Below the pieces are notes generated by a model. That model had not been told where the DNA came from. It saw only the letters and a list, made by a program, of their open reading frames with translations, and made no database searches. This document shows positions 1 through 64,000 of a stretch of 64,000 nucleotides of DNA, in pieces (within the stretch, counting starts at the first letter, position 1; each line of letters begins with the position of its first letter). The stretch lies in the NCBI RefSeq assembly GCF_001553565.1, contig NZ_CP014228.1:1178001-1242000 (forward strand), written 5' to 3'. The stretch is from Actinomyces radicidentis (GTDB taxonomy: Bacteria; Actinomycetota; Actinomycetes; Actinomycetales; Actinomycetaceae). A program made the translations under genes and the position numbers.

Positions 1-749
1 TGGGTGGTGCAGCCGATGGTGGCGGCCCCGGCCGCGATCCCGGACAGCCCGAGGATGACCCCGAGGGCGGCGGACGAGATCGGCAGGGTGAGGACGACGC
101 CCATGACGACGGCGACGACGATCCCCATGAGGAGCGGCTGTCGCTCGGTGCCCCAGTTGACCACCTCGCCCAGGGCGGTCATGGCCCGGGAGATCGGTGG
201 GCCGACGAGGAGCCCGACCGCGCCGCCCACGCCGATGGTGGCGAGCGGGGTGAGGAGGATGTCGACGGGCGTGCGTCCGGAGACGAGGCGGCCGACCTCG
301 ATCGCGGCGTAGGCGGCGATGAAGGCGCCGAGCGGCTCGCCGGGGCCGGTGAGGTGGAGGGCGGTGACGCCGTCGGCGGTCACGAGCACGGTGCCGGACA
401 GGAGGCCGGAGGCGAGCGCACCGACCTGGCCGGCGACGGCGGCCGAGATGAGGACGAAGGTGTCGGCGCGGAGACGGTGAGCGGTGCCCAGGCCGATGCC
501 GGCGCCCGTGACGGCGGAGGCGACCTTGCCCAGGATGAGGGCGACGTGGCCGGGGGCGCCGGGGAGGAAGGCGCCGACCTGGGTGAGGATCGTGCCGATG
601 ATGAGGGTGGCGAACAGGCCGTGCGCCATGCCGGTGAGCCCCTCGATGAGGACGCGGTGGGCGCAGGCGCGGGCGCGGGGTTGGGAACGGGTGGTCGGGG
701 GAGCGGGGGAGGGCGCGGGTTTCTCCTCGGGGTCGAGCGGGCGGCCCAT
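1..749 (-). CDS. PTS EIIC-like integral membrane protein (C-terminus outside window)
   Basis: About 249 codons are visible, read leftward from an ATG at 749-747, with no stop before the window edge. A proline-rich cytoplasmic tail of about 30 residues is followed by hydrophobic glycine/alanine-rich segments. The start of the membrane domain (HRVLIEGLTGMAHGLFATLI) resembles the PTS_EIIC_2 family of putative sugar-PTS membrane components. Such proteins often stand alone without IIA or IIB domains, and their substrate is usually unknown. No other PTS gene lies beside it, and an IS256 element sits 316 bp upstream of its start. Family assignment is from remembered sequence patterns. Confidence 0.7.
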   Translation of the reverse strand, partial: MGRPLDPEEKPAPSPAPPTTRSQPRARACAHRVLIEGLTGMAHGLFATLIIGTILTQVGAFLPGAPGHVALILGKVASAVTGAGIGLGTAHRLRADTFVLISAAVAGQVGALASGLLSGTVLVTADGVTALHLTGPGEPLGAFIAAYAAIEVGRLVSGRTPVDILLTPLATIGVGGAVGLLVGPPISRAMTALGEVVNWGTERQPLLMGIVVAVVMGVVLTLPISSAALGVILGLSGIAAGAATIGCTT

Positions 750-1056
750 GTGTAGGTTCTCGCGACATGTGTCACACGTTCAAGGCTGTGACCTGCATGT
801 TCTCCCACCCGTCGACGACCTGCTTCTCGCTCAACTTGGCACAAAGTTCGCAGTTTGTGTGCACGGCGTGTGTCGACGGTTCCCGCTGGTGCCTTCCCTT
901 GGGTACAGCGGAACCATGACACCGCCTGAACGGGTTGCAGTCAACGATCCCCTTTCCGGCGCAGGGCACTGGCTGGGCTCACGTAGACAGCTGTGGGCCC
1001 AGAACCGCTGCGGGGATACACGGGACCGGCTGGATTGGATTGAGCAGAGGCGGATT
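750..1056. other. intergenic region upstream of the PTS-like gene
   Basis: No convincing gene is seen. The stretch should hold the leftward promoter of the PTS-like gene, but I could not place -35/-10 boxes with confidence. It ends at the target duplication of the first IS256 copy. Confidence 0.4.
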
Positions 1057-1064
1057 GGCAGTAG

Positions 1065-2455
1065 GGGTGTGTCCCTTAGCGTGGTGGCAATTCCCGCGGG
1101 GGCCGCTGGTCGAGGTGGCTGGGGGTCATCGCGGGTGTGATTCCGCCAAGAACCATCTGAAGGGACCCGCGATGACCCACCATCAGTCTGCCTTGTCCGC
1201 CTTGATCGGGGAACTCCTGGCCGACCCTGAGGCCTCACGCGACGAGATGTTCCGCCGTCTGCTGGCCGCCGGACTGCAGGACCTCATCGACGCCGAAGCC
1301 GAAGCGGTGATCGGCGCCTCCCGCTACGAGCGCACCCCGGATCGCATCACGCGCCGCAATGGGACGCGCTCCAAGACGGTGGCGACCACTGCCGGGGAGG
1401 TCGACCTGGCCATCCCCAAGCTGCGCCGGGGTTCCTTCTTCCCGTCCCTGCTGTCCCCGCGCAGGAGGGTCGACAAGGCCCTGTACGCGGTGATCGCCAC
1501 CGCCTGGGTCGAGGGGGTCTCCACCCGCAAGGTCGATGACCTGGTCAAGGCCCTGGGCTGCGAGTCCGGCATCTCCAAGTCCCAGGTCTCACGGATCTGC
1601 GCCGACATCGACCAGACGGTCGGTGCCTTCCTGAACCGGCCTCTGGACCACACCTGGTTCCCCTACCTCTACCTGGACGCCACCTACCTCGACGTGCGCG
1701 TCGGACACCGCGTCGTCTCCCAGGCCACCGTCGTCGCGGTAGGGGTCTCCGCCGCCGGGCGCCGCGAGATCCTGGGCATGGCCGTGGGCGACAGCGAGTC
1801 CACCGACTTCTGGACCAGCTTCCTGCGCTCCCTGCGCGAGCGGGGCCTGGCCGTGTGCGGGCCCTCCCGGCCCGAGGGTGTCGCCTTGGTCGTGTCCGAC
1901 TCCCACGCCGGCCTGAAGGCCGCCGTCAAGGCGATCCTGCCCGGCGCGGCCTGGCAGCGCTGCCGCGTGCACTTCGCCCGCAACATCACCTCCCGCCTGG
2001 GATCAGCACGCTCCAAGCCCGTCAACGCCCTCATCTCCACGGTGTTCGCCCAGACCAGCCCCCAGGCCGTGCGCGCCACCTACCACCAGGTCACCGACTC
2101 CCTGAGAGGCACCTTCCCGGACATCGCCGACATGCTCGAGGCCGCCGAGGCTGACCTGACCGCGTTCGCCGCCTTCCCCACCGAGCACTGGAAGAAGATC
2201 TGGTCCAACAACCCCATCGAACGCGTCAACGCCGAGATCAAGCGCCGCGCCGACGTCGTCCAGGTCTTCCCCAACCCAGACTCCGTGACCCGCCTCATCG
2301 GCGCCGTCCTGCTCGAGCAGCACGAGCAGTGGCAGTACGGCGAACGCCGCTACCTGTCCCAGACCTCCATGCAACGACTCACCCACACCCTCACCAACGA
2401 CACCCAACCCCTGCCCCTGACCGCCTGAAAGAACACCACAACAAGGGACTTGACC
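1065..2455 (+). mobile_element. IS256-family insertion sequence, copy 1
   Basis: A 1391-bp element with a single transposase gene. The left end begins GGGTGTGTCCCTTAGCGTGG, and the reverse complement of the right end begins GGTCAAGTCCCTTGTTGTGG. These are imperfect inverted repeats sharing GTCCCTT and GTGG. The 8-bp sequence GGCAGTAG occurs immediately outside both ends (1057-1064 and 2456-2463), as expected for the 8-9 bp target duplications of IS256 elements. A nearly identical copy lies inverted at 9674-11064. The intact duplication indicates insertion by transposition at this site. Confidence 0.93.
1172..2428 (+). CDS. IS256 family (mutator-type) transposase
   Basis: A 418-residue DDE transposase, full length for the family. 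The start is the ATG at 1172, and the frame stays open upstream to 935, but only the 1172 start is shared with copy 2 and matches family N-termini. Candidate catalytic residues are Asp169 (YLDATYLDV), Asp243 (VVSDSHAGL) and Glu350 (NNPIERVNAEIKRR). The CRVHF motif lies near residue 264. It differs from the copy at 9701-10957 by Val139 instead of Ile, the only change I found. It is apparently intact and probably active. Confidence 0.95.
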   Translation: MTHHQSALSALIGELLADPEASRDEMFRRLLAAGLQDLIDAEAEAVIGASRYERTPDRITRRNGTRSKTVATTAGEVDLAIPKLRRGSFFPSLLSPRRRVDKALYAVIATAWVEGVSTRKVDDLVKALGCESGISKSQVSRICADIDQTVGAFLNRPLDHTWFPYLYLDATYLDVRVGHRVVSQATVVAVGVSAAGRREILGMAVGDSESTDFWTSFLRSLRERGLAVCGPSRPEGVALVVSDSHAGLKAAVKAILPGAAWQRCRVHFARNITSRLGSARSKPVNALISTVFAQTSPQAVRATYHQVTDSLRGTFPDIADMLEAAEADLTAFAAFPTEHWKKIWSNNPIERVNAEIKRRADVVQVFPNPDSVTRLIGAVLLEQHEQWQYGERRYLSQTSMQRLTHTLTNDTQPLPLTA

Positions 2456-2485
2456 GGCAGTAGAACGATTCGCCTGGCGGCGCTC

Positions 2486-4426
2486 TCATGCACGCAGCGC
2501 GTCTGAGGGCTCGATGCGGGAGGCTCGCCAGGTGGCCAGGGCTCCGCCGAGCATCCCGACGAGGATGCCTCCGGCTAGGCCTAGGGGTAGGAGTCTGGGG
2601 TCGAGGACTGGTTGCCAGCCGCGTGCGAGGGTGACGGCAAGGATGGCGAGGACGGAGGTGTAGGCGCCGAGGATTCCGCCGACGAGTCCGACGATGAGGC
2701 TCTCGACCAGGACAAGGGCCGTGACGTGCACGCGGCGACCTCCGATCGCGCGGCGCAGGCCGAACTCTCCGGCGCGCTCGTACACGGCGGTCGTCATGGC
2801 GTTGGTCAGGGACAGGACAGCCGCGAGCAGGGTGACGCCGGTCAGGGTCATGAGCATGGTGGCGACGTTGGTCTCGATGGTGTCGCGCAGTCCGCGGGGG
2901 TCCGGTGGTGCGTCGACGGCGACCTGGCCGGGTTGGGAGGGGATCCATGCGACGGGTGCCTGGCCGGCGACCTGGGCGGCGGCACCGGGCTGGACGCGCA
3001 GGTCGGCGGTGGCCCACTGGATGGGTGCCAGGGCGGCGGCGTCCTTCTCGGAGACGACCAGGGAGCTGAGGAGCCCGACCTGCAGGCCGGCCTCGGTGAT
3101 GATCCCGACGACCCGGTGGGGCTCGCCGTCGATCCAGATGACCGGCTCGGCCTGGAGAGGGCCGAGGTTGAGGTCGGCGGCGGTCTGGGAGCCGACGAGG
3201 ACGTCACGGTCGCCCAGGGCGGTCAGTGAGGCTCCTTGGGTGTCGACGGTGAGCAGGCCGGCTGGGACGCGGCCGGCGACCAGACCGAGCAGGTCGTGGG
3301 GTGTGGCTCCCTGGGAGCGGGCGAGCTCGAGGGAGGTGGGGGTGGTGGAGGCGACGACCTGTCCGTGGTTGGCGGCGACGAGGGCTCCTTGGACACCTGC
3401 GATGTCGTCGAGCCTGGTCAGGGAGTCCTCGGAGACGGCCTGGGTGACTGCGACGTTGTTGGCGTCCTCGGTCAGGGCGGGGCTGGTCAGGGCGACGCGT
3501 TGGTTGCGTTGTGCGTCGAAGAGCCCGGAGACCTGCGCCTGGGCTGTCGTGGACAGGCCGGCGGTGGTCAGGGCCAGGCCCACGCCCAGCGTGACCGAGG
3601 CGATGAGGGCTGCGGCCCGGGATCGTTTGGACCACAGGCCCCGCCATGCGTCGATGAGCCCGTCAGGCGGGCGTAGGCGCGAGGGGCGCCCCTCGGGTGC
3701 GGGCGGCTCGGTGGCCAGGACCGCGGTGTCGGCGCTCGGGGTGGGGCTGGTGGGCTGGGTGGTCTCGGTGACGTGTCCGTCCAGGACGTGGAGGCGGCGG
3801 TGGGCGCGGGTGGCGACGTCGGGGTCGTGGGTGACGACGATGAGGGTGGTGCCGCGTTTGTTGAGGCGCTCGAGGGTGTCCATGACCTGGGTGCCGGTGG
3901 CGCGGTCGAGGTTGCCGGTGGGCTCGTCGGCGAGGACGACGGGGGCGCCCGAGGCGATGGCGCGGGCGATGGCGATGCGTTGGCGCTCACCTCCGGACAG
4001 GCGTGAGGCGCGCTGCCACTCCTTGTGGGCCAGCCCGACGAACTCGAGGGCCTCGTGGGCGAGCTCGCGGCGCCGTCGCTGAGGCAGGCCCCGGTAGAGG
4101 GTCCCCAGGGCGACGTTGTCGAGGACGGTGCGGGAGTCGAGCAGGTGGAAGGACTGGAAGATGAAGGCGATCGTCTGTGAGCGCAGTCGGGCCCGCGCCG
4201 CGTCCGACAGGTCGGTGGTGTCTTGCCCGTCGATCGTGTACTGGCCGGTGGTGGGGGTGTCCAGGAGGCCGATCTGGTTGAGCAGGGTGGACTTGCCCGA
4301 CCCGGAGGGGCCCTCGATGGCCAGGTACTCGCCCTGGGTGACGTGCAGGCTCACGCCGGCCAGTGCCAGAACGGGCACCTCTCCGGGGTAGGTGCGTCCG
4401 ACGTCGTCGAGACAGAGGGTCGTCAT
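2486..4426 (-). CDS. MacB-like ABC transporter, fused ATPase and permease
   Basis: A 646-residue protein. The N-terminal nucleotide-binding domain has Walker A GPSGSGKST (residues 39-47), signature LSGGE (143-147) and Walker B VVLADE (163-168). A linker of about 40 residues leads to a FtsX/MacB-type permease with one membrane segment, a large extracytoplasmic domain and three C-terminal membrane segments (ending SRIEPSDALRA). Such transporters use ATP hydrolysis to drive export or extraction of peptides and lipids with an adaptor partner. The start ATG overlaps the stop of the upstream adaptor gene (TGATG), so the two are translationally coupled. The substrate cannot be read from the sequence; antimicrobial-peptide efflux is an inference from the context. 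Confidence 0.9.
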   Translation of the reverse strand: MTTLCLDDVGRTYPGEVPVLALAGVSLHVTQGEYLAIEGPSGSGKSTLLNQIGLLDTPTTGQYTIDGQDTTDLSDAARARLRSQTIAFIFQSFHLLDSRTVLDNVALGTLYRGLPQRRRRELAHEALEFVGLAHKEWQRASRLSGGERQRIAIARAIASGAPVVLADEPTGNLDRATGTQVMDTLERLNKRGTTLIVVTHDPDVATRAHRRLHVLDGHVTETTQPTSPTPSADTAVLATEPPAPEGRPSRLRPPDGLIDAWRGLWSKRSRAAALIASVTLGVGLALTTAGLSTTAQAQVSGLFDAQRNQRVALTSPALTEDANNVAVTQAVSEDSLTRLDDIAGVQGALVAANHGQVVASTTPTSLELARSQGATPHDLLGLVAGRVPAGLLTVDTQGASLTALGDRDVLVGSQTAADLNLGPLQAEPVIWIDGEPHRVVGIITEAGLQVGLLSSLVVSEKDAAALAPIQWATADLRVQPGAAAQVAGQAPVAWIPSQPGQVAVDAPPDPRGLRDTIETNVATMLMTLTGVTLLAAVLSLTNAMTTAVYERAGEFGLRRAIGGRRVHVTALVLVESLIVGLVGGILGAYTSVLAILAVTLARGWQPVLDPRLLPLGLAGGILVGMLGGALATWRASRIEPSDALRA

Positions 4427-5673
4427 CAGCGGTCCACCCGCACCTGGGTCCCCTCGGCGACGCCCGTGTCGGCCTTCGGGTCGGCGATCGCGCAGGTCCC
4501 CGACACGCAGGCGAGCTGGGTGACCTTGACCTGGTGGGTGGTGCCGTCGGCGTCGATGGCGAGCACGGAGGAGCTTCCGTCCGCTGCGGTGGCGATCGCT
4601 CGTTGGGGGACGGTCAGGACGTCCGTGAGCGGGTCGGTCAGGTCCAGGGTGACCAGGACGTCGCTGCGCCCCGCCCAGTCGGCCGGCACGTCCCCGCTGC
4701 TGGGGGCCAGCGTCACGTTCACACCCGAGCCGGCGCTGTCCGCCGCGGTGTCCGTGCCGTCGGTGGAGGTGGTGGCATGGGCTGCCGCGTCGGCCTGCGC
4801 AGCCTGGGCGACGTCGGTGACCGTGACGTCCAGGGAGGTGGAACCGACCTGGGCGGTGCCGGTCATGCCGTTCTTGACGCGAAGTGCCACGGGGCCCGTG
4901 ACGGAGGCCTTCAGGCTCACGCCGCCCTGGGAGGTCGTCAGGCTCGCGTTGTCCGCGCTCAGGACGGTTCCCACTCCGGGCACGCCGGTGACGGTCACCG
5001 GGGTGGAGAACAGCACCAGGACCTCGCTGAGCGGCAGGTAGACCTCGCTGCTCGGGGCAGCCGGGGTCGCGGCGGCCGCTGTCGCTACGGTGGAGGCGGC
5101 GTCGGTGGGCTGCGCCAGGGCCACGGTGTCTGCACTCGGGTCCTGGACGGCGCGTGTGGGGGCGCTGGCGCCGACAGCCTTGTACAGGGCCGTCAGGCAC
5201 CGCGCCGTGGTAGGGCCGAACGTGCCGTCGGGGGTGATGCGGTATCCCAGGTCCGCCAGCGCCTGCTGCACCAAGGTGACGTCACTGCCACTGTCGCCCG
5301 GACCCAGATCCCGGTACAAGGGGAAGGAGCCCCGAAGCGTGATGACGGGGCGGTCGTTGACCCACGCCGCCACCTGGCCACTGTCCAGGGAGGAACCGGT
5401 CTCCACACCGGCTCGGGTGAGGACCGCCCGCCCCTCGGGAAGGGGCAGGGCGATCTTCTGGGTCTGCGCGGCCGCCGCCGTCGCGTTCAAGGTGGTGCGC
5501 TCAGTCAGGTCACCGCGTGCGACGGCAACCAGAACCGGACGAGCCGTTGGCGCCTGCGCGGAGGCCTCACGCTGCGCCGGGGACTGGAAGTGGCTCGCCA
5601 GCACCCAGGTCCCCGCCACCAGAGCGACCGCGAGGACGACCGCCAGGGCAACGAGCCCCGCACGGCGCCTCAC
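4426..5673 (-). CDS. membrane-fusion-type adaptor with peptidoglycan-binding domain
   Basis: A 415-residue protein starting at GTG 5673, which overlaps the stop of the preceding lipoprotein gene by 4 bp. An N-terminal membrane anchor (residues about 5-27) is followed by an extracytoplasmic region. Residues about 125-170 (GDSGSDVTLVQQALADLGY, then TFGPTTARCLTALY) resemble a PG_binding_1 repeat inserted in an RND/HlyD-like adaptor fold. In actinobacteria such adaptors pair with MacB-type ABC transporters, here the next gene. The role inferred is coupling the transporter to the cell wall. A conserved Cys pair occurs near the C-terminus (ACVSGTC). Confidence 0.82.
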   Translation of the reverse strand: MRRRAGLVALAVVLAVALVAGTWVLASHFQSPAQREASAQAPTARPVLVAVARGDLTERTTLNATAAAAQTQKIALPLPEGRAVLTRAGVETGSSLDSGQVAAWVNDRPVITLRGSFPLYRDLGPGDSGSDVTLVQQALADLGYRITPDGTFGPTTARCLTALYKAVGASAPTRAVQDPSADTVALAQPTDAASTVATAAAATPAAPSSEVYLPLSEVLVLFSTPVTVTGVPGVGTVLSADNASLTTSQGGVSLKASVTGPVALRVKNGMTGTAQVGSTSLDVTVTDVAQAAQADAAAHATTSTDGTDTAADSAGSGVNVTLAPSSGDVPADWAGRSDVLVTLDLTDPLTDVLTVPQRAIATAADGSSSVLAIDADGTTHQVKVTQLACVSGTCAIADPKADTGVAEGTQVRVDR

Positions 5674-6653
5674 GAGTCGCCCTTCGCCAGGATCTTCTCA
5701 GCGCGAGCCCGCTTGGCCTCCATGTCCAGCCGGATCGGCTCCAAGTCACCCAGGTGCTGGGACACGAAGGCCTCCCGCTGGGACCACCCGGCGTCGTAGT
5801 ACCGGTCGAACCACCCCGAGGAGCGCCGGCAGGCAGCGTCCGCGGTCGCGACCCGGATCTCGTCCGCGCTCGCCTGCCCCGTGGACTGCCACCCCCACTC
5901 ATCCACCAGGGAGTCCGGCGGACGCCCGTTGGGGTCCCATGGCGTCTGCGGCAGGTCCGAGATCCCCAGAGGAGCCATGCACGTACGCCACGCCTTCGCC
6001 GCCGAGGACAGCTCGCTGGATGCGGTGTCCACGTGCAGCTGGTTGAGCTGGTCCGTGATGCTCCCCGAGGCGGCGTCCGCCGCCGAGTACGTCGGCTCGA
6101 CCCCGCCGTTGAGCTCCGTATCCGCCTCCGTCGCGCACTCACCCAGGTCCGACTGGAAGTCCGCGGACTCGTTGGCGTACAGGCTCCCGCCACTGGCCGC
6201 GACCTCGTCAGCCAGCAGGTCACGGGCGTCGGGTGCCTGCCGGTAGCCGTACTTCGCGGCCACCTGCTCGTTGAACACCTGCGAGAAGCCATCCGCGGCC
6301 AGGGTCTGCGGGGCCGGCGCCGACGCATCGAAACGCACCTTGAAAGAGGAGTGCCCCCGCTCGTGCATGCAACTGGCCTGCACCTGACTCCACGCCTGAT
6401 CAACCGTCGCCGAGGAGCTCATGTACGGGTCCGTCGGCAAGGTCCACCGCGCCTCGTCCTTCGTCACCTGCACAGCCACCCCGCCACCAGCAGAACCATC
6501 TGTCGCCGCAGCAGCGCCGCCATCATCGGAGCCCGAGCCCGAGCACGCACCCAGGGTGAGGGCCACGGCGGCCGCAAGTGCTGCCGCCGCGCCCCTCACC
6601 CAACTGTGCTGTTCGGCTCGGGGACACGTCATGCTCCGCATCGCAATCCCCAT
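5670..6653 (-). CDS. secreted lipoprotein of unknown function in the exporter operon
   Basis: A 327-residue protein with a lipoprotein signal peptide: a positively charged N-terminus, a hydrophobic core and lipobox LGAC with the lipidated Cys near residue 37. A low-complexity Ser/Gly/Ala linker follows. The mature part is Asp/Glu/Ala-rich and contains four well-spaced cysteines. I recognise no catalytic motif. The gene overlaps the adaptor gene by 4 bp and lies 20 bp after the small secreted protein gene, so it should act with the ABC exporter. The start could also be an internal Met (residues 5 or 8). Confidence 0.72.
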   Translation of the reverse strand: MGIAMRSMTCPRAEQHSWVRGAAAALAAAVALTLGACSGSGSDDGGAAAATDGSAGGGVAVQVTKDEARWTLPTDPYMSSSATVDQAWSQVQASCMHERGHSSFKVRFDASAPAPQTLAADGFSQVFNEQVAAKYGYRQAPDARDLLADEVAASGGSLYANESADFQSDLGECATEADTELNGGVEPTYSAADAASGSITDQLNQLHVDTASSELSSAAKAWRTCMAPLGISDLPQTPWDPNGRPPDSLVDEWGWQSTGQASADEIRVATADAACRRSSGWFDRYYDAGWSQREAFVSQHLGDLEPIRLDMEAKRARAEKILAKGDS

Positions 6654-6673
6654 GTCGAACGATGCTCAGCGGC

Positions 6674-7102
6674 TCAGCGCCACTTGCCGGTGGTTCCGTT
6701 GGCACCGCGCCAGCGCATGGCCTGGCCGGTGTTGGGGCCGTACTCGCCGTCACGAGTCAGGCCATAACGTGACTGGACGTTGAGAACGGCTTGCTTCGTT
6801 CCAGCGCCGTAGTAGCCGTCGACGCCGATGTTCTGCCCCTCGGCGGCGCGCAGAGACTCCTGCAGCCGGTAGGTGGCGGGGTTGTAGCCCGACGTGTCTA
6901 GCTGGAGGTAGCAGCGCCACGACCCTCGGGTTGTCGCTGCCGGCACCCACGCTGTTGAGCCGGTGGTGATGGTGCGCGGGGTCGTTGCTGCGCATCGTGG
7001 GATGGTCGCTGCCTCAGCCGGCGCCGCGGCACCGACGCTCGCGACGCTGGGGAGAAGCATCAGCGCCAGCAGACCCGAGGCAAGCTTGAGTGAAGGTTTC
7101 AT
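6674..7102 (-). CDS. small secreted peptidoglycan-binding-like protein
   Basis: A 142-residue protein with a clear Sec signal peptide (KPSLKLASGLLALMLLPSVA, cleavage near residues 31-33). The C-terminal half has the repeat pattern LQESLRAAEGQNIGVDGYYG followed by TKQAVLNVQSRYGL, as in PG_binding_1 domains. It is preceded by a very strong ribosome site (GAGGAGGAG) and a candidate promoter at 7189-7217. It is the first gene of the presumed exporter operon and the likely target of the adjacent two-component system. A wall-anchored sensing or protective role is inferred. Confidence 0.75.
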   Translation of the reverse strand: MKPSLKLASGLLALMLLPSVASVGAAAPAEAATIPRCAATTPRTITTGSTAWVPAATTRGSWRCYLQLDTSGYNPATYRLQESLRAAEGQNIGVDGYYGAGTKQAVLNVQSRYGLTRDGEYGPNTGQAMRWRGANGTTGKWR

Positions 7103-7188
7103 TGCACTCCTCCTCTAGGGATGGGAACCCACTTCATTGCGGGTGCTCATACGATCGCTCGTTGCGTTCCTGGGTGGAATCGAGGATT

Positions 7189-7217
7189 GTTAACGCCTAC
7201 ACCAACGCTGTGCTCAA
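7189..7217 (-). promoter_or_regulatory. candidate promoter of the exporter operon
   Basis: On the lower strand, TTGAGC (7217-7212) and GTTAAC (7194-7189) are separated by 17 bp. They lie in the gap between the response regulator and the small secreted protein gene. The fit to the sigma-70-type consensus is moderate, and no regulator site is obvious. Confidence 0.3.
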
Positions 7218-7239
7218 GCTCAGATGCCGCAGGATCTGT

Positions 7240-7920
7240 TCACGAAACCGGCCATGAATCATCTGTCCGCATGGCCAGCTTGAGAGCGAGTTCGGTGCGT
7301 GATCGGCATCCAGTCGTGCGCAGGATCTCGCTCATGTACGTGCGCACGGAACCTTCCGTGTAGCTCAGAGCGGCCGCGATCTCCCGATTCGACTTGCCCT
7401 CAGCAATGAGGGGCAGGAGCCTCTGGTACCGGTCCGGCAACGACGCAAGCGTGCGGGTGAGTTCGTGGGTCTCATGGTCGCCGCCTCGCCTGGCGTGCCG
7501 CTGCGCGATGACGCGTGCAGCTGGCCTAGGCCCGAGCACGACCGCGCCCGCTGCCGCCTGTTGGACGCCCATGACGATCTGGTCGAAGTCCATGTCCTTG
7601 GTCAGATAGCCCTGGACTCCCTCGTCGAGTGCCTGGCCGATCCGTCTGGGCGACTCGAACGCGGTCATCATGACCACGCGGGTATTCGGTGAACTCTTGA
7701 TGATCTCGTGGGCCAGTCGGATGCCGTCGGTTCCTGGCATCTCGACATCCACCAGCGCGACGTCCACGAACCTCGTCGACAGGATCTTGAGCGCGGCGCC
7801 GGCCGAGCCCACGGCGGCTACGACCTCGATCTCGGTCCGGGTGTCGAGGAGCGTCACGTAGGACCGCAGGATGACCTCGTCGTCGTCGACGAGCAGGAGA
7901 CGAACGGGTCCTTCCATCAT
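7240..7920 (-). CDS. NarL/LuxR-family response regulator
   Basis: A 226-residue protein. The receiver domain has an acidic pocket (Asp12-Asp14), phosphoacceptor Asp58 (VALVDVEMPG) and the conserved Lys in YLTKD. A LuxR-type helix-turn-helix lies near residues 165-215 (NREIAAALSYTEGSVRTYMSEIL). The ATG at 7920 overlaps the kinase stop codon (ATGA), and a second in-frame ATG follows directly. It is presumably phosphorylated by the adjacent kinase and controls the exporter genes downstream. Confidence 0.93.
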   Translation of the reverse strand: MMEGPVRLLLVDDDEVILRSYVTLLDTRTEIEVVAAVGSAGAALKILSTRFVDVALVDVEMPGTDGIRLAHEIIKSSPNTRVVMMTAFESPRRIGQALDEGVQGYLTKDMDFDQIVMGVQQAAAGAVVLGPRPAARVIAQRHARRGGDHETHELTRTLASLPDRYQRLLPLIAEGKSNREIAAALSYTEGSVRTYMSEILRTTGCRSRTELALKLAMRTDDSWPVS

Positions 7921-9134
7921 GTCGTGCTCCCGTGCGAATCAGTGCGCCTGGGCACGGTGAGCGCGACGAGCCATCGCCCGTTGAGGTCGCCGGCGACGAG
8001 CTCCCCGCCCAGAGCCGAGGCTCGCGTGGCCAGGCCATTCAGGCCCTGGCCGCCACTCAGTGCGCCCCCTTGGTCAGGTTGCTCGTCGGCCGTCCGCGAC
8101 ACGAGCTCGACGACGAGAGAGTCCTGATCAAGACTGAGCTCGAGCGAAGCCTCGGACCCGGCCTTCGCGTACTTCACGATGTTCACGAGGGACTCCTGGA
8201 CCGCGATAGCCGCGAGCTCCCACTCGCTGTCGCCGACGGCGAGACGAGCCTCCTGCCAGGTGATACCGCGCGTCGACAGGCCGATCCCACGGGTCGCCAG
8301 CACCCGGACCCACCGCTCCGTCGGAGGGACCAGGTCCGCGGCGCCGGCCGACGTGGCGTCGCTCGAGGAGCTCGGCGTCTGACGCAGGCTGCCGACGAGA
8401 GCGCGGAGACTGTTCATCGAATCGGTCGCGGACTCCTCGATCCCCTGGGCCAACGCGACCTGCGCACTCTCGTGCAGCTGGGGGCGCAGGACGCGGGCGA
8501 GGGTCAGGACACGGGTCAGGTCCGTGGCGACCGAGTCGTGGAGCATGAGGGCGATCTCTGCGCGAACCTCAGCAGCCTGTGCTCGCCCCTCAGCCTGCGC
8601 GGCCTCGACCCTCAAGCGGGCCTCCTCCTGCGCACGGACGCCGCCCCGCATCGCCAGACCCAGCGAGATCGCGAGCAGGGAGATCAGCGTCAGTGCCGCG
8701 GGCTCGAGATCTGGTCGCGACGTCCCGATCAGGTTGGTGATCCAGTAGGCGATGAACCCGCCTGCTGCTCCCTTCCACCAGTCGCGTGAGATCCACTCCG
8801 CGAGCGGAATCACCACCAGGAAGGTAGCTGACGCGCTCGCGTTGGCGGCCAAGGAACCCCACAGCACGAAGGCCAGCGAGGCCGCGCCGGCGGCTCGGGG
8901 AAAGCGATGCACAAGGGGGACTGCGGCCACCACGCCGAGCGCCATGACCATCTTCCAGGGCTGAGGATCAGACTTGGTCGTCAGCCAGTATCCGACATCG
9001 AGGGCGCAGCAGACGGTCGCGGCTAGGAGGTAGCCGAGACTGCGCACGCTCAGACCGAGGGAGGCCTGCCCGTTTCGTCGCACCCGCACATTCAAACAGT
9101 TCGGCACTGCGGCAGAGACGGGAACCAGCGACAC
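7917..9134 (-). CDS. sensor histidine kinase, HisKA_3 / NarX-like type
   Basis: Up to 405 residues. Several N-terminal membrane segments are followed by a coiled dimerisation helix with the phospho-acceptor His near residue 199 (IALMLHDSVATDLTRVLTLARVL is the surrounding family pattern). The C-terminal ATPase domain is degenerate: an N-box-like VQESLVNIVKYA and a G-box GGQGLNGLATRASALGGEL. The start is uncertain. The frame opens at GTG 9134 without a good ribosome site, and GTG 9089 lies 2 nt after the stop of a possible small upstream gene. Its stop overlaps the response-regulator start, so the pair is co-translated. Confidence 0.9.
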   Translation of the reverse strand: MSLVPVSAAVPNCLNVRVRRNGQASLGLSVRSLGYLLAATVCCALDVGYWLTTKSDPQPWKMVMALGVVAAVPLVHRFPRAAGAASLAFVLWGSLAANASASATFLVVIPLAEWISRDWWKGAAGGFIAYWITNLIGTSRPDLEPAALTLISLLAISLGLAMRGGVRAQEEARLRVEAAQAEGRAQAAEVRAEIALMLHDSVATDLTRVLTLARVLRPQLHESAQVALAQGIEESATDSMNSLRALVGSLRQTPSSSSDATSAGAADLVPPTERWVRVLATRGIGLSTRGITWQEARLAVGDSEWELAAIAVQESLVNIVKYAKAGSEASLELSLDQDSLVVELVSRTADEQPDQGGALSGGQGLNGLATRASALGGELVAGDLNGRWLVALTVPRRTDSHGSTT

Positions 9135-9337
9135 GCGCCGTCGGCGCCATCAACCTCCTGCCCCGCTTCATCCGCGCGCACCCAGTGACTCGCGGACTCC
9201 GTCCAATGACTCATCGGGCACTCGAGAGACGCGCCGGGCATCACAACGAGGCTTGCGGCAACGAGGAGCGAGCAGAGTGGACGGCGCACCAGGAGGGATG
9301 CGACCACGAGTCGCAGCAAGTTGAGCACCCACCGCAC
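9092..9337 (-). CDS. possible small membrane or secreted protein upstream of the kinase
   Basis: An 81-codon frame starting at GTG 9337 with a plausible GAGG site 8 nt upstream. The first 35 residues are strongly hydrophobic with interspersed Arg (LLRLVVASLLVRRPLCSLLV), like a signal or anchor segment. The remainder is short and contains three Cys. Its TGA ends 2 nt before a GTG in the kinase frame, which would suit translational coupling. It overlaps the longer kinase start and could be chance. I recognise no family. Confidence 0.28.
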   Translation of the reverse strand: MRWVLNLLRLVVASLLVRRPLCSLLVAASLVVMPGASLECPMSHWTESASHWVRADEAGQEVDGADGACRWFPSLPQCRTV

Positions 9338-9665
9338 GATCCTCGACAGCAGACGCCAGCGCTATTGCCATGAGTCAACAACATGCGTTTCCCGGTGACG
9401 GCCGTCTACGGGACGCGGTATCGGGCAGCAAGGTGGGCCCGATGACGCCTTTCCGTCTGCGCCCAACGTCCCCGACCAGTACACCTGTACTGGTCGGGGA
9501 CGTTCGTCAATCGTGACAAGGGCAGCTGGCCGGCTCGGGTCGTGTGTGGCACATGCGGATGGAGTACGGGGATCTGGTCGTGTGCGGCGGAGTCGCCGCA
9601 TGGCTTTCGAGGATTCTCACTAGCTGGTGTGAGCGTCCGATACCGACCGTTTTTGAACACCCAGC
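9135..9665. other. gap upstream of the kinase operon
   Basis: About 530 bp with no secure gene other than the small possible frame at 9092-9337. It contains a long dyad at 9465-9504 and ends at the target duplication of IS256 copy 2 (GACGCGCC at 9666-9673). Confidence 0.5.
9465..9504. repeat. perfect 19-bp inverted repeat, 2-bp centre
   Basis: Arms 9465-9483 and 9486-9504 (beginning AACGTCCCCGACCAGTAC) are perfectly complementary around a central CC. No T-tract follows on either strand, so a simple terminator is unlikely. Its position upstream of the sensor-kinase genes suits an operator or a cruciform-forming site. Confidence 0.6.
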
Positions 9666-9673
9666 GACGCGCC

Positions 9674-11064
9674 GGTCAAGTCCCTTGTTGTGGTGTTCTT
9701 TCAGGCGGTCAGGGGCAGGGGTTGGGTGTCGTTGGTGAGGGTGTGGGTGAGTCGTTGCATGGAGGTCTGGGACAGGTAGCGGCGTTCGCCGTACTGCCAC
9801 TGCTCGTGCTGCTCGAGCAGGACGGCGCCGATGAGGCGGGTCACGGAGTCTGGGTTGGGGAAGACCTGGACGACGTCGGCGCGGCGCTTGATCTCGGCGT
9901 TGACGCGTTCGATGGGGTTGTTGGACCAGATCTTCTTCCAGTGCTCGGTGGGGAAGGCGGCGAACGCGGTCAGGTCAGCCTCGGCGGCCTCGAGCATGTC
10001 GGCGATGTCCGGGAAGGTGCCTCTCAGGGAGTCGGTGACCTGGTGGTAGGTGGCGCGCACGGCCTGGGGGCTGGTCTGGGCGAACACCGTGGAGATGAGG
10101 GCGTTGACGGGCTTGGAGCGTGCTGATCCCAGGCGGGAGGTGATGTTGCGGGCGAAGTGCACGCGGCAGCGCTGCCAGGCCGCGCCGGGCAGGATCGCCT
10201 TGACGGCGGCCTTCAGGCCGGCGTGGGAGTCGGACACGACCAAGGCGACACCCTCGGGCCGGGAGGGCCCGCACACGGCCAGGCCCCGCTCGCGCAGGGA
10301 GCGCAGGAAGCTGGTCCAGAAGTCGGTGGACTCGCTGTCGCCCACGGCCATGCCCAGGATCTCGCGGCGCCCGGCGGCGGAGACCCCTACCGCGACGACG
10401 GTGGCCTGGGAGACGACGCGGTGTCCGACGCGCACGTCGAGGTAGGTGGCGTCCAGGTAGAGGTAGGGGAACCAGGTGTGGTCCAGAGGCCGGTTCAGGA
10501 AGGCACCGACCGTCTGGTCGATGTCGGCGCAGATCCGTGAGATCTGGGACTTGGAGATGCCGGACTCGCAGCCCAGGGCCTTGACCAGGTCATCGACCTT
10601 GCGGGTGGAGACCCCCTCGACCCAGGCGGTGGCGATCACCGCGTACAGGGCCTTGTCGACCCTCCTGCGCGGGGACAGCAGGGACGGGAAGAAGGAACCC
10701 CGGCGCAGCTTGGGGATGGCCAGGTCGACCTCCCCGGCAGTGGTCGCCACCGTCTTGGAGCGCGTCCCATTGCGGCGCGTGATGCGATCCGGGGTGCGCT
10801 CGTAGCGGGAGGCGCCGATCACCGCTTCGGCTTCGGCGTCGATGAGGTCCTGCAGTCCGGCGGCCAGCAGACGGCGGAACATCTCGTCGCGTGAGGCCTC
10901 AGGGTCGGCCAGGAGTTCCCCGATCAAGGCGGACAAGGCAGACTGATGGTGGGTCATCGCGGGTCCCTTCAGATGGTTCTTGGCGGAATCACACCCGCGA
11001 TGACCCCCAGCCACCTCGACCAGCGGCCCCCGCGGGAATTGCCACCACGCTAAGGGACACACCC
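9674..11064 (-). mobile_element. IS256-family insertion sequence, copy 2 (inverted)
   Basis: A 1391-bp element nearly identical to 1065-2455 but in the opposite orientation. It is flanked by its own 8-bp duplication GACGCGCC (9666-9673 and 11065-11072). Because each copy has its own matching duplication and the outermost flanks do not match each other, the 10-kb pair does not look like a composite transposon that moved as a unit. Confidence 0.93.
9701..10957 (-). CDS. IS256 family (mutator-type) transposase
   Basis: A 418-residue transposase starting at ATG 10957, identical to the one at 1172-2428 except Ile139 in place of Val. The candidate DDE residues are conserved and the frame is intact. 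The frame stays open upstream to 11620, but that extension lies outside the element and overlaps the 3' part of the niaR-like gene, so it is not used as the start. Two such similar copies imply a recent duplication or gene conversion. Confidence 0.95.
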   Translation of the reverse strand: MTHHQSALSALIGELLADPEASRDEMFRRLLAAGLQDLIDAEAEAVIGASRYERTPDRITRRNGTRSKTVATTAGEVDLAIPKLRRGSFFPSLLSPRRRVDKALYAVIATAWVEGVSTRKVDDLVKALGCESGISKSQISRICADIDQTVGAFLNRPLDHTWFPYLYLDATYLDVRVGHRVVSQATVVAVGVSAAGRREILGMAVGDSESTDFWTSFLRSLRERGLAVCGPSRPEGVALVVSDSHAGLKAAVKAILPGAAWQRCRVHFARNITSRLGSARSKPVNALISTVFAQTSPQAVRATYHQVTDSLRGTFPDIADMLEAAEADLTAFAAFPTEHWKKIWSNNPIERVNAEIKRRADVVQVFPNPDSVTRLIGAVLLEQHEQWQYGERRYLSQTSMQRLTHTLTNDTQPLPLTA

Positions 11065-11128
11065 GACGCGCCGAGACATCACATGGACGAATCTGGATTT
11101 TGGACAACTTAAGTTGGATTCCGCACCA

Positions 11129-11184
11129 CGGGTGTCTTGACACCCGCAGGGTAGGGGGTTGCGACCTGTGAGTGTCATGACACC
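11129..11184. promoter_or_regulatory. two operator-like dyads next to niaR
   Basis: CGGGTGTCTTGACACCCG (11129-11146) is a perfect palindrome around TT. A second GTGTC-AT-GACAC dyad lies at about 11172-11184, with centres about 40 bp apart. A 12-bp palindrome CAACTTAAGTTG sits nearby at 11105-11116. The TGTC/GACA core resembles what I remember of NiaR operators. The sites are 3' of the niaR-like gene and 65-120 bp from IS256 copy 2, so the gene they served may have been displaced. Confidence 0.4.
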
Positions 11185-11324
11185 TGGAGGTGGTGGGCCC
11201 GGGCCACGTCGCTGCGGCGCGCTGTGTCGGAGAGTGCTCCGCGCACGGTGTCGTGCCGAGGGGGCCGGGATCGCGGGGCGGGCGGCTCCGGTCGCGCGGG
11301 ACCGTCGGGACGGGCGTCCCGGAC

Positions 11325-11834
11325 TCACTCCCCGTGCTGGAGGAACCCGAGCGCGTCGAGCGCCCGCTCGACCTCGTCGAGCGCCTCCTCGCTGTCCGCC
11401 TCGATGGTGTGGGTGTGCCAGCCGTTGGTGAGCTCGGCGAGGGCCGTGGAGTCCTCGGCGCGCTCGAGGAAGAGCTCGAGGTCGGCCCGGTCGTGGATGA
11501 GGAGGTCGACGGTGAGCTGCCCGTAGAGGCGGTGCTCGACGGAGGTGTCGAGGATGGAGCCCCCGGCGTCGAGGATGGCGGTGAGCTCGGCGCGCATGTC
11601 GTCGCGGCCGTGACGGACATGGACCGCGCGGCGCGGCCGCTCGGCCGACCGGGCCAGCACGTAGCCCCTGTTGGTGGCGTGGACGCCGTGCCCCGAGGCC
11701 CGCAGGAGCGCGACGTCGCCGACGATGATCTGGCGCGAGACGCCGAGGCGCTCGCCGAGCGCCGCGGCGGGCACGGGGGCGTCGGCGTGCTCGAGCTGGG
11801 CGAGGATCTCCTCGCGGCGCGCTGCGGCGTTCAT
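11325..11834 (-). CDS. niaR: NiaR-type transcriptional repressor (HTH_11 plus 3H domain)
   Basis: A 169-residue protein starting at ATG 11834 behind a GGGAGGG ribosome site. An N-terminal winged helix-turn-helix (RREEILAQLEHADAPVPAAA, then LGERLGVSRQIIVGDVALLR) is followed by a 3H domain with the family's conserved histidines (VRHGRDDM, VEHRLYG, GWHTHTI). In this family the 3H domain senses niacin and the protein represses niacin uptake or NAD synthesis genes. No nad or niacin-transport gene is adjacent; the nearest operator-like dyads lie just beyond its 3' end. Confidence 0.85.
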   Translation of the reverse strand: MNAAARREEILAQLEHADAPVPAAALGERLGVSRQIIVGDVALLRASGHGVHATNRGYVLARSAERPRRAVHVRHGRDDMRAELTAILDAGGSILDTSVEHRLYGQLTVDLLIHDRADLELFLERAEDSTALAELTNGWHTHTIEADSEEALDEVERALDALGFLQHGE

Positions 11835-12480
11835 CGGCCCTCCCCGGTCTGGTCCCGACGGCGTCCGCCGTCCTCGCGAACGTAGCACGACGGCGCGGGT
11901 GCGGGGTGGCCGGGGCGTCGGCGGCGAGTGGCCGGGGGCGGCGGGCCCGCCGCGGGCGGAGGGGGGCGTCGGACCGGGCGCCGTCGGCTCGGCCGGGGCC
12001 GACGAGGTCGGGCCGGCGCGTGCGACACGCCCGTGCCCGCGCACCGGGCGGGTGAGTTTTGGGTCTCTGTCCCCAGGGTGGGGAGCCTTGCGGTCCGGAC
12101 CGTCGGGAGCCCCTGTGGGTGAGGGCCCCGGATTCGTGTCGTACCCCCGGAGCACGATGGTTCCGCCGATGGAGAGCGGTCCCCCGCGGGTCCCGCAGGG
12201 GCTCTGCAAGGCGGCTCTCCACCCGGCGTCCACAAACCCGCGGGCGCTCTCCACAGGAAGGAGGCCCACTATGCACAGCACCACGTCCACCACACCATCT
12301 AGGGGTGGTCACAGCCCCGGACCCCTAGGGGTAGTGTCTTGCTCCGCGAGGGACACCTGCCCTCCCGCGAACGACAACCGTGTAGTTGCACCGTCGTCAG
12401 CCTCCCCGGAGGTCGATGAGCGGGCGCGGCTCCCGGACCCGCCCCACGACCCCGATCACGACTGCCAGGAAGTGACTGAT
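11835..12480. other. leader and promoter region of nrdHIE
   Basis: A 646-bp stretch with no independent gene. At 12271 an ATG preceded by an excellent AAGGAGG site opens a frame that runs 70 codons in phase into nrdH. It may encode an upstream start or leader, but NrdH proteins normally begin at the 12481 ATG. Two dyads overlap the beginning of this frame (see 12291-12337). Confidence 0.45.
12291..12337 (+). promoter_or_regulatory. candidate repressor sites upstream of nrdH
   Basis: CACACCATCTAGGGGTGG (about 12291-12308) and the perfect palindrome ACCCCTAGGGGT (12321-12332) share CTAGGGGT and are centred about 27 bp apart. Paired sites ahead of a ribonucleotide-reductase operon suggest NrdR boxes. 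The match to the AT-rich NrdR consensus is weak, so this is positional inference. Confidence 0.3.
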
Positions 12481-12726
12481 ATGGCGATCACCGTCTACTC
12501 CAAGCCCAACTGCGTCCAGTGCAACGCGACCTACCGCGCCCTGGACAAGGCCGGCGTGTCCTACGCGACGGTGGACGTCACCGCGGACGCCGAGGCGCTC
12601 GCCCAGGTCAAGTCGCTCGGCTACGCCCAGGCGCCCGTCGTCGTCGCCGGCGAGGACCACTGGTCCGGCTTCCGCCCGGACAAGATCAAGGCCCTCCAGG
12701 CCGCCGTCGAGGCCGTCGCCATCTGA
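12481..12726 (+). CDS. nrdH: glutaredoxin-like protein NrdH
   Basis: An 81-residue thioredoxin-fold electron donor for class Ib ribonucleotide reductase. The redox motif Cys11-Val-Gln-Cys14 lies at the usual place. The C-terminal segment [10 protein letters not shown] is typical of NrdH and replaces glutaredoxin's glutathione site. The start at ATG 12481 follows AGGAAG. It is the first gene of nrdH-nrdI-nrdE; 16 bp separate it from nrdI. Confidence 0.96.
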
Positions 12727-12742
12727 GGGGCCGTCGGCTCAC

Positions 12743-13207
12743 GTGACCCAGACAGCGCTCCCTGGGACGACCCCTGCGCCGTCCGCCGGGGCGGAGGGGA
12801 AGGACGAGCCCCTGCTTGTCTACTTCTCCTCCACCTCGGAGAACACGCACCGCTTCGCGACCAGGCTCGGCTACCCTACGGCGCGCATCCCGCTGCGCCC
12901 CAAGGACGAGCCCCTCACCGTGGACCGGGAGTACGTCCTCCTCGTCCCTACCTACGGCGGCGGCAACCTCAAGGGCGCCGTCCCCAAGCAGGTCATCAAG
13001 TTCCTCAACGACCCCCACAACCGGTCGCTGTGCCGCGGCGTCATCGCGTCGGGCAACACCAACTTCGGCGAGGCCTACTGCGTCGCCGGTGACATCATCG
13101 CCGCCAAGCTCAAGGTGCCCTTCCTGTACCGCTACGAGCTCCTCGGCACCCCCACCGACGTCGCACGCGTCAAAGAAGGATTGGACACGTTTTGGCAGAC
13201 ACGCTGA
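12743..13207 (+). CDS. nrdI: flavodoxin-like ribonucleotide reductase assembly protein NrdI
   Basis: A 154-residue protein starting at GTG 12743. About 20 variable residues precede the flavodoxin fold with the FMN phosphate-binding loop [12 protein letters not shown]. Further FMN contacts are expected around PTYGGG and [12 protein letters not shown], all typical of NrdI. It supplies the oxidant that assembles the dimanganese-tyrosyl radical cofactor of NrdF. Its 3' end overlaps the nrdE start by 16 bp, indicating translational coupling. Confidence 0.95.
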
Positions 13208-15345
13208 CGGACACCGGCTCGGAGTCCTTCGCCCCGGCCCTCGACTACCACGCCCTCAACGCCAAGCTGAACCTGTACGACGCGAACGGGAAGATCCAGT
13301 TCGACGCGGACCACGAGGCCGCGCGCCAGTACTTCCTCCAGCACGTCAACCAGAACACCGTCTTCTTCCACGACATCGAGGAGAAGCTCGAGTACCTCGT
13401 CGAGGAGGGCTACTACGAGAAGTCGGTCCTGGACAAGTACTCCCCGGAGTTCGTGAAGTCGGCCTTCAAGGCCGCCTACGCCCACAAGTTCCGCTTCCAG
13501 ACCTTCCTGGGCGCCTTCAAGTACTACACGTCGTACACGCTCAAGACCTTCGACGGGAAGCGCTACCTGGAGCGCTTCGAGGACCGCGTCACGATGGTCG
13601 CCCTCGCGCTCGCGGACGGCGACGAGCAGCTCGCCCTCAACCTCGTCGACGAGATGATGTCCGGCCGCTTCCAGCCGGCCACCCCGACCTTCCTCAACGA
13701 GGGCAAGGCCCAGCGCGGCGAGCCCGTCTCCTGCTTCCTCGTGCGCATCGAGGACAACATGGAGTCGATCGCCCGCGGCATCAACTCCGCCCTCCAGCTG
13801 TCCAAGCGCGGTGGCGGCGTCGCCCTCCTGCTCACCAACCTGCGTGAGATGGGCGCCCCCATCAAGCGCATCGAGAACCAGTCCAGCGGCGTCATCCCCG
13901 TCATGAAGCTGCTCGAGGACTCCTTCTCCTACGCGAACCAGCTCGGTGCGCGCCAGGGCGCCGGCGCCGTGTACCTCCACGCGCACCACCCGGACATCAT
14001 GCGGTTCCTCGACACCAAGCGAGAGAACGCGGACGAGAAGATCCGCATCAAGACGCTCTCGCTCGGCGTCGTCATCCCGGACATCACCTTCGAGCTCGCC
14101 CGCAACAAGGAGCCGATGTACCTCTTCAGCCCCTACGACGTGGAGCGCGTCTACGGGGTCCCCTTCTCCGACATCAACGTCACTGAGAAGTACCGCGAGA
14201 TGGTCGACGACCCTCGCATCCACAAGACGCGGATCGACGCCCGCCAGTTCTTCCAGACCCTCGCCGAGATCCAGTTCGAGTCCGGGTACCCGTACGTCAT
14301 GTTCGAGGACACGGTCAACAAGGCCAACCCGATCAAGGGCAAGGTCATCATGTCGAACCTGTGCTCCGAGATCCTCCAGGTCTCCGAGCCCAGCGTCCTC
14401 AACGAGGACCTCACCTTCGAGCACGTCGGCAAGGACATCTCCTGCAACCTGGGATCCCTCAACATCGCCAAGACGATGGACTCCCCGGACTTCGCGAGGA
14501 CGATCGCCACCGCCGTGCACGGCCTCACCGCCGTCTCGGACCAGACGATCCTCCCCTCGGTGCCCTCCATCGACCGCGGCAACCACGAGTCGCACGCCAT
14601 CGGTCTGGGGCAGATGAACCTCCACGGCTTCCTCGCCCGCGAGCGGATCCACTACGGGTCCGAGGAGGGCCTGGACTTCACCAACGTCTACTTCGCCTCC
14701 GTGCTCTTCGCGGCCCTGTCCGCCTCGCACGACATCGCGGTGGAGCGCGGCGAGAAGTTCGTCGGCTTCGAGGACTCCAAGTACGCGACCGGAGAGTTCT
14801 TCGAGAAGTACACGACCCAGGACTTCGTCCCGACGACGCCGCGCGTCGCCGAGCTCTTCGAGAAGTCCTCCGTCCACGTCCCCACCCGCCAGGACTGGGC
14901 CGAGCTCGCCGAGAAGATCAAGAAGGACGGCATCTACAACCGCAACCTCCAGGCGGTGCCGCCGACCGGCTCGATCTCCTACATCAACAACTCGACGTCC
15001 TCGATCCACCCGATCGTCGCCAAGGTGGAGATCCGCAAGGAGGGCAAGATCGGGCGCGTCTACTACCCGGCGCCCTACATGACGAACGACAACCTCGAGT
15101 ACTACGAGGACGCCTACGAGATCGGCCCCGAGAAGATCATCGACACCTACGCGGTGGCCACGCAGCACGTGGACCAGGGCCTGTCCCTGACGCTGTTCTT
15201 CCCGGACACCGCGACCACCCGCGACGTCAACCGCGCGCAGATCTACGCGTGGCGCAAGGGCATCAAGACGCTGTACTACATCCGGCTCCGCCAGGCGGCG
15301 CTGGAGGGCACGGAGGTCCAGGGCTGCGTGTCCTGCATGCTCTGA
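13192..15345 (+). CDS. nrdE: class Ib ribonucleoside-diphosphate reductase, large subunit
   Basis: A 717-residue catalytic subunit that reduces ribonucleoside diphosphates to deoxyribonucleotides. The start is TTG 13192, overlapping nrdI. Recognisable blocks are [20 protein letters not shown] around an active-site Cys, NLGSLNIAK, and the C-terminal redox pair GCVSCML (Cys712, Cys715) that accepts electrons from NrdH. The length is normal for NrdE. A hairpin at 15405-15450 ends the unit, so the nrdF partner 4.7 kb downstream is probably transcribed separately. Confidence 0.97.
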
Positions 15346-15404
15346 GTCGGCCTGCTGCGAGCTGACAGCCGACGACGGCGCAGGGCGAGACCCCGATGAC
15401 GAGG

Positions 15405-15450
15405 ACACCCGATACGGAGACGTGGGACACCACGCGCCCGTACCGGGTGT
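15405..15450 (+). terminator. probable terminator of nrdHIE
   Basis: Arms ACACCCGATACGG (15405-15417) and CCGTACCGGGTGT (15438-15450) pair at 12 of 13 positions, 60 bp after the nrdE stop. There is no T-run, as is common in high-GC actinobacteria. A weaker role in processing cannot be excluded. Confidence 0.5.
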
Positions 15451-15472
15451 TCGTCGTGTGGGGGCGGTGAGC

Positions 15473-16048
15473 ATGTCCGTCATCGCGTACGGCGACGAGA
15501 GCGTCCGCCGGACCGGGCTCCGGGAGGGTGTGTACCTGCTCGGTGCGTACGTCCTCGGGGACGAGGACGCCGGTCTCATTGAGGCGCTTGGTCGATTCGC
15601 CCGGTTTCAGGGCAAGCTTCACTGGAAGGACCACGTCGACGTCGTCAAACGGCAGGTGTGTTCTGAGATCAGTCGGCATGCCGGGGCGGGGCTGATCGTC
15701 GCCGCCACGCCGTTACCGTCGCGCGGGGGTGAGGAGCGTGCGCGGCAGCAGGCACTCGTGACACTCGCGCTCGCCCTTGAAGAGGGCCACGGCGTTCGCG
15801 AGCTCGTGCTGGAGAGACGTGAGCGGACGCAGGACGCCAATGATGTGCGAACGATCGATCTCGCCCGGCGATCAGGCGTGCTGCCCGAGGACTTCACCAT
15901 TCGCCATGAGTTCGGGGCGAGTGAGGAGCGGCTGTGGATTCCAGACCAGATCGTGGGAGCCTGTGGCGACCACATCATCGGGTGGAGCACTGGTTGGGCA
16001 GATCTCGCCTCGGTGGTCGAGATCCTCTACGTGGATCCTCGTAGATAG
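15473..16048 (+). CDS. DUF3800-like protein, intact copy
   Basis: A 191-residue protein from ATG 15473 (GTG 15467 is an alternative). The N-terminal YGDES motif (residues 6-10) and the following KLHWKD segment resemble DUF3800, a putative RNase H-like nuclease family often found in mobile and defence contexts. The C-terminus ends ERLWIPDQIVGACGD and then DLASVVEILYVDPRR. A diverged paralogue, split by an insertion, lies at 58239-60063. Both copies share a 3' hairpin of similar sequence. It is wedged between nrdE and the other genes that separate nrdF. Function unknown. Confidence 0.7.
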   Translation: MSVIAYGDESVRRTGLREGVYLLGAYVLGDEDAGLIEALGRFARFQGKLHWKDHVDVVKRQVCSEISRHAGAGLIVAATPLPSRGGEERARQQALVTLALALEEGHGVRELVLERRERTQDANDVRTIDLARRSGVLPEDFTIRHEFGASEERLWIPDQIVGACGDHIIGWSTGWADLASVVEILYVDPRR

Positions 16049-16052
16049 CGCG

Positions 16053-16090
16053 AGCGCCGGGCCCACATGACAACACGGGTACCCGGCGCT
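16053..16090 (+). terminator. hairpin terminator after the DUF3800-like gene
   Basis: AGCGCCGGG (16053-16061) pairs perfectly with CCCGGCGCT (16082-16090), directly after the stop codon. A similar hairpin follows the paralogue at 60073-60108. Confidence 0.6.
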
Positions 16091-16357
16091 AACTTCCACT
16101 CCGCAACGTATCGCGGCGGCGGCACCAGTATGCCTCTGCTTCGCACTCGGTCTCAAGGGCTGTCCACGACGGACATCCGCAGGGCTGACGACGCGAAACC
16201 CGGCCCGCCCACCGTCCGGAAGGCTGCCGGGTCCACTTCGCAGGGCTGCTGCCCCTTCCGGCTACAGGTGAGATCCCGTGTCAACCCGTGCCGGTGCCAC
16301 CTCGGAACCGTCTCTGCCGCCTGGTCGTACGGGTGCATTGTCTGAGAGAGTCCGGGC

Positions 16358-16810
16358 ATGACAGTACCGACCCTCACACTGGTCGAGCTGGACCTGCGAG
16401 AGAACGGCACCGACGCCGAGGCGCTTGCCGCCTTCCTCACCGGCAATGAGTTCCCCTTCCACCTCGGTCGGGCGTTCACGTCCGACGAGGCCCGTGCGTC
16501 CGTGGTCTCGGGTCGGTGGGCCTCACTGGGGACCGAGACCTACTGGGTGGAGGCCGATGGAGTACGGATTGGGACCGTCACGCTCGAGGACCTGGACGAT
16601 CCGACCGTGATGCTGGACCTGCGCTTGGCCGAGGTGTACCGGGGACGTGGGTTCGGCACCCTTTCCTTGCGCGCGGCGGCTGACCAGGTCTTCTCGGCCC
16701 GCTCCGAGACGCGTCGCATCGAGGGCCAGACCCGCGATGACAACCTCGCGATGCGCGCCACCTTCAACCGCGCCGGATGGGTCAAGGAGGCCTGCTTCCG
16801 TGAGGGTTGA
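16358..16810 (+). CDS. GNAT-family N-acetyltransferase, truncated by an in-frame TGA
   Basis: 150 residues are translated. The acetyl-CoA-binding segment LRLAEVYRGRGFGTLSLRAA carries the RGxGxG/A-type loop, followed by the helix pattern DDNLAMRATFNRAGWVKEACFREG. The TGA at 16808-16810 interrupts a frame that continues for 35 codons to 16918, reading GHDAIGYAILRADWENG. That is the usual C-terminal strand of this acetyltransferase type. A single TGG-to-TGA change would explain it. The folded core is mostly upstream of the stop, so some function may remain. The substrate is unknown. 16091-16357, upstream, holds no gene I can support. Confidence 0.8.
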   Translation: MTVPTLTLVELDLRENGTDAEALAAFLTGNEFPFHLGRAFTSDEARASVVSGRWASLGTETYWVEADGVRIGTVTLEDLDDPTVMLDLRLAEVYRGRGFGTLSLRAAADQVFSARSETRRIEGQTRDDNLAMRATFNRAGWVKEACFREG

Positions 16811-16953
16811 GAACCCGGGCACGACGCCATCGGGTACGCCATACTCCGCGCCGACTGGGAGAACGGCACGAGGACGCCTGTCGACTGGAGCGAACCCGAG
16901 GCGATTCGCCCGCGCTGAGCCTCCACAACCACCCGTCTGCGAGGATCGGAGCC

Positions 16954-17415
16954 ATGGACCAGACCGTTCCCATGGATCCGACGCCGGAGTCCGTCACCGC
17001 CTACACCGACACCTCCCCGGTCCACCGGCGGATCGGGCTGCGCGCCCTGCGGGTGGACTACGACGGCATCCTCCTCTCCGTCACCCTCGGCGAGGACTGG
17101 ATGAACACGCACGGCACCGGGCACGGCGGCGCCATCGCCACGGCCCTCGACGCCGGCTGCTGCTACGCCTTCGCCGGCCGCTCCGGCGCCACGTGGCCCA
17201 CCGTCTCCCTCACCCTCAACTACCTCGCGCCCGTGCCCGAGGGGGATCACCTCGTCCTGGGGCGCGTCATCCGCGCCGGTCGAAAGGTCGGCGTCGCCGA
17301 GGCCGAGCTCTGGCCGGGCGGCACCGACGTCGACGCGCTCCTCGCCGGGGACCTCGGCGACGCCCAGCCCATGGCGATCGCCCGCGGCACCTTCCATCCC
17401 GTCTGGCTGCGCTGA
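16954..17415 (+). CDS. PaaI-like hotdog-fold thioesterase
   Basis: A 153-residue protein from ATG 16954. The hotdog-fold signature NTHGTGHGGAIATALDAGCCYA contains the family HGG motif, followed by LNYLAPVPEGD. Enzymes of this type hydrolyse acyl-CoA thioesters; the substrate cannot be assigned. The frame is open further upstream, but that region overlaps the readthrough tail of the acetyltransferase gene, so the first ATG inside the homologous region is chosen. It is convergent with alsD. Confidence 0.82.
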   Translation: MDQTVPMDPTPESVTAYTDTSPVHRRIGLRALRVDYDGILLSVTLGEDWMNTHGTGHGGAIATALDAGCCYAFAGRSGATWPTVSLTLNYLAPVPEGDHLVLGRVIRAGRKVGVAEAELWPGGTDVDALLAGDLGDAQPMAIARGTFHPVWLR

Positions 17416-17478
17416 GACGACCCGTGGGCACAGCGTCGTCGTTGGCCGGGCCCCGGCCGGTCCGAGCGGTCGGCGGCC

Positions 17479-18207
17479 TCAGTGGTGCTCGACCTGCTTG
17501 ATCTCCTCGGACATGTCCTCGCTGAGGTCCGCCGCCCCGAAGGCCTCGGTGAGGGGCAGCCGCAGTCGGAAGTCCGTCCCCAGGCACAGCTCGACCGTCC
17601 CCTCCTCGAGGACGAAGTCGACGAGGTGCCCGCCCCAGCCGCGCTCGTCGTCGATGACGTGCGCGTGGCAGCCCGCCACCGAGATCCCCGACTCGTACAG
17701 CGGCGTGCGGAAGCCGGCGATCGTCCCGGTGAAGTCCTCGCGGCGGACGACCGCCTCGCCGTCGGTGGCCTCGACCATCGGCTTGTAGGGCCGCTCCTGC
17801 CGCTCCACCGTGCGGGCGCTCGCCCACGCGAAGCGTCCCGTCACCCGCAGCGCGTACATGTAGTTCGAGCTCGGCACGAGGCCGTCGACGAAGGCGGAGA
17901 ACTCCTGGCGCGTCACGGGACCCGCCACCGGGCGGCTGATCGTCGGCACGAAGTTCGTGACGACGGCGTAGGGCGTGCGCTCGCTCAGGTCGGGGACGCT
18001 CACCGACCCGTCCGAGCGCAGCCGGTAGCAGGTCCCGCCGAGGATGACCATCTCGCCGTCGAGCTCGTTGAAGGTGCCGATCCCGAAGGAGCCGTGGCCG
18101 AGGAGCTCGGCGAGGGTCATCTCGTCCTCGTAGACGCCCTGCGCGAGGGCGGTGATGAGGCTCGTCTGGAAGATCTCGTGGCGGGTGACGGCGGCTGAGG
18201 CGCTCAT
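17479..18207 (-). CDS. budA: alpha-acetolactate decarboxylase
   Basis: A 242-residue enzyme converting acetolactate to acetoin, a neutral fermentation end product that limits acidification. The fold signature LAELLGHGSFGIGTFNELDG is present. The zinc ligands are predicted to be His181, His183 and His194 in GCHAHVIDDERGWGGHLVDF. The length is normal (about 240 residues). The start is ATG 18207; the open frame continues upstream but without homology. No acetolactate synthase gene is adjacent. It lies among the unrelated genes separating nrdE from nrdF. Confidence 0.93.
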   Translation of the reverse strand: MSASAAVTRHEIFQTSLITALAQGVYEDEMTLAELLGHGSFGIGTFNELDGEMVILGGTCYRLRSDGSVSVPDLSERTPYAVVTNFVPTISRPVAGPVTRQEFSAFVDGLVPSSNYMYALRVTGRFAWASARTVERQERPYKPMVEATDGEAVVRREDFTGTIAGFRTPLYESGISVAGCHAHVIDDERGWGGHLVDFVLEEGTVELCLGTDFRLRLPLTEAFGAADLSEDMSEEIKQVEHH

Positions 18208-18326
18208 GGCTCCCAGGCTAGGAGCGCTCGCGGCCGGCGTCGACGCCGTCCCGCGGGGTGACGACGGGCGGGTCGGGGCGGACGCCGTTATGTCATCAGG
18301 TGCAGCAGTTATCTCAATCCATGTGC

Positions 18327-19010
18327 TCACCGCTCGTGCGGCGCGGGTTCCTCGCCGTCCAGCTCCCACACCTCGTCGCAGCGCTCGGCGGTCGCCGCGA
18401 CCAGTCGCGCGTTCGGGACGTCCACGCTGCGCACCCAGTGCGCGGCGTCCGCGGGGGACCTGCCGAAGTCCTTGTGCCGCGCGATGAGTCGGCGGATGAG
18501 GACCTCCTCGGGGACGTCGAGCATGACGAGCAGGTCGATCCTCTCGCGCGCCCCCTCCCAGCCGTGCGTCTCCAGCGCGAGGTAGTTGCCCTCGGTGACG
18601 ACGACGCCGCGGCCCGTCACGCGCGCCCCCGCGGCCACCGGCTCGTGCAGGTCGCGCCGGTAGACGGGCGCGAGGACCTCGGCGGGCTCGCCGTCAGGGC
18701 CCGTGGCGCGGACGCGGTCGAGGACGGCGAGGTAGCCGGCGACGTCGAAGGTGTCCGGGGCGCCCTTGCGGCCGTGCCTGCCGAGCTCGTCCAGCACCGC
18801 GTTGGACATGTGGAAGCCGTCCATGGGGACGGTCCCGGCGAGCAGGCCCTTCTCGCGCAGCGCCTCCGTCAGGCCCTCGGCGAGCGTCGACTTCCCGGAG
18901 CCGGGTGCGCCCGTGATCCCGACGACGAGGCGCGCCGGCGCGTCCGGCGCGGCGAGCCGGGCCTCGAGGCGGTCGACGAGGTCGGTGCAGGCGTTGTCGA
19001 AGGCGGTCAT
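18327..19010 (-). CDS. P-loop nucleoside/nucleotide kinase family protein (uridine kinase-like)
   Basis: A 227-residue protein with Walker A GAPGSGKST (residues 34-42) and the PMDGFHMSNAVLDELG segment. The YRRDLHEPV region and the TEGNYLAL Walker-B-like strand are typical of the uridine kinase/pantothenate kinase-like group in actinobacteria. It probably phosphorylates a small hydroxylated metabolite; the substrate is not clear. The start is ATG 19010. It lies between alsD and a methyltransferase gene on the same strand, with gaps of 119 and 152 bp, so an operon is uncertain. Confidence 0.85.
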   Translation of the reverse strand: MTAFDNACTDLVDRLEARLAAPDAPARLVVGITGAPGSGKSTLAEGLTEALREKGLLAGTVPMDGFHMSNAVLDELGRHGRKGAPDTFDVAGYLAVLDRVRATGPDGEPAEVLAPVYRRDLHEPVAAGARVTGRGVVVTEGNYLALETHGWEGARERIDLLVMLDVPEEVLIRRLIARHKDFGRSPADAAHWVRSVDVPNARLVAATAERCDEVWELDGEEPAPHER

Positions 19011-19162
19011 GGCGCCAGTATCGCGACCCCGTGACCGCGAGATGGCGCTCTCAGCGGATCAGAGGCACGAGGCGCGATCAGGAGCCGCGGAATCCTGCGG
19101 GCGGCGGGTCTCCGAGAAGGCTCTGACCCGCTCAGGGCGCCATTCCCGGCGCGGCCGCCCCC

Positions 19163-19942
19163 TCACTCCGGCGCCGGTGCCCGCCTCGCGGTGATGAGCC
19201 CGTAGCCGGTGCTCTCCCGGATCGTCCCGTCGGCCCCGGCGCGCTCCTCGAGGTGACCGCGCAGGGCGTCAAGCAGGGCGGGGCGGCGCTCGCCCGCGTG
19301 GGCGAGGGTCCAGGCGTGCGTCGGGCTGCCGCTGCGGTAGTACTCCATGCCCTCCTCGACGGTCGCGAAGCGCCACTCGAGCTGGTGGTGCTTGACCCGC
19401 ACGTCCTCGAGGCCGGCTCCCAGCCGCCCGGCGGCCACCCCGGGGCGGCACCAGGTCATGTGCGGCGGTGCCGAGTCCTCGCCGGGCGCCAGGACCGCCG
19501 TCATCCGCGCCGTCATCTCCGCAAGGAACCCGTCCTCGGACCAGGCGGTCATGACGAGGAGCCCGCCGGGGCGCAGGATCCTCGCCCACTCGGCCGGATC
19601 GTGGGACGGGTCGCAGAACATGGAGCCGGAGGAGCTGGCGACGGCGTCGGCGCTCCCGTCCGGCAGACCGGTGGCCTCGCCGGTCGCTGCGAGCCAGGTG
19701 GCGCCGTGCACGAGGGCGGCGCCGGTCTCGCGCATCCGCCGCGCGGGCTCGACGGCGGTCACCTCGAGGCCGGCTGCGAGGAGCGCGCGGGTGGTGTCGC
19801 CGTGCCCGGCCCCGATCTCGACGACGCGCGCCCCGGGGCCGACGGCGTCCAGGACCCGTCGGGCGGTGAGGCCCGAGGCGGGGCGCAGGCGCCGTGCCGT
19901 CGGGGCGTAGGGGCTCGCGGACCAGACCTCGTCGACGCTCAT
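19163..19942 (-). CDS. class I SAM-dependent methyltransferase
   Basis: A 259-residue protein with the SAM-binding glycine loop VEIGAGHG (residues 41-48). An acidic residue follows at the end of strand 2 (VTAVEPARRM), then motif II-like SADAVASSSGS and a motif III-like LRPGGLLVMTAW. This Methyltransf_11 pattern does not reveal the substrate. It is divergently oriented from nrdF, whose start lies 140 bp away, so the gap must hold both promoters. Confidence 0.85.
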   Translation of the reverse strand: MSVDEVWSASPYAPTARRLRPASGLTARRVLDAVGPGARVVEIGAGHGDTTRALLAAGLEVTAVEPARRMRETGAALVHGATWLAATGEATGLPDGSADAVASSSGSMFCDPSHDPAEWARILRPGGLLVMTAWSEDGFLAEMTARMTAVLAPGEDSAPPHMTWCRPGVAAGRLGAGLEDVRVKHHQLEWRFATVEEGMEYYRSGSPTHAWTLAHAGERRPALLDALRGHLEERAGADGTIRESTGYGLITARRAPAPE

Positions 19943-19959
19943 GGCGACACCGTATCTGA

Positions 19960-21057
<1,098 letters not shown>

Positions 21058-21090
21058 TCAGCTTGTTGGACAGCTCGCCTGTCCACAGAT

Positions 21091-21133
21091 GAGGCGCTGA
21101 CGCGCCGTCCGGTACGGATGGCGTCAGCGCCTC
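21091..21133 (+). terminator. terminator of nrdF
   Basis: GAGGCGCTGACGC (21091-21103) pairs perfectly with GCGTCAGCGCCTC (21121-21133), 33 bp after the nrdF stop. Confidence 0.75.
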
Positions 21134-21526
21134 ATGTGACGATGGACTTGCCTCCACGGCGCAACCCCCGCTCAACAGTCAGCTCTGCCGGGGAGCGCAC
21201 CGAAAGGGGGTGGCTCTGGGTATGTCATCAACGAGCGGACGGCGTGACGCGCCGCGTGCGAAGGAGATGATGGGTAAGCAGAAGGCCCAGATCTGGCGGA
21301 CTGCCTTGCAATGCGTTCCGCCGACGATCTGGGCCCTTGCTGCTCTGCTCAACGTCCTCGTCGGACACTGATCAACACCCGGAAGTCCGGGGAGTTGGGC
21401 GGTAGCCGCCGCTCGACTCCCCCTCATCGTCCCACATCCCGCGCTACCGGCCAAGGATGGAGCGGGCATGGTGCGGGGCGCCGGTCGGCCCGCACCGACG
21501 AGATGCGCGACGAGGTAGGAGAGCAC
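21134..21526. other. gap between nrdF and the LssY-like pseudogene
   Basis: No secure gene. It holds a possible 49-codon frame (21222-21371) that contains a long imperfect inverted repeat (about 21282-21337, arms GGCCCAGATC and GATCTGGGCC). This could equally be a second hairpin terminator. Confidence 0.4.
21222..21371 (+). CDS. possible 49-residue small protein
   Basis: The frame starts at ATG 21222, with alternative starts ATG 21267/21270 behind a GAAGGAG site. The C-terminal 15 residues are hydrophobic (IWALAALLNVLVGH), as in a small membrane peptide. An inverted repeat runs through the gene, so the coding pattern may simply be a side effect of a hairpin. No homologue is recognised. Confidence 0.22.
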   Translation: MSSTSGRRDAPRAKEMMGKQKAQIWRTALQCVPPTIWALAALLNVLVGH

Positions 21527-23004
21527 GTGGGAGCCCAGGAGGCGCGTCGAACGGCGGACGCCGTCGCGGAGGTCGACTCCGTCGTGGACGCCGTCGCGCC
21601 GCTCGCCCCGGAGCTCCCCGACCCGCGACCCGCCGGCACCGCCGCCGACTCCGCCCTCGACGTCCCCGACCAGCGCACCCGCCCGCGTCCCGACGCCCGC
21701 CTGGAGTACCGCGACCCGACCACCAAGATGGTCGCCCCCGGCGCTCGCGCCTGGGACCTCGACGACGTCCTCGACGCCCTCTTCTTCGCCGTCGCCGCCG
21801 CGGCGACCTGCTGGTTCGCCGTCCTGCTCGTCGCCGGCGGCCTCCACCGCGACTGGGGCACCGGCCTCCGCCTCCTCCTCTTCTGGGCGGTCCTCGCCTA
21901 CCTCGCCCTGCCGCGCCTCCACAGGTCCTCACCTGGCTCTACGTCCCCGACTACTTCATCGGCCGCACCCACACCGGCGACGGGCTCCTCGGCGACCCCG
22001 TCAACCTCGTCGCCTGGGGGAGCGAGGAGGCCCTCCACACCGCCATGACGAGCGCCGGCTGGGTCCGCTCCGACCCCGTCACCCTGCGCAGCAGCCTGCG
22101 GCTGGTCCGCGCCTGGGCGCGGCGCCGCCCCTACCCGTCGGCTCCCGTCTCCACGCTCACGCTCTTCGGCCGCCGCCAGGACGTCGCCTACGTCAAGGAG
22201 GTCGACGGCAATCCCTCGCAGCGCCACCACGTGCGCTTCTGGCGGGTCCCGGAGGGCTGGCTCCTGCCCGGGGGCGCGAGCGTCGACTGGCTCGCCGCCG
22301 GCAGCTACGACCGCGCCGTCGGCCTGTCGTCGCTGACCTTCCAGGTCACCCACAAGATCGACACGGACATCGACCTCGAGCGCAACTACATCGTCGACGA
22401 CGTCCGCTGGGCCGTCCCCGAGGCTGACCTGGAGGTCTGGCCGCGCTTCTTCACGAGCTACCACTCCACCAACGGCGGCGGGGACAAGGTCTCCACCGAC
22501 GGGGCCCTGTGCGTCCTCGACCTGCGGGACGTCGACCCCGGCGACGGCGAGGACGCCCGCGCCGCCCGCGGCCGCGACGACGCCGCGCGCCACCACACGC
22601 GCCCCGGCGACCTCATCAAGACGATGCTCCTGCTCGTGGCCCTTGTCGTCATCGACGCCGTGAGGTGGACCGCCGTCGATCTCCCCGAGCTCCTCGCCGG
22701 TGAGCCGGGATCGGTCCGCGCCGCCGTCGCGGGGCTGTCCGTCCTGCTCGTCCTCGCCGTCGCCCTGCTCGCCGCGGCGGCCTGGCGAGGGCACCCGCGC
22801 AGCCGCGTCGTCCTCATGGGCGTCCTCGCGATCGGTGCACTCGCGGACCTCGCCCAGGTGACCGCCGTCGGTGTGGACTCCGCGGGCGGGCTGCTCCTCA
22901 CGACGGCGCTGCAGGTCCTCGCGCTCCTGGCCCTCACCTCGCGCGACGTCCACCAGTGGGAGCGCGCCCGCAAGGGGAGCAGGGTCCGGCCGCGGCGCGG
23001 CTGA
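21527..23004 (+). pseudogene. LssY C-terminal-domain-like membrane protein, frameshifted
   Basis: The first part (GTG 21527 behind TAGGAGAG; ATG 21503 is an alternative) encodes an acidic N-terminus and two membrane segments ending LAYLALPRLHR near 21925. The continuation, ILTWLYVPDYFIGRT-like, is in the next frame and runs to 23004. It covers an LssY_C-like soluble domain and four C-terminal membrane segments. One missing base around 21921-21926 (CACAGG-TCCTCACC) explains the break. The site is not a homopolymer. A sequencing error or a true mutation are both possible. The function of the family is unknown. Confidence 0.75.
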
Positions 23005-23034
23005 GCCGGGGGCGCCGGGGCGCCCTGGGGCGGG

Positions 23035-23925
23035 TCAGTCGCCGACCCGTTGCCCGGACACGGCCGCACGGGTGCGCTCGAGCGCCGCCCCGAGGTCGTC
23101 GTGACGCAGCTGGGCGGTGCGGGCGAAGAGGACGTCGACGACGGCGAGCTGGGCCATGCGGCTCGCGAGCGCTGCGGCCCGCAGCTCCGTCTCGCGCGCC
23201 CGCGTCTCGAGGACGACGTCGGCGGCCCGCGCCACCGGCGAGCCGGGGTCCCCGACCACCGCGACGGTGAGGGCGCCGCGCCCGCGGGCCAGGTCCATGG
23301 CGCGCAGGACCTCCGTGGTGCGCCCGGAGAAGGAGAAGCCGATCGCCGTGTCGCCCTCGCCGAGGAGGGCGGCGTGGACCAGCTGGACGTGCGTGTCCGC
23401 GCTGAACTGGCAGGGAACCCCGATCCGCTGCAGCTTCTGGGAGAGGTCCTGGGCCACGAGCCCCGAGGCCCCCACCCCGAGGGTCGTGACGGGGGACCGG
23501 CCGGCCACGCGCGCGGCCAGCCGGTCGAGCGCCTCGAGGTCGAGGCCGGCCACCGTCTGCTCGATGGAGCGCGCCTCGTGGAAGGCGATCTTCGCGGCGA
23601 GGTCCTCGAGGGAGTCCCCGGCGTCGATCTGGCCCTGGGCGACGCCGGCTCGCTCGTGCTCGAGGCTGGAGCGGGACAGGTCGCGGGCCAGGGCGAGCCG
23701 CAGGTCCGGCAGGCCCCGGTAGCCCAGGGATCGGGCGAAGCGGACGACGCTGGCCTGGGAGACGCCGGCCTGCCGCGCGAGGGAGGCGGCGGTGGCGGAC
23801 AGGACCCCCTCGGGCTGCTCGAGGAGGGTCGCGGCGAGGGCGTCCTCGGTGGAGGACATGCCGGGACGTGCGCGGCGGATGCGCTCGATGACGCCGGCGG
23901 ACTCGGCTCCGGGACCGGTGCTCAC
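23035..23925 (-). CDS. murR: MurR/RpiR-family transcriptional regulator
   Basis: A 296-residue protein starting at GTG 23925 behind GGGAGG. The N-terminal RpiR helix-turn-helix (ATAASLARQAGVSQASVVRFARSLGY) is followed by a SIS sugar-phosphate-binding domain (TLGVGASGLVAQDLSQKL, GFSFSGRTTEVL). It is divergent from murQ, so it is predicted to repress MurNAc catabolism and to respond to MurNAc 6-phosphate. A TGAAAC-AAC-GTTCCA dyad in the shared promoter region suits the palindromic operators of this family. Confidence 0.88.
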   Translation of the reverse strand: MSTGPGAESAGVIERIRRARPGMSSTEDALAATLLEQPEGVLSATAASLARQAGVSQASVVRFARSLGYRGLPDLRLALARDLSRSSLEHERAGVAQGQIDAGDSLEDLAAKIAFHEARSIEQTVAGLDLEALDRLAARVAGRSPVTTLGVGASGLVAQDLSQKLQRIGVPCQFSADTHVQLVHAALLGEGDTAIGFSFSGRTTEVLRAMDLARGRGALTVAVVGDPGSPVARAADVVLETRARETELRAAALASRMAQLAVVDVLFARTAQLRHDDLGAALERTRAAVSGQRVGD

Positions 23926-24006
23926 GGGTCCTCCCTTCTCGTCCCTGACGCGGGGCGGGACCAGGATGCGCGTCGTCACGCGGGGGTGACTCGCGGGACG
24001 CGCCGA

Positions 24007-24044
24007 TGAAACAACGTTCCACATACTAGTGAACAGATGTAGTC
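24007..24044 (+). promoter_or_regulatory. putative MurR operator and murQ promoter
   Basis: TGAAACAACGTTCCA (24007-24021) is a near-perfect dyad of RpiR type. TAGTCT (24039-24044) could be the murQ -10 box, with TTCCAC as -35 at 16-bp spacing. The operator would then overlap the -35, as expected for repression. Confidence 0.4.
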
Positions 24045-24084
24045 TTGCGTCACCCCAAGGGCAACGACGCCGAGAGGAAACAGG

Positions 24085-25080
24085 ATGGCCGATCCCACCA
24101 GCGATCCCGCAGCCGCACCGGCCGGCGACTCCGACTCCGTCGCCCGGCTCCACCTGAGCACCACCGAGCAGCGCAACCCCGCCTCCGCCGACCTCGACCG
24201 CATGAGCGCCCTCGAGATCGTGCAGGTCATGAACGCCGAGGACCACAAGGTCGCCGACGCCGTCGAGCGCGCCCTCCCGCAGATCGCGCGGGCCGTCGAC
24301 GCCGTCGTCGCCGGGATCCGGGCCGGGGGCCGCCTCATCTACATGGGGGCCGGCACCTCCGGACGGCTCGGCGTCCTCGACGCCGCCGAGTGCCCGCCCA
24401 CCTTCCGCACCGACCCGGACCTCGTCGTCGGTCTCATCGCCGGCGGCGAGGGCGCCATGTTCCGGGCGGTCGAGGGCGCTGAGGACTTCGCCGAGCTCGG
24501 CGCGAGCGACCTCGACGAGCTCGGACTCACCGACCGCGACACCGTCGTCGGCATCGCCGCGTCCGGCCGCACCCCCTACGTCATCGGCGGCCTCGACCGC
24601 GCCCGTGAGCTCGGAGCCGCCACCGTGTCGGTCGCCTGCAACACCGGGGCGGCCGTCTCCCAGCACGCGCAGATCGCCATCGAGGTCGACAACGGGCCCG
24701 AGGTCGTCACCGGCTCGAGCCGCCTCAAGTCCGGGACCAGCCAGAAGCTGATCCTCAACATGATCTCGACCGCCGCGATGGTCCGGCTCGGCAAGGTCTA
24801 CGGCAACCTCATGGTCGACGTCGCCCCCACCAACACCAAGCTCGTCGACCGCGCCGAGCGCATCGTCGTCGCCGCCACCGGCTGCTCCCGCGAGCAGGCC
24901 CGCGAGGCGCTCGCGGCCGCCGACGGCCACGCCAAGACCGCCATCGTCATGGTGGTCCGCGGGCTCGACGCCGACGCCGCCCGCGCCGCCCTCGACGAGG
25001 CCGAGGGCTTCGTCCGCACCGCCGTCGAGGCCGGCGGCACCTCGGACGGCGGCCCCGACGTGCCCGATGACGCGGCCTGA
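24085..25080 (+). CDS. murQ: N-acetylmuramic acid 6-phosphate etherase
   Basis: A 331-residue enzyme that cleaves the lactyl ether of MurNAc 6-phosphate to give GlcNAc 6-phosphate and D-lactate. Family blocks are present: [20 protein letters not shown], then [20 protein letters not shown] with the catalytic Glu, then [20 protein letters not shown]. The start is ATG 24085 after GAGAGGAAACAGG. It is the first gene of a murQ-murP-mupG-hydrolase cluster, divergent from murR. Confidence 0.96.
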
Positions 25081-25137
25081 CCAACACCCGCACACCACCG
25101 ACTCGTCCCACCCCCACCCGCAAGGAGAAGCGCTCCG

Positions 25138-26706
25138 ATGAACTACGACTCCCTCAGCCGCGAGATCCAGCGGCTCGCCGGCGGCCCTGGAAACGTCGCC
25201 TCCCACACGAACTGCATGACCCGCCTGCGCCTCAACGTCGTCGACCAGGCCAAGGTCGACGTCGACGCCATCAGGTCCCTCGACGGCGTGCTCGGCGTCG
25301 TCGGCGGGGACCAGGTCCAGGTCGTCGTCGGCCCCGGCCACGCCGAGCGCCTCCGACAGGCCTACGACGCCGTCGCCGGCGATGCCGGCTCAGCCGCCCT
25401 CGACGTCAACGAGGACCCTGAGCTCTCCGGCACCGCCGCCGACGGCACGACCCGTGGCGGCTCCGCCGGGGACGAGGACCTCGCCGCCAGCACCCACGCC
25501 AGGGTCAAGGCCCGCCAGACCAGCGCCGTGCAGCGCATGTTCCGCCACGTCGGCAACATCTTCATCCCGATCATCCCCGGCTTCATCGCCTGCGGCCTCG
25601 TCACCGCCATCGCGAACGTCTGGAAGATGATCGACCCGGGCATCGCCGCCAACGCCTGGTTCCTCGCCTTCGCTGGCATCGGATCCATCCTCGTGGGCGC
25701 CCTCTACTTCATCGTCGGCCACAACACCGCCAAGGAGTTCGGCGGCACCCCCACCATGGGCTTCATCGCCGGCGGCGTGCCCTACATGACCGCCCTCGCC
25801 GGCATCGCCGAGGTCACCGGCCCGGACGGCAAGGTGACCACCCCCGCCGTCCCGCTCACCATCCCCGTCTTCGGCCAGCTGGCGCCGGGCCTCGGCGGCA
25901 TCATCGGCGTCATCATCACGGCCTGGGTGTTCACCCTCATCGAGAAGCAGGTGCGCAAGGTCGTCCCGGCCGCGCTCGACCTCTTCCTCGTGCCCGTCGT
26001 CACCCTCCTCATCGGCGCGGCCCTGTGCATCTTCATCATCATGCCGATCTCCGCCCTCCTCATGAAGGCCCTGACCTGGCTGCTCGTCGACTTCGCCCTC
26101 AAGCAGGGCGGCATCATCGGCGGCTTCATCATGTCGACCTTCTTCCTGCCGATGGTCATGCTCGGCATCCACCAGGGCCTCACCCCCATCCACGCCGAGC
26201 TCATCGCCGACCACGGCTTCACCGAGCTGCTCCCGATCCTCGCCATGGGCGGCGCCGGCCAGGTCGGCATGGCGTGCGCCCTGTGGGCCCGCACCAGGAA
26301 CGACAAGCTCCGCGGAGTCATCAAGTCCGCCCTCCCGATCGGCGTCCTCGGCATCGGCGAGCCCCTCATCTACGGCGTCTCCCTGCCGCTGGTCCGGCCC
26401 TTCCTCACCGCCTGCCTCGGCGCGGGCTTCGGAGGCGCCTTCATCGCCTTCGGCATGCAGCAGGGCTCCTTCGGCGCCGGCGCGCTCGGCCTGTCGGGCC
26501 TCCTCATGATCCCCGTCATCACGGCCGGCAAGTGGTTCTGGTACGTCGGCGGCTGGGTGATCGCCGTCGTCATGGGCGCCGTCCTCACCTACGCCTTCGG
26601 GTACCGCGAGGCCGACGCCGAGCGCGTCTTCGGCGCCGGGACCGCCTCGGACATCCTCGAGGCCGAGGGCGTGCACCGCGAGGTCATCCCCGGCACCGAG
26701 CGCTGA
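25138..26706 (+). CDS. murP: PTS transporter EIIBC, MurNAc-specific type
   Basis: A 522-residue protein. The N-terminal IIB domain has phosphorylatable Cys26 (ASHTNCMTRLRL). A linker of about 45 residues leads to a IIC domain with about ten membrane segments and the GIHQGLTPIHAEL and GIGEPLIYGV motifs of the glucose/sucrose superfamily. No IIA domain is fused, so a shared IIA must donate phosphate. With murQ and mupG beside it, MurNAc or MurNAc-containing sugars are the likely cargo. It ends at a 13-bp hairpin (26719-26759). Confidence 0.88.
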   Translation: MNYDSLSREIQRLAGGPGNVASHTNCMTRLRLNVVDQAKVDVDAIRSLDGVLGVVGGDQVQVVVGPGHAERLRQAYDAVAGDAGSAALDVNEDPELSGTAADGTTRGGSAGDEDLAASTHARVKARQTSAVQRMFRHVGNIFIPIIPGFIACGLVTAIANVWKMIDPGIAANAWFLAFAGIGSILVGALYFIVGHNTAKEFGGTPTMGFIAGGVPYMTALAGIAEVTGPDGKVTTPAVPLTIPVFGQLAPGLGGIIGVIITAWVFTLIEKQVRKVVPAALDLFLVPVVTLLIGAALCIFIIMPISALLMKALTWLLVDFALKQGGIIGGFIMSTFFLPMVMLGIHQGLTPIHAELIADHGFTELLPILAMGGAGQVGMACALWARTRNDKLRGVIKSALPIGVLGIGEPLIYGVSLPLVRPFLTACLGAGFGGAFIAFGMQQGSFGAGALGLSGLLMIPVITAGKWFWYVGGWVIAVVMGAVLTYAFGYREADAERVFGAGTASDILEAEGVHREVIPGTER

Positions 26707-26718
26707 GGGCTCCCGGCC

Positions 26719-26759
26719 GCGGGTGCCGTCCCCGGGAGCGGCCCGCGGACGGCACCCGC
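26719..26759 (+). terminator. hairpin between murP and mupG
   Basis: GCGGGTGCCGTCC (26719-26731) pairs perfectly with GGACGGCACCCGC (26747-26759). It may attenuate transcription into mupG or stabilise the upstream mRNA. Confidence 0.5.
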
Positions 26760-26860
26760 GCCCCGGTCCTCCGGCCCACGACGTCGCCGTCGGCCCGAGC
26801 GGACCGACGGCGACGGCGCACCCCCGGAACGACGCACCCAGCCCACCACGAGGAGGACCC

Positions 26861-27913
26861 GTGCTCCTGTCCGTCTACGCCACCGACGACACCGCCGTCC
26901 GCGACGCCGTCCTCGACCAGGCCGCCGCCCAGGCCGAGCGCACCCTCTTCACCTCCCTCCACATGCCCGAGGCCACCGACCTCGCCGGCTGGGTGGGGTG
27001 GCTGGAGAACGCCCACTGCGAGCGCGGCGTCTCCTTCTGGGCCGACGTCGCACCGGCCGCCTTCGACCTGCTCGGCTACGGGCCCGACGACGCGGGCCGG
27101 CTGGCCGGGGCCGGCGTCGTCGGACTGCGCCTCGACTACGGCTACGGACCCGAGGAGATCGGCCGCATCGCCTCCGCCACGGGGCTGCCCGTCGCCGTCA
27201 ACGCCTCTACCGCCGCCGCCGCGGAGGTCGACGCGCTCCAGGCCGTTCTCGGGGACGCCCCCGACGCCCTGGTCGGCTGGCACAACTTCTACCCGCGGCC
27301 GGGGACGGGCCTGACCGCTGAGGACCTCGTGCGGCGCTCGCGGCTCTTCACCGACCGGGGCCTGCGCGTCCTCGCCTTCGTCGCGGGGGACGTCACGCAC
27401 CGCGCGCCCCTCCACCTCGGCCTGCCGACCCTCGAGGCGCACCGGCACCGCAACGCCTACGTCTGCGCCCTCGAGCTCGACGCCCTCGTGCCCGGCGTCA
27501 GCGTCGTGGGCGCCGAGGGCGTCGTCGCCGAGCAGCACCTGCGCTGGATCGCCGACGCCCTGCCCGACGGGGACGACGAGCCCGTGCTCACCCTGCCGGT
27601 CACCGACCTGCAGCCCGGCTGCGACTGGCTCCTCGACGAGTGGGACCTGCGCCCCGAGGCCGGCCCCGCCTCACGCCGCCTCACCGGCACCCGCGGCCGC
27701 GACCTGCCCGCCGGCACCGTCCCCGCCGACGCGCTCGAGGCCGGTTCCCTCCAGATGGACACTCTCGGCCGCTACTCCGGCGAGGTCCACCTCATGACCG
27801 CCACCGCACCGCTGGACGGGCAGCACCTCCGCCTCGCCGACGTCGCCGCCCCCTACCGCAGCCTGCTGGCGCACCTGGACCGCTTCGATCGCGTCCGCCT
27901 CGTGCGCGCCTGA
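26861..27913 (+). CDS. mupG: DUF871 / MupG-like 6-phospho-N-acetylmuramidase
   Basis: A 350-residue protein from GTG 26861 behind AGGAGG. A TIM-barrel-like N-terminal part (LFTSLHMPE, VGLRLDYGYGPEEIGRIA, VGWHNFYPRPGTGL) and a C-terminal cyclophilin-like part (MDTLGRYSGEVHLMTA) match the DUF871 family, of which MupG is the characterised member. MupG splits intracellular MurNAc-6P-GlcNAc, upstream of MurQ. The cluster can therefore be read as uptake of a muropeptide disaccharide by MurP, MupG cleavage, then MurQ. Confidence 0.87.
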   Translation: MLLSVYATDDTAVRDAVLDQAAAQAERTLFTSLHMPEATDLAGWVGWLENAHCERGVSFWADVAPAAFDLLGYGPDDAGRLAGAGVVGLRLDYGYGPEEIGRIASATGLPVAVNASTAAAAEVDALQAVLGDAPDALVGWHNFYPRPGTGLTAEDLVRRSRLFTDRGLRVLAFVAGDVTHRAPLHLGLPTLEAHRHRNAYVCALELDALVPGVSVVGAEGVVAEQHLRWIADALPDGDDEPVLTLPVTDLQPGCDWLLDEWDLRPEAGPASRRLTGTRGRDLPAGTVPADALEAGSLQMDTLGRYSGEVHLMTATAPLDGQHLRLADVAAPYRSLLAHLDRFDRVRLVRA

Positions 27914-27976
27914 GCCCCGCCGGCGCCCCGAGCACCTGGCACCCGCCCCGACCTCGCCCACCGCGAAGGAGCAGCC

Positions 27977-30164
27977 ATGACCCCGCACACCGCCCGCTCG
28001 ACCGCTCTCCCCGCCATCCGGCTCTCACGGCGCACCGCCATCGCGGGGGCCGCCGCCGCGGCCGCCGCCCTCACCCTGGCGCCCACGGCCGTCCCGGCGC
28101 CCTCGCCCACGAAGCGGCCCGACCGCGCCACCGGCCTCGGCAAGACCCTCCACGTCCCCGCCCGCGCCGGGCACCGCATCAAGGTCGCCCACCTGGGCGG
28201 CGGGAGGATCAAGGCCGATGTCACGAGCGACGCCTTCGGCGACGTCGTCTCCCTGCCGACGACCGGCACCGTCAGCCTCACGCTGCCCGCCCTCGACGGC
28301 CGCGGCGAGGAGGTCATCGACGTCGACGTCGAGACCGGCTCCTCCTGGTGGGTCCACGCCGGCGACCAGGGCGTCTACGGGGCCCCCGCCGCCGTGTCGG
28401 CCGACGGCTGGACCACGGACGGCGCCACCACCTGGGTGCACCAGGACGCCCTCGTCGAGGTCCTCGGCCTCTCCTTCGCCGAGCCCGCTCCGAGCGCCGC
28501 CGCCTTCGACGGGCACGCGGCCAGCGCCATCACGACCGTCGTCGTCACTCGCGGCGACGACGTCATCGAGATCGACCCCGCCGGGGGCCGCATCGGTGTC
28601 AACGTCACCGAGGACATGCGCACCACCTATGCGGACCTCTCCTACCGCGACCTCGAGGTCTGCGGCGCCGCCGACGACCTCTCCCTGTCCACCCGTACCC
28701 TGCGCGACCTCCTCGACGTGCGCGCCGACGTCGTCGACGGCGTCCTCCACCTCTCCGAGCAGGTCCGCGTCGCCCGGGACACCGTCACGGGCATGCGCAA
28801 GACCTCCGTCGCGGCGCTCGGCCTGTCCGAGGACGGGCTGGCCGATCTCAACGCCTACCTCGACGCCCAGGTCGCCGAGGGCTTCCCCTCCGCCGCCGCC
28901 GTCGTCACCCGCCACGGCAAGCGCGTCCACGAGTACGCCACCGGCTGGGCCAGGAAGTACTCGACGACGACGCTGCCCGACGGCACCATCGAGCCCGCCG
29001 AGCTGCTCCCGGCCGCGCAGTGGCAGCCGACGAGCACCGGCACCCTGTACGACCTCGCGTCCAACTCCAAGATGTACGCGACCAACTACGCCGTCATGAT
29101 GCTCGTCAGCCAGGGGCTGCTCGACCTCGACCGCACTATCCGGTCGTTCCCCGGGTGGGAGGCCTTCTCCGACGCCTCCACCGTCTACACCGGCAAGTGG
29201 ACCGTCGGCGACGGCATCGACGCCGAGCACACGGGCAAGGACACGCTCACCGTGCGCGACGTCCTCCACCACGAGGGCGGCATGCTCCCCGACCCGATGT
29301 ACCACTCGGCGAAGGTCGCCGGCGAGCTCTACTACCAGAACACCTCCGACCCCTCCGACCGCGCCGGCATCATCGACACCATCTGCCGCACCCCGCTGGC
29401 TCAGGCCCCGCGGACCGGCTACATCTACTCCGACGTCGACTTCATGATCCTCGGCCTCCTCGTCGAGCAGGTCACCGGGCAGCGCCTGGACGACTACCTC
29501 GAGAACGGCCTCTACGCGGCCATGGGCCTCGAGGCGACCGTGTACAACCCGCTGAGCAAGGGCTTCGCCGCGACCGACTGCGCCGCCACCGAGCTCAACG
29601 GGAACACCCGCGACGGCGGCGTCGACCTCGGCACCGCCCCCGACGGCGAGCCCGCCTACATCCGCCGCTGCACCCTCCAGGGCGAGGTCCACGACGAGAA
29701 GGCGTACTACACGCTCGCGGGCGTCGCGGGGCACGCCGGCCTCTTCTCGACCCTCTCCGACATGTCCGCGCTCAACCAGGTCATGGTCAACGAGGGCGTC
29801 TACGCCGGGCAGCGGTGGATGGACCGCGACGTCGTCGCCGAGTTCGTCGCCACCTACGGGGACACCCCCCAAGGCCGCCTCGACCTCGACCCACGGGCTC
29901 GGCTGGCGCGTGAGCCCGCCGAAGGGCGACACCTACTGGTACTTCAGCTGGGGGCCGTCCCGCACGGCGATCGGGCACACGGGCTGGACCGGCACCCTCA
30001 CCGTCATCGACCCGCAGCGCGACCTCACCGTCACCCTCCTCACCAACCAGCGCCACTCACCGGTGCGGACCCCGGGGGAGAACGACTTCGAGGCCGCCGA
30101 GATGGAGCTGAGCGACTACGTGCCGGTCGTCGGCCGCGTCTACCAGGCGCTGCGAAGCGCCTGA
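27977..30164 (+). pseudogene. secreted serine hydrolase (class C beta-lactamase-like), frameshifted
   Basis: It begins at ATG 27977 with a twin-arginine-like or Sec signal (SRRTAIAGAAAAAAALTL). A beta-sandwich-like N-terminal region precedes a beta-lactamase-family domain with SxxK (ASNSKM) and the Tyr motif (YIYSDVDF). The reading frame breaks at a run of six C (29865-29870). Removing one C restores the frame to 30164 and brings in the third catalytic motif HTG (RTAIGHTGWTG). Read as is, translation continues in the wrong frame to 30280 and lacks HTG. Beta-lactamase-like AmiE amidases occur in Bacillus mur operons, so a wall-peptide amidase role is plausible. The C-run allows phase variation or sequencing error. 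Confidence 0.8.
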
Positions 30165-30182
30165 CGCCCGTACCCTGGGCCC

Positions 30183-31106
30183 ATGAGCGAGTACTTCGTG
30201 GGACGCGGCGAGAACGGGAACGACGCGGGCGGCGACCCCCTCGAGCCCCCGGTCCCCGGCCTGCCCCCCGAGGCCGATGACGCCGCCGTGGCGGGAGCCG
30301 CCGGTCCCGCCGAGCCCGAGCACGTCCGCTTCGGCATTCCCTTCAACGGCGTGGTCCCCGTCTGGCACGACGGCACCGAGATCACCTGGCACCGCCCCGC
30401 CGACGGCACCGACCCCGCGAACCTCCTCGGCCTCGGCGACGTCGAGACCGAGCCCGGCCCCTCGCCGACACCGGAGGGCTGGTCCGAGCGCGTCGAGACC
30501 GGCACCCTCGTCCCCGCCGGGTGGGCGGACGACCCCGCCGCCGCGGGCCTCAACTCGGCCACGGATGGCCCCGTCCTGCGCCTCCACCCCGCCCAGCCGA
30601 CGGGCCGGCGCGCCGGTGCCGTCGAGCGCGGGGCGGGTGCCGTCCTCCCGCTGGGGCCCGCCGTCAGCGTCGAGGAGGCCATGGGCGCCACCGCCGGCGA
30701 CTTCGACATCATCGGCTTCTCCGTGCACGTCGCCCGCCTCATGCTGCGCGCCGCCCGCGACGGAGCGATCCTCCTGCTCACCCTGCGCGCCCCCCGTGAC
30801 CCCGAGGCGCACCACCTGCTCTCCGCACCGAGCGAGGTCGACGCCGAGGGCGTCATGCGCTTCCACCTGGGCACGCTCCTCGAGGTGGAGACCGGCGCCT
30901 GGTCGCAGGCCACCCACCGCGACGGCATGGCCCTGCTCGACCTCGAGGTCCCCTACGACTCGCTCCTCACCGGCGCGGGGCCGGCCGCCGAGCAGGGGCT
31001 CGACGTCGAGAGGCTCGTCGCCCTGGCCCAGCCGGTCGTCGACGCCGTGCTCGCCCCCGGCTTCCCCTTCGCGCTCGGCGCCTCCTTCATCCTGCCGACG
31101 CGCTGA
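30183..31106 (+). CDS. conserved-looking protein of unknown function
   Basis: 307 residues from ATG 30183, just 18 bp after the corrected hydrolase stop. The N-terminal 45 residues are acidic, Pro/Gly/Ala-rich and probably disordered. The rest is soluble, with no membrane segment and no motif I recognise. Codon usage is strongly GC3-biased as in neighbouring genes, which supports a real gene. It may be the last gene of the MurNAc cluster, but nothing in its sequence links it to that pathway. Confidence 0.7.
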   Translation: MSEYFVGRGENGNDAGGDPLEPPVPGLPPEADDAAVAGAAGPAEPEHVRFGIPFNGVVPVWHDGTEITWHRPADGTDPANLLGLGDVETEPGPSPTPEGWSERVETGTLVPAGWADDPAAAGLNSATDGPVLRLHPAQPTGRRAGAVERGAGAVLPLGPAVSVEEAMGATAGDFDIIGFSVHVARLMLRAARDGAILLLTLRAPRDPEAHHLLSAPSEVDAEGVMRFHLGTLLEVETGAWSQATHRDGMALLDLEVPYDSLLTGAGPAAEQGLDVERLVALAQPVVDAVLAPGFPFALGASFILPTR

Positions 31107-31280
31107 GCCGCCGTCGCCGTCGGCGACCGACCCCGGGGAGGAGCCCGCCCGCCGCAGGTGGGACCAAGGGCCCAGTGGGTGCGTGCTCGTGGGCGGAGAG
31201 CGGTGTGGACCGCGCCCGGTCCGGTGCGGCGTCGTAACCTGCGACAGGACGTGCACACCACCACGGCGCATGATCACCCC

Positions 31281-32111
31281 ATGCTCTCCGTGACCCAGAC
31301 GCTCGTCGCGCAGGAGGCCTCCTCGGTCGCCCGCTCCGGCGGCATGCGCCGTCCCCTCCCTTACGTCGTCTCCTCCATGCTCGCCGGCGCCTACATCGGC
31401 ATCGGCGGCACCTTCATGCTCGCCGCGGCCGGCCCCTTCAAGGCGGCCTCCAGCCCCGCCACCCCGATGGTCTCCGGCGTCGCCTTCTCCATCGGCCTGC
31501 TCCTGTGCGTCTTCGGCGGCGCCGAGCTCGGCACGAGCGCCATGATGACCTTCGCCGTCGGCGGCTTCCGCAAGGTCACCGGCTGGGGCAAGGGCCTGGC
31601 CGCGCTCGTCGTCATGCTGCTGGGCAACCTCGCCGGCGCGATCCTCCTCTCCGCGATCCTGCGCGGCACCAACATCCTGGCCGCCGACACCGCAGCGGGG
31701 AAGATGCTCGCCGGCGTCGTCACCACCAAGGGCGGCCTGCCCGTGGGGACGATCTTCTTCCGCGGCATCATGTGCAACGTCCTCGTCTGCCTCACCATCT
31801 GGTGCACCACCCGCCTCGAGAACGAGGTCGCCAAGGCCGTCGCCGTCTTCTCCTTCATCGGCGCCTTCGTCGCCTGCGGCTTCGAGCACGTCGTCGCCAA
31901 CATGACCTTCTTCGGCCTCGGCCTCATGTACCACGTCGACGGCGCCACCATCGGCCTCGCCGCCCGCAACCTCCTGTGGTCGGGCCTGGGCAACCTGGTG
32001 GGCGGCGCGATCTTCGTGGCCGGCGCCTACGTCCTCGCCCACCGCACCGAGGAGGGCTCCGCCGAGGAGAAGGCCGCCCTCGAGGCCGCCGCCCCGGCCC
32101 GCGTCCACTGA
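31281..32111 (+). CDS. formate/nitrite transporter family channel
   Basis: A 276-residue pentameric-channel subunit with six hydrophobic segments and FNT motifs (GGTFMLAAAGPF, VFGGAELGTSAMM, RGIMCNVLVCLTIW, FEHVVANMTFFGLGL). The family moves formate, nitrite or hydrosulfide; which one is not decided by these motifs. The start is ATG 31281; an open extension upstream lacks homology. The gene is followed by a perfect 12-bp hairpin terminator. Confidence 0.9.
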   Translation: MLSVTQTLVAQEASSVARSGGMRRPLPYVVSSMLAGAYIGIGGTFMLAAAGPFKAASSPATPMVSGVAFSIGLLLCVFGGAELGTSAMMTFAVGGFRKVTGWGKGLAALVVMLLGNLAGAILLSAILRGTNILAADTAAGKMLAGVVTTKGGLPVGTIFFRGIMCNVLVCLTIWCTTRLENEVAKAVAVFSFIGAFVACGFEHVVANMTFFGLGLMYHVDGATIGLAARNLLWSGLGNLVGGAIFVAGAYVLAHRTEEGSAEEKAALEAAAPARVH

Positions 32112-32176
32112 CCCGATCGGGCTAGCCGGACGGGGCCGCCGCCGGCCCCGCCCGACCGGCCCGAACCCCGACCACC

Positions 32177-32218
32177 GCGCCCCGGCGCGGGAGCTCCGAG
32201 AGCCCTGCGCCGGGGCGC
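32177..32218 (+). terminator. terminator of the FNT channel gene
   Basis: GCGCCCCGGCGC (32177-32188) pairs perfectly with GCGCCGGGGCGC (32207-32218). Confidence 0.7.
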
Positions 32219-32587
32219 CGTCGTGCTCGGAGCGACGGTGGTGGGATCTGCATCTCGTGACGTGCGCTTGAAAGTGCTCCGTCGCAACTTCGCCACCGGT
32301 ATGTGGACTGGTTCGTGTGCTCCGGCCACCGTGCCCATTTCGTTTCTGCTGGGCAACTTGCTGGGGGTCCGTGCTGGGCACCTGCCCTGCAGGTGGGACC
32401 GTCAATATGAGAGGTCGCGGGTCTGCAAGAAACAGTATTGACAATGCCTCGATCCTGATGGTGTCGATATAGTGGCCTGTGGGGTCGGCGGTCCGACATT
32501 GGGGCTTGAAACGTGACCTGACCCGGGCCCATTCACGTCAGACCGTCATGGCATCCTTCAGACACGCGCTTGGCGCCGAAGTTGAGC
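32219..32587. other. gap left of the ISL3 element
   Basis: No gene that I can support. Its base composition is less GC-rich than the surroundings. It contains half-sites resembling the ArsR sites inside the ars transposon (GTCAATATG at 32401-32409, ATTGAC near 32437, GTCGATAT near 32463), but not in the compact dyad arrangement. Confidence 0.35.
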
Positions 32588-34021
32588 GGCTCTTCACAAT
32601 TCGGGGTGTATGTGTGGTCTGAATCCGCCGGCTTCGAGGAGTGCGCGGGCGATGTAGTTGGTGAGGTTGCGGAAGCCCAGGGCCAGGCCACGCAGGTGCT
32701 CGAGGCGACCGTTCACGGCTTCGGTAGGTCCGTTGCTCGTGCGCGGCCGGTCGAAGTATGCCAGGACGTCGCAGGCGCGTCTGGTCAGGGTGGGGCCGAG
32801 CTTGCGCAGTTCTACCAACGCCTCAGGCACACCCTCGGCGAGGGCGTCGATCACGGGACTCATCTCCACGCGGCCAGCTGCCCTGTCGGGGTGACGGTAG
32901 GCGCAGATCATGGGCTGGTAGATCCCCCAGGTGCACTCGACTTGCACGTGCCGGTCCCCAGCGAAGAGCTTGTCAAGGCGCTCGTGCTGGCGGTCGGTGA
33001 GCAGGTCAGCCCCGGTGCGCAGGGTCGGCCGCGCGGTGTAGAGCGGGTCGCCCTTGCGTCCGCGGTGTCCGTGCAGTTCCTGCTGGACCCGGCGGCGGCA
33101 CTCATCGAGAGCGTCCCCGGCCAACCGGATGACGTGGAAGGGATCCATAACCGTCACGGCGTGCGCCAGCTCCTCGGTGGTGGCGGTCTTGAAGCCCGCG
33201 AACCCATCCATGGCCACGACCTCGATCCCATCGCGCCAAGCCTGGTCCCGCTCGGCCAGCCAGTCCTTGAACGCCTTCTTCGACCGGCCTTCGACCACGT
33301 CCAGCAGGCGTGCCGGGCCGGTGTCATCCCTGATCGGGGTGAGGTCGATGATCACGGTGACGTACTTGTCACCGCCCCGGGTGTGCCGCCACACGTGCTC
33401 ATCGACCCCGACGACCTTGACACCGTCCAGGCGGGTCGGGTCCTCGATGAGCACACGCCGGCCCTCAGCCAGGACCGCGTCGTTGGCGGTGTTCCACGCC
33501 ACGCCCAGTCCTTGGGCAACTCGGGCCATCGTCAGGTGGCCGACGACGATCCCGACCAGCCCCCACCACAGGCCGGCGCGGGAGATCTTGGCCCGCGGCG
33601 GCGCCGCGGCGGTGGTGTCCTGAGGCCACACGTGCGAGCACTCCTTGCAGCGGTAGCGGCGCGCGGTGAGCACCAGCGTGGTAGGGCGCCACCCGAACGG
33701 CTCGTGCGCCAACTGCCTGCTCACCGTGTCACGGGGCACGCCCTGGCAGCCGCACCGCCTGCACCAGTCGTCCGGCTCCACGACCCGGCACGTCAGCACG
33801 GACCGGTCAGGCTCGAGCAGCTGGCCGGTGACCTCCACACCGAGGCCGTCGAGGCGGGTGAAGGTAGTCAGGTGGGGCGCGTGAAGGTAGCGTCAGGCAC
33901 GTCGAGGTCTTCCGGACGGGTTGTGTGAGAACTCCCATCATCGGAAGACCTCGACCCTCACCCCGACACCGACGCGCCGCCCCAGGTCGCACCACAGTTA
34001 CACCCTCATCTGTGAAGAGCC
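32588..34021 (-). mobile_element. ISL3-family insertion sequence
   Basis: A 1434-bp element bounded by inverted ends GGCTCTTCACAATTCGGGGTG-like (32588 onward) and its partner at 34021, which share GGCTCTTCACA, as in ISL3 elements. Flanking bases (AGTTGAGC and GGGAAACG) do not match, so no target duplication is present. The right end stops 7 bp before a CRISPR repeat and nothing CRISPR-like remains on the left. This fits an insertion into the array followed by a deletion or rearrangement. Confidence 0.82.
32594..33838 (-). pseudogene. ISL3 family transposase, probably frameshifted near its N-terminus
   Basis: The open part encodes 414 residues from GTG 33838. It has N-terminal zinc-finger cysteines (CRRCGCQGVPRD, RCKECSHVWP) and a DDE domain (VVGVDEHVW, VAMDGFAGFK, TSNGPTEAVNGR). 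Upstream, a GTG at 33900 opens VPDATFTRP, and the expected continuation DLTTFTRLDGLG resumes one frame over. The usual N-terminus is thus disrupted by one missing base near 33870. Translation could still start at 33838, but the protein would lack about 20 N-terminal residues. A 14-bp inverted repeat (33901-33914/33942-33955) lies in the element's upstream region. Confidence 0.75.
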
Positions 34022-34028
34022 GGGAAAC

Positions 34029-34211
34029 GTGCACCCCGCGTGAGCGGGGATGATCCGGTTAAGCCCCCGCCCATTCGTGACACACCCCAGTGCACCCCGC
34101 GTGAGCGGGGATGATCCGCGTCACCGGTGGTCGGGTTGTCGATGTGCCACGTGCACCCCGCGTGAGCGGGGATGATCCGTCGATCTGAATGGAGGCCTCG
34201 CGCACCTTCGG
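34029..34211. CRISPR. type I-E CRISPR array remnant (three repeats, three spacers)
   Basis: Three identical 29-bp repeats, beginning GTGCACCCCGCG and ending GGGGATGATCCG, occupy 34029-34057, 34090-34118 and 34151-34179. The intervening spacers (34058-34089 and 34119-34150) are 32 bp, the usual type I-E length. A third 32-bp spacer occupies 34180-34211. Its following repeat is displaced to 42623-42651 by an inserted transposon. The inner inverted repeat (CCCCGCG/CGGGG) is characteristic. No cas gene or recognisable leader is in the window, so adaptation or interference would depend on genes elsewhere, if any. Confidence 0.93.
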
Positions 34212-34383
34212 GTGGCTGTGTCAAGCTAACCCGGCCCCGGAATGACGGCCTCAATTGGCTCCACCCCGTTACGTGCGGACAGGATCCGTTCGGGATCGGA
34301 TAGCGGACACCTACCCGCCCGGTTTCGAAGCGAGCCAGCAGGCCCGTGGCACGCGCGTGGGGTTGCGTGCCATGGGGTTGGTG

Positions 34384-34707
34384 TCAGTGCTGGGGCGGAA
34401 AGCGCCTCTTGACGACCCCGCGGGTCACGCCCTTCCAGTCGGTGTTGTCGGTGGCGATGGTGCCCCGTGTGGTGTCCCTGTAGCCGGCCTCGTCGATGTG
34501 GGTGGCCTGGCGCGTGGTGTAGTTCCACGGCGCGCCGCTGGCTTCGGAGGTTCGCGTGGCAGCCGCTTCGGGGGCGGGCTCTTGGCGCTCGGGCTGGACG
34601 GCCGACGCTTCGGCCTTGGGCTGGACGGCGGGCGCGGGGGTCTGCGGGGTGAACGGGCTGCGTCCTGTGTCGATGGTGTAGCCGTCGACGGAGGTGTAGC
34701 CGCGCAT
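34384..34707 (-). CDS. small protein of unknown function, ars transposon cargo
   Basis: 107 residues from ATG 34707 behind AGGAAGGA. The middle is Pro/Ala/Glu-rich and probably disordered. The two ends (SVDGYTIDTGRSPF and TDNTDWKGVTRGVVKRRFP) look conserved in style but match no family I know. A hairpin (34346-34354/34365-34373) lies just beyond its stop. It is the gene nearest the left terminus of the transposon and on the same strand as acr3. Confidence 0.6.
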   Translation of the reverse strand: MRGYTSVDGYTIDTGRSPFTPQTPAPAVQPKAEASAVQPERQEPAPEAAATRTSEASGAPWNYTTRQATHIDEAGYRDTTRGTIATDNTDWKGVTRGVVKRRFPPQH

Positions 34708-34848
34708 GGTTCCTTCCTGGGTTGATCGTTCTAGCGAATGGGTTGGGGTTGGACGTTCGCGGGGGCGGTCGCCCGGGGTCGTGTGGTTGGCCGGGTCACT
34801 GGGTGGGTGGTGTGGTGATGGGCGCTCCTGTGGGGGTGAGAAGGCTGG

Positions 34849-35940
34849 TCAGTGCTGGCTGTCGACGGGGTAGTGTTTGCGCAGCCAGAGGCTGATGTAG
34901 ACGAGTCCGATGAGTGCCGGGACCTCGATCAGGGGGCCGACGACGCCGGCGAGGGCTTGGCCGGAGGTGACACCGAAGGTGGAGATGGCGACGGCGATGG
35001 CGAGTTCGAAGTTGTTGCCGGCGGCGGTGAAGGCGAGGGTGGTGGTGCGTTCGTAGCCCAGGTGCAGACTCCGTCCGAGCAGGTGGCCGATGCCCCACAT
35101 GACCGCGAAGTAGACCAGGAGCGGCAGGGCGATGCGGACGACGTCGAGGGGGCGGCTGGTGATCTGTTCGCCCTGCAGGGCGAACAGCACGACGACGGTG
35201 AACAGAAGCCCGTACAGCGCCCAGGGGCCGATCTTCGGCAGGAAGCTGTGCTCGTAGGTTTCGCGGCCCCAGGCGTTCTCGCCCAGGGTGCGGGTCAGGT
35301 ATCCGGCGACCAGCGGGATGCCGAGGAAGATCAGGACGCTCTTGGCGATCTGCCAGGCGGAGACGTTCAGGCTGGTCTGCTCGAGGCCGAGCCAGGAGGG
35401 CAGGGCGGACAGGTAGAACCAGCCGAGCGCGGCGAAGGCGACGACTTGGAAGATCGAGTTGATCGCGACGAGCACGGCGGCCGCTTCGCGGTCACCGCAG
35501 GCCAGGTCGTTCCAGATGATGACCATGGCGATGCAGCGCGCGAGCCCGACGATGATCAGGCCGGTGCGGTAGGTGGGCAGGTCGGCGAGGAAGGTCCATG
35601 CCAGCGTGAACATCACCAAGGGACCGACGACCCAGTTCAGCAGCAGGCTGGAGACCAGCATGCGCCGGTCGTGGGTGACGGTCCCGAGCCGGTCGTATCG
35701 GACCTTGGCGAGCACCGGGTACATCATCACGAGCAGCCCGATGCTGATGGGCAGCGAGACGCCGTCCACCTCGACGGCGGCCAGCGCCGTGCCGATGCCG
35801 GGGACGACACGGCCCAGCAGGAGCCCGACGACCATGGCCGCGAGGATCCACACGGGCAGGTAGCGATCGAGCGTGGACAGCTGCTGCGCCACGGGCGTCC
35901 GGGTCGGTGTGGACGGTGGTTCGGTGGTGTTTACGGCCAT
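34849..35940 (-). CDS. acr3: arsenite efflux transporter Acr3
   Basis: A 363-residue membrane protein with about ten membrane segments of the BASS superfamily. The essential membrane Cys136 lies in VGLARCIAMVIIWNDLACGD, and the later Glu in AAGNNFELAIAVAI, both diagnostic of Acr3. It exports arsenite from the cytoplasm. The start is ATG 35940 behind GAGGTAG. It is separated from the flavoprotein gene by its own operator region with an ArsR-like dyad (35983-36004), so it can be induced independently. The frame is open upstream through the operator, but that part is not used. Confidence 0.95.
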   Translation of the reverse strand: MAVNTTEPPSTPTRTPVAQQLSTLDRYLPVWILAAMVVGLLLGRVVPGIGTALAAVEVDGVSLPISIGLLVMMYPVLAKVRYDRLGTVTHDRRMLVSSLLLNWVVGPLVMFTLAWTFLADLPTYRTGLIIVGLARCIAMVIIWNDLACGDREAAAVLVAINSIFQVVAFAALGWFYLSALPSWLGLEQTSLNVSAWQIAKSVLIFLGIPLVAGYLTRTLGENAWGRETYEHSFLPKIGPWALYGLLFTVVVLFALQGEQITSRPLDVVRIALPLLVYFAVMWGIGHLLGRSLHLGYERTTTLAFTAAGNNFELAIAVAISTFGVTSGQALAGVVGPLIEVPALIGLVYISLWLRKHYPVDSQH

Positions 35941-35982
35941 GACTACCTCACATTGACGATCATCGATATGAACGTCCCTCAT

Positions 35983-36004
35983 CATATAGACAACCGTCAA
36001 TATG
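35983..36004 (-). promoter_or_regulatory. ArsR-type operator upstream of acr3
   Basis: CATATAGAC-AACC-GTCAATATG is an inverted repeat matching at 8 of 9 positions per arm. The same half-site and 4-bp spacing recur upstream of arsR/arsD at 38017-38038. A second, looser site (CATTGACGAT...ATCGATATG, 35951-35970) lies between it and the acr3 start. Confidence 0.65.
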
Positions 36005-36181
36005 GCAAGTCACGGGGTGTTCGTCGTCGAGATTCAACCCTTTCGGGTGCGTCGGGGTGCGGCCATGGGCTAGGCCGGGTGGAGGTCACCTGTCATGGCG
36101 GGGGTGGGGATGGCTTGGCGGCGGCGTGCTGACGATTGGCCCGTCGGGGGTGTGGGCGGGTGGTGAGCGCGCGCTGAGGAA

Positions 36182-36211
36182 CGCCCCCGGGGTTCACGCT
36201 CGGCGGGGGCG
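36182..36211 (-). terminator. terminator of the arsR-flavoprotein unit
   Basis: CGCCCCC (36182-36188) pairs with GGGGGCG (36205-36211), just beyond the flavoprotein stop codon at 36229. Confidence 0.45.
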
Positions 36212-36228
36212 CTCATTACTGCAGGGGG

Positions 36229-37623
36229 TCAGGGTTGGGTGCGAGTGCTCGCTGGCTGGTGCTGGGTCACCCATGCCTGCGCGGCGATCTGGATGGCGTC
36301 CCAGGGCGAGCCCAGCGGCGGTGTGTAGGCGAGGTCGAGGTCATTGATGCCGGCCACGTCCATGCCGTGGAAGAGCGCGGTGGCGTAGGTGTCGACCCGC
36401 TTGGCGGTCCCGGTGGTCAGGTGCCCGACGAGCTGGGCACCTAGCAGCCTGCCGGTGGCGCGGTCGCCGGTGATGCGGATGGTGATGGGGTGGGATCCCG
36501 GGTAGTAGGCCTTGTGGTCGTCGGGCGCCGAGGTGGTGCTGGCGGGGTCGAACCCGGCGGCGATGGCTTCGTGCTCCCGCAGCCCGGTGCGGGCTGCGAC
36601 CAGGTCGAACACCTTGAGCACCTGGGTGCCGATGCTGCCCGCGAATCGGGCGTTGCCGCCCAGCGCGTTCTCGCCGGCGACCCGTCCCTGTTTGTGGGAG
36701 GTGGTGCCCAGTGGGAGGTAGGTGGTGCCGAGCAGGCGATGGTGGGTGGCGACGCAGTCGCCGGCGGCCCACACGTGTGGCAGGCCGGTGGCCATCGTCT
36801 CGTCGACGAGCACCGCACCGCGGGGCCCGGTCTGGGCTCCAGATCGGACGAGCAGGTCGGTCTCGGGGGTGACACCGACCACGACCAGAACGAGGTCCAC
36901 ATCCCACGACAGGGCTTCGCCGTCTCTGGCCTGACCGGTCACGTGCAGGCCGTCAGCACCCTTGGCTATGCCGGTGACGCTCGTACCGGTGTGGATATCG
37001 ACCCCGTGCCGCACGAGTTCGGCATGGACGAGGGTACCGAGTTCGGGGTCGAGGGTGGACAGTACCTCTGGGGCGGCCTCGACCTGGGTGACGTGGATGC
37101 CGCGGGTGGTGAGGCCTTCGGCCATCTCCAGGCCGATGTAGCCGGCGCCGACAACCAAGGCGGTGCGCGGCTGCAGCTTCTCGAGGGAGTCGCCCAGGGC
37201 GAAGGTGTCGCCCATGGAGTGCAACAGGTGGACGCCGTCGGCGGCGCCGAGGGTGTCGAGTCCGGTGATCGGGGGACGCACGGGCCGGGCGCCGGTGCCG
37301 ACCACCAGCGCGTCGTAGTCGACCAGGGCGGGGGTGTCGTCGGGTCCGATGGCCTCGAGCTGACGGGCGTCGACGTCGATGCGGGTGGCGCGCGTGTCGA
37401 GCAGCAGGTGCAGGCCCGCGGCCTCCAGGTCGGCGCGGGTGCGGTGTGCCAGGTGGTGCCAGTCTCCGACCTCGCCGGAGATGTAGTAGGGGATCCCGCA
37501 GATGGAGAAGTTCGGGTAGGCGTCGGCCACCACGACGGTGACCTCGGTCGACGGGTCGAGTTCGCGGGCACGTAGCCCCGCGGAGATGCCGGCATCGCTG
37601 CCGCCGACGCACACAACGTGCAT
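36229..37623 (-). CDS. FAD/NAD(P)-dependent pyridine nucleotide-disulfide oxidoreductase, ars-associated
   Basis: A 464-residue flavoprotein of the CoA-disulfide reductase/NADH oxidase group. The N-terminal FAD loop VCVGGSDAGISAG is followed by a single redox Cys42 in SICGIPYY. The NAD-binding loop VVGAGYIGLEMAEGL, the ATG-like VVGTGARP and the second FAD motif VWAAGDC are present. The C-terminal dimerisation domain is present. Homologues often accompany actinobacterial ars operons, presumably in redox handling of arsenic or thiols, but the reaction is unproven. It lies 27 bp after arsR on the same strand. Confidence 0.88.
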   Translation of the reverse strand: MHVVCVGGSDAGISAGLRARELDPSTEVTVVVADAYPNFSICGIPYYISGEVGDWHHLAHRTRADLEAAGLHLLLDTRATRIDVDARQLEAIGPDDTPALVDYDALVVGTGARPVRPPITGLDTLGAADGVHLLHSMGDTFALGDSLEKLQPRTALVVGAGYIGLEMAEGLTTRGIHVTQVEAAPEVLSTLDPELGTLVHAELVRHGVDIHTGTSVTGIAKGADGLHVTGQARDGEALSWDVDLVLVVVGVTPETDLLVRSGAQTGPRGAVLVDETMATGLPHVWAAGDCVATHHRLLGTTYLPLGTTSHKQGRVAGENALGGNARFAGSIGTQVLKVFDLVAARTGLREHEAIAAGFDPASTTSAPDDHKAYYPGSHPITIRITGDRATGRLLGAQLVGHLTTGTAKRVDTYATALFHGMDVAGINDLDLAYTPPLGSPWDAIQIAAQAWVTQHQPASTRTQP

Positions 37624-37650
37624 GGGGTTGTCCTTTCGGGTCGCCGGGCC

Positions 37651-37998
37651 TCAGCCCAGCATGGCGAGGTACTCGTGCAACGCGGCCAGCCCTTCGGGTC
37701 GCGGGGTGAAGTGCGCCCACTTGCCGCGCATTTCCTTGTCCACCAGCCCGGCCTCGACCAGCTTCTTCAGGTGGTGTGACAGCGTCGGCTGGGTCACGCC
37801 GAACACCTCGGGCATGTGACACGCGCACACGCTGGAGCACCGGCTGGCCGCGATGTGGTGCAGGATCCGCAGCCGCACCGGGTCAGCGAGCGCCTTGACG
37901 ACGAGCGCAACCCGTTCCGCCTGCTCCATCGAGATCGTGCCGCCACCCGGCGCGCAGGCCTCGGCGGCGGCCATCGGGGCTTCCAGCAGTTCGGTCAT
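37651..37998 (-). CDS. arsR: ArsR-family arsenite-responsive repressor
   Basis: A 115-residue winged-helix repressor. The metal-sensing cysteines Cys54, Cys58 and Cys60 are in CSSVCACHMPEVFG, and the recognition helix follows (GVTQPTLSHHLKKLVEAGLV). It should release its operators when As(III) binds. It is transcribed leftward with the flavoprotein gene, and divergently from arsD-arsA, across an intergenic region bearing two ArsR-like dyads, so it controls both directions and itself. Confidence 0.95.
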   Translation of the reverse strand: MTELLEAPMAAAEACAPGGGTISMEQAERVALVVKALADPVRLRILHHIAASRCSSVCACHMPEVFGVTQPTLSHHLKKLVEAGLVDKEMRGKWAHFTPRPEGLAALHEYLAMLG

Positions 37999-38016
37999 GC
38001 AGACATGCTACCCGCT

Positions 38017-38073
38017 CATATTGACACCTGTCGATATGTGTGCCACGCTCACTCATATCGACGGTCATCAATG
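38017..38073. promoter_or_regulatory. paired ArsR operators between arsR and arsDA
   Basis: CATATTGAC-ACCT-GTCGATATG (38017-38038) is an inverted repeat with 8 of 9 arm matches. A second CATATCGAC half-site with a partial partner follows at 38054-38073. The arrangement would let ArsR cover both divergent promoters. Confidence 0.65.
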
Positions 38074-38110
38074 CGTGATGGTCGTCCTCCACCCGAGTCG
38101 GAGGTTTCCC

Positions 38111-38533
38111 ATGCCCGTCATCCGTGTCTTCGAACCTGCACTGTGTTGCAACACCGGGGTCTGCGGCCCCGACCTCGACCAGGAGCTGGTCGACTTCACC
38201 GCCGCGGTCAACGCCCTCAAGGCGCAGGGGGTGGATGTCCACCGCGCCAATCTGGCCAGCGAGCCGGCGCAGTTCGCGGAGCACCCCGTGGTCGTCAAGT
38301 TCCTGCAGGCCGCCGGCTCCGAGGGGCTACCCCTGACGCTGGTCGACGACGTCACCGTGCTGGCCGGCCGCTACCCGCGCCGCGACGAGCTGGAGCGCTA
38401 CGCCGGCCTGAACCCGACGAAGGACGCCCAGCCCCAGGGCGGATGCTGCGGCCCGCAGCAGGAAGCCCCCGCCGCGTCCACTGGCTGCTGTGGGCAGCCC
38501 GCCACTACCAGCACCGTGTCCGGCTGCTGCTGA
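38111..38533 (+). CDS. arsD: arsenic metallochaperone ArsD
   Basis: A 140-residue protein from ATG 38111 behind GGAGG. The N-terminus IRVFEPALCCNTGVCGPD places Cys12, Cys13 and Cys18, the As(III)-binding triad. The C-terminal tail carries three further vicinal Cys pairs (GGCCGP, TGCCGQ, SGCC). ArsD hands arsenite to ArsA and raises its ATPase activity. The next gene is arsA, 28 bp downstream. Confidence 0.96.
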   Translation: MPVIRVFEPALCCNTGVCGPDLDQELVDFTAAVNALKAQGVDVHRANLASEPAQFAEHPVVVKFLQAAGSEGLPLTLVDDVTVLAGRYPRRDELERYAGLNPTKDAQPQGGCCGPQQEAPAASTGCCGQPATTSTVSGCC

Positions 38534-38561
38534 CCCCGACTCGAGCTTTCAGGAGATTGTG

Positions 38562-40319
38562 GTGACCCAGTTTCTCGACAACCCGCCCCGGCACTTTTTC
38601 TTCACTGGCAAGGGCGGTGTCGGCAAGACCAGCATCGCGTGCGCCACGGCCGTGCACCTCGCCCACCAGGGCAAGCGGGTGCTGCTGGTCAGCACCGACC
38701 CGGCGAGCAACATCGCCCAGGTGTTCGGTGCCACCATCGGCAACAAGATCACCCCGATTCCGCAGGTGCCCGGCCTCGACGCGCTGGAGATTGACCCCGA
38801 CGAGGCCGCTGAGGCCTACCGCAACAAGATCCTGGAACCGGTGCGCGCGGTCCTGCCCATCAAGGAGATCGAGGCCATCACCGAGCAGCTGTCGGGCTCC
38901 TGCACCACCGAGATCGCCTCGTTCAACGAGTTCACCGACCTGCTCGCCGACACCCAGGCCACCGCCGGCTACGACCACGTCATCTTCGACACCGCCCCCA
39001 CCGGCCACACCATCCGCCTGCTGCAGCTGCCCGGCAACTGGACCAGTTACCTTGACAACGGCAAGGGCGACGCGTCCTGTCTGGGGCCCATGAGCGGGCT
39101 CGAGAAGAACCGCGCCACCTACCGCGCCGCCGTCGAGGCTCTCACCGACCCCACCAGCACCCGCCTGGTGCTCGTCGCCCGGGCCCAGCAGTCCACGCTG
39201 CGCGAGGTCGCCCGCACCCTGGACGAGCTCGCCGAGCTCGACATCCACGCCGCCAACCTGGTCGTCAACGGCGTCTTGCCCGCCGCGGCCGCCACCGACG
39301 ACCTGTCCCGCGCCATCCACGACCGCGAACAGGCCGCGCTCGCTGCCATGCCTGCCGCCCTGGCAGCCCTGCCGCGCGACACGGTGAGCCTCAAGAGCGT
39401 CAACATGGTCGGCCTGGAGGCGCTCGCCACCCTGTTCCACGACGAGGACGCCCCGCAGGCCGACGCGCAGGACACCGGCGGGCAGGGCATCGGCCAGCAG
39501 CCGTACCTTGCCGGCCTGGTCGACCAGCTCGCCGAGGCCGACCATGGGCTCGTGATGACGATGGGCAAGGGCGGTGTCGGCAAGACCACCGTCGCAGCCG
39601 CCATCGCCATCGCCCTGGTGCAGCGCGGCAAGAAGGTCCTGCTCACCACCACCGATCCCGCCGCGCACCTGTCGACCACCCTCGGCAACGACGTCGACGG
39701 GCTCGAGGTCAGCGCCATCGACCCTGAGAAGGCCATCCAGGAGTACCGCGACCACGTCATGGCCTCCAAGGGCGCCAAGCTCGACGACGCCGGCCGCGCC
39801 GCCCTCGCCGAGGACCTCATGAGCCCCTGCACCGAGGAGATCGCCGTCTTCCAGCAGTTCAGCCGCGCCGTGAACAAGGCCCGCGACCAGTTCGTCATCA
39901 TGGACACCGCCCCCACCGGCCACACCCTGCTCCTGATGGACGCCACCGGTTCCTACCACCGCGACATCACCCGCCACCTCGACGACGACCAGCGCGGCCA
40001 CGTCACCACCCCGCTGATGCGGCTCCAAGACCCCGACCACACCAAGATCATCGTGGTCACCCTGCCCGAGACCACCCCCGTCACCGAGGCGCAGGCCCTG
40101 GCCAGCGACCTGGAACGCGCCAACATCCACCCGTGGGCGTGGGTCGTGAACAACTCCCTCGCGGCAGCCCACCCCAACAGCCCACTGCTCGCCACCCGCG
40201 CACGCTCCGAGCAACAGCAGCTGGACGCGGTGGCCGCCACCACCAACCGCATGGCCGTCATCCCCACCCAGACCCGCGAACCCGTCGGCACGCAACAGCT
40301 CACCGCTCTCAGCAACTGA
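38562..40319 (+). CDS. arsA: arsenical pump-driving ATPase ArsA
   Basis: A 585-residue protein from GTG 38562, 6 nt after AGGAG. There are two homologous ATPase halves, each with a deviant P-loop GKGGVGKT (residues 16-23 and about 350) and a DTAPTGHT signature. The metal-site cysteines occur in SGSCTTEI, ASCLGPMSG and SPCTEEIAVF, equivalent to the three ligands of E. coli ArsA. It energises arsenite extrusion, normally through ArsB; here Acr3 is the only pump, as in other ArsDA-Acr3 operons. The stop lies 1 bp from the converging istB remnant. Confidence 0.96.
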   Translation: MTQFLDNPPRHFFFTGKGGVGKTSIACATAVHLAHQGKRVLLVSTDPASNIAQVFGATIGNKITPIPQVPGLDALEIDPDEAAEAYRNKILEPVRAVLPIKEIEAITEQLSGSCTTEIASFNEFTDLLADTQATAGYDHVIFDTAPTGHTIRLLQLPGNWTSYLDNGKGDASCLGPMSGLEKNRATYRAAVEALTDPTSTRLVLVARAQQSTLREVARTLDELAELDIHAANLVVNGVLPAAAATDDLSRAIHDREQAALAAMPAALAALPRDTVSLKSVNMVGLEALATLFHDEDAPQADAQDTGGQGIGQQPYLAGLVDQLAEADHGLVMTMGKGGVGKTTVAAAIAIALVQRGKKVLLTTTDPAAHLSTTLGNDVDGLEVSAIDPEKAIQEYRDHVMASKGAKLDDAGRAALAEDLMSPCTEEIAVFQQFSRAVNKARDQFVIMDTAPTGHTLLLMDATGSYHRDITRHLDDDQRGHVTTPLMRLQDPDHTKIIVVTLPETTPVTEAQALASDLERANIHPWAWVVNNSLAAAHPNSPLLATRARSEQQQLDAVAATTNRMAVIPTQTREPVGTQQLTALSN

Positions 40320-40320
40320 C

Positions 40321-40845
40321 TCAGGGAGTGACGCCTACCCGCCGGACCCAACTGGTGGATCCGGCGGTAGGCGACTGCCTCTTTGCAGGGTGCCACCCGG
40401 CCTGTCGGGCTCGGGTGTGGGCGAGGCGGTAGGAGTTGGTGCCGGTTTCGATGATGGTGGCGTTGTAGGTGAGGCGGTCGACGATTGCTGCGCACAGGCG
40501 GGGGTCGGTGAAGGTGTCGGTCCAGGCGGAGAAGGACTGGTTGGAGGCGATCGCGATGGCGTTCTTCTCCTCGTGTTCGGTGAGGACCTGGAACAGAAGT
40601 TCGGCGCCTCGCCGGTGGAGTTCCATGTAGCCGAGCTCGTCAATGACGAGGAGGTCGACGCGGCCGTAGCGGTTGATGGTCTTGGTGAGTTGTTTCTCGT
40701 CGGCGGCTTCGACGAGCTCGTTCACGAGCCGGGTGGCGAGGGTGTATCGGACGCGGTAGCCCTGTTCGGCGGCGGCGGTGCCGAGCGCGATGAGCAGGTG
40801 GGACTTGCCGGTGCCGGAGTCCCCGATCAGGCACAGGGGGTCGCC
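40321..40845 (-). pseudogene. istB: IS21 helper ATPase IstB, N-terminally truncated
   Basis: About 175 codons from GDPLCLIGDSGTGKSHLLIA (Walker A) through LVIDELGYMEL (Walker B) and SNQSFSAWTDTFTDPRLCAAI to ETGTNSYRLAHTRAR. Normal IstB proteins have about 85-90 further N-terminal residues. Here the reading frame upstream is non-homologous and the homologous part begins inside the 3' end of istA (which stops at 40827). An internal deletion that joined istA to mid-istB explains this. No clear start codon or ribosome site serves the remnant. Confidence 0.75.
40332..40373. terminator. bidirectional hairpin between arsA and istB
   Basis: CGCCTACCCGCCGGA (40332-40346) pairs with TCCGGCGGTAGGCG (40360-40373) with one bulged base. 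It lies at the meeting point of the converging genes. Confidence 0.55.
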
Positions 40846-42468
40846 GGGGCGGGGTCGGGTTGGCGTCGGCGCAGGAGTTCGTCGTAGGCGGTGACGGTGG
40901 GCAGGGGCCGGGGGTCTTCGGGCAGGTGCGCGATGACGTGGTGCGGGTTGGTGGGGCGTCGGGGTGGCAGGTTCACGACCGTCTCGCCCCTGGTCGGGCT
41001 GGCTGGGGCGGGTGTGTGGCCGGTGGCATGGCGGCGGGCTTCGACGGCGACGACGTCGGGGCTGATCGCGCCCACCGACAGGGCCGAGGTGATGCCGGCG
41101 ATCACCGCGTGGGACGGGAGGGATCGGTGGAGCAGGAGCGCGTCGATCAACGCTTGGGTCCCGGCCACGTCGCCGCTGGTCTTGCGGGCTGCGGCCCAGA
41201 ACGCGTCGTGGGCCGCGGTGAATGCTCCGGCGGCGCGGGCCTGCGCGAGGGCGGTGGAACCGGGGAACGCGCCGGGCTTGTGCCGCAGCACTTCGAGGTA
41301 GTGGTCCAGCTCGACCCGGGTCACGCCACGGGTGCCGAGGCGAGGGTGGGTGGCGAGGACGGTGCGGCCCTCGAACACGACCACGCACGAGGCCCGCGGG
41401 GACACGCGGACGCGTTGGCCGATGAGGTGCGCGGGGACGGAGTACTTGACCATGCGGACGGTGATCAGGGCGGAGCGGTCGACGCGGGGGTGCAGGATCA
41501 GGCCGGGGTCGAAGTCGTCGGCCGGCAACGGTGCCAGGTGGGGCAGCTCGGCGTGGTGGTCCTGCCCGATCGTGCTCGCGTGCCCGGTGATGCGGCGGGT
41601 GTTGTCGTCGTGCTCCCAGGCGCGGATCTTGTCGTTGAGATCGTCCAGGGTGGCGACTTCGGGCATGGGGGTGAGGTGGTTGCGGCGGAACCATCCGACC
41701 TCGCCCTCGACGCCGCCCTTCTCGTGGACGCCGTCGATGCCGGGCTGGCAGTAGAACGCGTCGAAGCCGTAGTGGGAGCGGAACAGCACCCAGCGTTCGT
41801 TCTCGTCGCGTAGCCGGTCGCCGCCGTGGATGACCTGGACGACGGCGGAGGTGAGGTTGTCGTAGCGGATGTGGCGGGTGGAGATGCCGCCCAGGGCATG
41901 GAAGGCCTCGATGTGTCCTTCGAGGAAGGCCTCCTGTCCGCCGGTCGGGTAGACGCGGTGGATGGCCTTGCCGGAGCGGGACAGGCGGTAGACGAACATG
42001 TGGCACTTGGTCTTGACGCCGTCCAGGATGACGTAGACCTCGCCGAAGTCGACCTCGGCCTCCGCGCCGGGGGCGTGGTCCTGCGGCACCATCGCCTCCA
42101 CCCGGCGCCCGGCCTCCAGATCGATCTGCGCGCGCCTGACCCGGACGTAGTCGCGCACCGTGGAGTAGGACAGGTCGGTGGCGCCGTGCTCGTCGCGCAG
42201 CCGGGCCAGGATCCTGGTCGCGGTATGGCGCTGCTTGCGCGGCGCGGTCAGGTCATAGGTGAGCGATCTCGTCGATCGCCGGCTTGTACGGGTCCAGGCG
42301 CGGTGCTGTGCGGACCGGTTTCTTGCGGGGTGGGGGTTCGGCGGCGGCGAGGGCCTGGCGGACGGTGCGGCGGTGGACTCCGTGTTTGCGGGCGAGCTCG
42401 CGGATGGACAGGCCATCGACTCGCGCGTCGTGGCGGATGTCGGCGTACAGCGGCACTCGTGATCCCAT
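40827..42468 (-). pseudogene. istA: IS21-family transposase IstA, frameshifted
   Basis: The N-terminal 71 codons from ATG 42468 encode the IS21 helix-turn-helix (SIRELARKHGVHRRTVRQAL) and end at TGA near 42253 after PAIDEIAHL. The rest (DLTAPRKQRHTATRILARL onward) resumes in another frame and runs to 40827. It includes the DDE core (AEVDFGEVYVIL, RYDNLTSAVVQV, GVHEKGGVEGEVGWFRR). One extra base around 42255-42262 accounts for the break. Together with the truncated istB, this should leave the transposon unable to move by itself. Programmed frameshifting is not usual for IS21. Confidence 0.8.
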
Positions 42469-42528
42469 CTTGGCTCCCTTGCCCCTGGCGACTGGTTCCC
42501 AGTGATGGGGACCAGCGTGAAGGGGTGG

Positions 42529-42617
42529 GGCCAGTTCAGACCGTCAACACCCCGGCAAGTCGCACGCAGGGCCAGATCAGGCCGTCACAACGGGGCCGAA
42601 CCAAGCTGGCACAACCA
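42529..42617. repeat. right-terminal direct repeats of the IS21-family transposon
   Basis: GGCCAGTTCAGACCGTCA (42529-42546) and GGCCAGATCAGGCCGTCA (42570-42587) are 16/18 identical direct repeats 41 bp apart, followed by the terminal inverted repeat. Multiple subterminal transposase-binding repeats are typical of IS21. One related copy is present near the left end (about 34229-34246, inverted). Confidence 0.7.
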
Positions 42618-42622
42618 TTCGG

Positions 42623-42651
42623 GTGCACCCCGCGTGAGCGGGGATGATCCC
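42623..42651. CRISPR. displaced terminal CRISPR repeat
   Basis: A 29-bp repeat matching those at 34029-34179 except for its last base (C instead of G). It begins right after the transposon, and its first G belongs to the duplicated TTCGGG. It is not followed by another repeat, so it is the end repeat of the array. 42652-42880, beyond it, shows no gene; a GC-rich palindrome (42754-42771) is the only structure noticed. Confidence 0.92.
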
Positions 42652-42880
42652 GTGCGGCCCGCGCCGGTGGGCATGGTGGGGCCATGCCCCCCAGCGTAGG
42701 CGGGTGTGCCCTAGCTATCGGCACAGACGGGGTCGACGCTTGGAGCCCAATCTGGGCTTCGGCCGAAGCCTCTGACTGAGTGAGTCGCGCTTGCGACGCT
42801 GGTAGGTCAGCCCTGTTCCATCGTCTGCGGACGAGGGCGCAATCGCTCGTGGGATAGCGACCGTCAGAGAGAATGCCTGT

Positions 42881-44245
42881 ATGACCCAGATCCGCGACCT
42901 GTCCCAGCCCACCACCCCTGACGACGCCGTCCAGCGCCTCATGGCCCAGGAGACCGAGGAGCGACGCGCCACCGCCGCCCCGCCCGAGGCCCTCGGCGAG
43001 AGCCAGGGCGCCGACGCTGCCCTGCGCGAGCGCCTCGGTGCCGCCGTCGCGGCGCTGCGCGGCGAGATCCTCGAGCTCTCCCACGACGTCCACGACCACC
43101 CTGAGGTCGGCTACACCGAGCACCACGCCATGGCCGCCGTCGCCTCCCTCCTCGAGCGCCACGGCGTCGCCTTCGAGCAGGGCGTCTACGGCATGGAGAC
43201 CGCGCTGCGCGCGCAGATCGGCTCCGCCGACGCCGGTGCCCCGACGATCGCGATCCTGTGCGAGTACGACGCGCTGCCCGGCATCGGTCACGGCTGCGGT
43301 CACAACGTCATGTGCGCTAACTCCGTGGGCGCCTTCCTCGCCCTCGCCGAGCTCGAGGCGGCCGCCCCCGGCACCCTGCCCGGCCGCGTCATCCTCCAGA
43401 CCACCCCCGCCGAGGAGTCCGACACCGCTAAGGAGCGCCTTGCCCTGGCCGGCATGCTCGACGGCGTCGACGCCGCCATCCAGACCCACTCCTACGCCCG
43501 TGACGTCGTCCACCAGACCTGGCTCGGGGTGCGCCGGATGCGCGCCGTCTTCACCGGCGTCCCCTCCCACGCCTCCTCCCAGCCCTTCATGGGCCGCAAC
43601 GCGCTCGACGCCGCCACCCTCGCCCTCACCGGCATCGGCCTGCTGCGCCAGCAGATCCTCCCGATGGACCGCGTCCACGCGATCGTCGTCGACGGAGGCC
43701 AGGTCCCCAACATCATCCCGGAGCGCACCGAGCTGTCCCTCTTCGTGCGCTCCAAGCACCTCGAGACCCTTAAGGACCTCGTGGGTCGGGTCGAGGACGT
43801 CCTGCGCGGCGCCGCCCTCATGACCGGCACGGGCCTGGAGATCCTCACGCCCGACTACTCCAGCGAGATGCCGGTGCGCCCCAATGGCCCCCTGTCGGCC
43901 GCCTGGACCCGTTCCCAGCGCGAGCGCGGCCGCGACCCGCTGCCCTTCGGCGTCCTGTCCGAGACGGTCGCCGCGGGGACGGACTTCGGCAACGTCTCCC
44001 AGCGCGTGCCCGGCATCCACCCGCTCATCGGCGTCACCTCCGGGCCCGCCGTCGCCCTCCACACCCGCGAGATGACGGCGGCCGCCGGCTCCGGGACGGG
44101 GGACGCCGCGGCCGTCGACGGCGCCTACGGGCTCGCCGCCGTCGCCCTGGACTGGCTCGTGGACCCCGCGCTGCGCGAGGCCGTCCGCGCCGACTTCGAG
44201 GCGAGCGGCGGCGCCGTCGACGTCGCCCGCTTCTGGGACAACTGA
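42881..44245 (+). CDS. M20-family metallopeptidase / amidohydrolase
   Basis: A 454-residue protein. Metal-binding motifs are CEYDALPGIGHGCGHN, the Glu pair in QTTPAEES and the C-terminal His in PAVALHTREM, as in the peptidase M20D/aminoacylase group. The dimerisation domain lies in the middle (GVPSHASSQPFMGRNALDAA). It probably hydrolyses N-acyl amino acids or dipeptides; the exact substrate is unknown. The start is ATG 42881. The N-terminal 45 residues are a variable extension. The gene ends at a long hairpin terminator. Confidence 0.9.
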   Translation: MTQIRDLSQPTTPDDAVQRLMAQETEERRATAAPPEALGESQGADAALRERLGAAVAALRGEILELSHDVHDHPEVGYTEHHAMAAVASLLERHGVAFEQGVYGMETALRAQIGSADAGAPTIAILCEYDALPGIGHGCGHNVMCANSVGAFLALAELEAAAPGTLPGRVILQTTPAEESDTAKERLALAGMLDGVDAAIQTHSYARDVVHQTWLGVRRMRAVFTGVPSHASSQPFMGRNALDAATLALTGIGLLRQQILPMDRVHAIVVDGGQVPNIIPERTELSLFVRSKHLETLKDLVGRVEDVLRGAALMTGTGLEILTPDYSSEMPVRPNGPLSAAWTRSQRERGRDPLPFGVLSETVAAGTDFGNVSQRVPGIHPLIGVTSGPAVALHTREMTAAAGSGTGDAAAVDGAYGLAAVALDWLVDPALREAVRADFEASGGAVDVARFWDN

Positions 44246-44296
44246 CGCGGTCCCAGGATCTGCGGCCGGGGCCGCCCCGCCCGGTGGCATACGCAA

Positions 44297-44359
44297 AACC
44301 GGCGCTCTTGGCCCCGATCTGCGGGTCTTCTCCGCAGGTCGGGGCCAAAAGCGCCGGTT
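44297..44359. terminator. long hairpin terminator
   Basis: A nearly perfect hairpin with a stem of about 27 bp. Its arms start AACCGGCGCT at 44297 and end AGCGCCGGTT at 44359, with loop GTCTTCT. It lies between two converging genes and can serve both. Confidence 0.8.
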
Positions 44360-44416
44360 CGGCTCGGGTTGCGGCAGATGCTCGGGCGTCTGCGTCCCGT
44401 CGCACCCCGCCCCGCG

Positions 44417-46138
44417 TCAGCCCTGCGCCGGCACGAGCGCGTCGCGCATGACGTCCAGGCCCACGCTGCCCAGCGACAGGGCCCGCGTGTGGAAGCTCTT
44501 GAGGGACTCCCCGCGCGCCAGGCACGCGTCGCGCGTCTGCTCCCACAGGCGCTGCCCGACGGCGTAGGACGGCGCCTGCCCCGGCCAGCCGAGGTAGCGG
44601 TCCAGCTCGAAGCGCAGGAAGCCCTCGCTCATCGCCACGTTGTGCCGCAGGAAGGCCCACGCGGAGTCGTGGTCCCACGCGCCCTCACCGACCCCTGGCA
44701 GGGACGCCAGCTCGGCCGGACGCTCCTTGCCCAGGTGCACGCCGATGTCGAGGACGACGCGCGCCGCCCTCAGCCGCTGCGAGTCGAGGACGCCCATGCG
44801 GTCCCCGTCCTCGTCCTGGAAGCCGAGGTCCGCCATGAGCTGCTCGGCGTACAGGGCCCAGCCCTCGCCGTGGCCGCTCACCCAGCAGGCCAGGCGCCGC
44901 CAGGAGTTGAGCCGGTCGCGCAGGTAGGTCTGGATGCCGAGCTGGAGGTGGTGTCCGGGCACGCCCTCGTGGAAGACGGTCGTCTTCTCCTGCCAGGTCG
45001 CGAAGTCCGTCGTCCCCGCGGGCACGGACCACCACATGCGGCCCGGCCGGGAGAAGTCGTCGGACGGGCCCGTGTAGTAGATCCCGCCGGTCTGGCTCGG
45101 GGCGATGCGGCACTCGATGGTGCGCACCGGCTCCGGGATGTCGAAGTGCGTGCCGTCCAGCGCGGCCATGGCGCCGTCGGCGGCCTCCTGCATCCAGGCC
45201 TGGAGGGCGTCGGTGCCGTGGAGCTGCCGGGCCGGGTCCGCGTCGAGGCGGTCGAGGGCCTCGCGCACGCTCACCCCGGGACCGTAGAGCCGCTCGGCGA
45301 TGCCGCGCTGCTCGGCGTCGATGGCGGCGAGGCGCTCGCGGCCCCACTCGTAGGTCTCGTCGAGGTCGACGACGGCCCCCAGGAAGCGGCGGCTGGCGCG
45401 CTCGTAGCGCTCGCGGCCCACGCCGTCGGCCTCCCCGGCCAGCGGCAGGATCTCCCGCTCGAGCACCTCGGCGACCTCCGCGTAGCCGGCGCGGGCGACG
45501 GCGGCCGCCTCGGCGAGCTCGTCGGTGAGCGCGGTGGGCAGGGCCTCGCCGTCGGCGGTGACGGCGGTGCGCAGGAGGTTGGTGAAGGAGGACGCGGACT
45601 CCCCGGCCTGGTCGCGGGCCTGGCCGATGACGGCGCGGACCTGGCGGGCGGCGGCGACGTCGCCGCGGGAGGCGGCCAGGCGCAGCGACTCGGCGTAGCC
45701 GGTGAGCGCGCGCGGCACGTCGCGCAGGCAGGAGGCGAAGTCCTCCCAGTCGCCGGTGGTGGCGGTGGGCAGGTTGTCGAAGCCGTCGCGGATCGTCTGG
45801 ACGGGGGAGGTGAGGACGTTGAGGTAGCTGAGGTCGTCGCCGGCCTCGGAGTCCTCGAGGTCGATGCCGAGGCGCTCGCGCATCGCGGCCACGGTGACGG
45901 CGTCGACGTCGTCGGTCGGGGTGACGCCGTCGAGGGCGCTCAGGGTGCGGCGGGCGAGGTCGTCGCGGGCGGCGAGGCCGGCGGGGGAGTAGTCGTCGAG
46001 CGCGCCGCGGTGGCCGGGCAGCCCGGTGGCGACGGCGAACTCGGGGGAGAGGGTGGCGAGGCGGTCGACGTGGTCCTCGGCGACGGCGTCCACGGCGGTG
46101 GGGGTGCGGGGTCCCTCGGGCAGGGCGGGGTTGGTCAT
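44417..46138 (-). CDS. DUF885-family metallopeptidase-like protein
   Basis: A 573-residue protein from ATG 46138. The zinc motif is HEGVPGHHLQ, with a further conserved segment SGHGEGWALYAEQLM and a C-terminal RFELDRYLGWPGQAPSYAVGQ; all are hallmarks of DUF885. Some members are dipeptidyl carboxypeptidase-like; the substrate here is unknown. There is no signal peptide, so it is cytoplasmic. The open frame upstream to 46420 carries no homology and would cross the divergent phosphatase promoter. Confidence 0.88.
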   Translation of the reverse strand: MTNPALPEGPRTPTAVDAVAEDHVDRLATLSPEFAVATGLPGHRGALDDYSPAGLAARDDLARRTLSALDGVTPTDDVDAVTVAAMRERLGIDLEDSEAGDDLSYLNVLTSPVQTIRDGFDNLPTATTGDWEDFASCLRDVPRALTGYAESLRLAASRGDVAAARQVRAVIGQARDQAGESASSFTNLLRTAVTADGEALPTALTDELAEAAAVARAGYAEVAEVLEREILPLAGEADGVGRERYERASRRFLGAVVDLDETYEWGRERLAAIDAEQRGIAERLYGPGVSVREALDRLDADPARQLHGTDALQAWMQEAADGAMAALDGTHFDIPEPVRTIECRIAPSQTGGIYYTGPSDDFSRPGRMWWSVPAGTTDFATWQEKTTVFHEGVPGHHLQLGIQTYLRDRLNSWRRLACWVSGHGEGWALYAEQLMADLGFQDEDGDRMGVLDSQRLRAARVVLDIGVHLGKERPAELASLPGVGEGAWDHDSAWAFLRHNVAMSEGFLRFELDRYLGWPGQAPSYAVGQRLWEQTRDACLARGESLKSFHTRALSLGSVGLDVMRDALVPAQG

Positions 46139-46352
46139 GGGCAGAGCGTAGGTGAGGGGCGTGGAACGGGACGGACCGCGGCCCGGGGCGCGGTGCCGCA
46201 CGGCCGTGGGGAGGCGCCCCGGAGGTCGCACGGTCGGCCCCGGGGTCGGCGCCCGGCCGTGTGACCGAGGTCGCGAGGCCGTTCGCGCGACGTTGGCGGG
46301 GCGTTCGGGCGTCGTTGCCCGTCCGTTGGGTCCCGGTTGAGAACCTCGGGGC

Positions 46353-47009
46353 ATGAGCGAGACCCTGGTACGCGTGTCAGCCACCATCACTCCCTCCGAC
46401 TTGCCCGAGCCCCTCCGCACCGACGGCCCCTACCGGGTCGCCATGGTCTGCACGGGCAACATCTGCCGCTCCGCCATGGCGGAGGTGGTCCTCGCAGGCC
46501 GCCTCGCCGGCGACGGCGTCCCGGACCGCGGCCCCGACGGCGTCGCGGTGACCTCCTCGGGCGTCTCCGACGAGGAGCTCGGCAACCCCATCGACCGCCG
46601 CGCCCTGCGGACCCTCGCGGCCGCCGGCTACGGCGAGGGCGACGACGCCGCGGCCGCCGCGGCCGCCCGCGCCATCAGCACCCACCGCGCCCACCGCGTC
46701 AGCGACGAGGAGCTGCGCGGAAGCGACCTCCTCCTCGCCATGACCTCGAACCACCTGCGCGAGCTCACCCGCCGCGCCGAGCGCCTCGGCGTCGACACGG
46801 ACCGGATCCGCATGTTCCGCTCCTACGACCCGGCGGCGCTGGCCGAGCGCCAGGTCATCGCGGACGGCTCGCGCGCTCGCTACTCCCTGGACGTGCCGGA
46901 CCCCTGGTACGGGACCCAGGCCGACTTCGAGGACACCCTCGAGGTCGTCGAGCGGGTCGTCGGCGCCCTCGAGCCGGCCCTGGCCGAGGTCGCCCGAACC
47001 CGCCGCTGA
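46353..47009 (+). CDS. low-molecular-weight protein tyrosine phosphatase
   Basis: A 218-residue protein. The P-loop VCTGNICRS places nucleophile Cys33 and Arg39; the general-acid loop VPDPWYG lies near the C-terminus. The core is longer than the usual 150-160 residues because of an N-terminal 25-residue extension and an Ala-rich insertion (EGDDAAAAAAARAI). Such enzymes act in capsule or signalling control; no tyrosine kinase is adjacent. The start is ATG 46353. Confidence 0.92.
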   Translation: MSETLVRVSATITPSDLPEPLRTDGPYRVAMVCTGNICRSAMAEVVLAGRLAGDGVPDRGPDGVAVTSSGVSDEELGNPIDRRALRTLAAAGYGEGDDAAAAAAARAISTHRAHRVSDEELRGSDLLLAMTSNHLRELTRRAERLGVDTDRIRMFRSYDPAALAERQVIADGSRARYSLDVPDPWYGTQADFEDTLEVVERVVGALEPALAEVARTRR

Positions 47010-47111
47010 CGGCGCAGCACGACGACGGCGGGCCGTCCCGGGGTCTCCCGGGACGGCCCGCCGTGCCGTGGGCGCCGCCGGTGGCGCCGTGCTCGGCCGT
47101 GACGGCGCGAC

Positions 47112-48572
47112 TCAGTCGCAGCCGAAGATCCGGCAGTAGTAGTACTCGCCGATGCCGCGGCCGCCCGTCGGGTTGCCGGTGTTGGTCGTCGGCGTCGGAG
47201 CCGCCGTCGGCTCGGTCGTGGCCGGGGCGGTCGGCTCCGGCGCCGGGGTCGTGCCGGCGACCGAGGCGACGGCCGCGGCGGCGTCGATGATGCCGGTGCC
47301 GCAGGTGCCGGCACCCGTGTCGCAGCTGGCGAGCGGGTAGCTCGTGTCCTGAAGGATCCGCGTGGCCTCCGCCGTCGTGAGCGAGGGCTTGATCTGGGCC
47401 ATGAGCGCGATGGTGCCCGCGACGTGCGGGGTGGCCCGGCTCGTGCCCTGCATGTAGCCGTAGTCGGCCCCCTGCGGCGTGGTGGTGCCGGAGTCGACGG
47501 TGGAGAGGATGCCCTCGCCGGACTTCATGTCGCCGCCGGGAGCGGAGACCTCGACGGTGCTGCCGTAGTTCGAGTAGTAGGCGCGGGCGCCCTGGTCGCC
47601 GGTGGAGCCGACGGTGATGACGCTGTCGCAGTTGGCGGGGGTGTCGTCGGCGGCGTCGTCGTCCTCGTTGCCGGCGGCGATGACGATGATCGAGCCGCGC
47701 TCGGTCGCTGCGTCGATGGTCTCCTGGTAGTAGCTCGGGCAGTAGCTGGCCGAGCCGCCCAGGCTCATGTTGATGACCTTGGCGGGGTTGTCGTTGTCGG
47801 GCACGCCGTTGACGTGGCCGCCGGAGGCCCAGGTGATGCCGTCGACGATGTCCGAGGAGGAGCCGCCGCACAGGCCGAGCACGCGGACGGGCTCGATCCT
47901 GGCGTTCGGGGCGACGCCGGCGGTGCCGGTGAAGTTGCTGGTCTGCGCGGCGACTGTGCCGGCGACGGTGACGCCCTCGCCGGTGGCCCTGGACCAGGCG
48001 GCGGTCGCGTTCATGCCCCAGCTCGAGGCCGGGCCGAGGTCCCACTGCTTGGAGAACTAGGTGTCGTTCGGCGTGCTGAGGACGGCGAGCGCCGTCATGA
48101 CGATGTCGGGCTGGACGTACTCGACGGAGGGGTCCGAGCTCAGCGAGCTGACGAAGGCCTGGGCGTCCGCCTCGTCCAGGGTGCTGGAGAGCTGGACGGA
48201 GGCGAGGTCGCCGGAGTGGGCGGTGACGGCCTCGACGTCGACGTCGGCGCTCGTGGCGTCGGCGGCCTCGTCGATGGCGGTCGTCGTGGCCGCGGGCAGC
48301 TCGCCCTCGACGTCCGTCCCGGCGGACTGGGCGGTGAGGACGTCGGCGGGCTCCGAGTCCGCCTTGTGCTTGACGATGTAGGCGTTCGAGGTCGCCGCGT
48401 CGTCCGTGGTGCTCACGGCGGTGCTCGTCGTGTCGACGGGGTCCGTGGCGGGGGCGGCGGTCGCCTGGCCGGCGATCGCGGGAGCGGCGGCGGACAGGGC
48501 TCCGGCCGCGAGGAGCCCTGCCGAGGCGGCGGAGAGCAGCGTGCGCGCCCTCCTCGGTGCGAGTGTTCTCAT
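47112..48572 (-). pseudogene. secreted subtilisin-like (S8) serine protease, inactivated
   Basis: It starts at ATG 48572 behind AGGAGG with a signal peptide (TLLSAASAGLLAAGALSAAA), then an inhibitor-I9-like propeptide (NAYIVKHKADS, SVEYVQPD). An in-frame TAG at 48057-48059 interrupts PNDT-x-FSKQWDLGPASSWGM. Further on, GEGVTVA is joined directly to GTVAAQTSNF. The catalytic Asp (DTG) and His (HGTH) region is deleted. The Ser motif GTSRATPHVAG and a Pro/Thr-rich C-terminus remain. Two independent lesions make this a genuine pseudogene. Confidence 0.88.
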
Positions 48573-49037
48573 TGGATTTCCTCCTGAGGGGATGGCCCGG
48601 GGTGGGCCCGACGGCGGGTCGAGGGAGCCCGCGGGACCAGATCGGTCACGAAAAGGTAACGACACCGATCCATATGTGGCCATAGGGAAAACCAAGAATT
48701 TGATAAGTTGCTAAATGGGGTGTGGCGGGACCTCGCCACGCGCCGCTCCCGCGGGCGGTCCCCACGCTCCGACGACGCCCGTGCGCGTCAGGGACCGGGT
48801 GCGGGTGCGCCTCGCTGGGGGCTTCGTCGCCGGTTGCCGGCGCGGCCGGCCCTGGAGCCCGCGTCGCCCGGCTCGCCCGTCATCGCGCGACGACGGCCAT
48901 GCTCCCCGCAGGCTCGCGCGGCCCATGCGCACAGGTGCCGCCCAGCGCCCTCGCGGACGCCGCCCGGCGCACGCACGTCGCGCGCACGGGCCGTGCAGGA
49001 GGGGTCGGCCGGGCCCGGGCGCCGGCAGGAGCCCGTC
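48573..49037. other. gap upstream of the protease pseudogene
   Basis: No gene is recognised. An unusually AT-rich patch at about 48650-48715 probably contains the leftward promoter of the protease. The remainder (to 49037) is GC-rich sequence without a supported gene. Confidence 0.4.
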
Positions 49038-50156
49038 TCAGCCGAGGCGCGCCCGCAGCCAGCCCGTGAGCGCGGCGAGGTAGTCGCTGCGCGCCGGCTC
49101 GGGGGAGAGGACCAGGTCGTGGACCCCGCCCGGTACCTGCCGCAGGGTGACGTCGTCGCCCAGGTAGGGCGCGCGCGCGATCATCTGGTCCACGTGCAGG
49201 ACCACGTCGCTGCACAGCGCGTCCTCGCGCGTCGGGTGGTCCCCGCCCGACGTCGTCGAGCAGCACAGGAGCACCGGCACCGTGATCCCCAGCCCGTGGT
49301 GGACGTCGCGCTGGAGACGACGGATCCCCGCCATGAAGCCCGCCCGCGCCGGGAAGGAGGGGGAGGGCTTGAGCGTGAGGTCCCAGTCCCACTCCCCGCC
49401 CCACCGCTGGTGCAGGACGCGGGCGTAGAGGTCGTCCTCGACGTCGCCGAGCGCGGCGCCCGCGGCCCAGTCCGTGCCCGCGCCCTCGCCGAGGACCTCG
49501 TCGCGCCGGCCGGCCAGCTCGGTGTCGCGCTGCGCGGCCAGCGGCGAGTCGACGATGATCCGGTCCGGGTCGCGGCGCGCCATGAGGTCGATCGCCGCCG
49601 AGCCGTAGGAGCGCATGAGCCCGCCGGCCTGGAGGTCCAGCCACGGGGAGTTGAGCGTGACGGCGTCGACCGTGCCCGGGTGGTCCGAGGCCCAGATGAC
49701 GGCCGAGAGCCCGCCGGTCGAGTGCGCGTTGAGGACGACGACGTCGTGCCCGTGCTCCTCGCGGATGATGCGCAGCGCCTCGGCGATCTCCTCGTCGTGG
49801 ACGCGCAGGTCCCGCACGTCGTGCGGGGAGCGGTAGCCGAGGCCGGCGCGCCCGCAGGCCCGCAGGTCCAGCCCGTAGAACTCGTAGCCGGCCCCGAGCA
49901 GCGCGTCGGAGAGCCCCGTCTGGAAGAAGTAGTCGTTGCGGCCGTGCAGGTAGAGGACGGCCCGCGAGTGGCGCGGCGACTCCCCGGGGGCCGTGGCGGC
50001 CTCGCGCTGGTGGACGAGGACGGCGTGGTCGGCGCCGGGAGCGGCGTCGGAGACCGTGACCGGGATGCGGCGGGCCACCCAGGGCTCCCCGAGGATGTCC
50101 TCGGCGACGTCGGCGCGGGCGTCGTCGGTGGTGGTGCGCGGGGTCTCCAGGATCAT
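49038..50156 (-). CDS. alpha/beta hydrolase
   Basis: 372 residues from ATG 50156. The oxyanion region YLHGRNDYFF, the nucleophile elbow VLNAHSTGGLSAV (Ser in the H-S-T-G context) and the late His in VPGGVHDLVLS form the expected Ser-Asp-His arrangement of an esterase/lysophospholipase-like fold. There is no signal peptide. The substrate is unknown. The frame is open to 50225, but that extension lies in the divergent promoter region shared with the metNIQ leader. Confidence 0.85.
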   Translation of the reverse strand: MILETPRTTTDDARADVAEDILGEPWVARRIPVTVSDAAPGADHAVLVHQREAATAPGESPRHSRAVLYLHGRNDYFFQTGLSDALLGAGYEFYGLDLRACGRAGLGYRSPHDVRDLRVHDEEIAEALRIIREEHGHDVVVLNAHSTGGLSAVIWASDHPGTVDAVTLNSPWLDLQAGGLMRSYGSAAIDLMARRDPDRIIVDSPLAAQRDTELAGRRDEVLGEGAGTDWAAGAALGDVEDDLYARVLHQRWGGEWDWDLTLKPSPSFPARAGFMAGIRRLQRDVHHGLGITVPVLLCCSTTSGGDHPTREDALCSDVVLHVDQMIARAPYLGDDVTLRQVPGGVHDLVLSPEPARSDYLAALTGWLRARLG

Positions 50157-50404
50157 CACGGAGGGATCCTGGCACGCGCCCCGGTGCCCGGGGAGGGGCG
50201 ACGCACGCGACCGCGAGGTCGTCACGCAAACGTGCCCGCACCGGGACCGGCCTTAGACCGACCGTGCGCACGGACCGGGTGCGGGACGGCCCCGGGCCCC
50301 GGGCCCTGCGCGGGGCCGCGGAGGAGCCCGGTCGATCCGCGTGACCTTCGTCCCCCTGAGCGGACGGGGCTTGCCCCTGTGAGCCGAGCCGCCTAGCGTC
50401 CTGC

Positions 50405-50499
50405 CTTGAACCCATCCAGAGCAACCGAGAGACCTGGCTCGTCGACGTTGCAGCAACCCCCGCTCGCGGTGAGGGTGCTTCCGCCAGGACCGATGGAGG
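50405..50499 (+). promoter_or_regulatory. SAM-binding riboswitch (S-box/SAM-IV-like) ahead of metN
   Basis: Conserved blocks AGAGACCTGGCTCG, GCAGCAACCCCC and GGGTGCTTCCGCC, in the order and spacing of SAM-I/SAM-IV aptamers. The closing stem pairs CCATC (50412-50416) with GATGG (50492-50496). The last two bases of that stem are the first two of the GGAGG ribosome site (50495-50499) of metN, so SAM binding should block translation initiation. This suits a methionine importer. Confidence 0.85.
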
Positions 50500-50504
50500 A
50501 ACGA

Positions 50505-51536
50505 GTGAGCGCATCCCCCGCCCCGACGACGGCGGCCGACGGCCGCATGATCTCCCTGCGCGACGTTCACAAGGTCTACCGCCTGCGCGACGGCTCCGAG
50601 GTCCGCGCCCTCGACGGCCTCAGCCTCGACGTGCCCGCGGGGTCCATCCACGGCATCGTCGGCACCTCCGGCGCCGGAAAGTCGACCCTCGTGCGCTGCC
50701 TGACCAGCCTCGAGCCCGTCACCTCCGGGACCGTGAGCGTCGCCGGCAAGGACATGTCCTCCCTGTCCGCCCGCGACCTGCGCGACGCCCGTCGCAGCAT
50801 CGGCATGGTCTTCCAGCACGCCAACCTGCTCGACCAGCGCACCACCGCCCAGAACATCGCCTACCCGCTCGCCATGGCCGGCGTGAGGTCGGGAGAGCGC
50901 CGCGGCACCGTCGAGCGCATGCTCGAGCTCGTGGGCCTCGCCGACCGCGGCAGCTCCTACCCCTCGCAGCTCTCCGGCGGCCAGAAGCAGCGCGTCGGCA
51001 TCGCCCGCGCGCTCGCGGACCAGCCCGCCGTCCTCCTGTGCGACGAGCCCACGAGCGCCCTCGACCCGGAGACCACCCGCTCGATCCTCGAGCTCATCCG
51101 CGACGTGCGCGACCGCCTCGGCGTCACCGTCGTCATCATCACCCACGAGATGAGCGTCGTGCGCTCCATCTGCGACTCCGTCTCGCTGCTCGAGGCCGGC
51201 CGCATCGTCGAGTCCGGCCCCATCGAGGAGGTCGTCGGCGACGTCACCTCCCGCCTGTCCCACGAGCTCGTGCCGCCGCCGGCCGTCCCCGAGGACGCCG
51301 TGGGGGCCCGCGACGCCGTCGTCGACGTCGCGCTCGTCGCCCACCCCGGCCAGCCCGCCGCCTCCCAGGTCCTCGGCCTCGTCGCCCAGCAGGGCGCCGA
51401 CGTCGCCGCCGGCGTCTTCGAGACCCTCGGCACCGCCCAGGTCGGCCGGCTCGCCCTCACCATCCCCGCCGAGCGACGGGACGCCCTCGTGGACGCCCTC
51501 ACCGCCGCCGGCGTCCACGCGGAGGTCCGCCGATGA
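50505..51536 (+). CDS. metN: methionine ABC transporter ATP-binding protein
   Basis: 343 residues from GTG 50505, 5 nt after GGAGG. Walker A GTSGAGKST, Q-loop VFQHANLL, signature LSGGQ, Walker B VLLCDEP and the H-loop His in IITHEM are all present. A C-terminal NIL-type regulatory domain (residues about 265-343) matches MetN proteins that are feedback-inhibited by methionine. The stop overlaps the metI start (ATGA). Confidence 0.95.
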   Translation: MSASPAPTTAADGRMISLRDVHKVYRLRDGSEVRALDGLSLDVPAGSIHGIVGTSGAGKSTLVRCLTSLEPVTSGTVSVAGKDMSSLSARDLRDARRSIGMVFQHANLLDQRTTAQNIAYPLAMAGVRSGERRGTVERMLELVGLADRGSSYPSQLSGGQKQRVGIARALADQPAVLLCDEPTSALDPETTRSILELIRDVRDRLGVTVVIITHEMSVVRSICDSVSLLEAGRIVESGPIEEVVGDVTSRLSHELVPPPAVPEDAVGARDAVVDVALVAHPGQPAASQVLGLVAQQGADVAAGVFETLGTAQVGRLALTIPAERRDALVDALTAAGVHAEVRR

Positions 51537-52279
51537 GCACCCTGACCGCCCTGGCCGCCTCCCTCGCCGTCAAGACGCCGGGCCTCGACACGGTGCTCGC
51601 CGCCGCGGACGACCGAACCTGGTTCAACAACCCGGTCATCCAGCGCAAGCTCGGCCAGGCCACCTGGGAGACCATCGAGATGACCCTGGTCTCCGGGATC
51701 ATCACCGTGCTGCTCGGCCTGCTCCTCGGCCTGGCGCTCGTCACCACCGGCAAGCGCGGCCAGCACCGCAACCGGGCCGTCTACGAGATCCTCTCGCAGA
51801 TCGTCAACATCGGCCGCTCGATGCCCTTCATCATCCTCATGGTCGCGATCGTGCCGCTCACCCGGCTCATCGCCGGGACGTCGCTCGGCTGGCAGGCCGC
51901 CTGCGTCCCGCTCACCATCGGTGCCATCCCCTTCTACGCGCGACTGGTGGAGACGGCCATCAACGACGTCGACCACGGCAAGGTCGAGGCGGCCCTCATG
52001 ATGGGCGCCTCCGGCAGCCAGGTCACCTGGGGGGTCCTCGTCCGCGAGGCCCTTCCCACCCTCATCCAGTCCGCGACGGTCACGATCATCACGCTGCTCG
52101 GCTACTCCGCCATGGCGGGCGCCGTCGGCGGCGGCGGCCTGGGCGACCTCGCCATCCAGTACGGCTACAACGGCTACCAGACCGACGTCATGGTCATCAC
52201 CGTCATCACCATCGTCCTCGTCGTCGCGGTCATCCAGGTCGTCGGCGACCTCCTCGCCCGGCTCGTCGACCACCGCTGA
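51533..52279 (+). CDS. metI: methionine ABC transporter permease
   Basis: 248 residues, about five membrane segments. The ABC-permease coupling motif is EAALMMGASGSQVTWGVLVREALP (EAA---G), followed by GGGGLGDLAIQYGY. An N-terminal extension of about 30 residues precedes the first membrane span. It is translationally coupled to metN. Confidence 0.95.
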   Translation: MSTLTALAASLAVKTPGLDTVLAAADDRTWFNNPVIQRKLGQATWETIEMTLVSGIITVLLGLLLGLALVTTGKRGQHRNRAVYEILSQIVNIGRSMPFIILMVAIVPLTRLIAGTSLGWQAACVPLTIGAIPFYARLVETAINDVDHGKVEAALMMGASGSQVTWGVLVREALPTLIQSATVTIITLLGYSAMAGAVGGGGLGDLAIQYGYNGYQTDVMVITVITIVLVVAVIQVVGDLLARLVDHR

Positions 52280-52329
52280 CGGCGCCGGCCCCACCGTCCC
52301 GACCCACCACCCACCCGAAAGGCACTCGC

Positions 52330-53298
52330 ATGTCGCTCACCATCACCCGTCGCTCCGCCCTCGCCGGCGGCCTCGCCTCCGCCGTCGCCCTCACCCTGGC
52401 CGCCTGCGGCAACGACTCCGGATCCTCCTCGGCGGACTCCACCGCCTCGGCCGCCTCCGACGCGACGGCCGTCGCCTCCGAGGCCCCCTTCTACGCCGCC
52501 GCCACGGCCGCCCCGGCCGGTGCCGTGGACGTCAAGGACGTCGCCACCAAGGGCATCACCGTCTCCGGCGACACCGCCACCATCAAGGTCGGCGCCTCCC
52601 CGGAGCCGCACGTCACGATCCTCCAGTGGGTCCAGGACAACCTCACCGCCGGCACCGGCATCTCCCTGGACATCACGTCCATCAACGACTACCAGACGCC
52701 GAACTCCTCGCTGGGCGACGGCTCCCTGGCTGCCAACTTCTTCCAGACGCCGAACTTCCTCAAGCAGCAGATCGACGACAAGGGCTACGACTTCACGGCC
52801 ACCGCGAAGGTCCACATCGAGCCCATGGGTCTGTACTCTTCGACCGTGAAGTCGGTCGACGACATCCCCGACGGCGGCACCATCATCCTCAACAACGACC
52901 CGGCCAACACCGCCCGCGGCTTCCGCCTCCTCGAGACCGCCGGCCTCATCACGGTGGACCCGAGCGTCGAGCTGCTCACCGACGTCGACGTCACCGAGAA
53001 CAAGAAGAACCTCAAGTTCAAGACGGTCGACGGCGCCCAGGTGGCCCGCTCCATGGCCGACGCCGACGCCGCCTGCATCAACGGCAACTACGCCCTCGAG
53101 GCCGGCCTGTCCCCGAAGGACGACGCCCTCGTCCTCGAGCCCGGCGAGAACTCGCCCTACGCCAACGAGCTCGTCGTGCGCACCGCCGACAAGGACAACG
53201 CGGCCCTCGCCAAGCTCGCCGCCCTCCTCAACTCCGACGAGCTCAAGAAGTTCATCGAGGAGAAGTGGACCGACGAGTCCGTCATCCCGGCCTTCTGA
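52330..53298 (+). CDS. metQ: methionine-binding lipoprotein (NlpA/MetQ family)
   Basis: 322 residues with a lipoprotein signal and lipobox LAAC near residue 26. A Ser/Ala-rich linker leads to the NlpA fold (KVGASPEPHVTILQWVQDNL, then GTGISLDITSINDYQTPN, then FFQTPNFLKQQ). It captures methionine, probably both D and L forms, outside the membrane for MetNI. The operon ends at the hairpin 53370-53406. Confidence 0.94.
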   Translation: MSLTITRRSALAGGLASAVALTLAACGNDSGSSSADSTASAASDATAVASEAPFYAAATAAPAGAVDVKDVATKGITVSGDTATIKVGASPEPHVTILQWVQDNLTAGTGISLDITSINDYQTPNSSLGDGSLAANFFQTPNFLKQQIDDKGYDFTATAKVHIEPMGLYSSTVKSVDDIPDGGTIILNNDPANTARGFRLLETAGLITVDPSVELLTDVDVTENKKNLKFKTVDGAQVARSMADADAACINGNYALEAGLSPKDDALVLEPGENSPYANELVVRTADKDNAALAKLAALLNSDELKKFIEEKWTDESVIPAF

Positions 53299-53308
53299 GC
53301 CCCTCTCG

Positions 53309-53347
53309 TCGAGATCGGGACGTCCTGACCTCGAGATCGGGACGTCC
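53309..53347. repeat. 17-bp tandem direct repeat
   Basis: TCGAGATCGGGACGTCC at 53331-53347 has a copy at 53309-53325 (22-bp period). It lies between the metQ stop and the terminator. Its role is unknown. Confidence 0.6.
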
Positions 53348-53369
53348 CGAGCCCTCTCGGCCCTCGCGA

Positions 53370-53406
53370 ACGCGCCCGTCGCTCCATCACGGAGCGGCGG
53401 GCGCGT
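53370..53406. terminator. bidirectional terminator between metQ and upp
   Basis: ACGCGCCCGTCGCTCC (53370-53385) pairs with GGAGCGGCGGGCGCGT (53391-53406) around a 5-nt loop, with one mismatch. It is followed by CGTTGTT. Confidence 0.75.
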
Positions 53407-53443
53407 CGTTGTTCCCCGTCCGGTGGGCCCGAACAGGGCGACC

Positions 53444-54082
53444 TCAGTCGACGATGCCGTAGAGGCGGTCGCCGGCGTCGCCGAGGCCCGGGACGATGTA
53501 GGAGCGCTCGTTGAGGTGGTCGTCCTCCGCGGCGGTGACGACGGTGACGTTGGCTCGGTCCCCGACGGCCTCCTCGAGGGCCTTGAGGCCCTCCGGGGCG
53601 GCGATGAGGCACAGGGCGGTGACGTCGCTGGCGCCGCGGTCCAAGAGGTACTCGATGGCGGCGACGAGGGTGTGGCCCGTGGCGAGCATCGGGTCGATGA
53701 CGAAGACCTGACGGCCGTCGAGGTCGTCGGGGAGGCGGTTCGCGTAGGTCTCGATCTCGAGGGTGTCGTCGTCGCGGCGCATGCCGAGGAAGCCGACCTC
53801 CGCCGTCGGGAGCAGGCGGGTCATGCCCTCGAGCATGCCGAGGCCCGCGCGGAGGATCGGGACGACGATCGGGCGTGGCTCGGCCAGGCGTCGGCAGGTG
53901 GTGGTCGTGATCGGGGTCTTGATCTCGACCTCCTCGGTGCGCACGTCGCGCGTGGCCTCGTAGGCCAGGAGGGTCACGAGCTCGTCGACGAGCTGGCGGA
54001 AGACGGCGGACGGGGTGGTCTCATCGCGCAGCACGGAGAGCTTGTGGTCGATGAGCGGGTGGTTCGCAACGTGAAGGCGCAT
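53444..54082 (-). CDS. upp: uracil phosphoribosyltransferase
   Basis: A 212-residue enzyme forming UMP from uracil and PRPP. The PRPP-binding motif [11 protein letters not shown] and the uracil-binding C-terminus [15 protein letters not shown] are intact, as is the N-terminal [17 protein letters not shown]. The length is normal. It is a single gene, convergent with metQ. Confidence 0.97.
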
Positions 54083-54281
54083 GGGGCAAGCCTACGGCGT
54101 GGCGGCGGCCACGAACGGCGGACGGGGGCACCGCGCGTGCCGGGCGCCTCGTACGGTCCCGGGGAGACGACGCGAGCGGGCCTCGCCGGACGGATCCGGG
54201 GAGGCCCGCTCGTCAGCGCGGTGGCGCTGGGCGGTCCCACCGAGCGCCGTCGGGAGCCCGACGGCGCTGGGTGGCGGCGCG

Positions 54282-56480
54282 TCAGTAGCTGACGGACTCG
54301 CTCGTGCCGAGGTACTCGAGCCAGCGCTCGTAGTGGTCGAGGACGTCGTGGGCGACCTGGTCCGCGGACCAGTCCAGGACGTCGTAGCCGACGCCGCCGC
54401 CCCACGGGCGCACCTCGAGGCGGATCGTCGTGTCGTCGGCCTCGTTGAGGCCCGCGCCGCCGTACTGGGGCGCCGGCGTCTCCACCATGCGCACCACGTA
54501 GCGGAAGGCCCGGTGGCCCTGGGAGCGCTCGACGGCGTCGGTCTCGGTCTCGCCGTCACGCGCCTCGTTGTTCGGGTCCGTGACGAGGAGCGTGGCGCGG
54601 CCGTGGAAGGTGCGGGTGTCGTCGGGGTCCGCGGCCTCCTCGCCCTCGACGTAGACCTCGGCGTCGAGCTGCTCCTTCTCGAGCTCCGCGGCGACGGCCT
54701 GGAGGGCCGGGACGATGCGGTTGTCGAGGGCGCGCTGCGCCTGGGCGGGGCTGACGGAGTCGAAGGTGTGGGCGAGGCGGTCTCGCCAGGAGACGCGGCG
54801 CAGGCCCGCGGCGGTGCCGGTGAAGCCGAGCTGGCGGTTGCGCATCGCCTGGGAGCGGGCCAGGTCCCAGCTCGCCTCGGCTCGCAGCGCCTTGGAGAGG
54901 CAGTAGCCGATGAGGACGATGATGAAGCTGAAGGGCAGCGCCATGACGAGCGTCGCCTGCTGGAGGATGTTGATGCCTCCGGCGAGCAGCATGGCGATGG
55001 TGAGGACGCCGGTGAGGGTCGCCCAGAAGATGCGCAGCCACGGGGCGGCGTCCTCGCGCTCGCCCTTGATGCGGCTGGACAGGTTCGACATGACCAGGGC
55101 GCCGGAGTCGGCGGAGGTCACGTAGAAGAGGATGCCGACGAAGAGCGACAGGGCGATGAGGATCTTCGAGCCGGGCAGGTCGCCGAGCATGAGGTAGAGC
55201 CCCTGCTCGGGCGTCTTGAGGGTGGTCTCCGCGAAGGACTGGTTGCCGGAGCGGATGAGGTCGATGGCGTTGTTGCCGAAGATCGAGACCCACATGACGA
55301 CGTAGGTGAAGGGGAGCACGAGGGCGCCGGCGACGAACTGGCGGATCGTGCGGCCGCGGGAGATGCGGGCCAGGAACATGCCGACGAAGGCGCCCCAGGT
55401 GATCCACCAGGCCCAGAAGAACAGGGTCCAGGAGTTGAGCCACTGCTCAGGGCGGTCGTAGGCGTAGGTCTCCATCGTCAGGTGCGGGAACTGCGTGACG
55501 AAGTCGCCGACCGAGCCGATGAGGGAGTCGATGAGGAAGGCCGTGTTGCCGGTGACGAGGACCCACAGGGCCAGGAGGATCGCGAGCAGCACGTTGAGGT
55601 TGGACAGGATGCGCACGCCCTTGTCGACGCCGGAGGTCGCGGAGATCGTCGCCATGACGACGCTCAGCGCGATGAGGCCGATCTGGGCGGCCGTGCCCTG
55701 GGGGATGCCGAAGAGGATGTCGAGGGCGACGTTGAGCTGGACGACGCCGACGCCGAGGGAGGACGCGATGCCGAAGACGCCGCCGACGAGCGCGGCGACG
55801 TCGACGACGTCACCGACCCAGCCCTCGACGCGGTCGCCGAGGATCGGGCGGAGCGTGGAGCGCACGGCGAGGGCGTCGCGACGGCGGTAGGCGAAGTAGG
55901 CCATCGCCATGCCCATGATCGCGTAGACGCCCCAGCCGGAGATCCCGTAGTGGAACATCGTGAGGACGACGGCGTTGCGGGCCGCCTCGATGGTCTCGCC
56001 GTCGCCGGTGGGCGGGTTCACGTACTGGGCGACCGGCTCGGCGATCGCGAAGAACATGATGCCGGTGCCGATGCCGGCGGCGAAGAGCATGGCCGCCCAG
56101 GAGAAGGTGGAGAAGTCCGGGGTGGAGTTGTCCGGGCCGAGCTTGATGCGCCCGTAGCGGGTGACCGCGAGGAGGACGACGAAGACGAGGGCCGCGGTGA
56201 GCAGCAGGATGTAGAAGGAGCCGAACCACTTGCCGGCCCAGGCGACGGAGGCGTCGAAGGCGGACTGGACGGCCTCGGGGTCGAGGAATGCGGCGAGGGC
56301 GACGCCGGCGATGATGATCGCCGAGGCGATGAAGACGCCCCAGTTGACGGGCTGGCCGTTGAGCTCCTCCTCGGGCGGGTTCGCCGCGGGGCCGGGCTCG
56401 TCGTCGGTCGGTGAGGTGAGGACGGGGCGCTGCGCCGTGGGATCGGCGGAGGCGGCCTTCGGGGTGGGGTGCTGGGTCAC
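54282..56480 (-). CDS. BCCT-family betaine/choline/carnitine transporter
   Basis: A 732-residue protein from GTG 56480 behind GGAGTGA. Twelve membrane segments carry BCCT features: the glycine-rich stretch MLFAAGIGTGIMFFAIAEPV and the tryptophan-rich segment SWTLFFWAWWITWGAFVGMF. The cytoplasmic C-terminal domain is long (about 170 residues, acidic), longer than in BetP, and may sense osmotic state. It imports compatible solutes with Na+ or H+. No regulator is adjacent. Confidence 0.93.
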   Translation of the reverse strand: MTQHPTPKAASADPTAQRPVLTSPTDDEPGPAANPPEEELNGQPVNWGVFIASAIIIAGVALAAFLDPEAVQSAFDASVAWAGKWFGSFYILLLTAALVFVVLLAVTRYGRIKLGPDNSTPDFSTFSWAAMLFAAGIGTGIMFFAIAEPVAQYVNPPTGDGETIEAARNAVVLTMFHYGISGWGVYAIMGMAMAYFAYRRRDALAVRSTLRPILGDRVEGWVGDVVDVAALVGGVFGIASSLGVGVVQLNVALDILFGIPQGTAAQIGLIALSVVMATISATSGVDKGVRILSNLNVLLAILLALWVLVTGNTAFLIDSLIGSVGDFVTQFPHLTMETYAYDRPEQWLNSWTLFFWAWWITWGAFVGMFLARISRGRTIRQFVAGALVLPFTYVVMWVSIFGNNAIDLIRSGNQSFAETTLKTPEQGLYLMLGDLPGSKILIALSLFVGILFYVTSADSGALVMSNLSSRIKGEREDAAPWLRIFWATLTGVLTIAMLLAGGINILQQATLVMALPFSFIIVLIGYCLSKALRAEASWDLARSQAMRNRQLGFTGTAAGLRRVSWRDRLAHTFDSVSPAQAQRALDNRIVPALQAVAAELEKEQLDAEVYVEGEEAADPDDTRTFHGRATLLVTDPNNEARDGETETDAVERSQGHRAFRYVVRMVETPAPQYGGAGLNEADDTTIRLEVRPWGGGVGYDVLDWSADQVAHDVLDHYERWLEYLGTSESVSY

Positions 56481-56694
56481 CGGGTCACTCCATTCGGTTC
56501 CGTGGATCACGTTCAGCCTTGCAGCGCTCGGGAGCGCTGGCAAACGGAAGTGCGGAATCGCGCCGAAGACATGACGTGCTCACCCGCTGGGACTTATGGC
56601 CTATCCGTGTGTGCGTGTGCAGTAGAGCACAGTTCCGGCGGGCGGGGTGTGCGGGCTCGCCGGGAGGGCGGCGGGGGCGTGCGAGGCTGGTGCC

Positions 56695-57159
56695 GTGAGC
56701 CTGACCGAGGAGCGCTACGGCGCCGCCATGGACCGGGCCCTCGACCTCGCCCGCGAGGCCGCCGGGCGCGGCGAGGTGCCCGTGGGCGCCGTCGTCCTCG
56801 GACCCGACGGCGTCGTCCTCGCCGAGGCCGCCAACGCCCGGGAGGAGCGGCGGGACCCGACGGCGCACGCCGAGGTCCGCGCCCTGCGCGCCGCCGGCGC
56901 CGCCCTGGGCGACTCGCACCTGGACGGCTGCACCCTCGTCGTCACTCTCGAGCCGTGCACGATGTGCGCGGGGGCGATCCAGCTCGCGCGCGTCGAGCGC
57001 GTGGTGCTCGGGGCGTGGGAGCCGCGCACCGGCGCCTGCGGGAGCGTTCGCGACGTGCTGCGCGACCCTCGCGCCAACCACCGCGTCGAGGTCGTGGCGG
57101 GGCTGCGGGCGACCGAGGCCTCGGCCCTGCTCGAGGAGTTCTTCGCCGGGAGGCGGTGA
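56695..57159 (+). CDS. tadA: TadA-like tRNA/nucleoside deaminase
   Basis: 154 residues from GTG 56695. The zinc motif HAE (His58, Glu60) and PCTMC (Cys88, Cys91) are exactly those of tRNA-adenosine (A34) deaminases, which make inosine at the wobble position of tRNA-Arg(ACG). The length is that of TadA. A cytosine/guanine deaminase role is less likely given the VTLEPCTMCAGAI context. The upstream frame to 56647 is ignored for lack of homology. Confidence 0.85.
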   Translation: MSLTEERYGAAMDRALDLAREAAGRGEVPVGAVVLGPDGVVLAEAANAREERRDPTAHAEVRALRAAGAALGDSHLDGCTLVVTLEPCTMCAGAIQLARVERVVLGAWEPRTGACGSVRDVLRDPRANHRVEVVAGLRATEASALLEEFFAGRR

Positions 57160-57278
57160 GGGGGCGGGCCGCGCGGGGCGGCCCCGTCCGCGATGGCGCG
57201 CGGCCGGCGCCGTGGGAGGTGGAGACGGGGCCTGTCTGCGCCCTGCCCGGCCCACGACGCCGTCGGTAGCCTGCCCGC

Positions 57279-57887
57279 ATGAGCGAAGCGAGTGAGAACG
57301 TCGGCGGCCCCGACCTGACCATCGAGGAGTTCCGCGAGATCGCCGCCCGCGGCGAGTCCCTCTCCGGCAACCCCCGGATCCAGGCGTTCATGATCGCCGT
57401 CGGGGAGGAGAACCGCCGCCTCGCGGCCAGGCTCAACAGCGAGCCGCTCACCATCGCCGAGCGCAACGAGCTCTTCGCGCAGATCACGGGCGAGCCGGCC
57501 CCCGAGGGCCTCATGATCTTCCCTCCCTTCACCACCGACTTCGGGCGCAACACACACGTCGCCGAGGGCGTCTTCCTCAACTCCGGGTGCCGCTTCCAGG
57601 ACCAGGGCGGCATCCGGGTCGGGGCGCGCAGCCTGCTCGGGCACGACGTCGTCCTCGCGACCCTCAACCACGACCTGTCCGTGGCGCGCCGGGGCGAGAC
57701 GATCCCGGCGCCAATCCGCATCGGGGAGGACGTGTGGATCGGCGCCAAGGCGGTCGTCCTCGCCGGCGTCACCATCGGCGACGGCGCCGTGGTCGCCGCG
57801 GGCTCCGTCGTCACGAAGGACGTCCCCGCGCGGACCGTCGTCGGCGGCGTGCCCGCGAAGGTCATCCGCGAGGTGCCGGAGGACTGA
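57279..57887 (+). CDS. maltose/galactoside O-acetyltransferase-like (left-handed beta-helix)
   Basis: A 202-residue acetyl-CoA-dependent sugar acetyltransferase. An N-terminal helical MAC domain is followed by hexapeptide repeats ([55 protein letters not shown]). The catalytic His is in TLNHDLS. The C-terminal [10 protein letters not shown] is typical. The acceptor sugar cannot be told. The start is ATG 57279. Confidence 0.92.
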
Positions 57888-57999
57888 GGGGCGCGACGAG
57901 CTGGGGTGGCGACGTCGACCCCGCCGTCGGGCCGTGAGCGAGGTCGCAGCGGGTGCTGATTGGGCGACCGGGCACCGGCCGTGTAACCTCGACCCCCGA

Positions 58000-58085
58000 G
58001 GTAGCGTGTCCGAGCGGCCGAAGGTGCAGATCTCGAAAGTCTGTGTGGTTCATAGCCACCCTGGGTTCGAATCCCAGCGCTACCG
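58000..58085 (+). tRNA. tRNA-Ser(CGA)
   Basis: Acceptor stem GGTAGCG/CGCTACC, anticodon loop CTCGAAA with anticodon CGA, an extended class II variable arm, T-loop GGTTCGAATCC, and an encoded CCA (58086-58088). A terminator follows immediately. The tRNA is immediately upstream of a disrupted DUF3800-like gene and its insert. Confidence 0.95.
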
Positions 58086-58090
58086 CCAGT

Positions 58091-58134
58091 AAGAACCCCG
58101 GTACTCCAACGAAAAGTTGGGTGCCGGGGTTCTT
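58091..58134 (+). terminator. terminator after tRNA-Ser
   Basis: AAGAACCCCGGTAC pairs with GTGCCGGGGTTCTT at 13 of 14 positions, with an inner CCAAC/GTTGG stem and a GAAAA loop. Confidence 0.85.
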
Positions 58135-58238
58135 CATGTGTAGCGCGTGGAACCCCGTGGGTACACCGTGGGTGCAGCTCATCGCCTCACCTGTGGAGAA
58201 CCGACCGCGACGGCGGTTGCGGCGGCTAGCCTCACTGC

Positions 58239-58382
58239 GTGGCGGTGATGGCCTTCGGGGATGAGAGCGTGCGGTGGACGGGCGTGCCGGAGCCCGACTA
58301 CCTGCTCGGGGCGTACGTGTGCGAGGAGGATGACGACACGCTCACCGACTCCCTCGCCCACTTCGCGCGCGGCTCGAAGCTG
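58239..58382 (+). pseudogene. DUF3800-like gene, 5' fragment
   Basis: From GTG 58239 it encodes AVMAFGDESVRWTG, then PDYLLGAYV and LAHFARGSKL, matching the N-terminus of the intact paralogue at 15473-16048. After KL the homology stops and unrelated codons lead to a TGA at 58437-58439. The rest of the gene is at 59669-60063. The YGDES-equivalent FGDES is retained, but the fragment cannot fold as a complete domain. Confidence 0.75.
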
Positions 58383-58716
58383 CAGCGCGTTGCTGACTAC
58401 GGGGGTAGCTGGGATCGTAAGGCTCACGACGCGAAGTGATCGACGACACACCAAGAGAGGATTTCACTGCACTCGGGACTCTCCGCTTCATCTCTTGACT
58501 CTGTGGCTGATTATTGAACTCTGTGCGAAATATCGAGAAATCCCTCAGAAAAAGGCGTCACTAAACGCATCGCAAACTCGTAAGGTTTTGCTCGAGGGGG
58601 GGGGGGGGCGAAGGGCGCGTGACTTCCCGCTTCCAAGGTGCCAGACTGAATACACCGCGACGGGGTCGTCCCGGCGGTCCGGCAATGCCGGTAAACAAAA
58701 CTCCAAGGAGTTAATT

Positions 58717-58869
58717 ATGACTACCTACTCGAACAATACCAACGGTTCCAGCAACACGAACGGCGCTTGTAGAAGGTGGTACACGGTTATGAACGTAACC
58801 TGCGTCATTCTCTCCACAGCAGCAGCGACAATTTCCGCAACATCAGACGTTGCCCACTGGATTCACTGA
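58717..58869 (+). CDS. 50-residue hydrophobic peptide, bacteriocin- or toxin-like in form
   Basis: ATG 58717 is preceded by CAAGGAG with a 6-nt AT-rich spacer, an excellent ribosome site. The N-terminal 17 residues are Asn/Ser/Thr/Gly-rich (YSNNTNGSSNTNG). The rest is amphipathic to hydrophobic with two Cys (Cys18, Cys29) and ends in HWIH. Codon use is more AT-rich than in neighbouring genes, suggesting foreign origin. It is followed by a terminator. No modification or export gene is adjacent, so lanthipeptide assignment is not justified. A secreted or membrane-active peptide is an inference from shape alone. Confidence 0.5.
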   Translation: MTTYSNNTNGSSNTNGACRRWYTVMNVTCVILSTAAATISATSDVAHWIH

Positions 58870-58936
58870 CCTACGACATTGCTTGGCTGAGTGCCAAATA
58901 AACGTGTAATGCTGTTCAGTGATACCTGAATAACCG

Positions 58937-58982
58937 ACGTGGGGTGCACGCCTGGCCAGCCGGCCGGACGCGCACCCCACGT
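58937..58982 (+). terminator. terminator after the small peptide gene
   Basis: ACGTGGGGTGC (58937-58947) pairs perfectly with GCACCCCACGT (58972-58982). Confidence 0.65.
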
Positions 58983-59000
58983 GTGTCCGGGGACGGTGGC

Positions 59001-59037
59001 GTCGCGCTCGCGGGCCACCAGGGCCCGCGAGCGCGAC
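59001..59037 (-). terminator. terminator of the leftward gene in the insert
   Basis: GTCGCGCTCGCGGGC (59001-59015) pairs perfectly with GCCCGCGAGCGCGAC (59023-59037), with a 7-nt loop, immediately beyond the stop codon at 59041. Confidence 0.75.
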
Positions 59038-59040
59038 GGG

Positions 59041-59571
59041 TCAGTGGGTCGGGTGGTGGCCGGTGAGGATGGTGGCGGGGACGGGGAAGGTGGTGGGGTG
59101 CCCGTCGTCGTCGAGGTGGTGGGGGTCGGTGAGGGTGACGGTGGGCTCGCCGGTGTTGGTGACGGCGGTGACCTGGCGCCAGGGGTCGCCGGTCTCGGTG
59201 CGGGGCGTGGTGCCGAACAGGTCGATGCGCACGAAGGGACCCTCCAGGGTGGTGCGCTGGGAGCGGACCCAGTCGCCGGGGATGATGTCGAGGTCGGCGG
59301 GGTTCAGGAGGGTGGCGGTGGGGACCGTGGTCTCGACGTGGACGTCGACGTCCCAGTCGGTCAGGGTGGTGACGATGGTGCGGGCGGCCGCGAGCGCGTC
59401 GGTGTCGGTGGGGTTCGTGATGGTGTGGTGCCACTGTCCCCATGCGGGGACCCAGTTCCAGCCCAGGGTGGTCAGGGTGGTGCGCAGGGTCTCGGGCTCG
59501 GTGCCGTAGGGGGTGGGGGTGGTCAGGGTGGTGCCGAGCTGGGGGTCGTGGCTGAGGATGGCGCGGGCCAT
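59041..59571 (-). CDS. protein of unknown function in the insert
   Basis: 176 residues from ATG 59571 (GAGAGGAA upstream). It is soluble and unusually rich in Thr, His, Pro and Trp, with clear periodic structure (LGWNWVPAWGQWHHTITNPTD, then DPWRQVTAVTNTGEPTVTL). The style is that of plasmid or integrative-element accessory proteins in actinobacteria, but no family is recognised. It is bounded by its own terminator. The frame stays open upstream to 59766, inside the DUF3800 remnant, which is not considered coding. Confidence 0.6.
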   Translation of the reverse strand: MARAILSHDPQLGTTLTTPTPYGTEPETLRTTLTTLGWNWVPAWGQWHHTITNPTDTDALAAARTIVTTLTDWDVDVHVETTVPTATLLNPADLDIIPGDWVRSQRTTLEGPFVRIDLFGTTPRTETGDPWRQVTAVTNTGEPTVTLTDPHHLDDDGHPTTFPVPATILTGHHPTH

Positions 59572-59668
59572 GGTGGTGGTTCCTCTCGTGAGGGGGTGGA
59601 GGGCTTGCCTGGGCGGCTTCCCTCTGACATGTCTAATAACTGGAGGGACACGCCCAAGCCCGTCACCC

Positions 59669-60063
59669 GGCGTGTGTGCGCGGTGATCGGATCGAGTCCC
59701 GCGACGCACGTGGTCGTCGCTGCTGCACCCCTCGGGCAAGGCGTCCGCGAGGAGGCGGCGAGACAACGCTCCCTGGCCACCCTCATCAGCGTCCTAGCCG
59801 AGGAGTACGGCGTGACCGCTCTGACGCTCGAGCGCCGCCAGTACGTGCAGGACATGGAGGACCAGACGACGGTCAAGGTGGCCCCCCTCAGCCATGCGAT
59901 CCCCGAGGGTTTCGAGCTGGTGCACCAATTCGGGCAGGAGGATGCGCGCCTGTGGGTGCCCGACCAGGTGCTCGGAGCTTACGGCGACGCGCTTGCGGGC
60001 GACTCTCGCGCCTGGGACCTGCTGGCCCGTCAGGTGCAGATCGAGAGAGTCAACCTCGCCTAG
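59669..60063 (+). pseudogene. DUF3800-like gene, 3' fragment
   Basis: About 131 codons in one frame (VVVAAAPLGQGVREEAARQR, then ALTLERRQYVQDMEDQTTVK, then RLWVPDQVLGAYGDALAG) match the C-terminal two thirds of the paralogue at 15473-16048. With 58239-58382 this reconstitutes a complete gene apart from about 12 codons. There is no start codon of its own. Confidence 0.75.
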
Positions 60064-60072
60064 GCAGCGCGA

Positions 60073-60108
60073 ACGCCGGGCCCTATGACCTCACAGGAGC
60101 ACCGGCGT
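60073..60108 (+). terminator. hairpin after the DUF3800 3' fragment
   Basis: ACGCCGG (60073-60079) pairs with CCGGCGT (60102-60108). The surrounding bases resemble the hairpin after the intact paralogue (16053-16090), so gene and terminator share ancestry. Confidence 0.5.
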
Positions 60109-60215
60109 CTACTTCCCTCACCTACCGCAGTAGGGGGCGGTCCCAAGTATTGTCGTGCCGACTCGAGGTGGTCAAGCATGCGTGCCTGAGGGGCACGGCG
60201 TCGTCACCGGAGCCG

Positions 60216-61361
60216 TCAGAACGTCGTCACGGCGGTCTTGTTCATGAGGAAGCCGTGGCCCGACTTCGTCGACCAGACCGTCACGCCGTTCTCCCTCGAG
60301 GCGATGACGAAGTCGCCGTAGTAGACGACGCTGCCGTACGCGACGGTCTGCGCGGTCCCCGACTCGTAGTTGGCCATGAGGTTGTCGCCGCGGCTCTCGA
60401 TGCTCGCCTCGCCGGTCGTGCCGACCCCGTAGCTCCATTGCGAGATGTTCCCGTTCGGGTCCATGCCGCGCCAGGCGCTCTCGGTGGCGCCGCAGCTCGC
60501 CGTCGTCGCCGAGACGTCGCAGGCGATGTTGCCCGAGGGTGTCCGGATGAGAGCGAGCGTGTCCCCGCCGTAGGGGCTCGTGTAGATGCCGGTCGCCTCG
60601 GTGGCCTCGCTGGGACGAGCACCGCCCGCGCCCGGGTAGGCGCCGTCGACGGGGGCCGCGGCCGCGGAGGTGCTCGACGATGCCGAGCCGTCGGAGCCCG
60701 ACGTGAAGGAGGAGGCCGGGTCGGGCAGCGCGTAGGCCGGGTCGGGGAGGTTCCCGGACTGGCTGACGCGCTCCGAGTCGGCGTCCCACGCGTAGCGGAG
60801 CGTCGCGTCGGGTGTCGTCTTGGCGAGGTCCTGCTGGCTGCCGGCGTTGATGACGTCGTACTCGATCGTCTTGGAGTCGACCTGGCGGATCTGCCCCAGG
60901 ATGACGCCGTAGGGCTCGGTCTGCGCCGTCGAGTAGAAGCGGCCCTTATGGAACAGCAGCACGTACTGCGCGGACATGGTGCTGCCGTCCGGCTGGTACA
61001 ACCGGATCGCCGAGAGGTCGGCGCAGGGGTCGAAGGCCGGGCCGCCGTCGAGCACGGCCCAAGAGTGTGCCGTGAAGAGGTCGTCGTGGATCTTCGCCTT
61101 GGCGGCCTCGACCGCCTGGTCCTGGGGAGCGGTGCCGCAGGCCTCGTCGTCGACGCTCGCGGACGCGCTCGCCGAGCCCTCGGTCAGCGGGGCGTTCGAC
61201 GCAGTCGGAGAGGCCGTCGCGCTCGCGGGCGTCGTCGTAGCGGCCGACGACGGCGCTGCGGCGCCGCTCGTGCTGAAGGACGCGCCGCCGCAGCCGACCA
61301 GACCGAGGGCGGCCGTGAGGGCAAGGGTGGACAGGGACAGTGCGGAGCGCGTCGTGCGCAT
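60216..61361 (-). CDS. LppP/LprE-like lipoprotein (paralogue 1)
   Basis: 381 residues with lipobox LVGC (Cys near residue 24) and a Ser/Ala/Thr-rich linker. The DDEACGT segment and the VLLFHKGRFYSTAQTEPYGV motif resemble the LppP_LprE family of actinobacteria. The C-terminal part contains a second conserved-looking unit (IRTPSGNIACDVSATTASCG). Function unknown. It is 28 bp downstream of a paralogue with the same layout, so the pair is probably an operon from a tandem duplication. Confidence 0.78.
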   Translation of the reverse strand: MRTTRSALSLSTLALTAALGLVGCGGASFSTSGAAAPSSAATTTPASATASPTASNAPLTEGSASASASVDDEACGTAPQDQAVEAAKAKIHDDLFTAHSWAVLDGGPAFDPCADLSAIRLYQPDGSTMSAQYVLLFHKGRFYSTAQTEPYGVILGQIRQVDSKTIEYDVINAGSQQDLAKTTPDATLRYAWDADSERVSQSGNLPDPAYALPDPASSFTSGSDGSASSSTSAAAAPVDGAYPGAGGARPSEATEATGIYTSPYGGDTLALIRTPSGNIACDVSATTASCGATESAWRGMDPNGNISQWSYGVGTTGEASIESRGDNLMANYESGTAQTVAYGSVVYYGDFVIASRENGVTVWSTKSGHGFLMNKTAVTTF

Positions 61362-61389
61362 GGGATCGCCTCGGAGGTCTGGGGGTGCG

Positions 61390-62523
61390 TCAGAAGGTCT
61401 CGGTGCCGGAGCGGTTCATGAAGGCCCCGTGCCCGGTCTTGTCGTTCCAGCAGGTCAGGCCGGCCTCCTCGGAGGCGCAGACCCAGTCGCCGGAGTAGAC
61501 GACCTGGCCGTAGTCGACCGTCATGGCCGAACCGCTCGCGAAGGCGGGCGCGTCGCCGCGGGGCCCGACCTCGGGCACGCCGCCGGAGCCGTTCATACCG
61601 TCGAGGTAGATCCACCAGTTCGTGTGCCCCGAGCCGGCGGCGACGCCCTCGGGCTGGTCCTCGATGTAGGACAGGACGCCGCAGCCGTTGTTGCCGACGG
61701 TGCTGGAGAAGTCGCAGCCGATGTTGCCGCTCGGGGTGACGATCGCGTCGCCGGAGACCGCGACGGCGCTCGCCGGACGGTCGCCGCCGGCGCCAGCGTA
61801 GGCGCCCTCGACCGGGGCGGAGTCGGCGGCCGCCGTCGTGGAGGCGGCACTCGAGGAGCTGGAGGCGGTACTGGGCAGCTCCATCTGCGGGTCGAGGATG
61901 TCGCCGGTGCGGACGATGGCCTCCTTGTCCGCGTCCCACGTGTAGGTGGAGGTTGCGGTGGAGGTGCCCTCCGTGCTGCCCGCGTACTGCGGAGTCCCGT
62001 AGGTGATCGAGATCGTGCTGTCGTCGACCCGGTCCACCGAGTTGACGCCGTTAACCGGTGCCTGACGGGCGGTCGAGACGAAGGTGCCCTTGTGGAAGAG
62101 GAGGACCCAACTGGCCGCCGTCGTCGGCATCTCGGCCTGGTGCAGCTCGACCCAGGACAGGGTCGCGCAGGGGTCGTAGGTGCTCGTCGGGTCGTAGTGC
62201 GTGTGGTCCCAGCCGTACACGCCGCCGGTGAAGACCTCCCCGTGGTACTTGATGCTGGGCGCGGCGGAGGCGATGGCTTCCTCCGCGGTCCCGGTGCCGC
62301 AGGCCTCGTCGTCGGAGGAGGCGGAGGTGCTCGCGCCGGCCTGCGTGAGCGGGGCGTCGGTGGAGGCGGACGAGGCGGAGGCGCTCGCGGAGGCCGTGGT
62401 GCCGGCGGAGGCCGAGGCCGCGCCGGAGCCGGAGGTGGAGCCGGTGCCGCCGCAGCCGGCGAGGGACAGTGCGGCGGCGAGGGCGAGCGACGCCAGGGAA
62501 CGGGAACGGGCCGTGGGGGTCAC
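61390..62523 (-). CDS. LppP/LprE-like lipoprotein (paralogue 2)
   Basis: 377 residues with lipobox LAGC near residue 24. The order of elements matches its neighbour: low-complexity linker, DDEACGTG, VLLFHKGTFVSTARQ, then the C-terminal unit IVTPSGNIGCDFSSTVGNNG and a closing KTGHGAFMN (neighbour: KSGHGFLMN). Four or more cysteines in the C-terminal unit suggest disulfides outside the cell. It is first in the leftward pair. Confidence 0.78.
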   Translation of the reverse strand: MTPTARSRSLASLALAAALSLAGCGGTGSTSGSGAASASAGTTASASASASSASTDAPLTQAGASTSASSDDEACGTGTAEEAIASAAPSIKYHGEVFTGGVYGWDHTHYDPTSTYDPCATLSWVELHQAEMPTTAASWVLLFHKGTFVSTARQAPVNGVNSVDRVDDSTISITYGTPQYAGSTEGTSTATSTYTWDADKEAIVRTGDILDPQMELPSTASSSSSAASTTAAADSAPVEGAYAGAGGDRPASAVAVSGDAIVTPSGNIGCDFSSTVGNNGCGVLSYIEDQPEGVAAGSGHTNWWIYLDGMNGSGGVPEVGPRGDAPAFASGSAMTVDYGQVVYSGDWVCASEEAGLTCWNDKTGHGAFMNRSGTETF

Positions 62524-62620
62524 GGGCGTGTCCTTTCACGCAAGAGGGATGTCAGGGGCGACCCTAGGCAGTTCCTGTGCGTGCGGGGCGGCGTCGACGA
62601 TACCGAGACCGACCCGGGAT

Positions 62621-62653
62621 GAAACCGCGATGCGCCCGTGATGACGCGGTTTC
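62621..62653 (-). terminator. terminator of the amidohydrolase gene
   Basis: GAAACCGCG (62621-62629) pairs perfectly with CGCGGTTTC (62645-62653), 14 bp beyond the amidohydrolase stop. Confidence 0.65.
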
Positions 62654-62666
62654 GCCGGCGCCGCGC

Positions 62667-64000
62667 TCAGCGGCGGAAGACGACCTCCCCGCCCAGCACC
62701 GTCGCCAGCGGCCGCACTGCCCCCAGCGCCTCGGCGTCGAGCCCCAGCGGGTTCTCGCCCAGCACGACGAGGTCCGCGGTCCCGACGCCCACCGGGCCGG
62801 CCCCGTCCACGGAGGATGCCAGCGCCTCCTCCGGCGTGAGTCGCTGCTCCGGGGACCACACCTCACCCGTCGGCGTCACGCGCCCGACCCCGGCGGACAT
62901 CGCCAGCCACGGGTCCAGCGGCGCCACCGGCGCGTCCGAGCCGAGCTCGAGCGCACCGCCCGCGGCGACCATGTCCGCGAAGGCGTAGGCGCGATCCTTC
63001 CGTCCCGGCCAGATCCGGTCCACCATCGCCCAGTCGTCGATGAGGTGCGCCGGCTGCACCGAGAAGTGCGCCCCGCAGGCCACGAGCGTCGCCAGTGCGC
63101 CCTCGGGCCCGGCGTCCGCCGGCATGAGCTGCGCGTGCTCGATCCGACCCCGCGCGCCCGAGGCTCGGAAGGCGACCGCGGTGTCCGCGATCGCGGCGTC
63201 GCCGATCGAGTGGATCGCCACCTCGTAGCCCGCCTCCCGCGCCCGCGTCATGAGCGCCGTCAGCTCCTCCGGCCCGACGTTCGCGATGCCGTGCGGGTGC
63301 TCGCCGCCGACCTCCGCCGGGTAGGGGTCGGCCAGGTGCGCGCTCGCGGTCCCGAGGGAGCCGTCGGCGATGATCTTGAGCGGCCCGCGCGTGACGAGGG
63401 GCGTGCCGTCCCCGGCCAGCGGCGTCCCCGGCATCGGGTCCCCGGTGCGCAGGCCCGCCGCGATCGACTCCTCGAGCCGGTCCCGGTACACGGCCGAACG
63501 GATGCGCGGCACGGCGACGGCGCGGCCGGCCTCCGCTGTGAGGCGGGTCAGCAGCTCACCCCACGACGACGGCGCCGTCCAGGACATGTCGACCACGCCG
63601 ATGACGCCGCGGGACAGGGTGTCCGCGAAGAGCGCGCGGTAGCCGGACTCGCGGCCCTCGCGGTTGCCGGGGACCTCGTCGAGGCGGTTGACGACGTCGA
63701 ACCAGACGTCCTCCCGCACGGGCGCGCCCGGGTCGGCGTCGGTGGCGGCGGGCAGCCCGAGGATCCGCAGCGCCGCGGAGTTGAGCCAGCCGGAGTGGAA
63801 GTCGCCGGATGCGAGGACGGTCGGGACGTCGCCGGTGACGGCGTCAAGCTCGGCGACCGTGGGGATCCGCGGCCAGTTCGACAGGCGGTGCCCGCAGGCC
63901 TGGATGGTGAGGGGCCGGGTGTCGGCGGCCTCGGCGTCGCGCAGCGCGGTGGCGACGAGGACGAGCGCCTCCTCCGCGGAGCGCGTGGTGGTCGTGTCGA
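62667..64000 (-). CDS. YtcJ-like amidohydrolase (N-terminus outside window)
   Basis: About 444 C-terminal codons, in frame to the window edge. Amidohydrolase_3 features are GPLKIIADGSLGT (metal-bridging Lys region), YEVAIHSIGDAAI, GRIEHAQLM, FSVQPAHLIDDW and LELGSDAPVAPLDPWL, with the C-terminal GVGTADLVVLGENPL. Metal ligands His and Asp are therefore present, while the N-terminal HxH lies beyond the edge. These enzymes hydrolyse exocyclic or cyclic amides; the substrate is unknown. An apparent internal start at 63719 is not used because homology continues upstream. Confidence 0.88.
   Translation of the reverse strand, partial: DTTTTRSAEEALVLVATALRDAEAADTRPLTIQACGHRLSNWPRIPTVAELDAVTGDVPTVLASGDFHSGWLNSAALRILGLPAATDADPGAPVREDVWFDVVNRLDEVPGNREGRESGYRALFADTLSRGVIGVVDMSWTAPSSWGELLTRLTAEAGRAVAVPRIRSAVYRDRLEESIAAGLRTGDPMPGTPLAGDGTPLVTRGPLKIIADGSLGTASAHLADPYPAEVGGEHPHGIANVGPEELTALMTRAREAGYEVAIHSIGDAAIADTAVAFRASGARGRIEHAQLMPADAGPEGALATLVACGAHFSVQPAHLIDDWAMVDRIWPGRKDRAYAFADMVAAGGALELGSDAPVAPLDPWLAMSAGVGRVTPTGEVWSPEQRLTPEEALASSVDGAGPVGVGTADLVVLGENPLGLDAEALGAVRPLATVLGGEVVFRR

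Follow-up and report, generated by a model that had tools for sequence, protein, structure and literature searches.

In the 64,000-nucleotide stretch of Actinomyces radicidentis DNA analyzed here (the window), an IS21-family unit transposon carrying an ArsR-regulated ars operon appears to have inserted, with a 6-bp duplication, in a short type I-E-like CRISPR array. This reading is the best explanation overall, and we put its probability at roughly 0.9. By sequence inspection, the same 28 repeat nucleotides occur exactly at 34029, 34090, 34151, and 42623. Between the third and fourth copies lies an element of 8,405 bp (34213 to 42617), delimited by its ends, by the flanking hexamer TTCGGG, and by comparison with an intact 8,794-bp relative in Acidipropionibacterium thoenii (locus L021, 70 to 8863). 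The hexamer is found on the plus strand at 34207 to 34212 (left copy) and 42618 to 42623 (right copy), and the final G in each copy is the first base of the CRISPR repeat. The target was therefore the last 5 nt of the third spacer plus 1 nt of the fourth repeat, not the junction itself. When the element and one TTCGGG were excised in silico, the fourth repeat came to lie at 34212, 61 nt past the third, exactly the period of the array. A preliminary description of this DNA had reported the three repeats, the matching repeat at 42623, the TTCGGG copies, and the restoration of the array upon removal of the element; all of these held, with an exact 61-nt period, as did insertion in the array, but its placement "exactly" at the junction was off by one base.

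The ends of the element are imperfect inverted repeats (TGGCTGTGTCAAGCTAACCCGGCCCCGGAATGACGGCCTC / TGGTTGTGCCAGCTTGGTTCGGCCCCGTTGTGACGGCCTG), bearing out the earlier report of inverted-repeat ends. Sequence comparison located the cargo-side end (B end) at 34213 to 34258 on the plus strand, with one internal TGACGGCCTCAATTGG repeat, and the istA-side end (A end) at 42528 to 42617 on the minus strand, with two internal direct repeats (42528 to 42546 and 42569 to 42587) of the form GACGGYCTGAwCTGGCC. A pair of direct repeats inside the istA end, with a single one inside the cargo end, matches the known IS21 layout. The assignment to the IS21 family, also proposed earlier, is backed by NCBIfam and Pfam matches, by these end repeats, and by the 6-bp duplication. 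As judged from the ends and flanks, a single pair of IS21 ends and one 6-bp duplication encloses istA, istB, and the ars operon; the proposed cargo genes (acr3, a flavoprotein, arsR, arsD, and arsA) all lie inside that one pair.

Both transposition genes of the window copy are disrupted, a point missed by the preliminary description. In the intact A. thoenii element, istA and istB encode proteins of 555 and 269 amino acids that both score above their model cut-offs. The window istA (40827 to 42468, minus strand) is a pseudogene relative to this intact IstA: one extra nucleotide near codon 67-68 (a 1-nt frameshift near 42265) ends the protein after 71 residues from the normal start, and the C-terminus is changed by a deletion in istB. 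In a profile search, the IstA model NF033546 nevertheless matched at 183.9 against a cut-off of 160. The istB remnant (40403 to 40852, minus strand) has lost its start and N-terminal part through that 389-bp deletion; it covers only positions 101 to 236 of the IstB_IS21 profile and, being truncated, scores below the cut-off. Misassembly could account for the 1-nt frameshift, but not for the 389-bp deletion, given its size. A search of the genome found neither a complete IstB elsewhere nor another similar IS21 copy. Given both lesions and the lack of a complete IstB in the genome, self-driven movement of the window copy is not expected.

From the istA end (42617) to 34213, the gene order is istA, istB, arsA, arsD, arsR, a FAD-dependent disulfide oxidoreductase gene, acr3, and an open reading frame for a 107-amino-acid protein. 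arsA and arsD are transcribed toward istAB, and the remaining four toward the far end. arsA (38562 to 40319, plus strand) encodes a 585-amino-acid arsenical pump-driving ATPase (TIGR04291, 815.7 bits), arsD (38111 to 38533, plus strand) a metallochaperone (NF033727), arsR (37651 to 37998, minus strand) an ArsR/SmtB-family repressor (NF033788), and acr3 (34849 to 35940, minus strand) an arsenite efflux transporter (TIGR00832, 443.5 bits), each above the cut-off of its model. The oxidoreductase (36229 to 37623, minus strand) is coenzyme A-disulfide-reductase-like and falls below the equivalog cut-off. The 107-amino-acid protein (34384 to 34707, minus strand), of unknown function, lies between acr3 and the B end and has no Pfam match; the Cutibacterium modestum annotation has a hypothetical protein in the equivalent position. 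With acr3, arsR, arsD, and arsA all intact, this is a complete Acr3-type ars operon, with predicted arsenite resistance. Two 22-bp palindromes are putative ArsR operators: CATATTGACACCTGTCGATATG in the divergent region between arsR and arsD (38017 to 38038), where it overlaps a promoter-like site, and CATATAGACAACCGTCAATATG upstream of acr3 (35983 to 36004), identified by pattern and a promoter-like site. They coincide with the sole two promoter-like sites detected in 34000 to 42700. Their consensus is CATATnGACAnCnGTCnATATG, with a chance expectation of 0.01, an optimistic estimate because the pattern was derived from the same two sites. Structured RNA was sought in the window element and in the cargo arm of a related element (L016), and none was found.

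The same unit of istAB, ars genes, and B end recurs in two other genera. Identity between the window and A. thoenii copies is 98.3 to 98.8% over the whole element and 98.8% over the cargo; the A. thoenii copy lacks a target duplication. In C. modestum, a plasmid copy is 98.6% identical to the window and comprises the far end, the full set of ars genes, istB, and a portion of istA. Flanks differ among the three copies, and the search for this 8.4-kb unit with different flanks in other genomes, which the preliminary description had suggested as a check, thus succeeded. That A. thoenii and C. modestum have the unit at unrelated sites indicates, from sequence comparison, that the ars passengers move together with the IS. 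Among 213 genomes of the family and 395 of the class, the window copy was the only one with an ars-type end, so this cargo type is rare.

Cargo carriage is common in the actinobacterial IS21 lineage to which the ars element belongs, a point that the preliminary description had not recognized. An IstA protein scan of one genome per species in 84,980 species, followed by end mapping, delimited 50 elements of 3.1 to 10.4 kb. Perfect duplications of 5 to 8 bp were present in 37 of the 48 elements having both flanks, most commonly of 6 bp (29 of the 37). When left and right flanks were mismatched, only 5 of 2,256 pairs agreed at 5 or more bases, and all five came from two copies at one site or from recombined or shared flanks. 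Flank duplications in the lineage therefore exceed chance (37/48 true versus 5/2256 mismatched pairs). No common motif was found among the 37 target duplications.

Across the lineage, a constant module of about 2.6 kb (A end, istA, and istB) is joined to varying cargo arms that carry their own B end. Between istB and the far end, the 50 elements have 0.37 to 7.9 kb of DNA, which groups into 30 cargo clusters. Cargo includes a copper-type P-type ATPase with a multicopper oxidase and a two-component system (L004 group), acetyltransferases (L003, L007, and L011), cation efflux (L033), pyridine-nucleotide disulfide reductases (L037 and L069 groups), MscL (L035), and oleate hydratase with regulators (L084). 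Other cargo types are also present, and in summary the list runs to arsenic, copper, zinc, acetyltransferases, and oleate hydratase. The ars element of A. thoenii and two copper elements (L004 and L006) are 98.4 to 98.6% identical across the 2,609-bp module, with similarity stopping near the istB stop codon. In the module tree, copper cargo occupies separate places, the ars element adjoins the Actinomyces copper elements, and cargo types are scattered. Most likely, cargo arms were swapped by recombination between elements inside the shared module. Tsukamurella ocularis carries two element copies about 63 kb apart with reciprocal flanks, a sign of inter-copy recombination. In one branch (L003, L005, L007, L011, L016, L017, L018, and L084), cargo sits in a defined slot with conserved motifs on either side, GCGTGACAT..ATCTGCCGA after istB and TGCCGCTG before the far end, and the first motif recurs between cargo genes; the ars and copper arms are without the slot motif. 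We raise as a tentative and rather doubtful possibility that the lineage is an IS21 cargo platform, in which a near-constant module repeatedly gains arms and the slot branch takes up genes as cassettes in a site-specific, integron-like manner.

The array that received the element looks like a relic touched at both ends by mobile elements. Its leader side (34029 to 34211, plus strand) consists of repeats at 34029 to 34057, 34090 to 34118, and 34151 to 34179, with spacers at 34058 to 34089, 34119 to 34150, and 34180 to 34211. The terminal repeat (42623 to 42651, plus strand), displaced by the element, matches exactly over 28 nt; base 29 is G in the other copies and C in this last one, and counting base 29 the spacers are 32 nt. 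The repeat folds as a stable hairpin, and palindromic repeats of 28 to 29 nt with 32-nt spacers characterize type I-E arrays. A congener (G021) has a 100-copy array whose repeat differs from the window repeat by a single mismatch; that array adjoins a complete type I-E operon (cas3-cse1-cse2-cas7-cas5-cas6e-cas1). The genome containing the window has no further CRISPR repeats beyond these four. A search of its 3.05 Mb detected no Cas1, Cse1, or Cas7e; the Cse1 and Cas7e models also missed an Escherichia coli control, and the absence of cas genes is thus read mainly from Cas1, the strongest of the three models. From the repeat orientation, the leader is expected on the left, where an ISL3-family element (32588 to 34021, minus strand; sequence and profile match), itself without target duplication (AGTTGAGC / GGGAAACG), ends 7 bp upstream of the first repeat. 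With none of these Cas proteins found and ISL3 in the leader position, the array was probably already derelict, so that the insertion, which detached the terminal repeat and spared spacers 1 and 2, would have been of little immune cost. The earlier statement that the transposon "split an immune array" was in this respect overstated. Spacer searches gave no exact match in viral contigs and chance-level similarity only in phages.

Among congeners, the locus is variable. Between the gene at 30183 to 31106 and the M20 peptidase gene, some congeners have nothing, and several have 6.7 to 13 kb of other genes; being empty or differently filled, the site is one that varies within the genus. The preliminary description had also suggested looking for the uninterrupted array in relatives. 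None was present in 14 congener M20 regions, and among 49 congeners the repeat was found only in G021, at another locus; the empty site is accordingly supported only by internal reconstruction of the array.

Other histories were weighed against insertion of a cargo-bearing transposon. That an IS21 copy merely landed alongside a resident ars island and mimics a carrier would agree with the degraded state of the IS21 copy and with the frequency of ars genes in actinobacteria. It is scarcely credible here, the one pair of IS21 ends and one target duplication surrounding both parts, the unit recurring at other sites in two other genera, and the CRISPR array flanking the whole; it is already contradicted, and misassembly at both junctions would be needed to save it. 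An origin as a composite transposon, or as a product of homologous recombination between two IS21 copies with loss of one transposition module, is improbable, albeit less so. In its favor, a target duplication is missing from several related elements, as recombination between copies would predict; against it, the window copy has one module only and is flanked by a 6-bp duplication of its own, a layout common in the clade. Such a route may apply to the origin of the cargo arms and not to the insertion in the window.

A different question is whether the position was selected, with the lineage targeting CRISPR arrays or repeats and, for example, disabling immunity against a carrier plasmid. The insertion does touch a repeat boundary. 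Targeting is nonetheless very improbable given that the clade's target duplications have no motif in common, that no array with the window repeat was seen at any other IS21 locus examined, and that the host array lacks Cas1, Cse1, and Cas7e partners and kept two spacers intact. The position within the array looks like chance, since 37 of 48 related elements have 5- to 8-bp duplications without shared sequence.

Under the preferred reading of a transposed ars-carrying IS21 unit, the element would have been acquired horizontally, probably with a plasmid as its vehicle. As is established for IS21, IstA would have cut and joined the element ends with the IstB ATPase assisting, and the insertion would have hit the end of spacer 3 and the first nucleotide of the terminal repeat in an array probably derelict by then. 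istA and istB presumably decayed after insertion, which would have fixed the ars operon in place, in a likely but reconstructed order of events.

These data show that an IS family usually seen as passenger-free carries whole operons across actinobacterial genera, human-associated and dairy species included, so that one common machinery can move resistance to arsenic, copper, and zinc. The CRISPR side is less important: what it offers is a clean insertion footprint in a relic array, and this should not be taken as a sign that immunity was attacked.

IS21-family elements encode the transposase IstA and the helper ATPase IstB, make target duplications of 4 to 8 bp, and have multiple internal end repeats; classic members are about 2 to 2.5 kb and have no passengers. 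The window element and its lineage resemble them in tandem istA and istB, TG...CA ends with multiple internal repeats, and duplications of 5 to 8 bp, and differ in the 6.2 kb of cargo between istB and the far end and, for the window copy, in the disrupted istA and istB. By sequence, the window copy is a member of the IS21 family by descent and is predicted to be incapable of autonomous transposition. Like resistance unit transposons of the Tn3/Tn21 type, it combines a single end pair with one module for transposition and another for resistance cargo; unlike them, it has IS21-type transposition genes and showed no Tn3 transposase, resolvase, or res site. TnsC of Tn7-like elements is an AAA+ helper ATPase, like IstB. 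The combination of a transposase, an AAA+ helper ATPase, and variable cargo is shared with Tn7-like transposons and CASTs, whereas the window element is without Tns proteins or guide-RNA use, and the CRISPR array is its target, not part of it. A literature search, with ISfinder outside its scope, returned no report of IS21 elements with ars cargo and no multi-gene, exchangeable-cargo IS21 lineage. The closest described kind is the transporter IS (tIS), defined as an IS with passenger genes (PMC9330008), which the window element matches as a single IS with a duplicated target and ends enclosing passengers unrelated to transposition. The tIS examples in PMC10132070 have one extra open reading frame each, whereas the window element carries a complete regulated metal-resistance operon and its lineage 30 cargo clusters of up to 7.9 kb. 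The transporter IS as a kind is thus already known (PMC9330008, PMC10132070), and the variant with multi-gene, exchangeable cargo appears to be new.

Comparison with congeners defined a variable site at window positions 31106-42881. In three congeners (G010, G016, and G018), the genes that flank this site are adjacent, with about 150-220 bp between them, and in several other congeners the same flanking genes enclose 6.7-13 kb of differing genes. Within the site, a gap of 7 bp separates the first CRISPR repeat from an ISL3-family element on its upstream side (window 32588-34021), which has no target duplication. One full-length copy of this element, 98% identical, was detected elsewhere in the same genome, together with many weaker matches. 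The leader and cas genes of the array may have been lost through this element. In congener G021, an array of 100 repeats that differ by a single base from that of the window adjoins a complete type I-E cas operon (locus L127, 1088-9866).

The ars-carrying IS21 element encodes a 107-amino-acid protein (window 34384-34707) for which a Pfam search returned no match. This protein is retained in the Acidipropionibacterium thoenii element and is annotated as hypothetical in Cutibacterium modestum.

Related IS21-lineage loci in other genomes were also compared. In Tsukamurella ocularis, ∼63 kb separates two 3,066-bp copies (L026 and L029, each at 9749-12814) that share one orientation. Their flanks are reciprocal: GTTGATC..GGGGCT versus GGGGCT..GTTGATC. 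This reciprocity is the apparent footprint of replicon fusion or of recombination between the copies.

One branch of the lineage (L003, L005, L007, L011, L016, L017, L018, and L084) shares ∼45-55 bp directly after istB and a further ∼72 bp leading up to the far end. The post-istB motif was found again between cargo genes in L011 (5232-5895, with the element end at 8598) and L016 (12334-20198), which also have a 574-bp stretch in common (99%); the palindrome TGCCGCTGTCGGAGCTAGCGTCCGACCATGCCGC occurs three times in L016. The region bounded by the shared motifs in this branch looks like a cassette slot.
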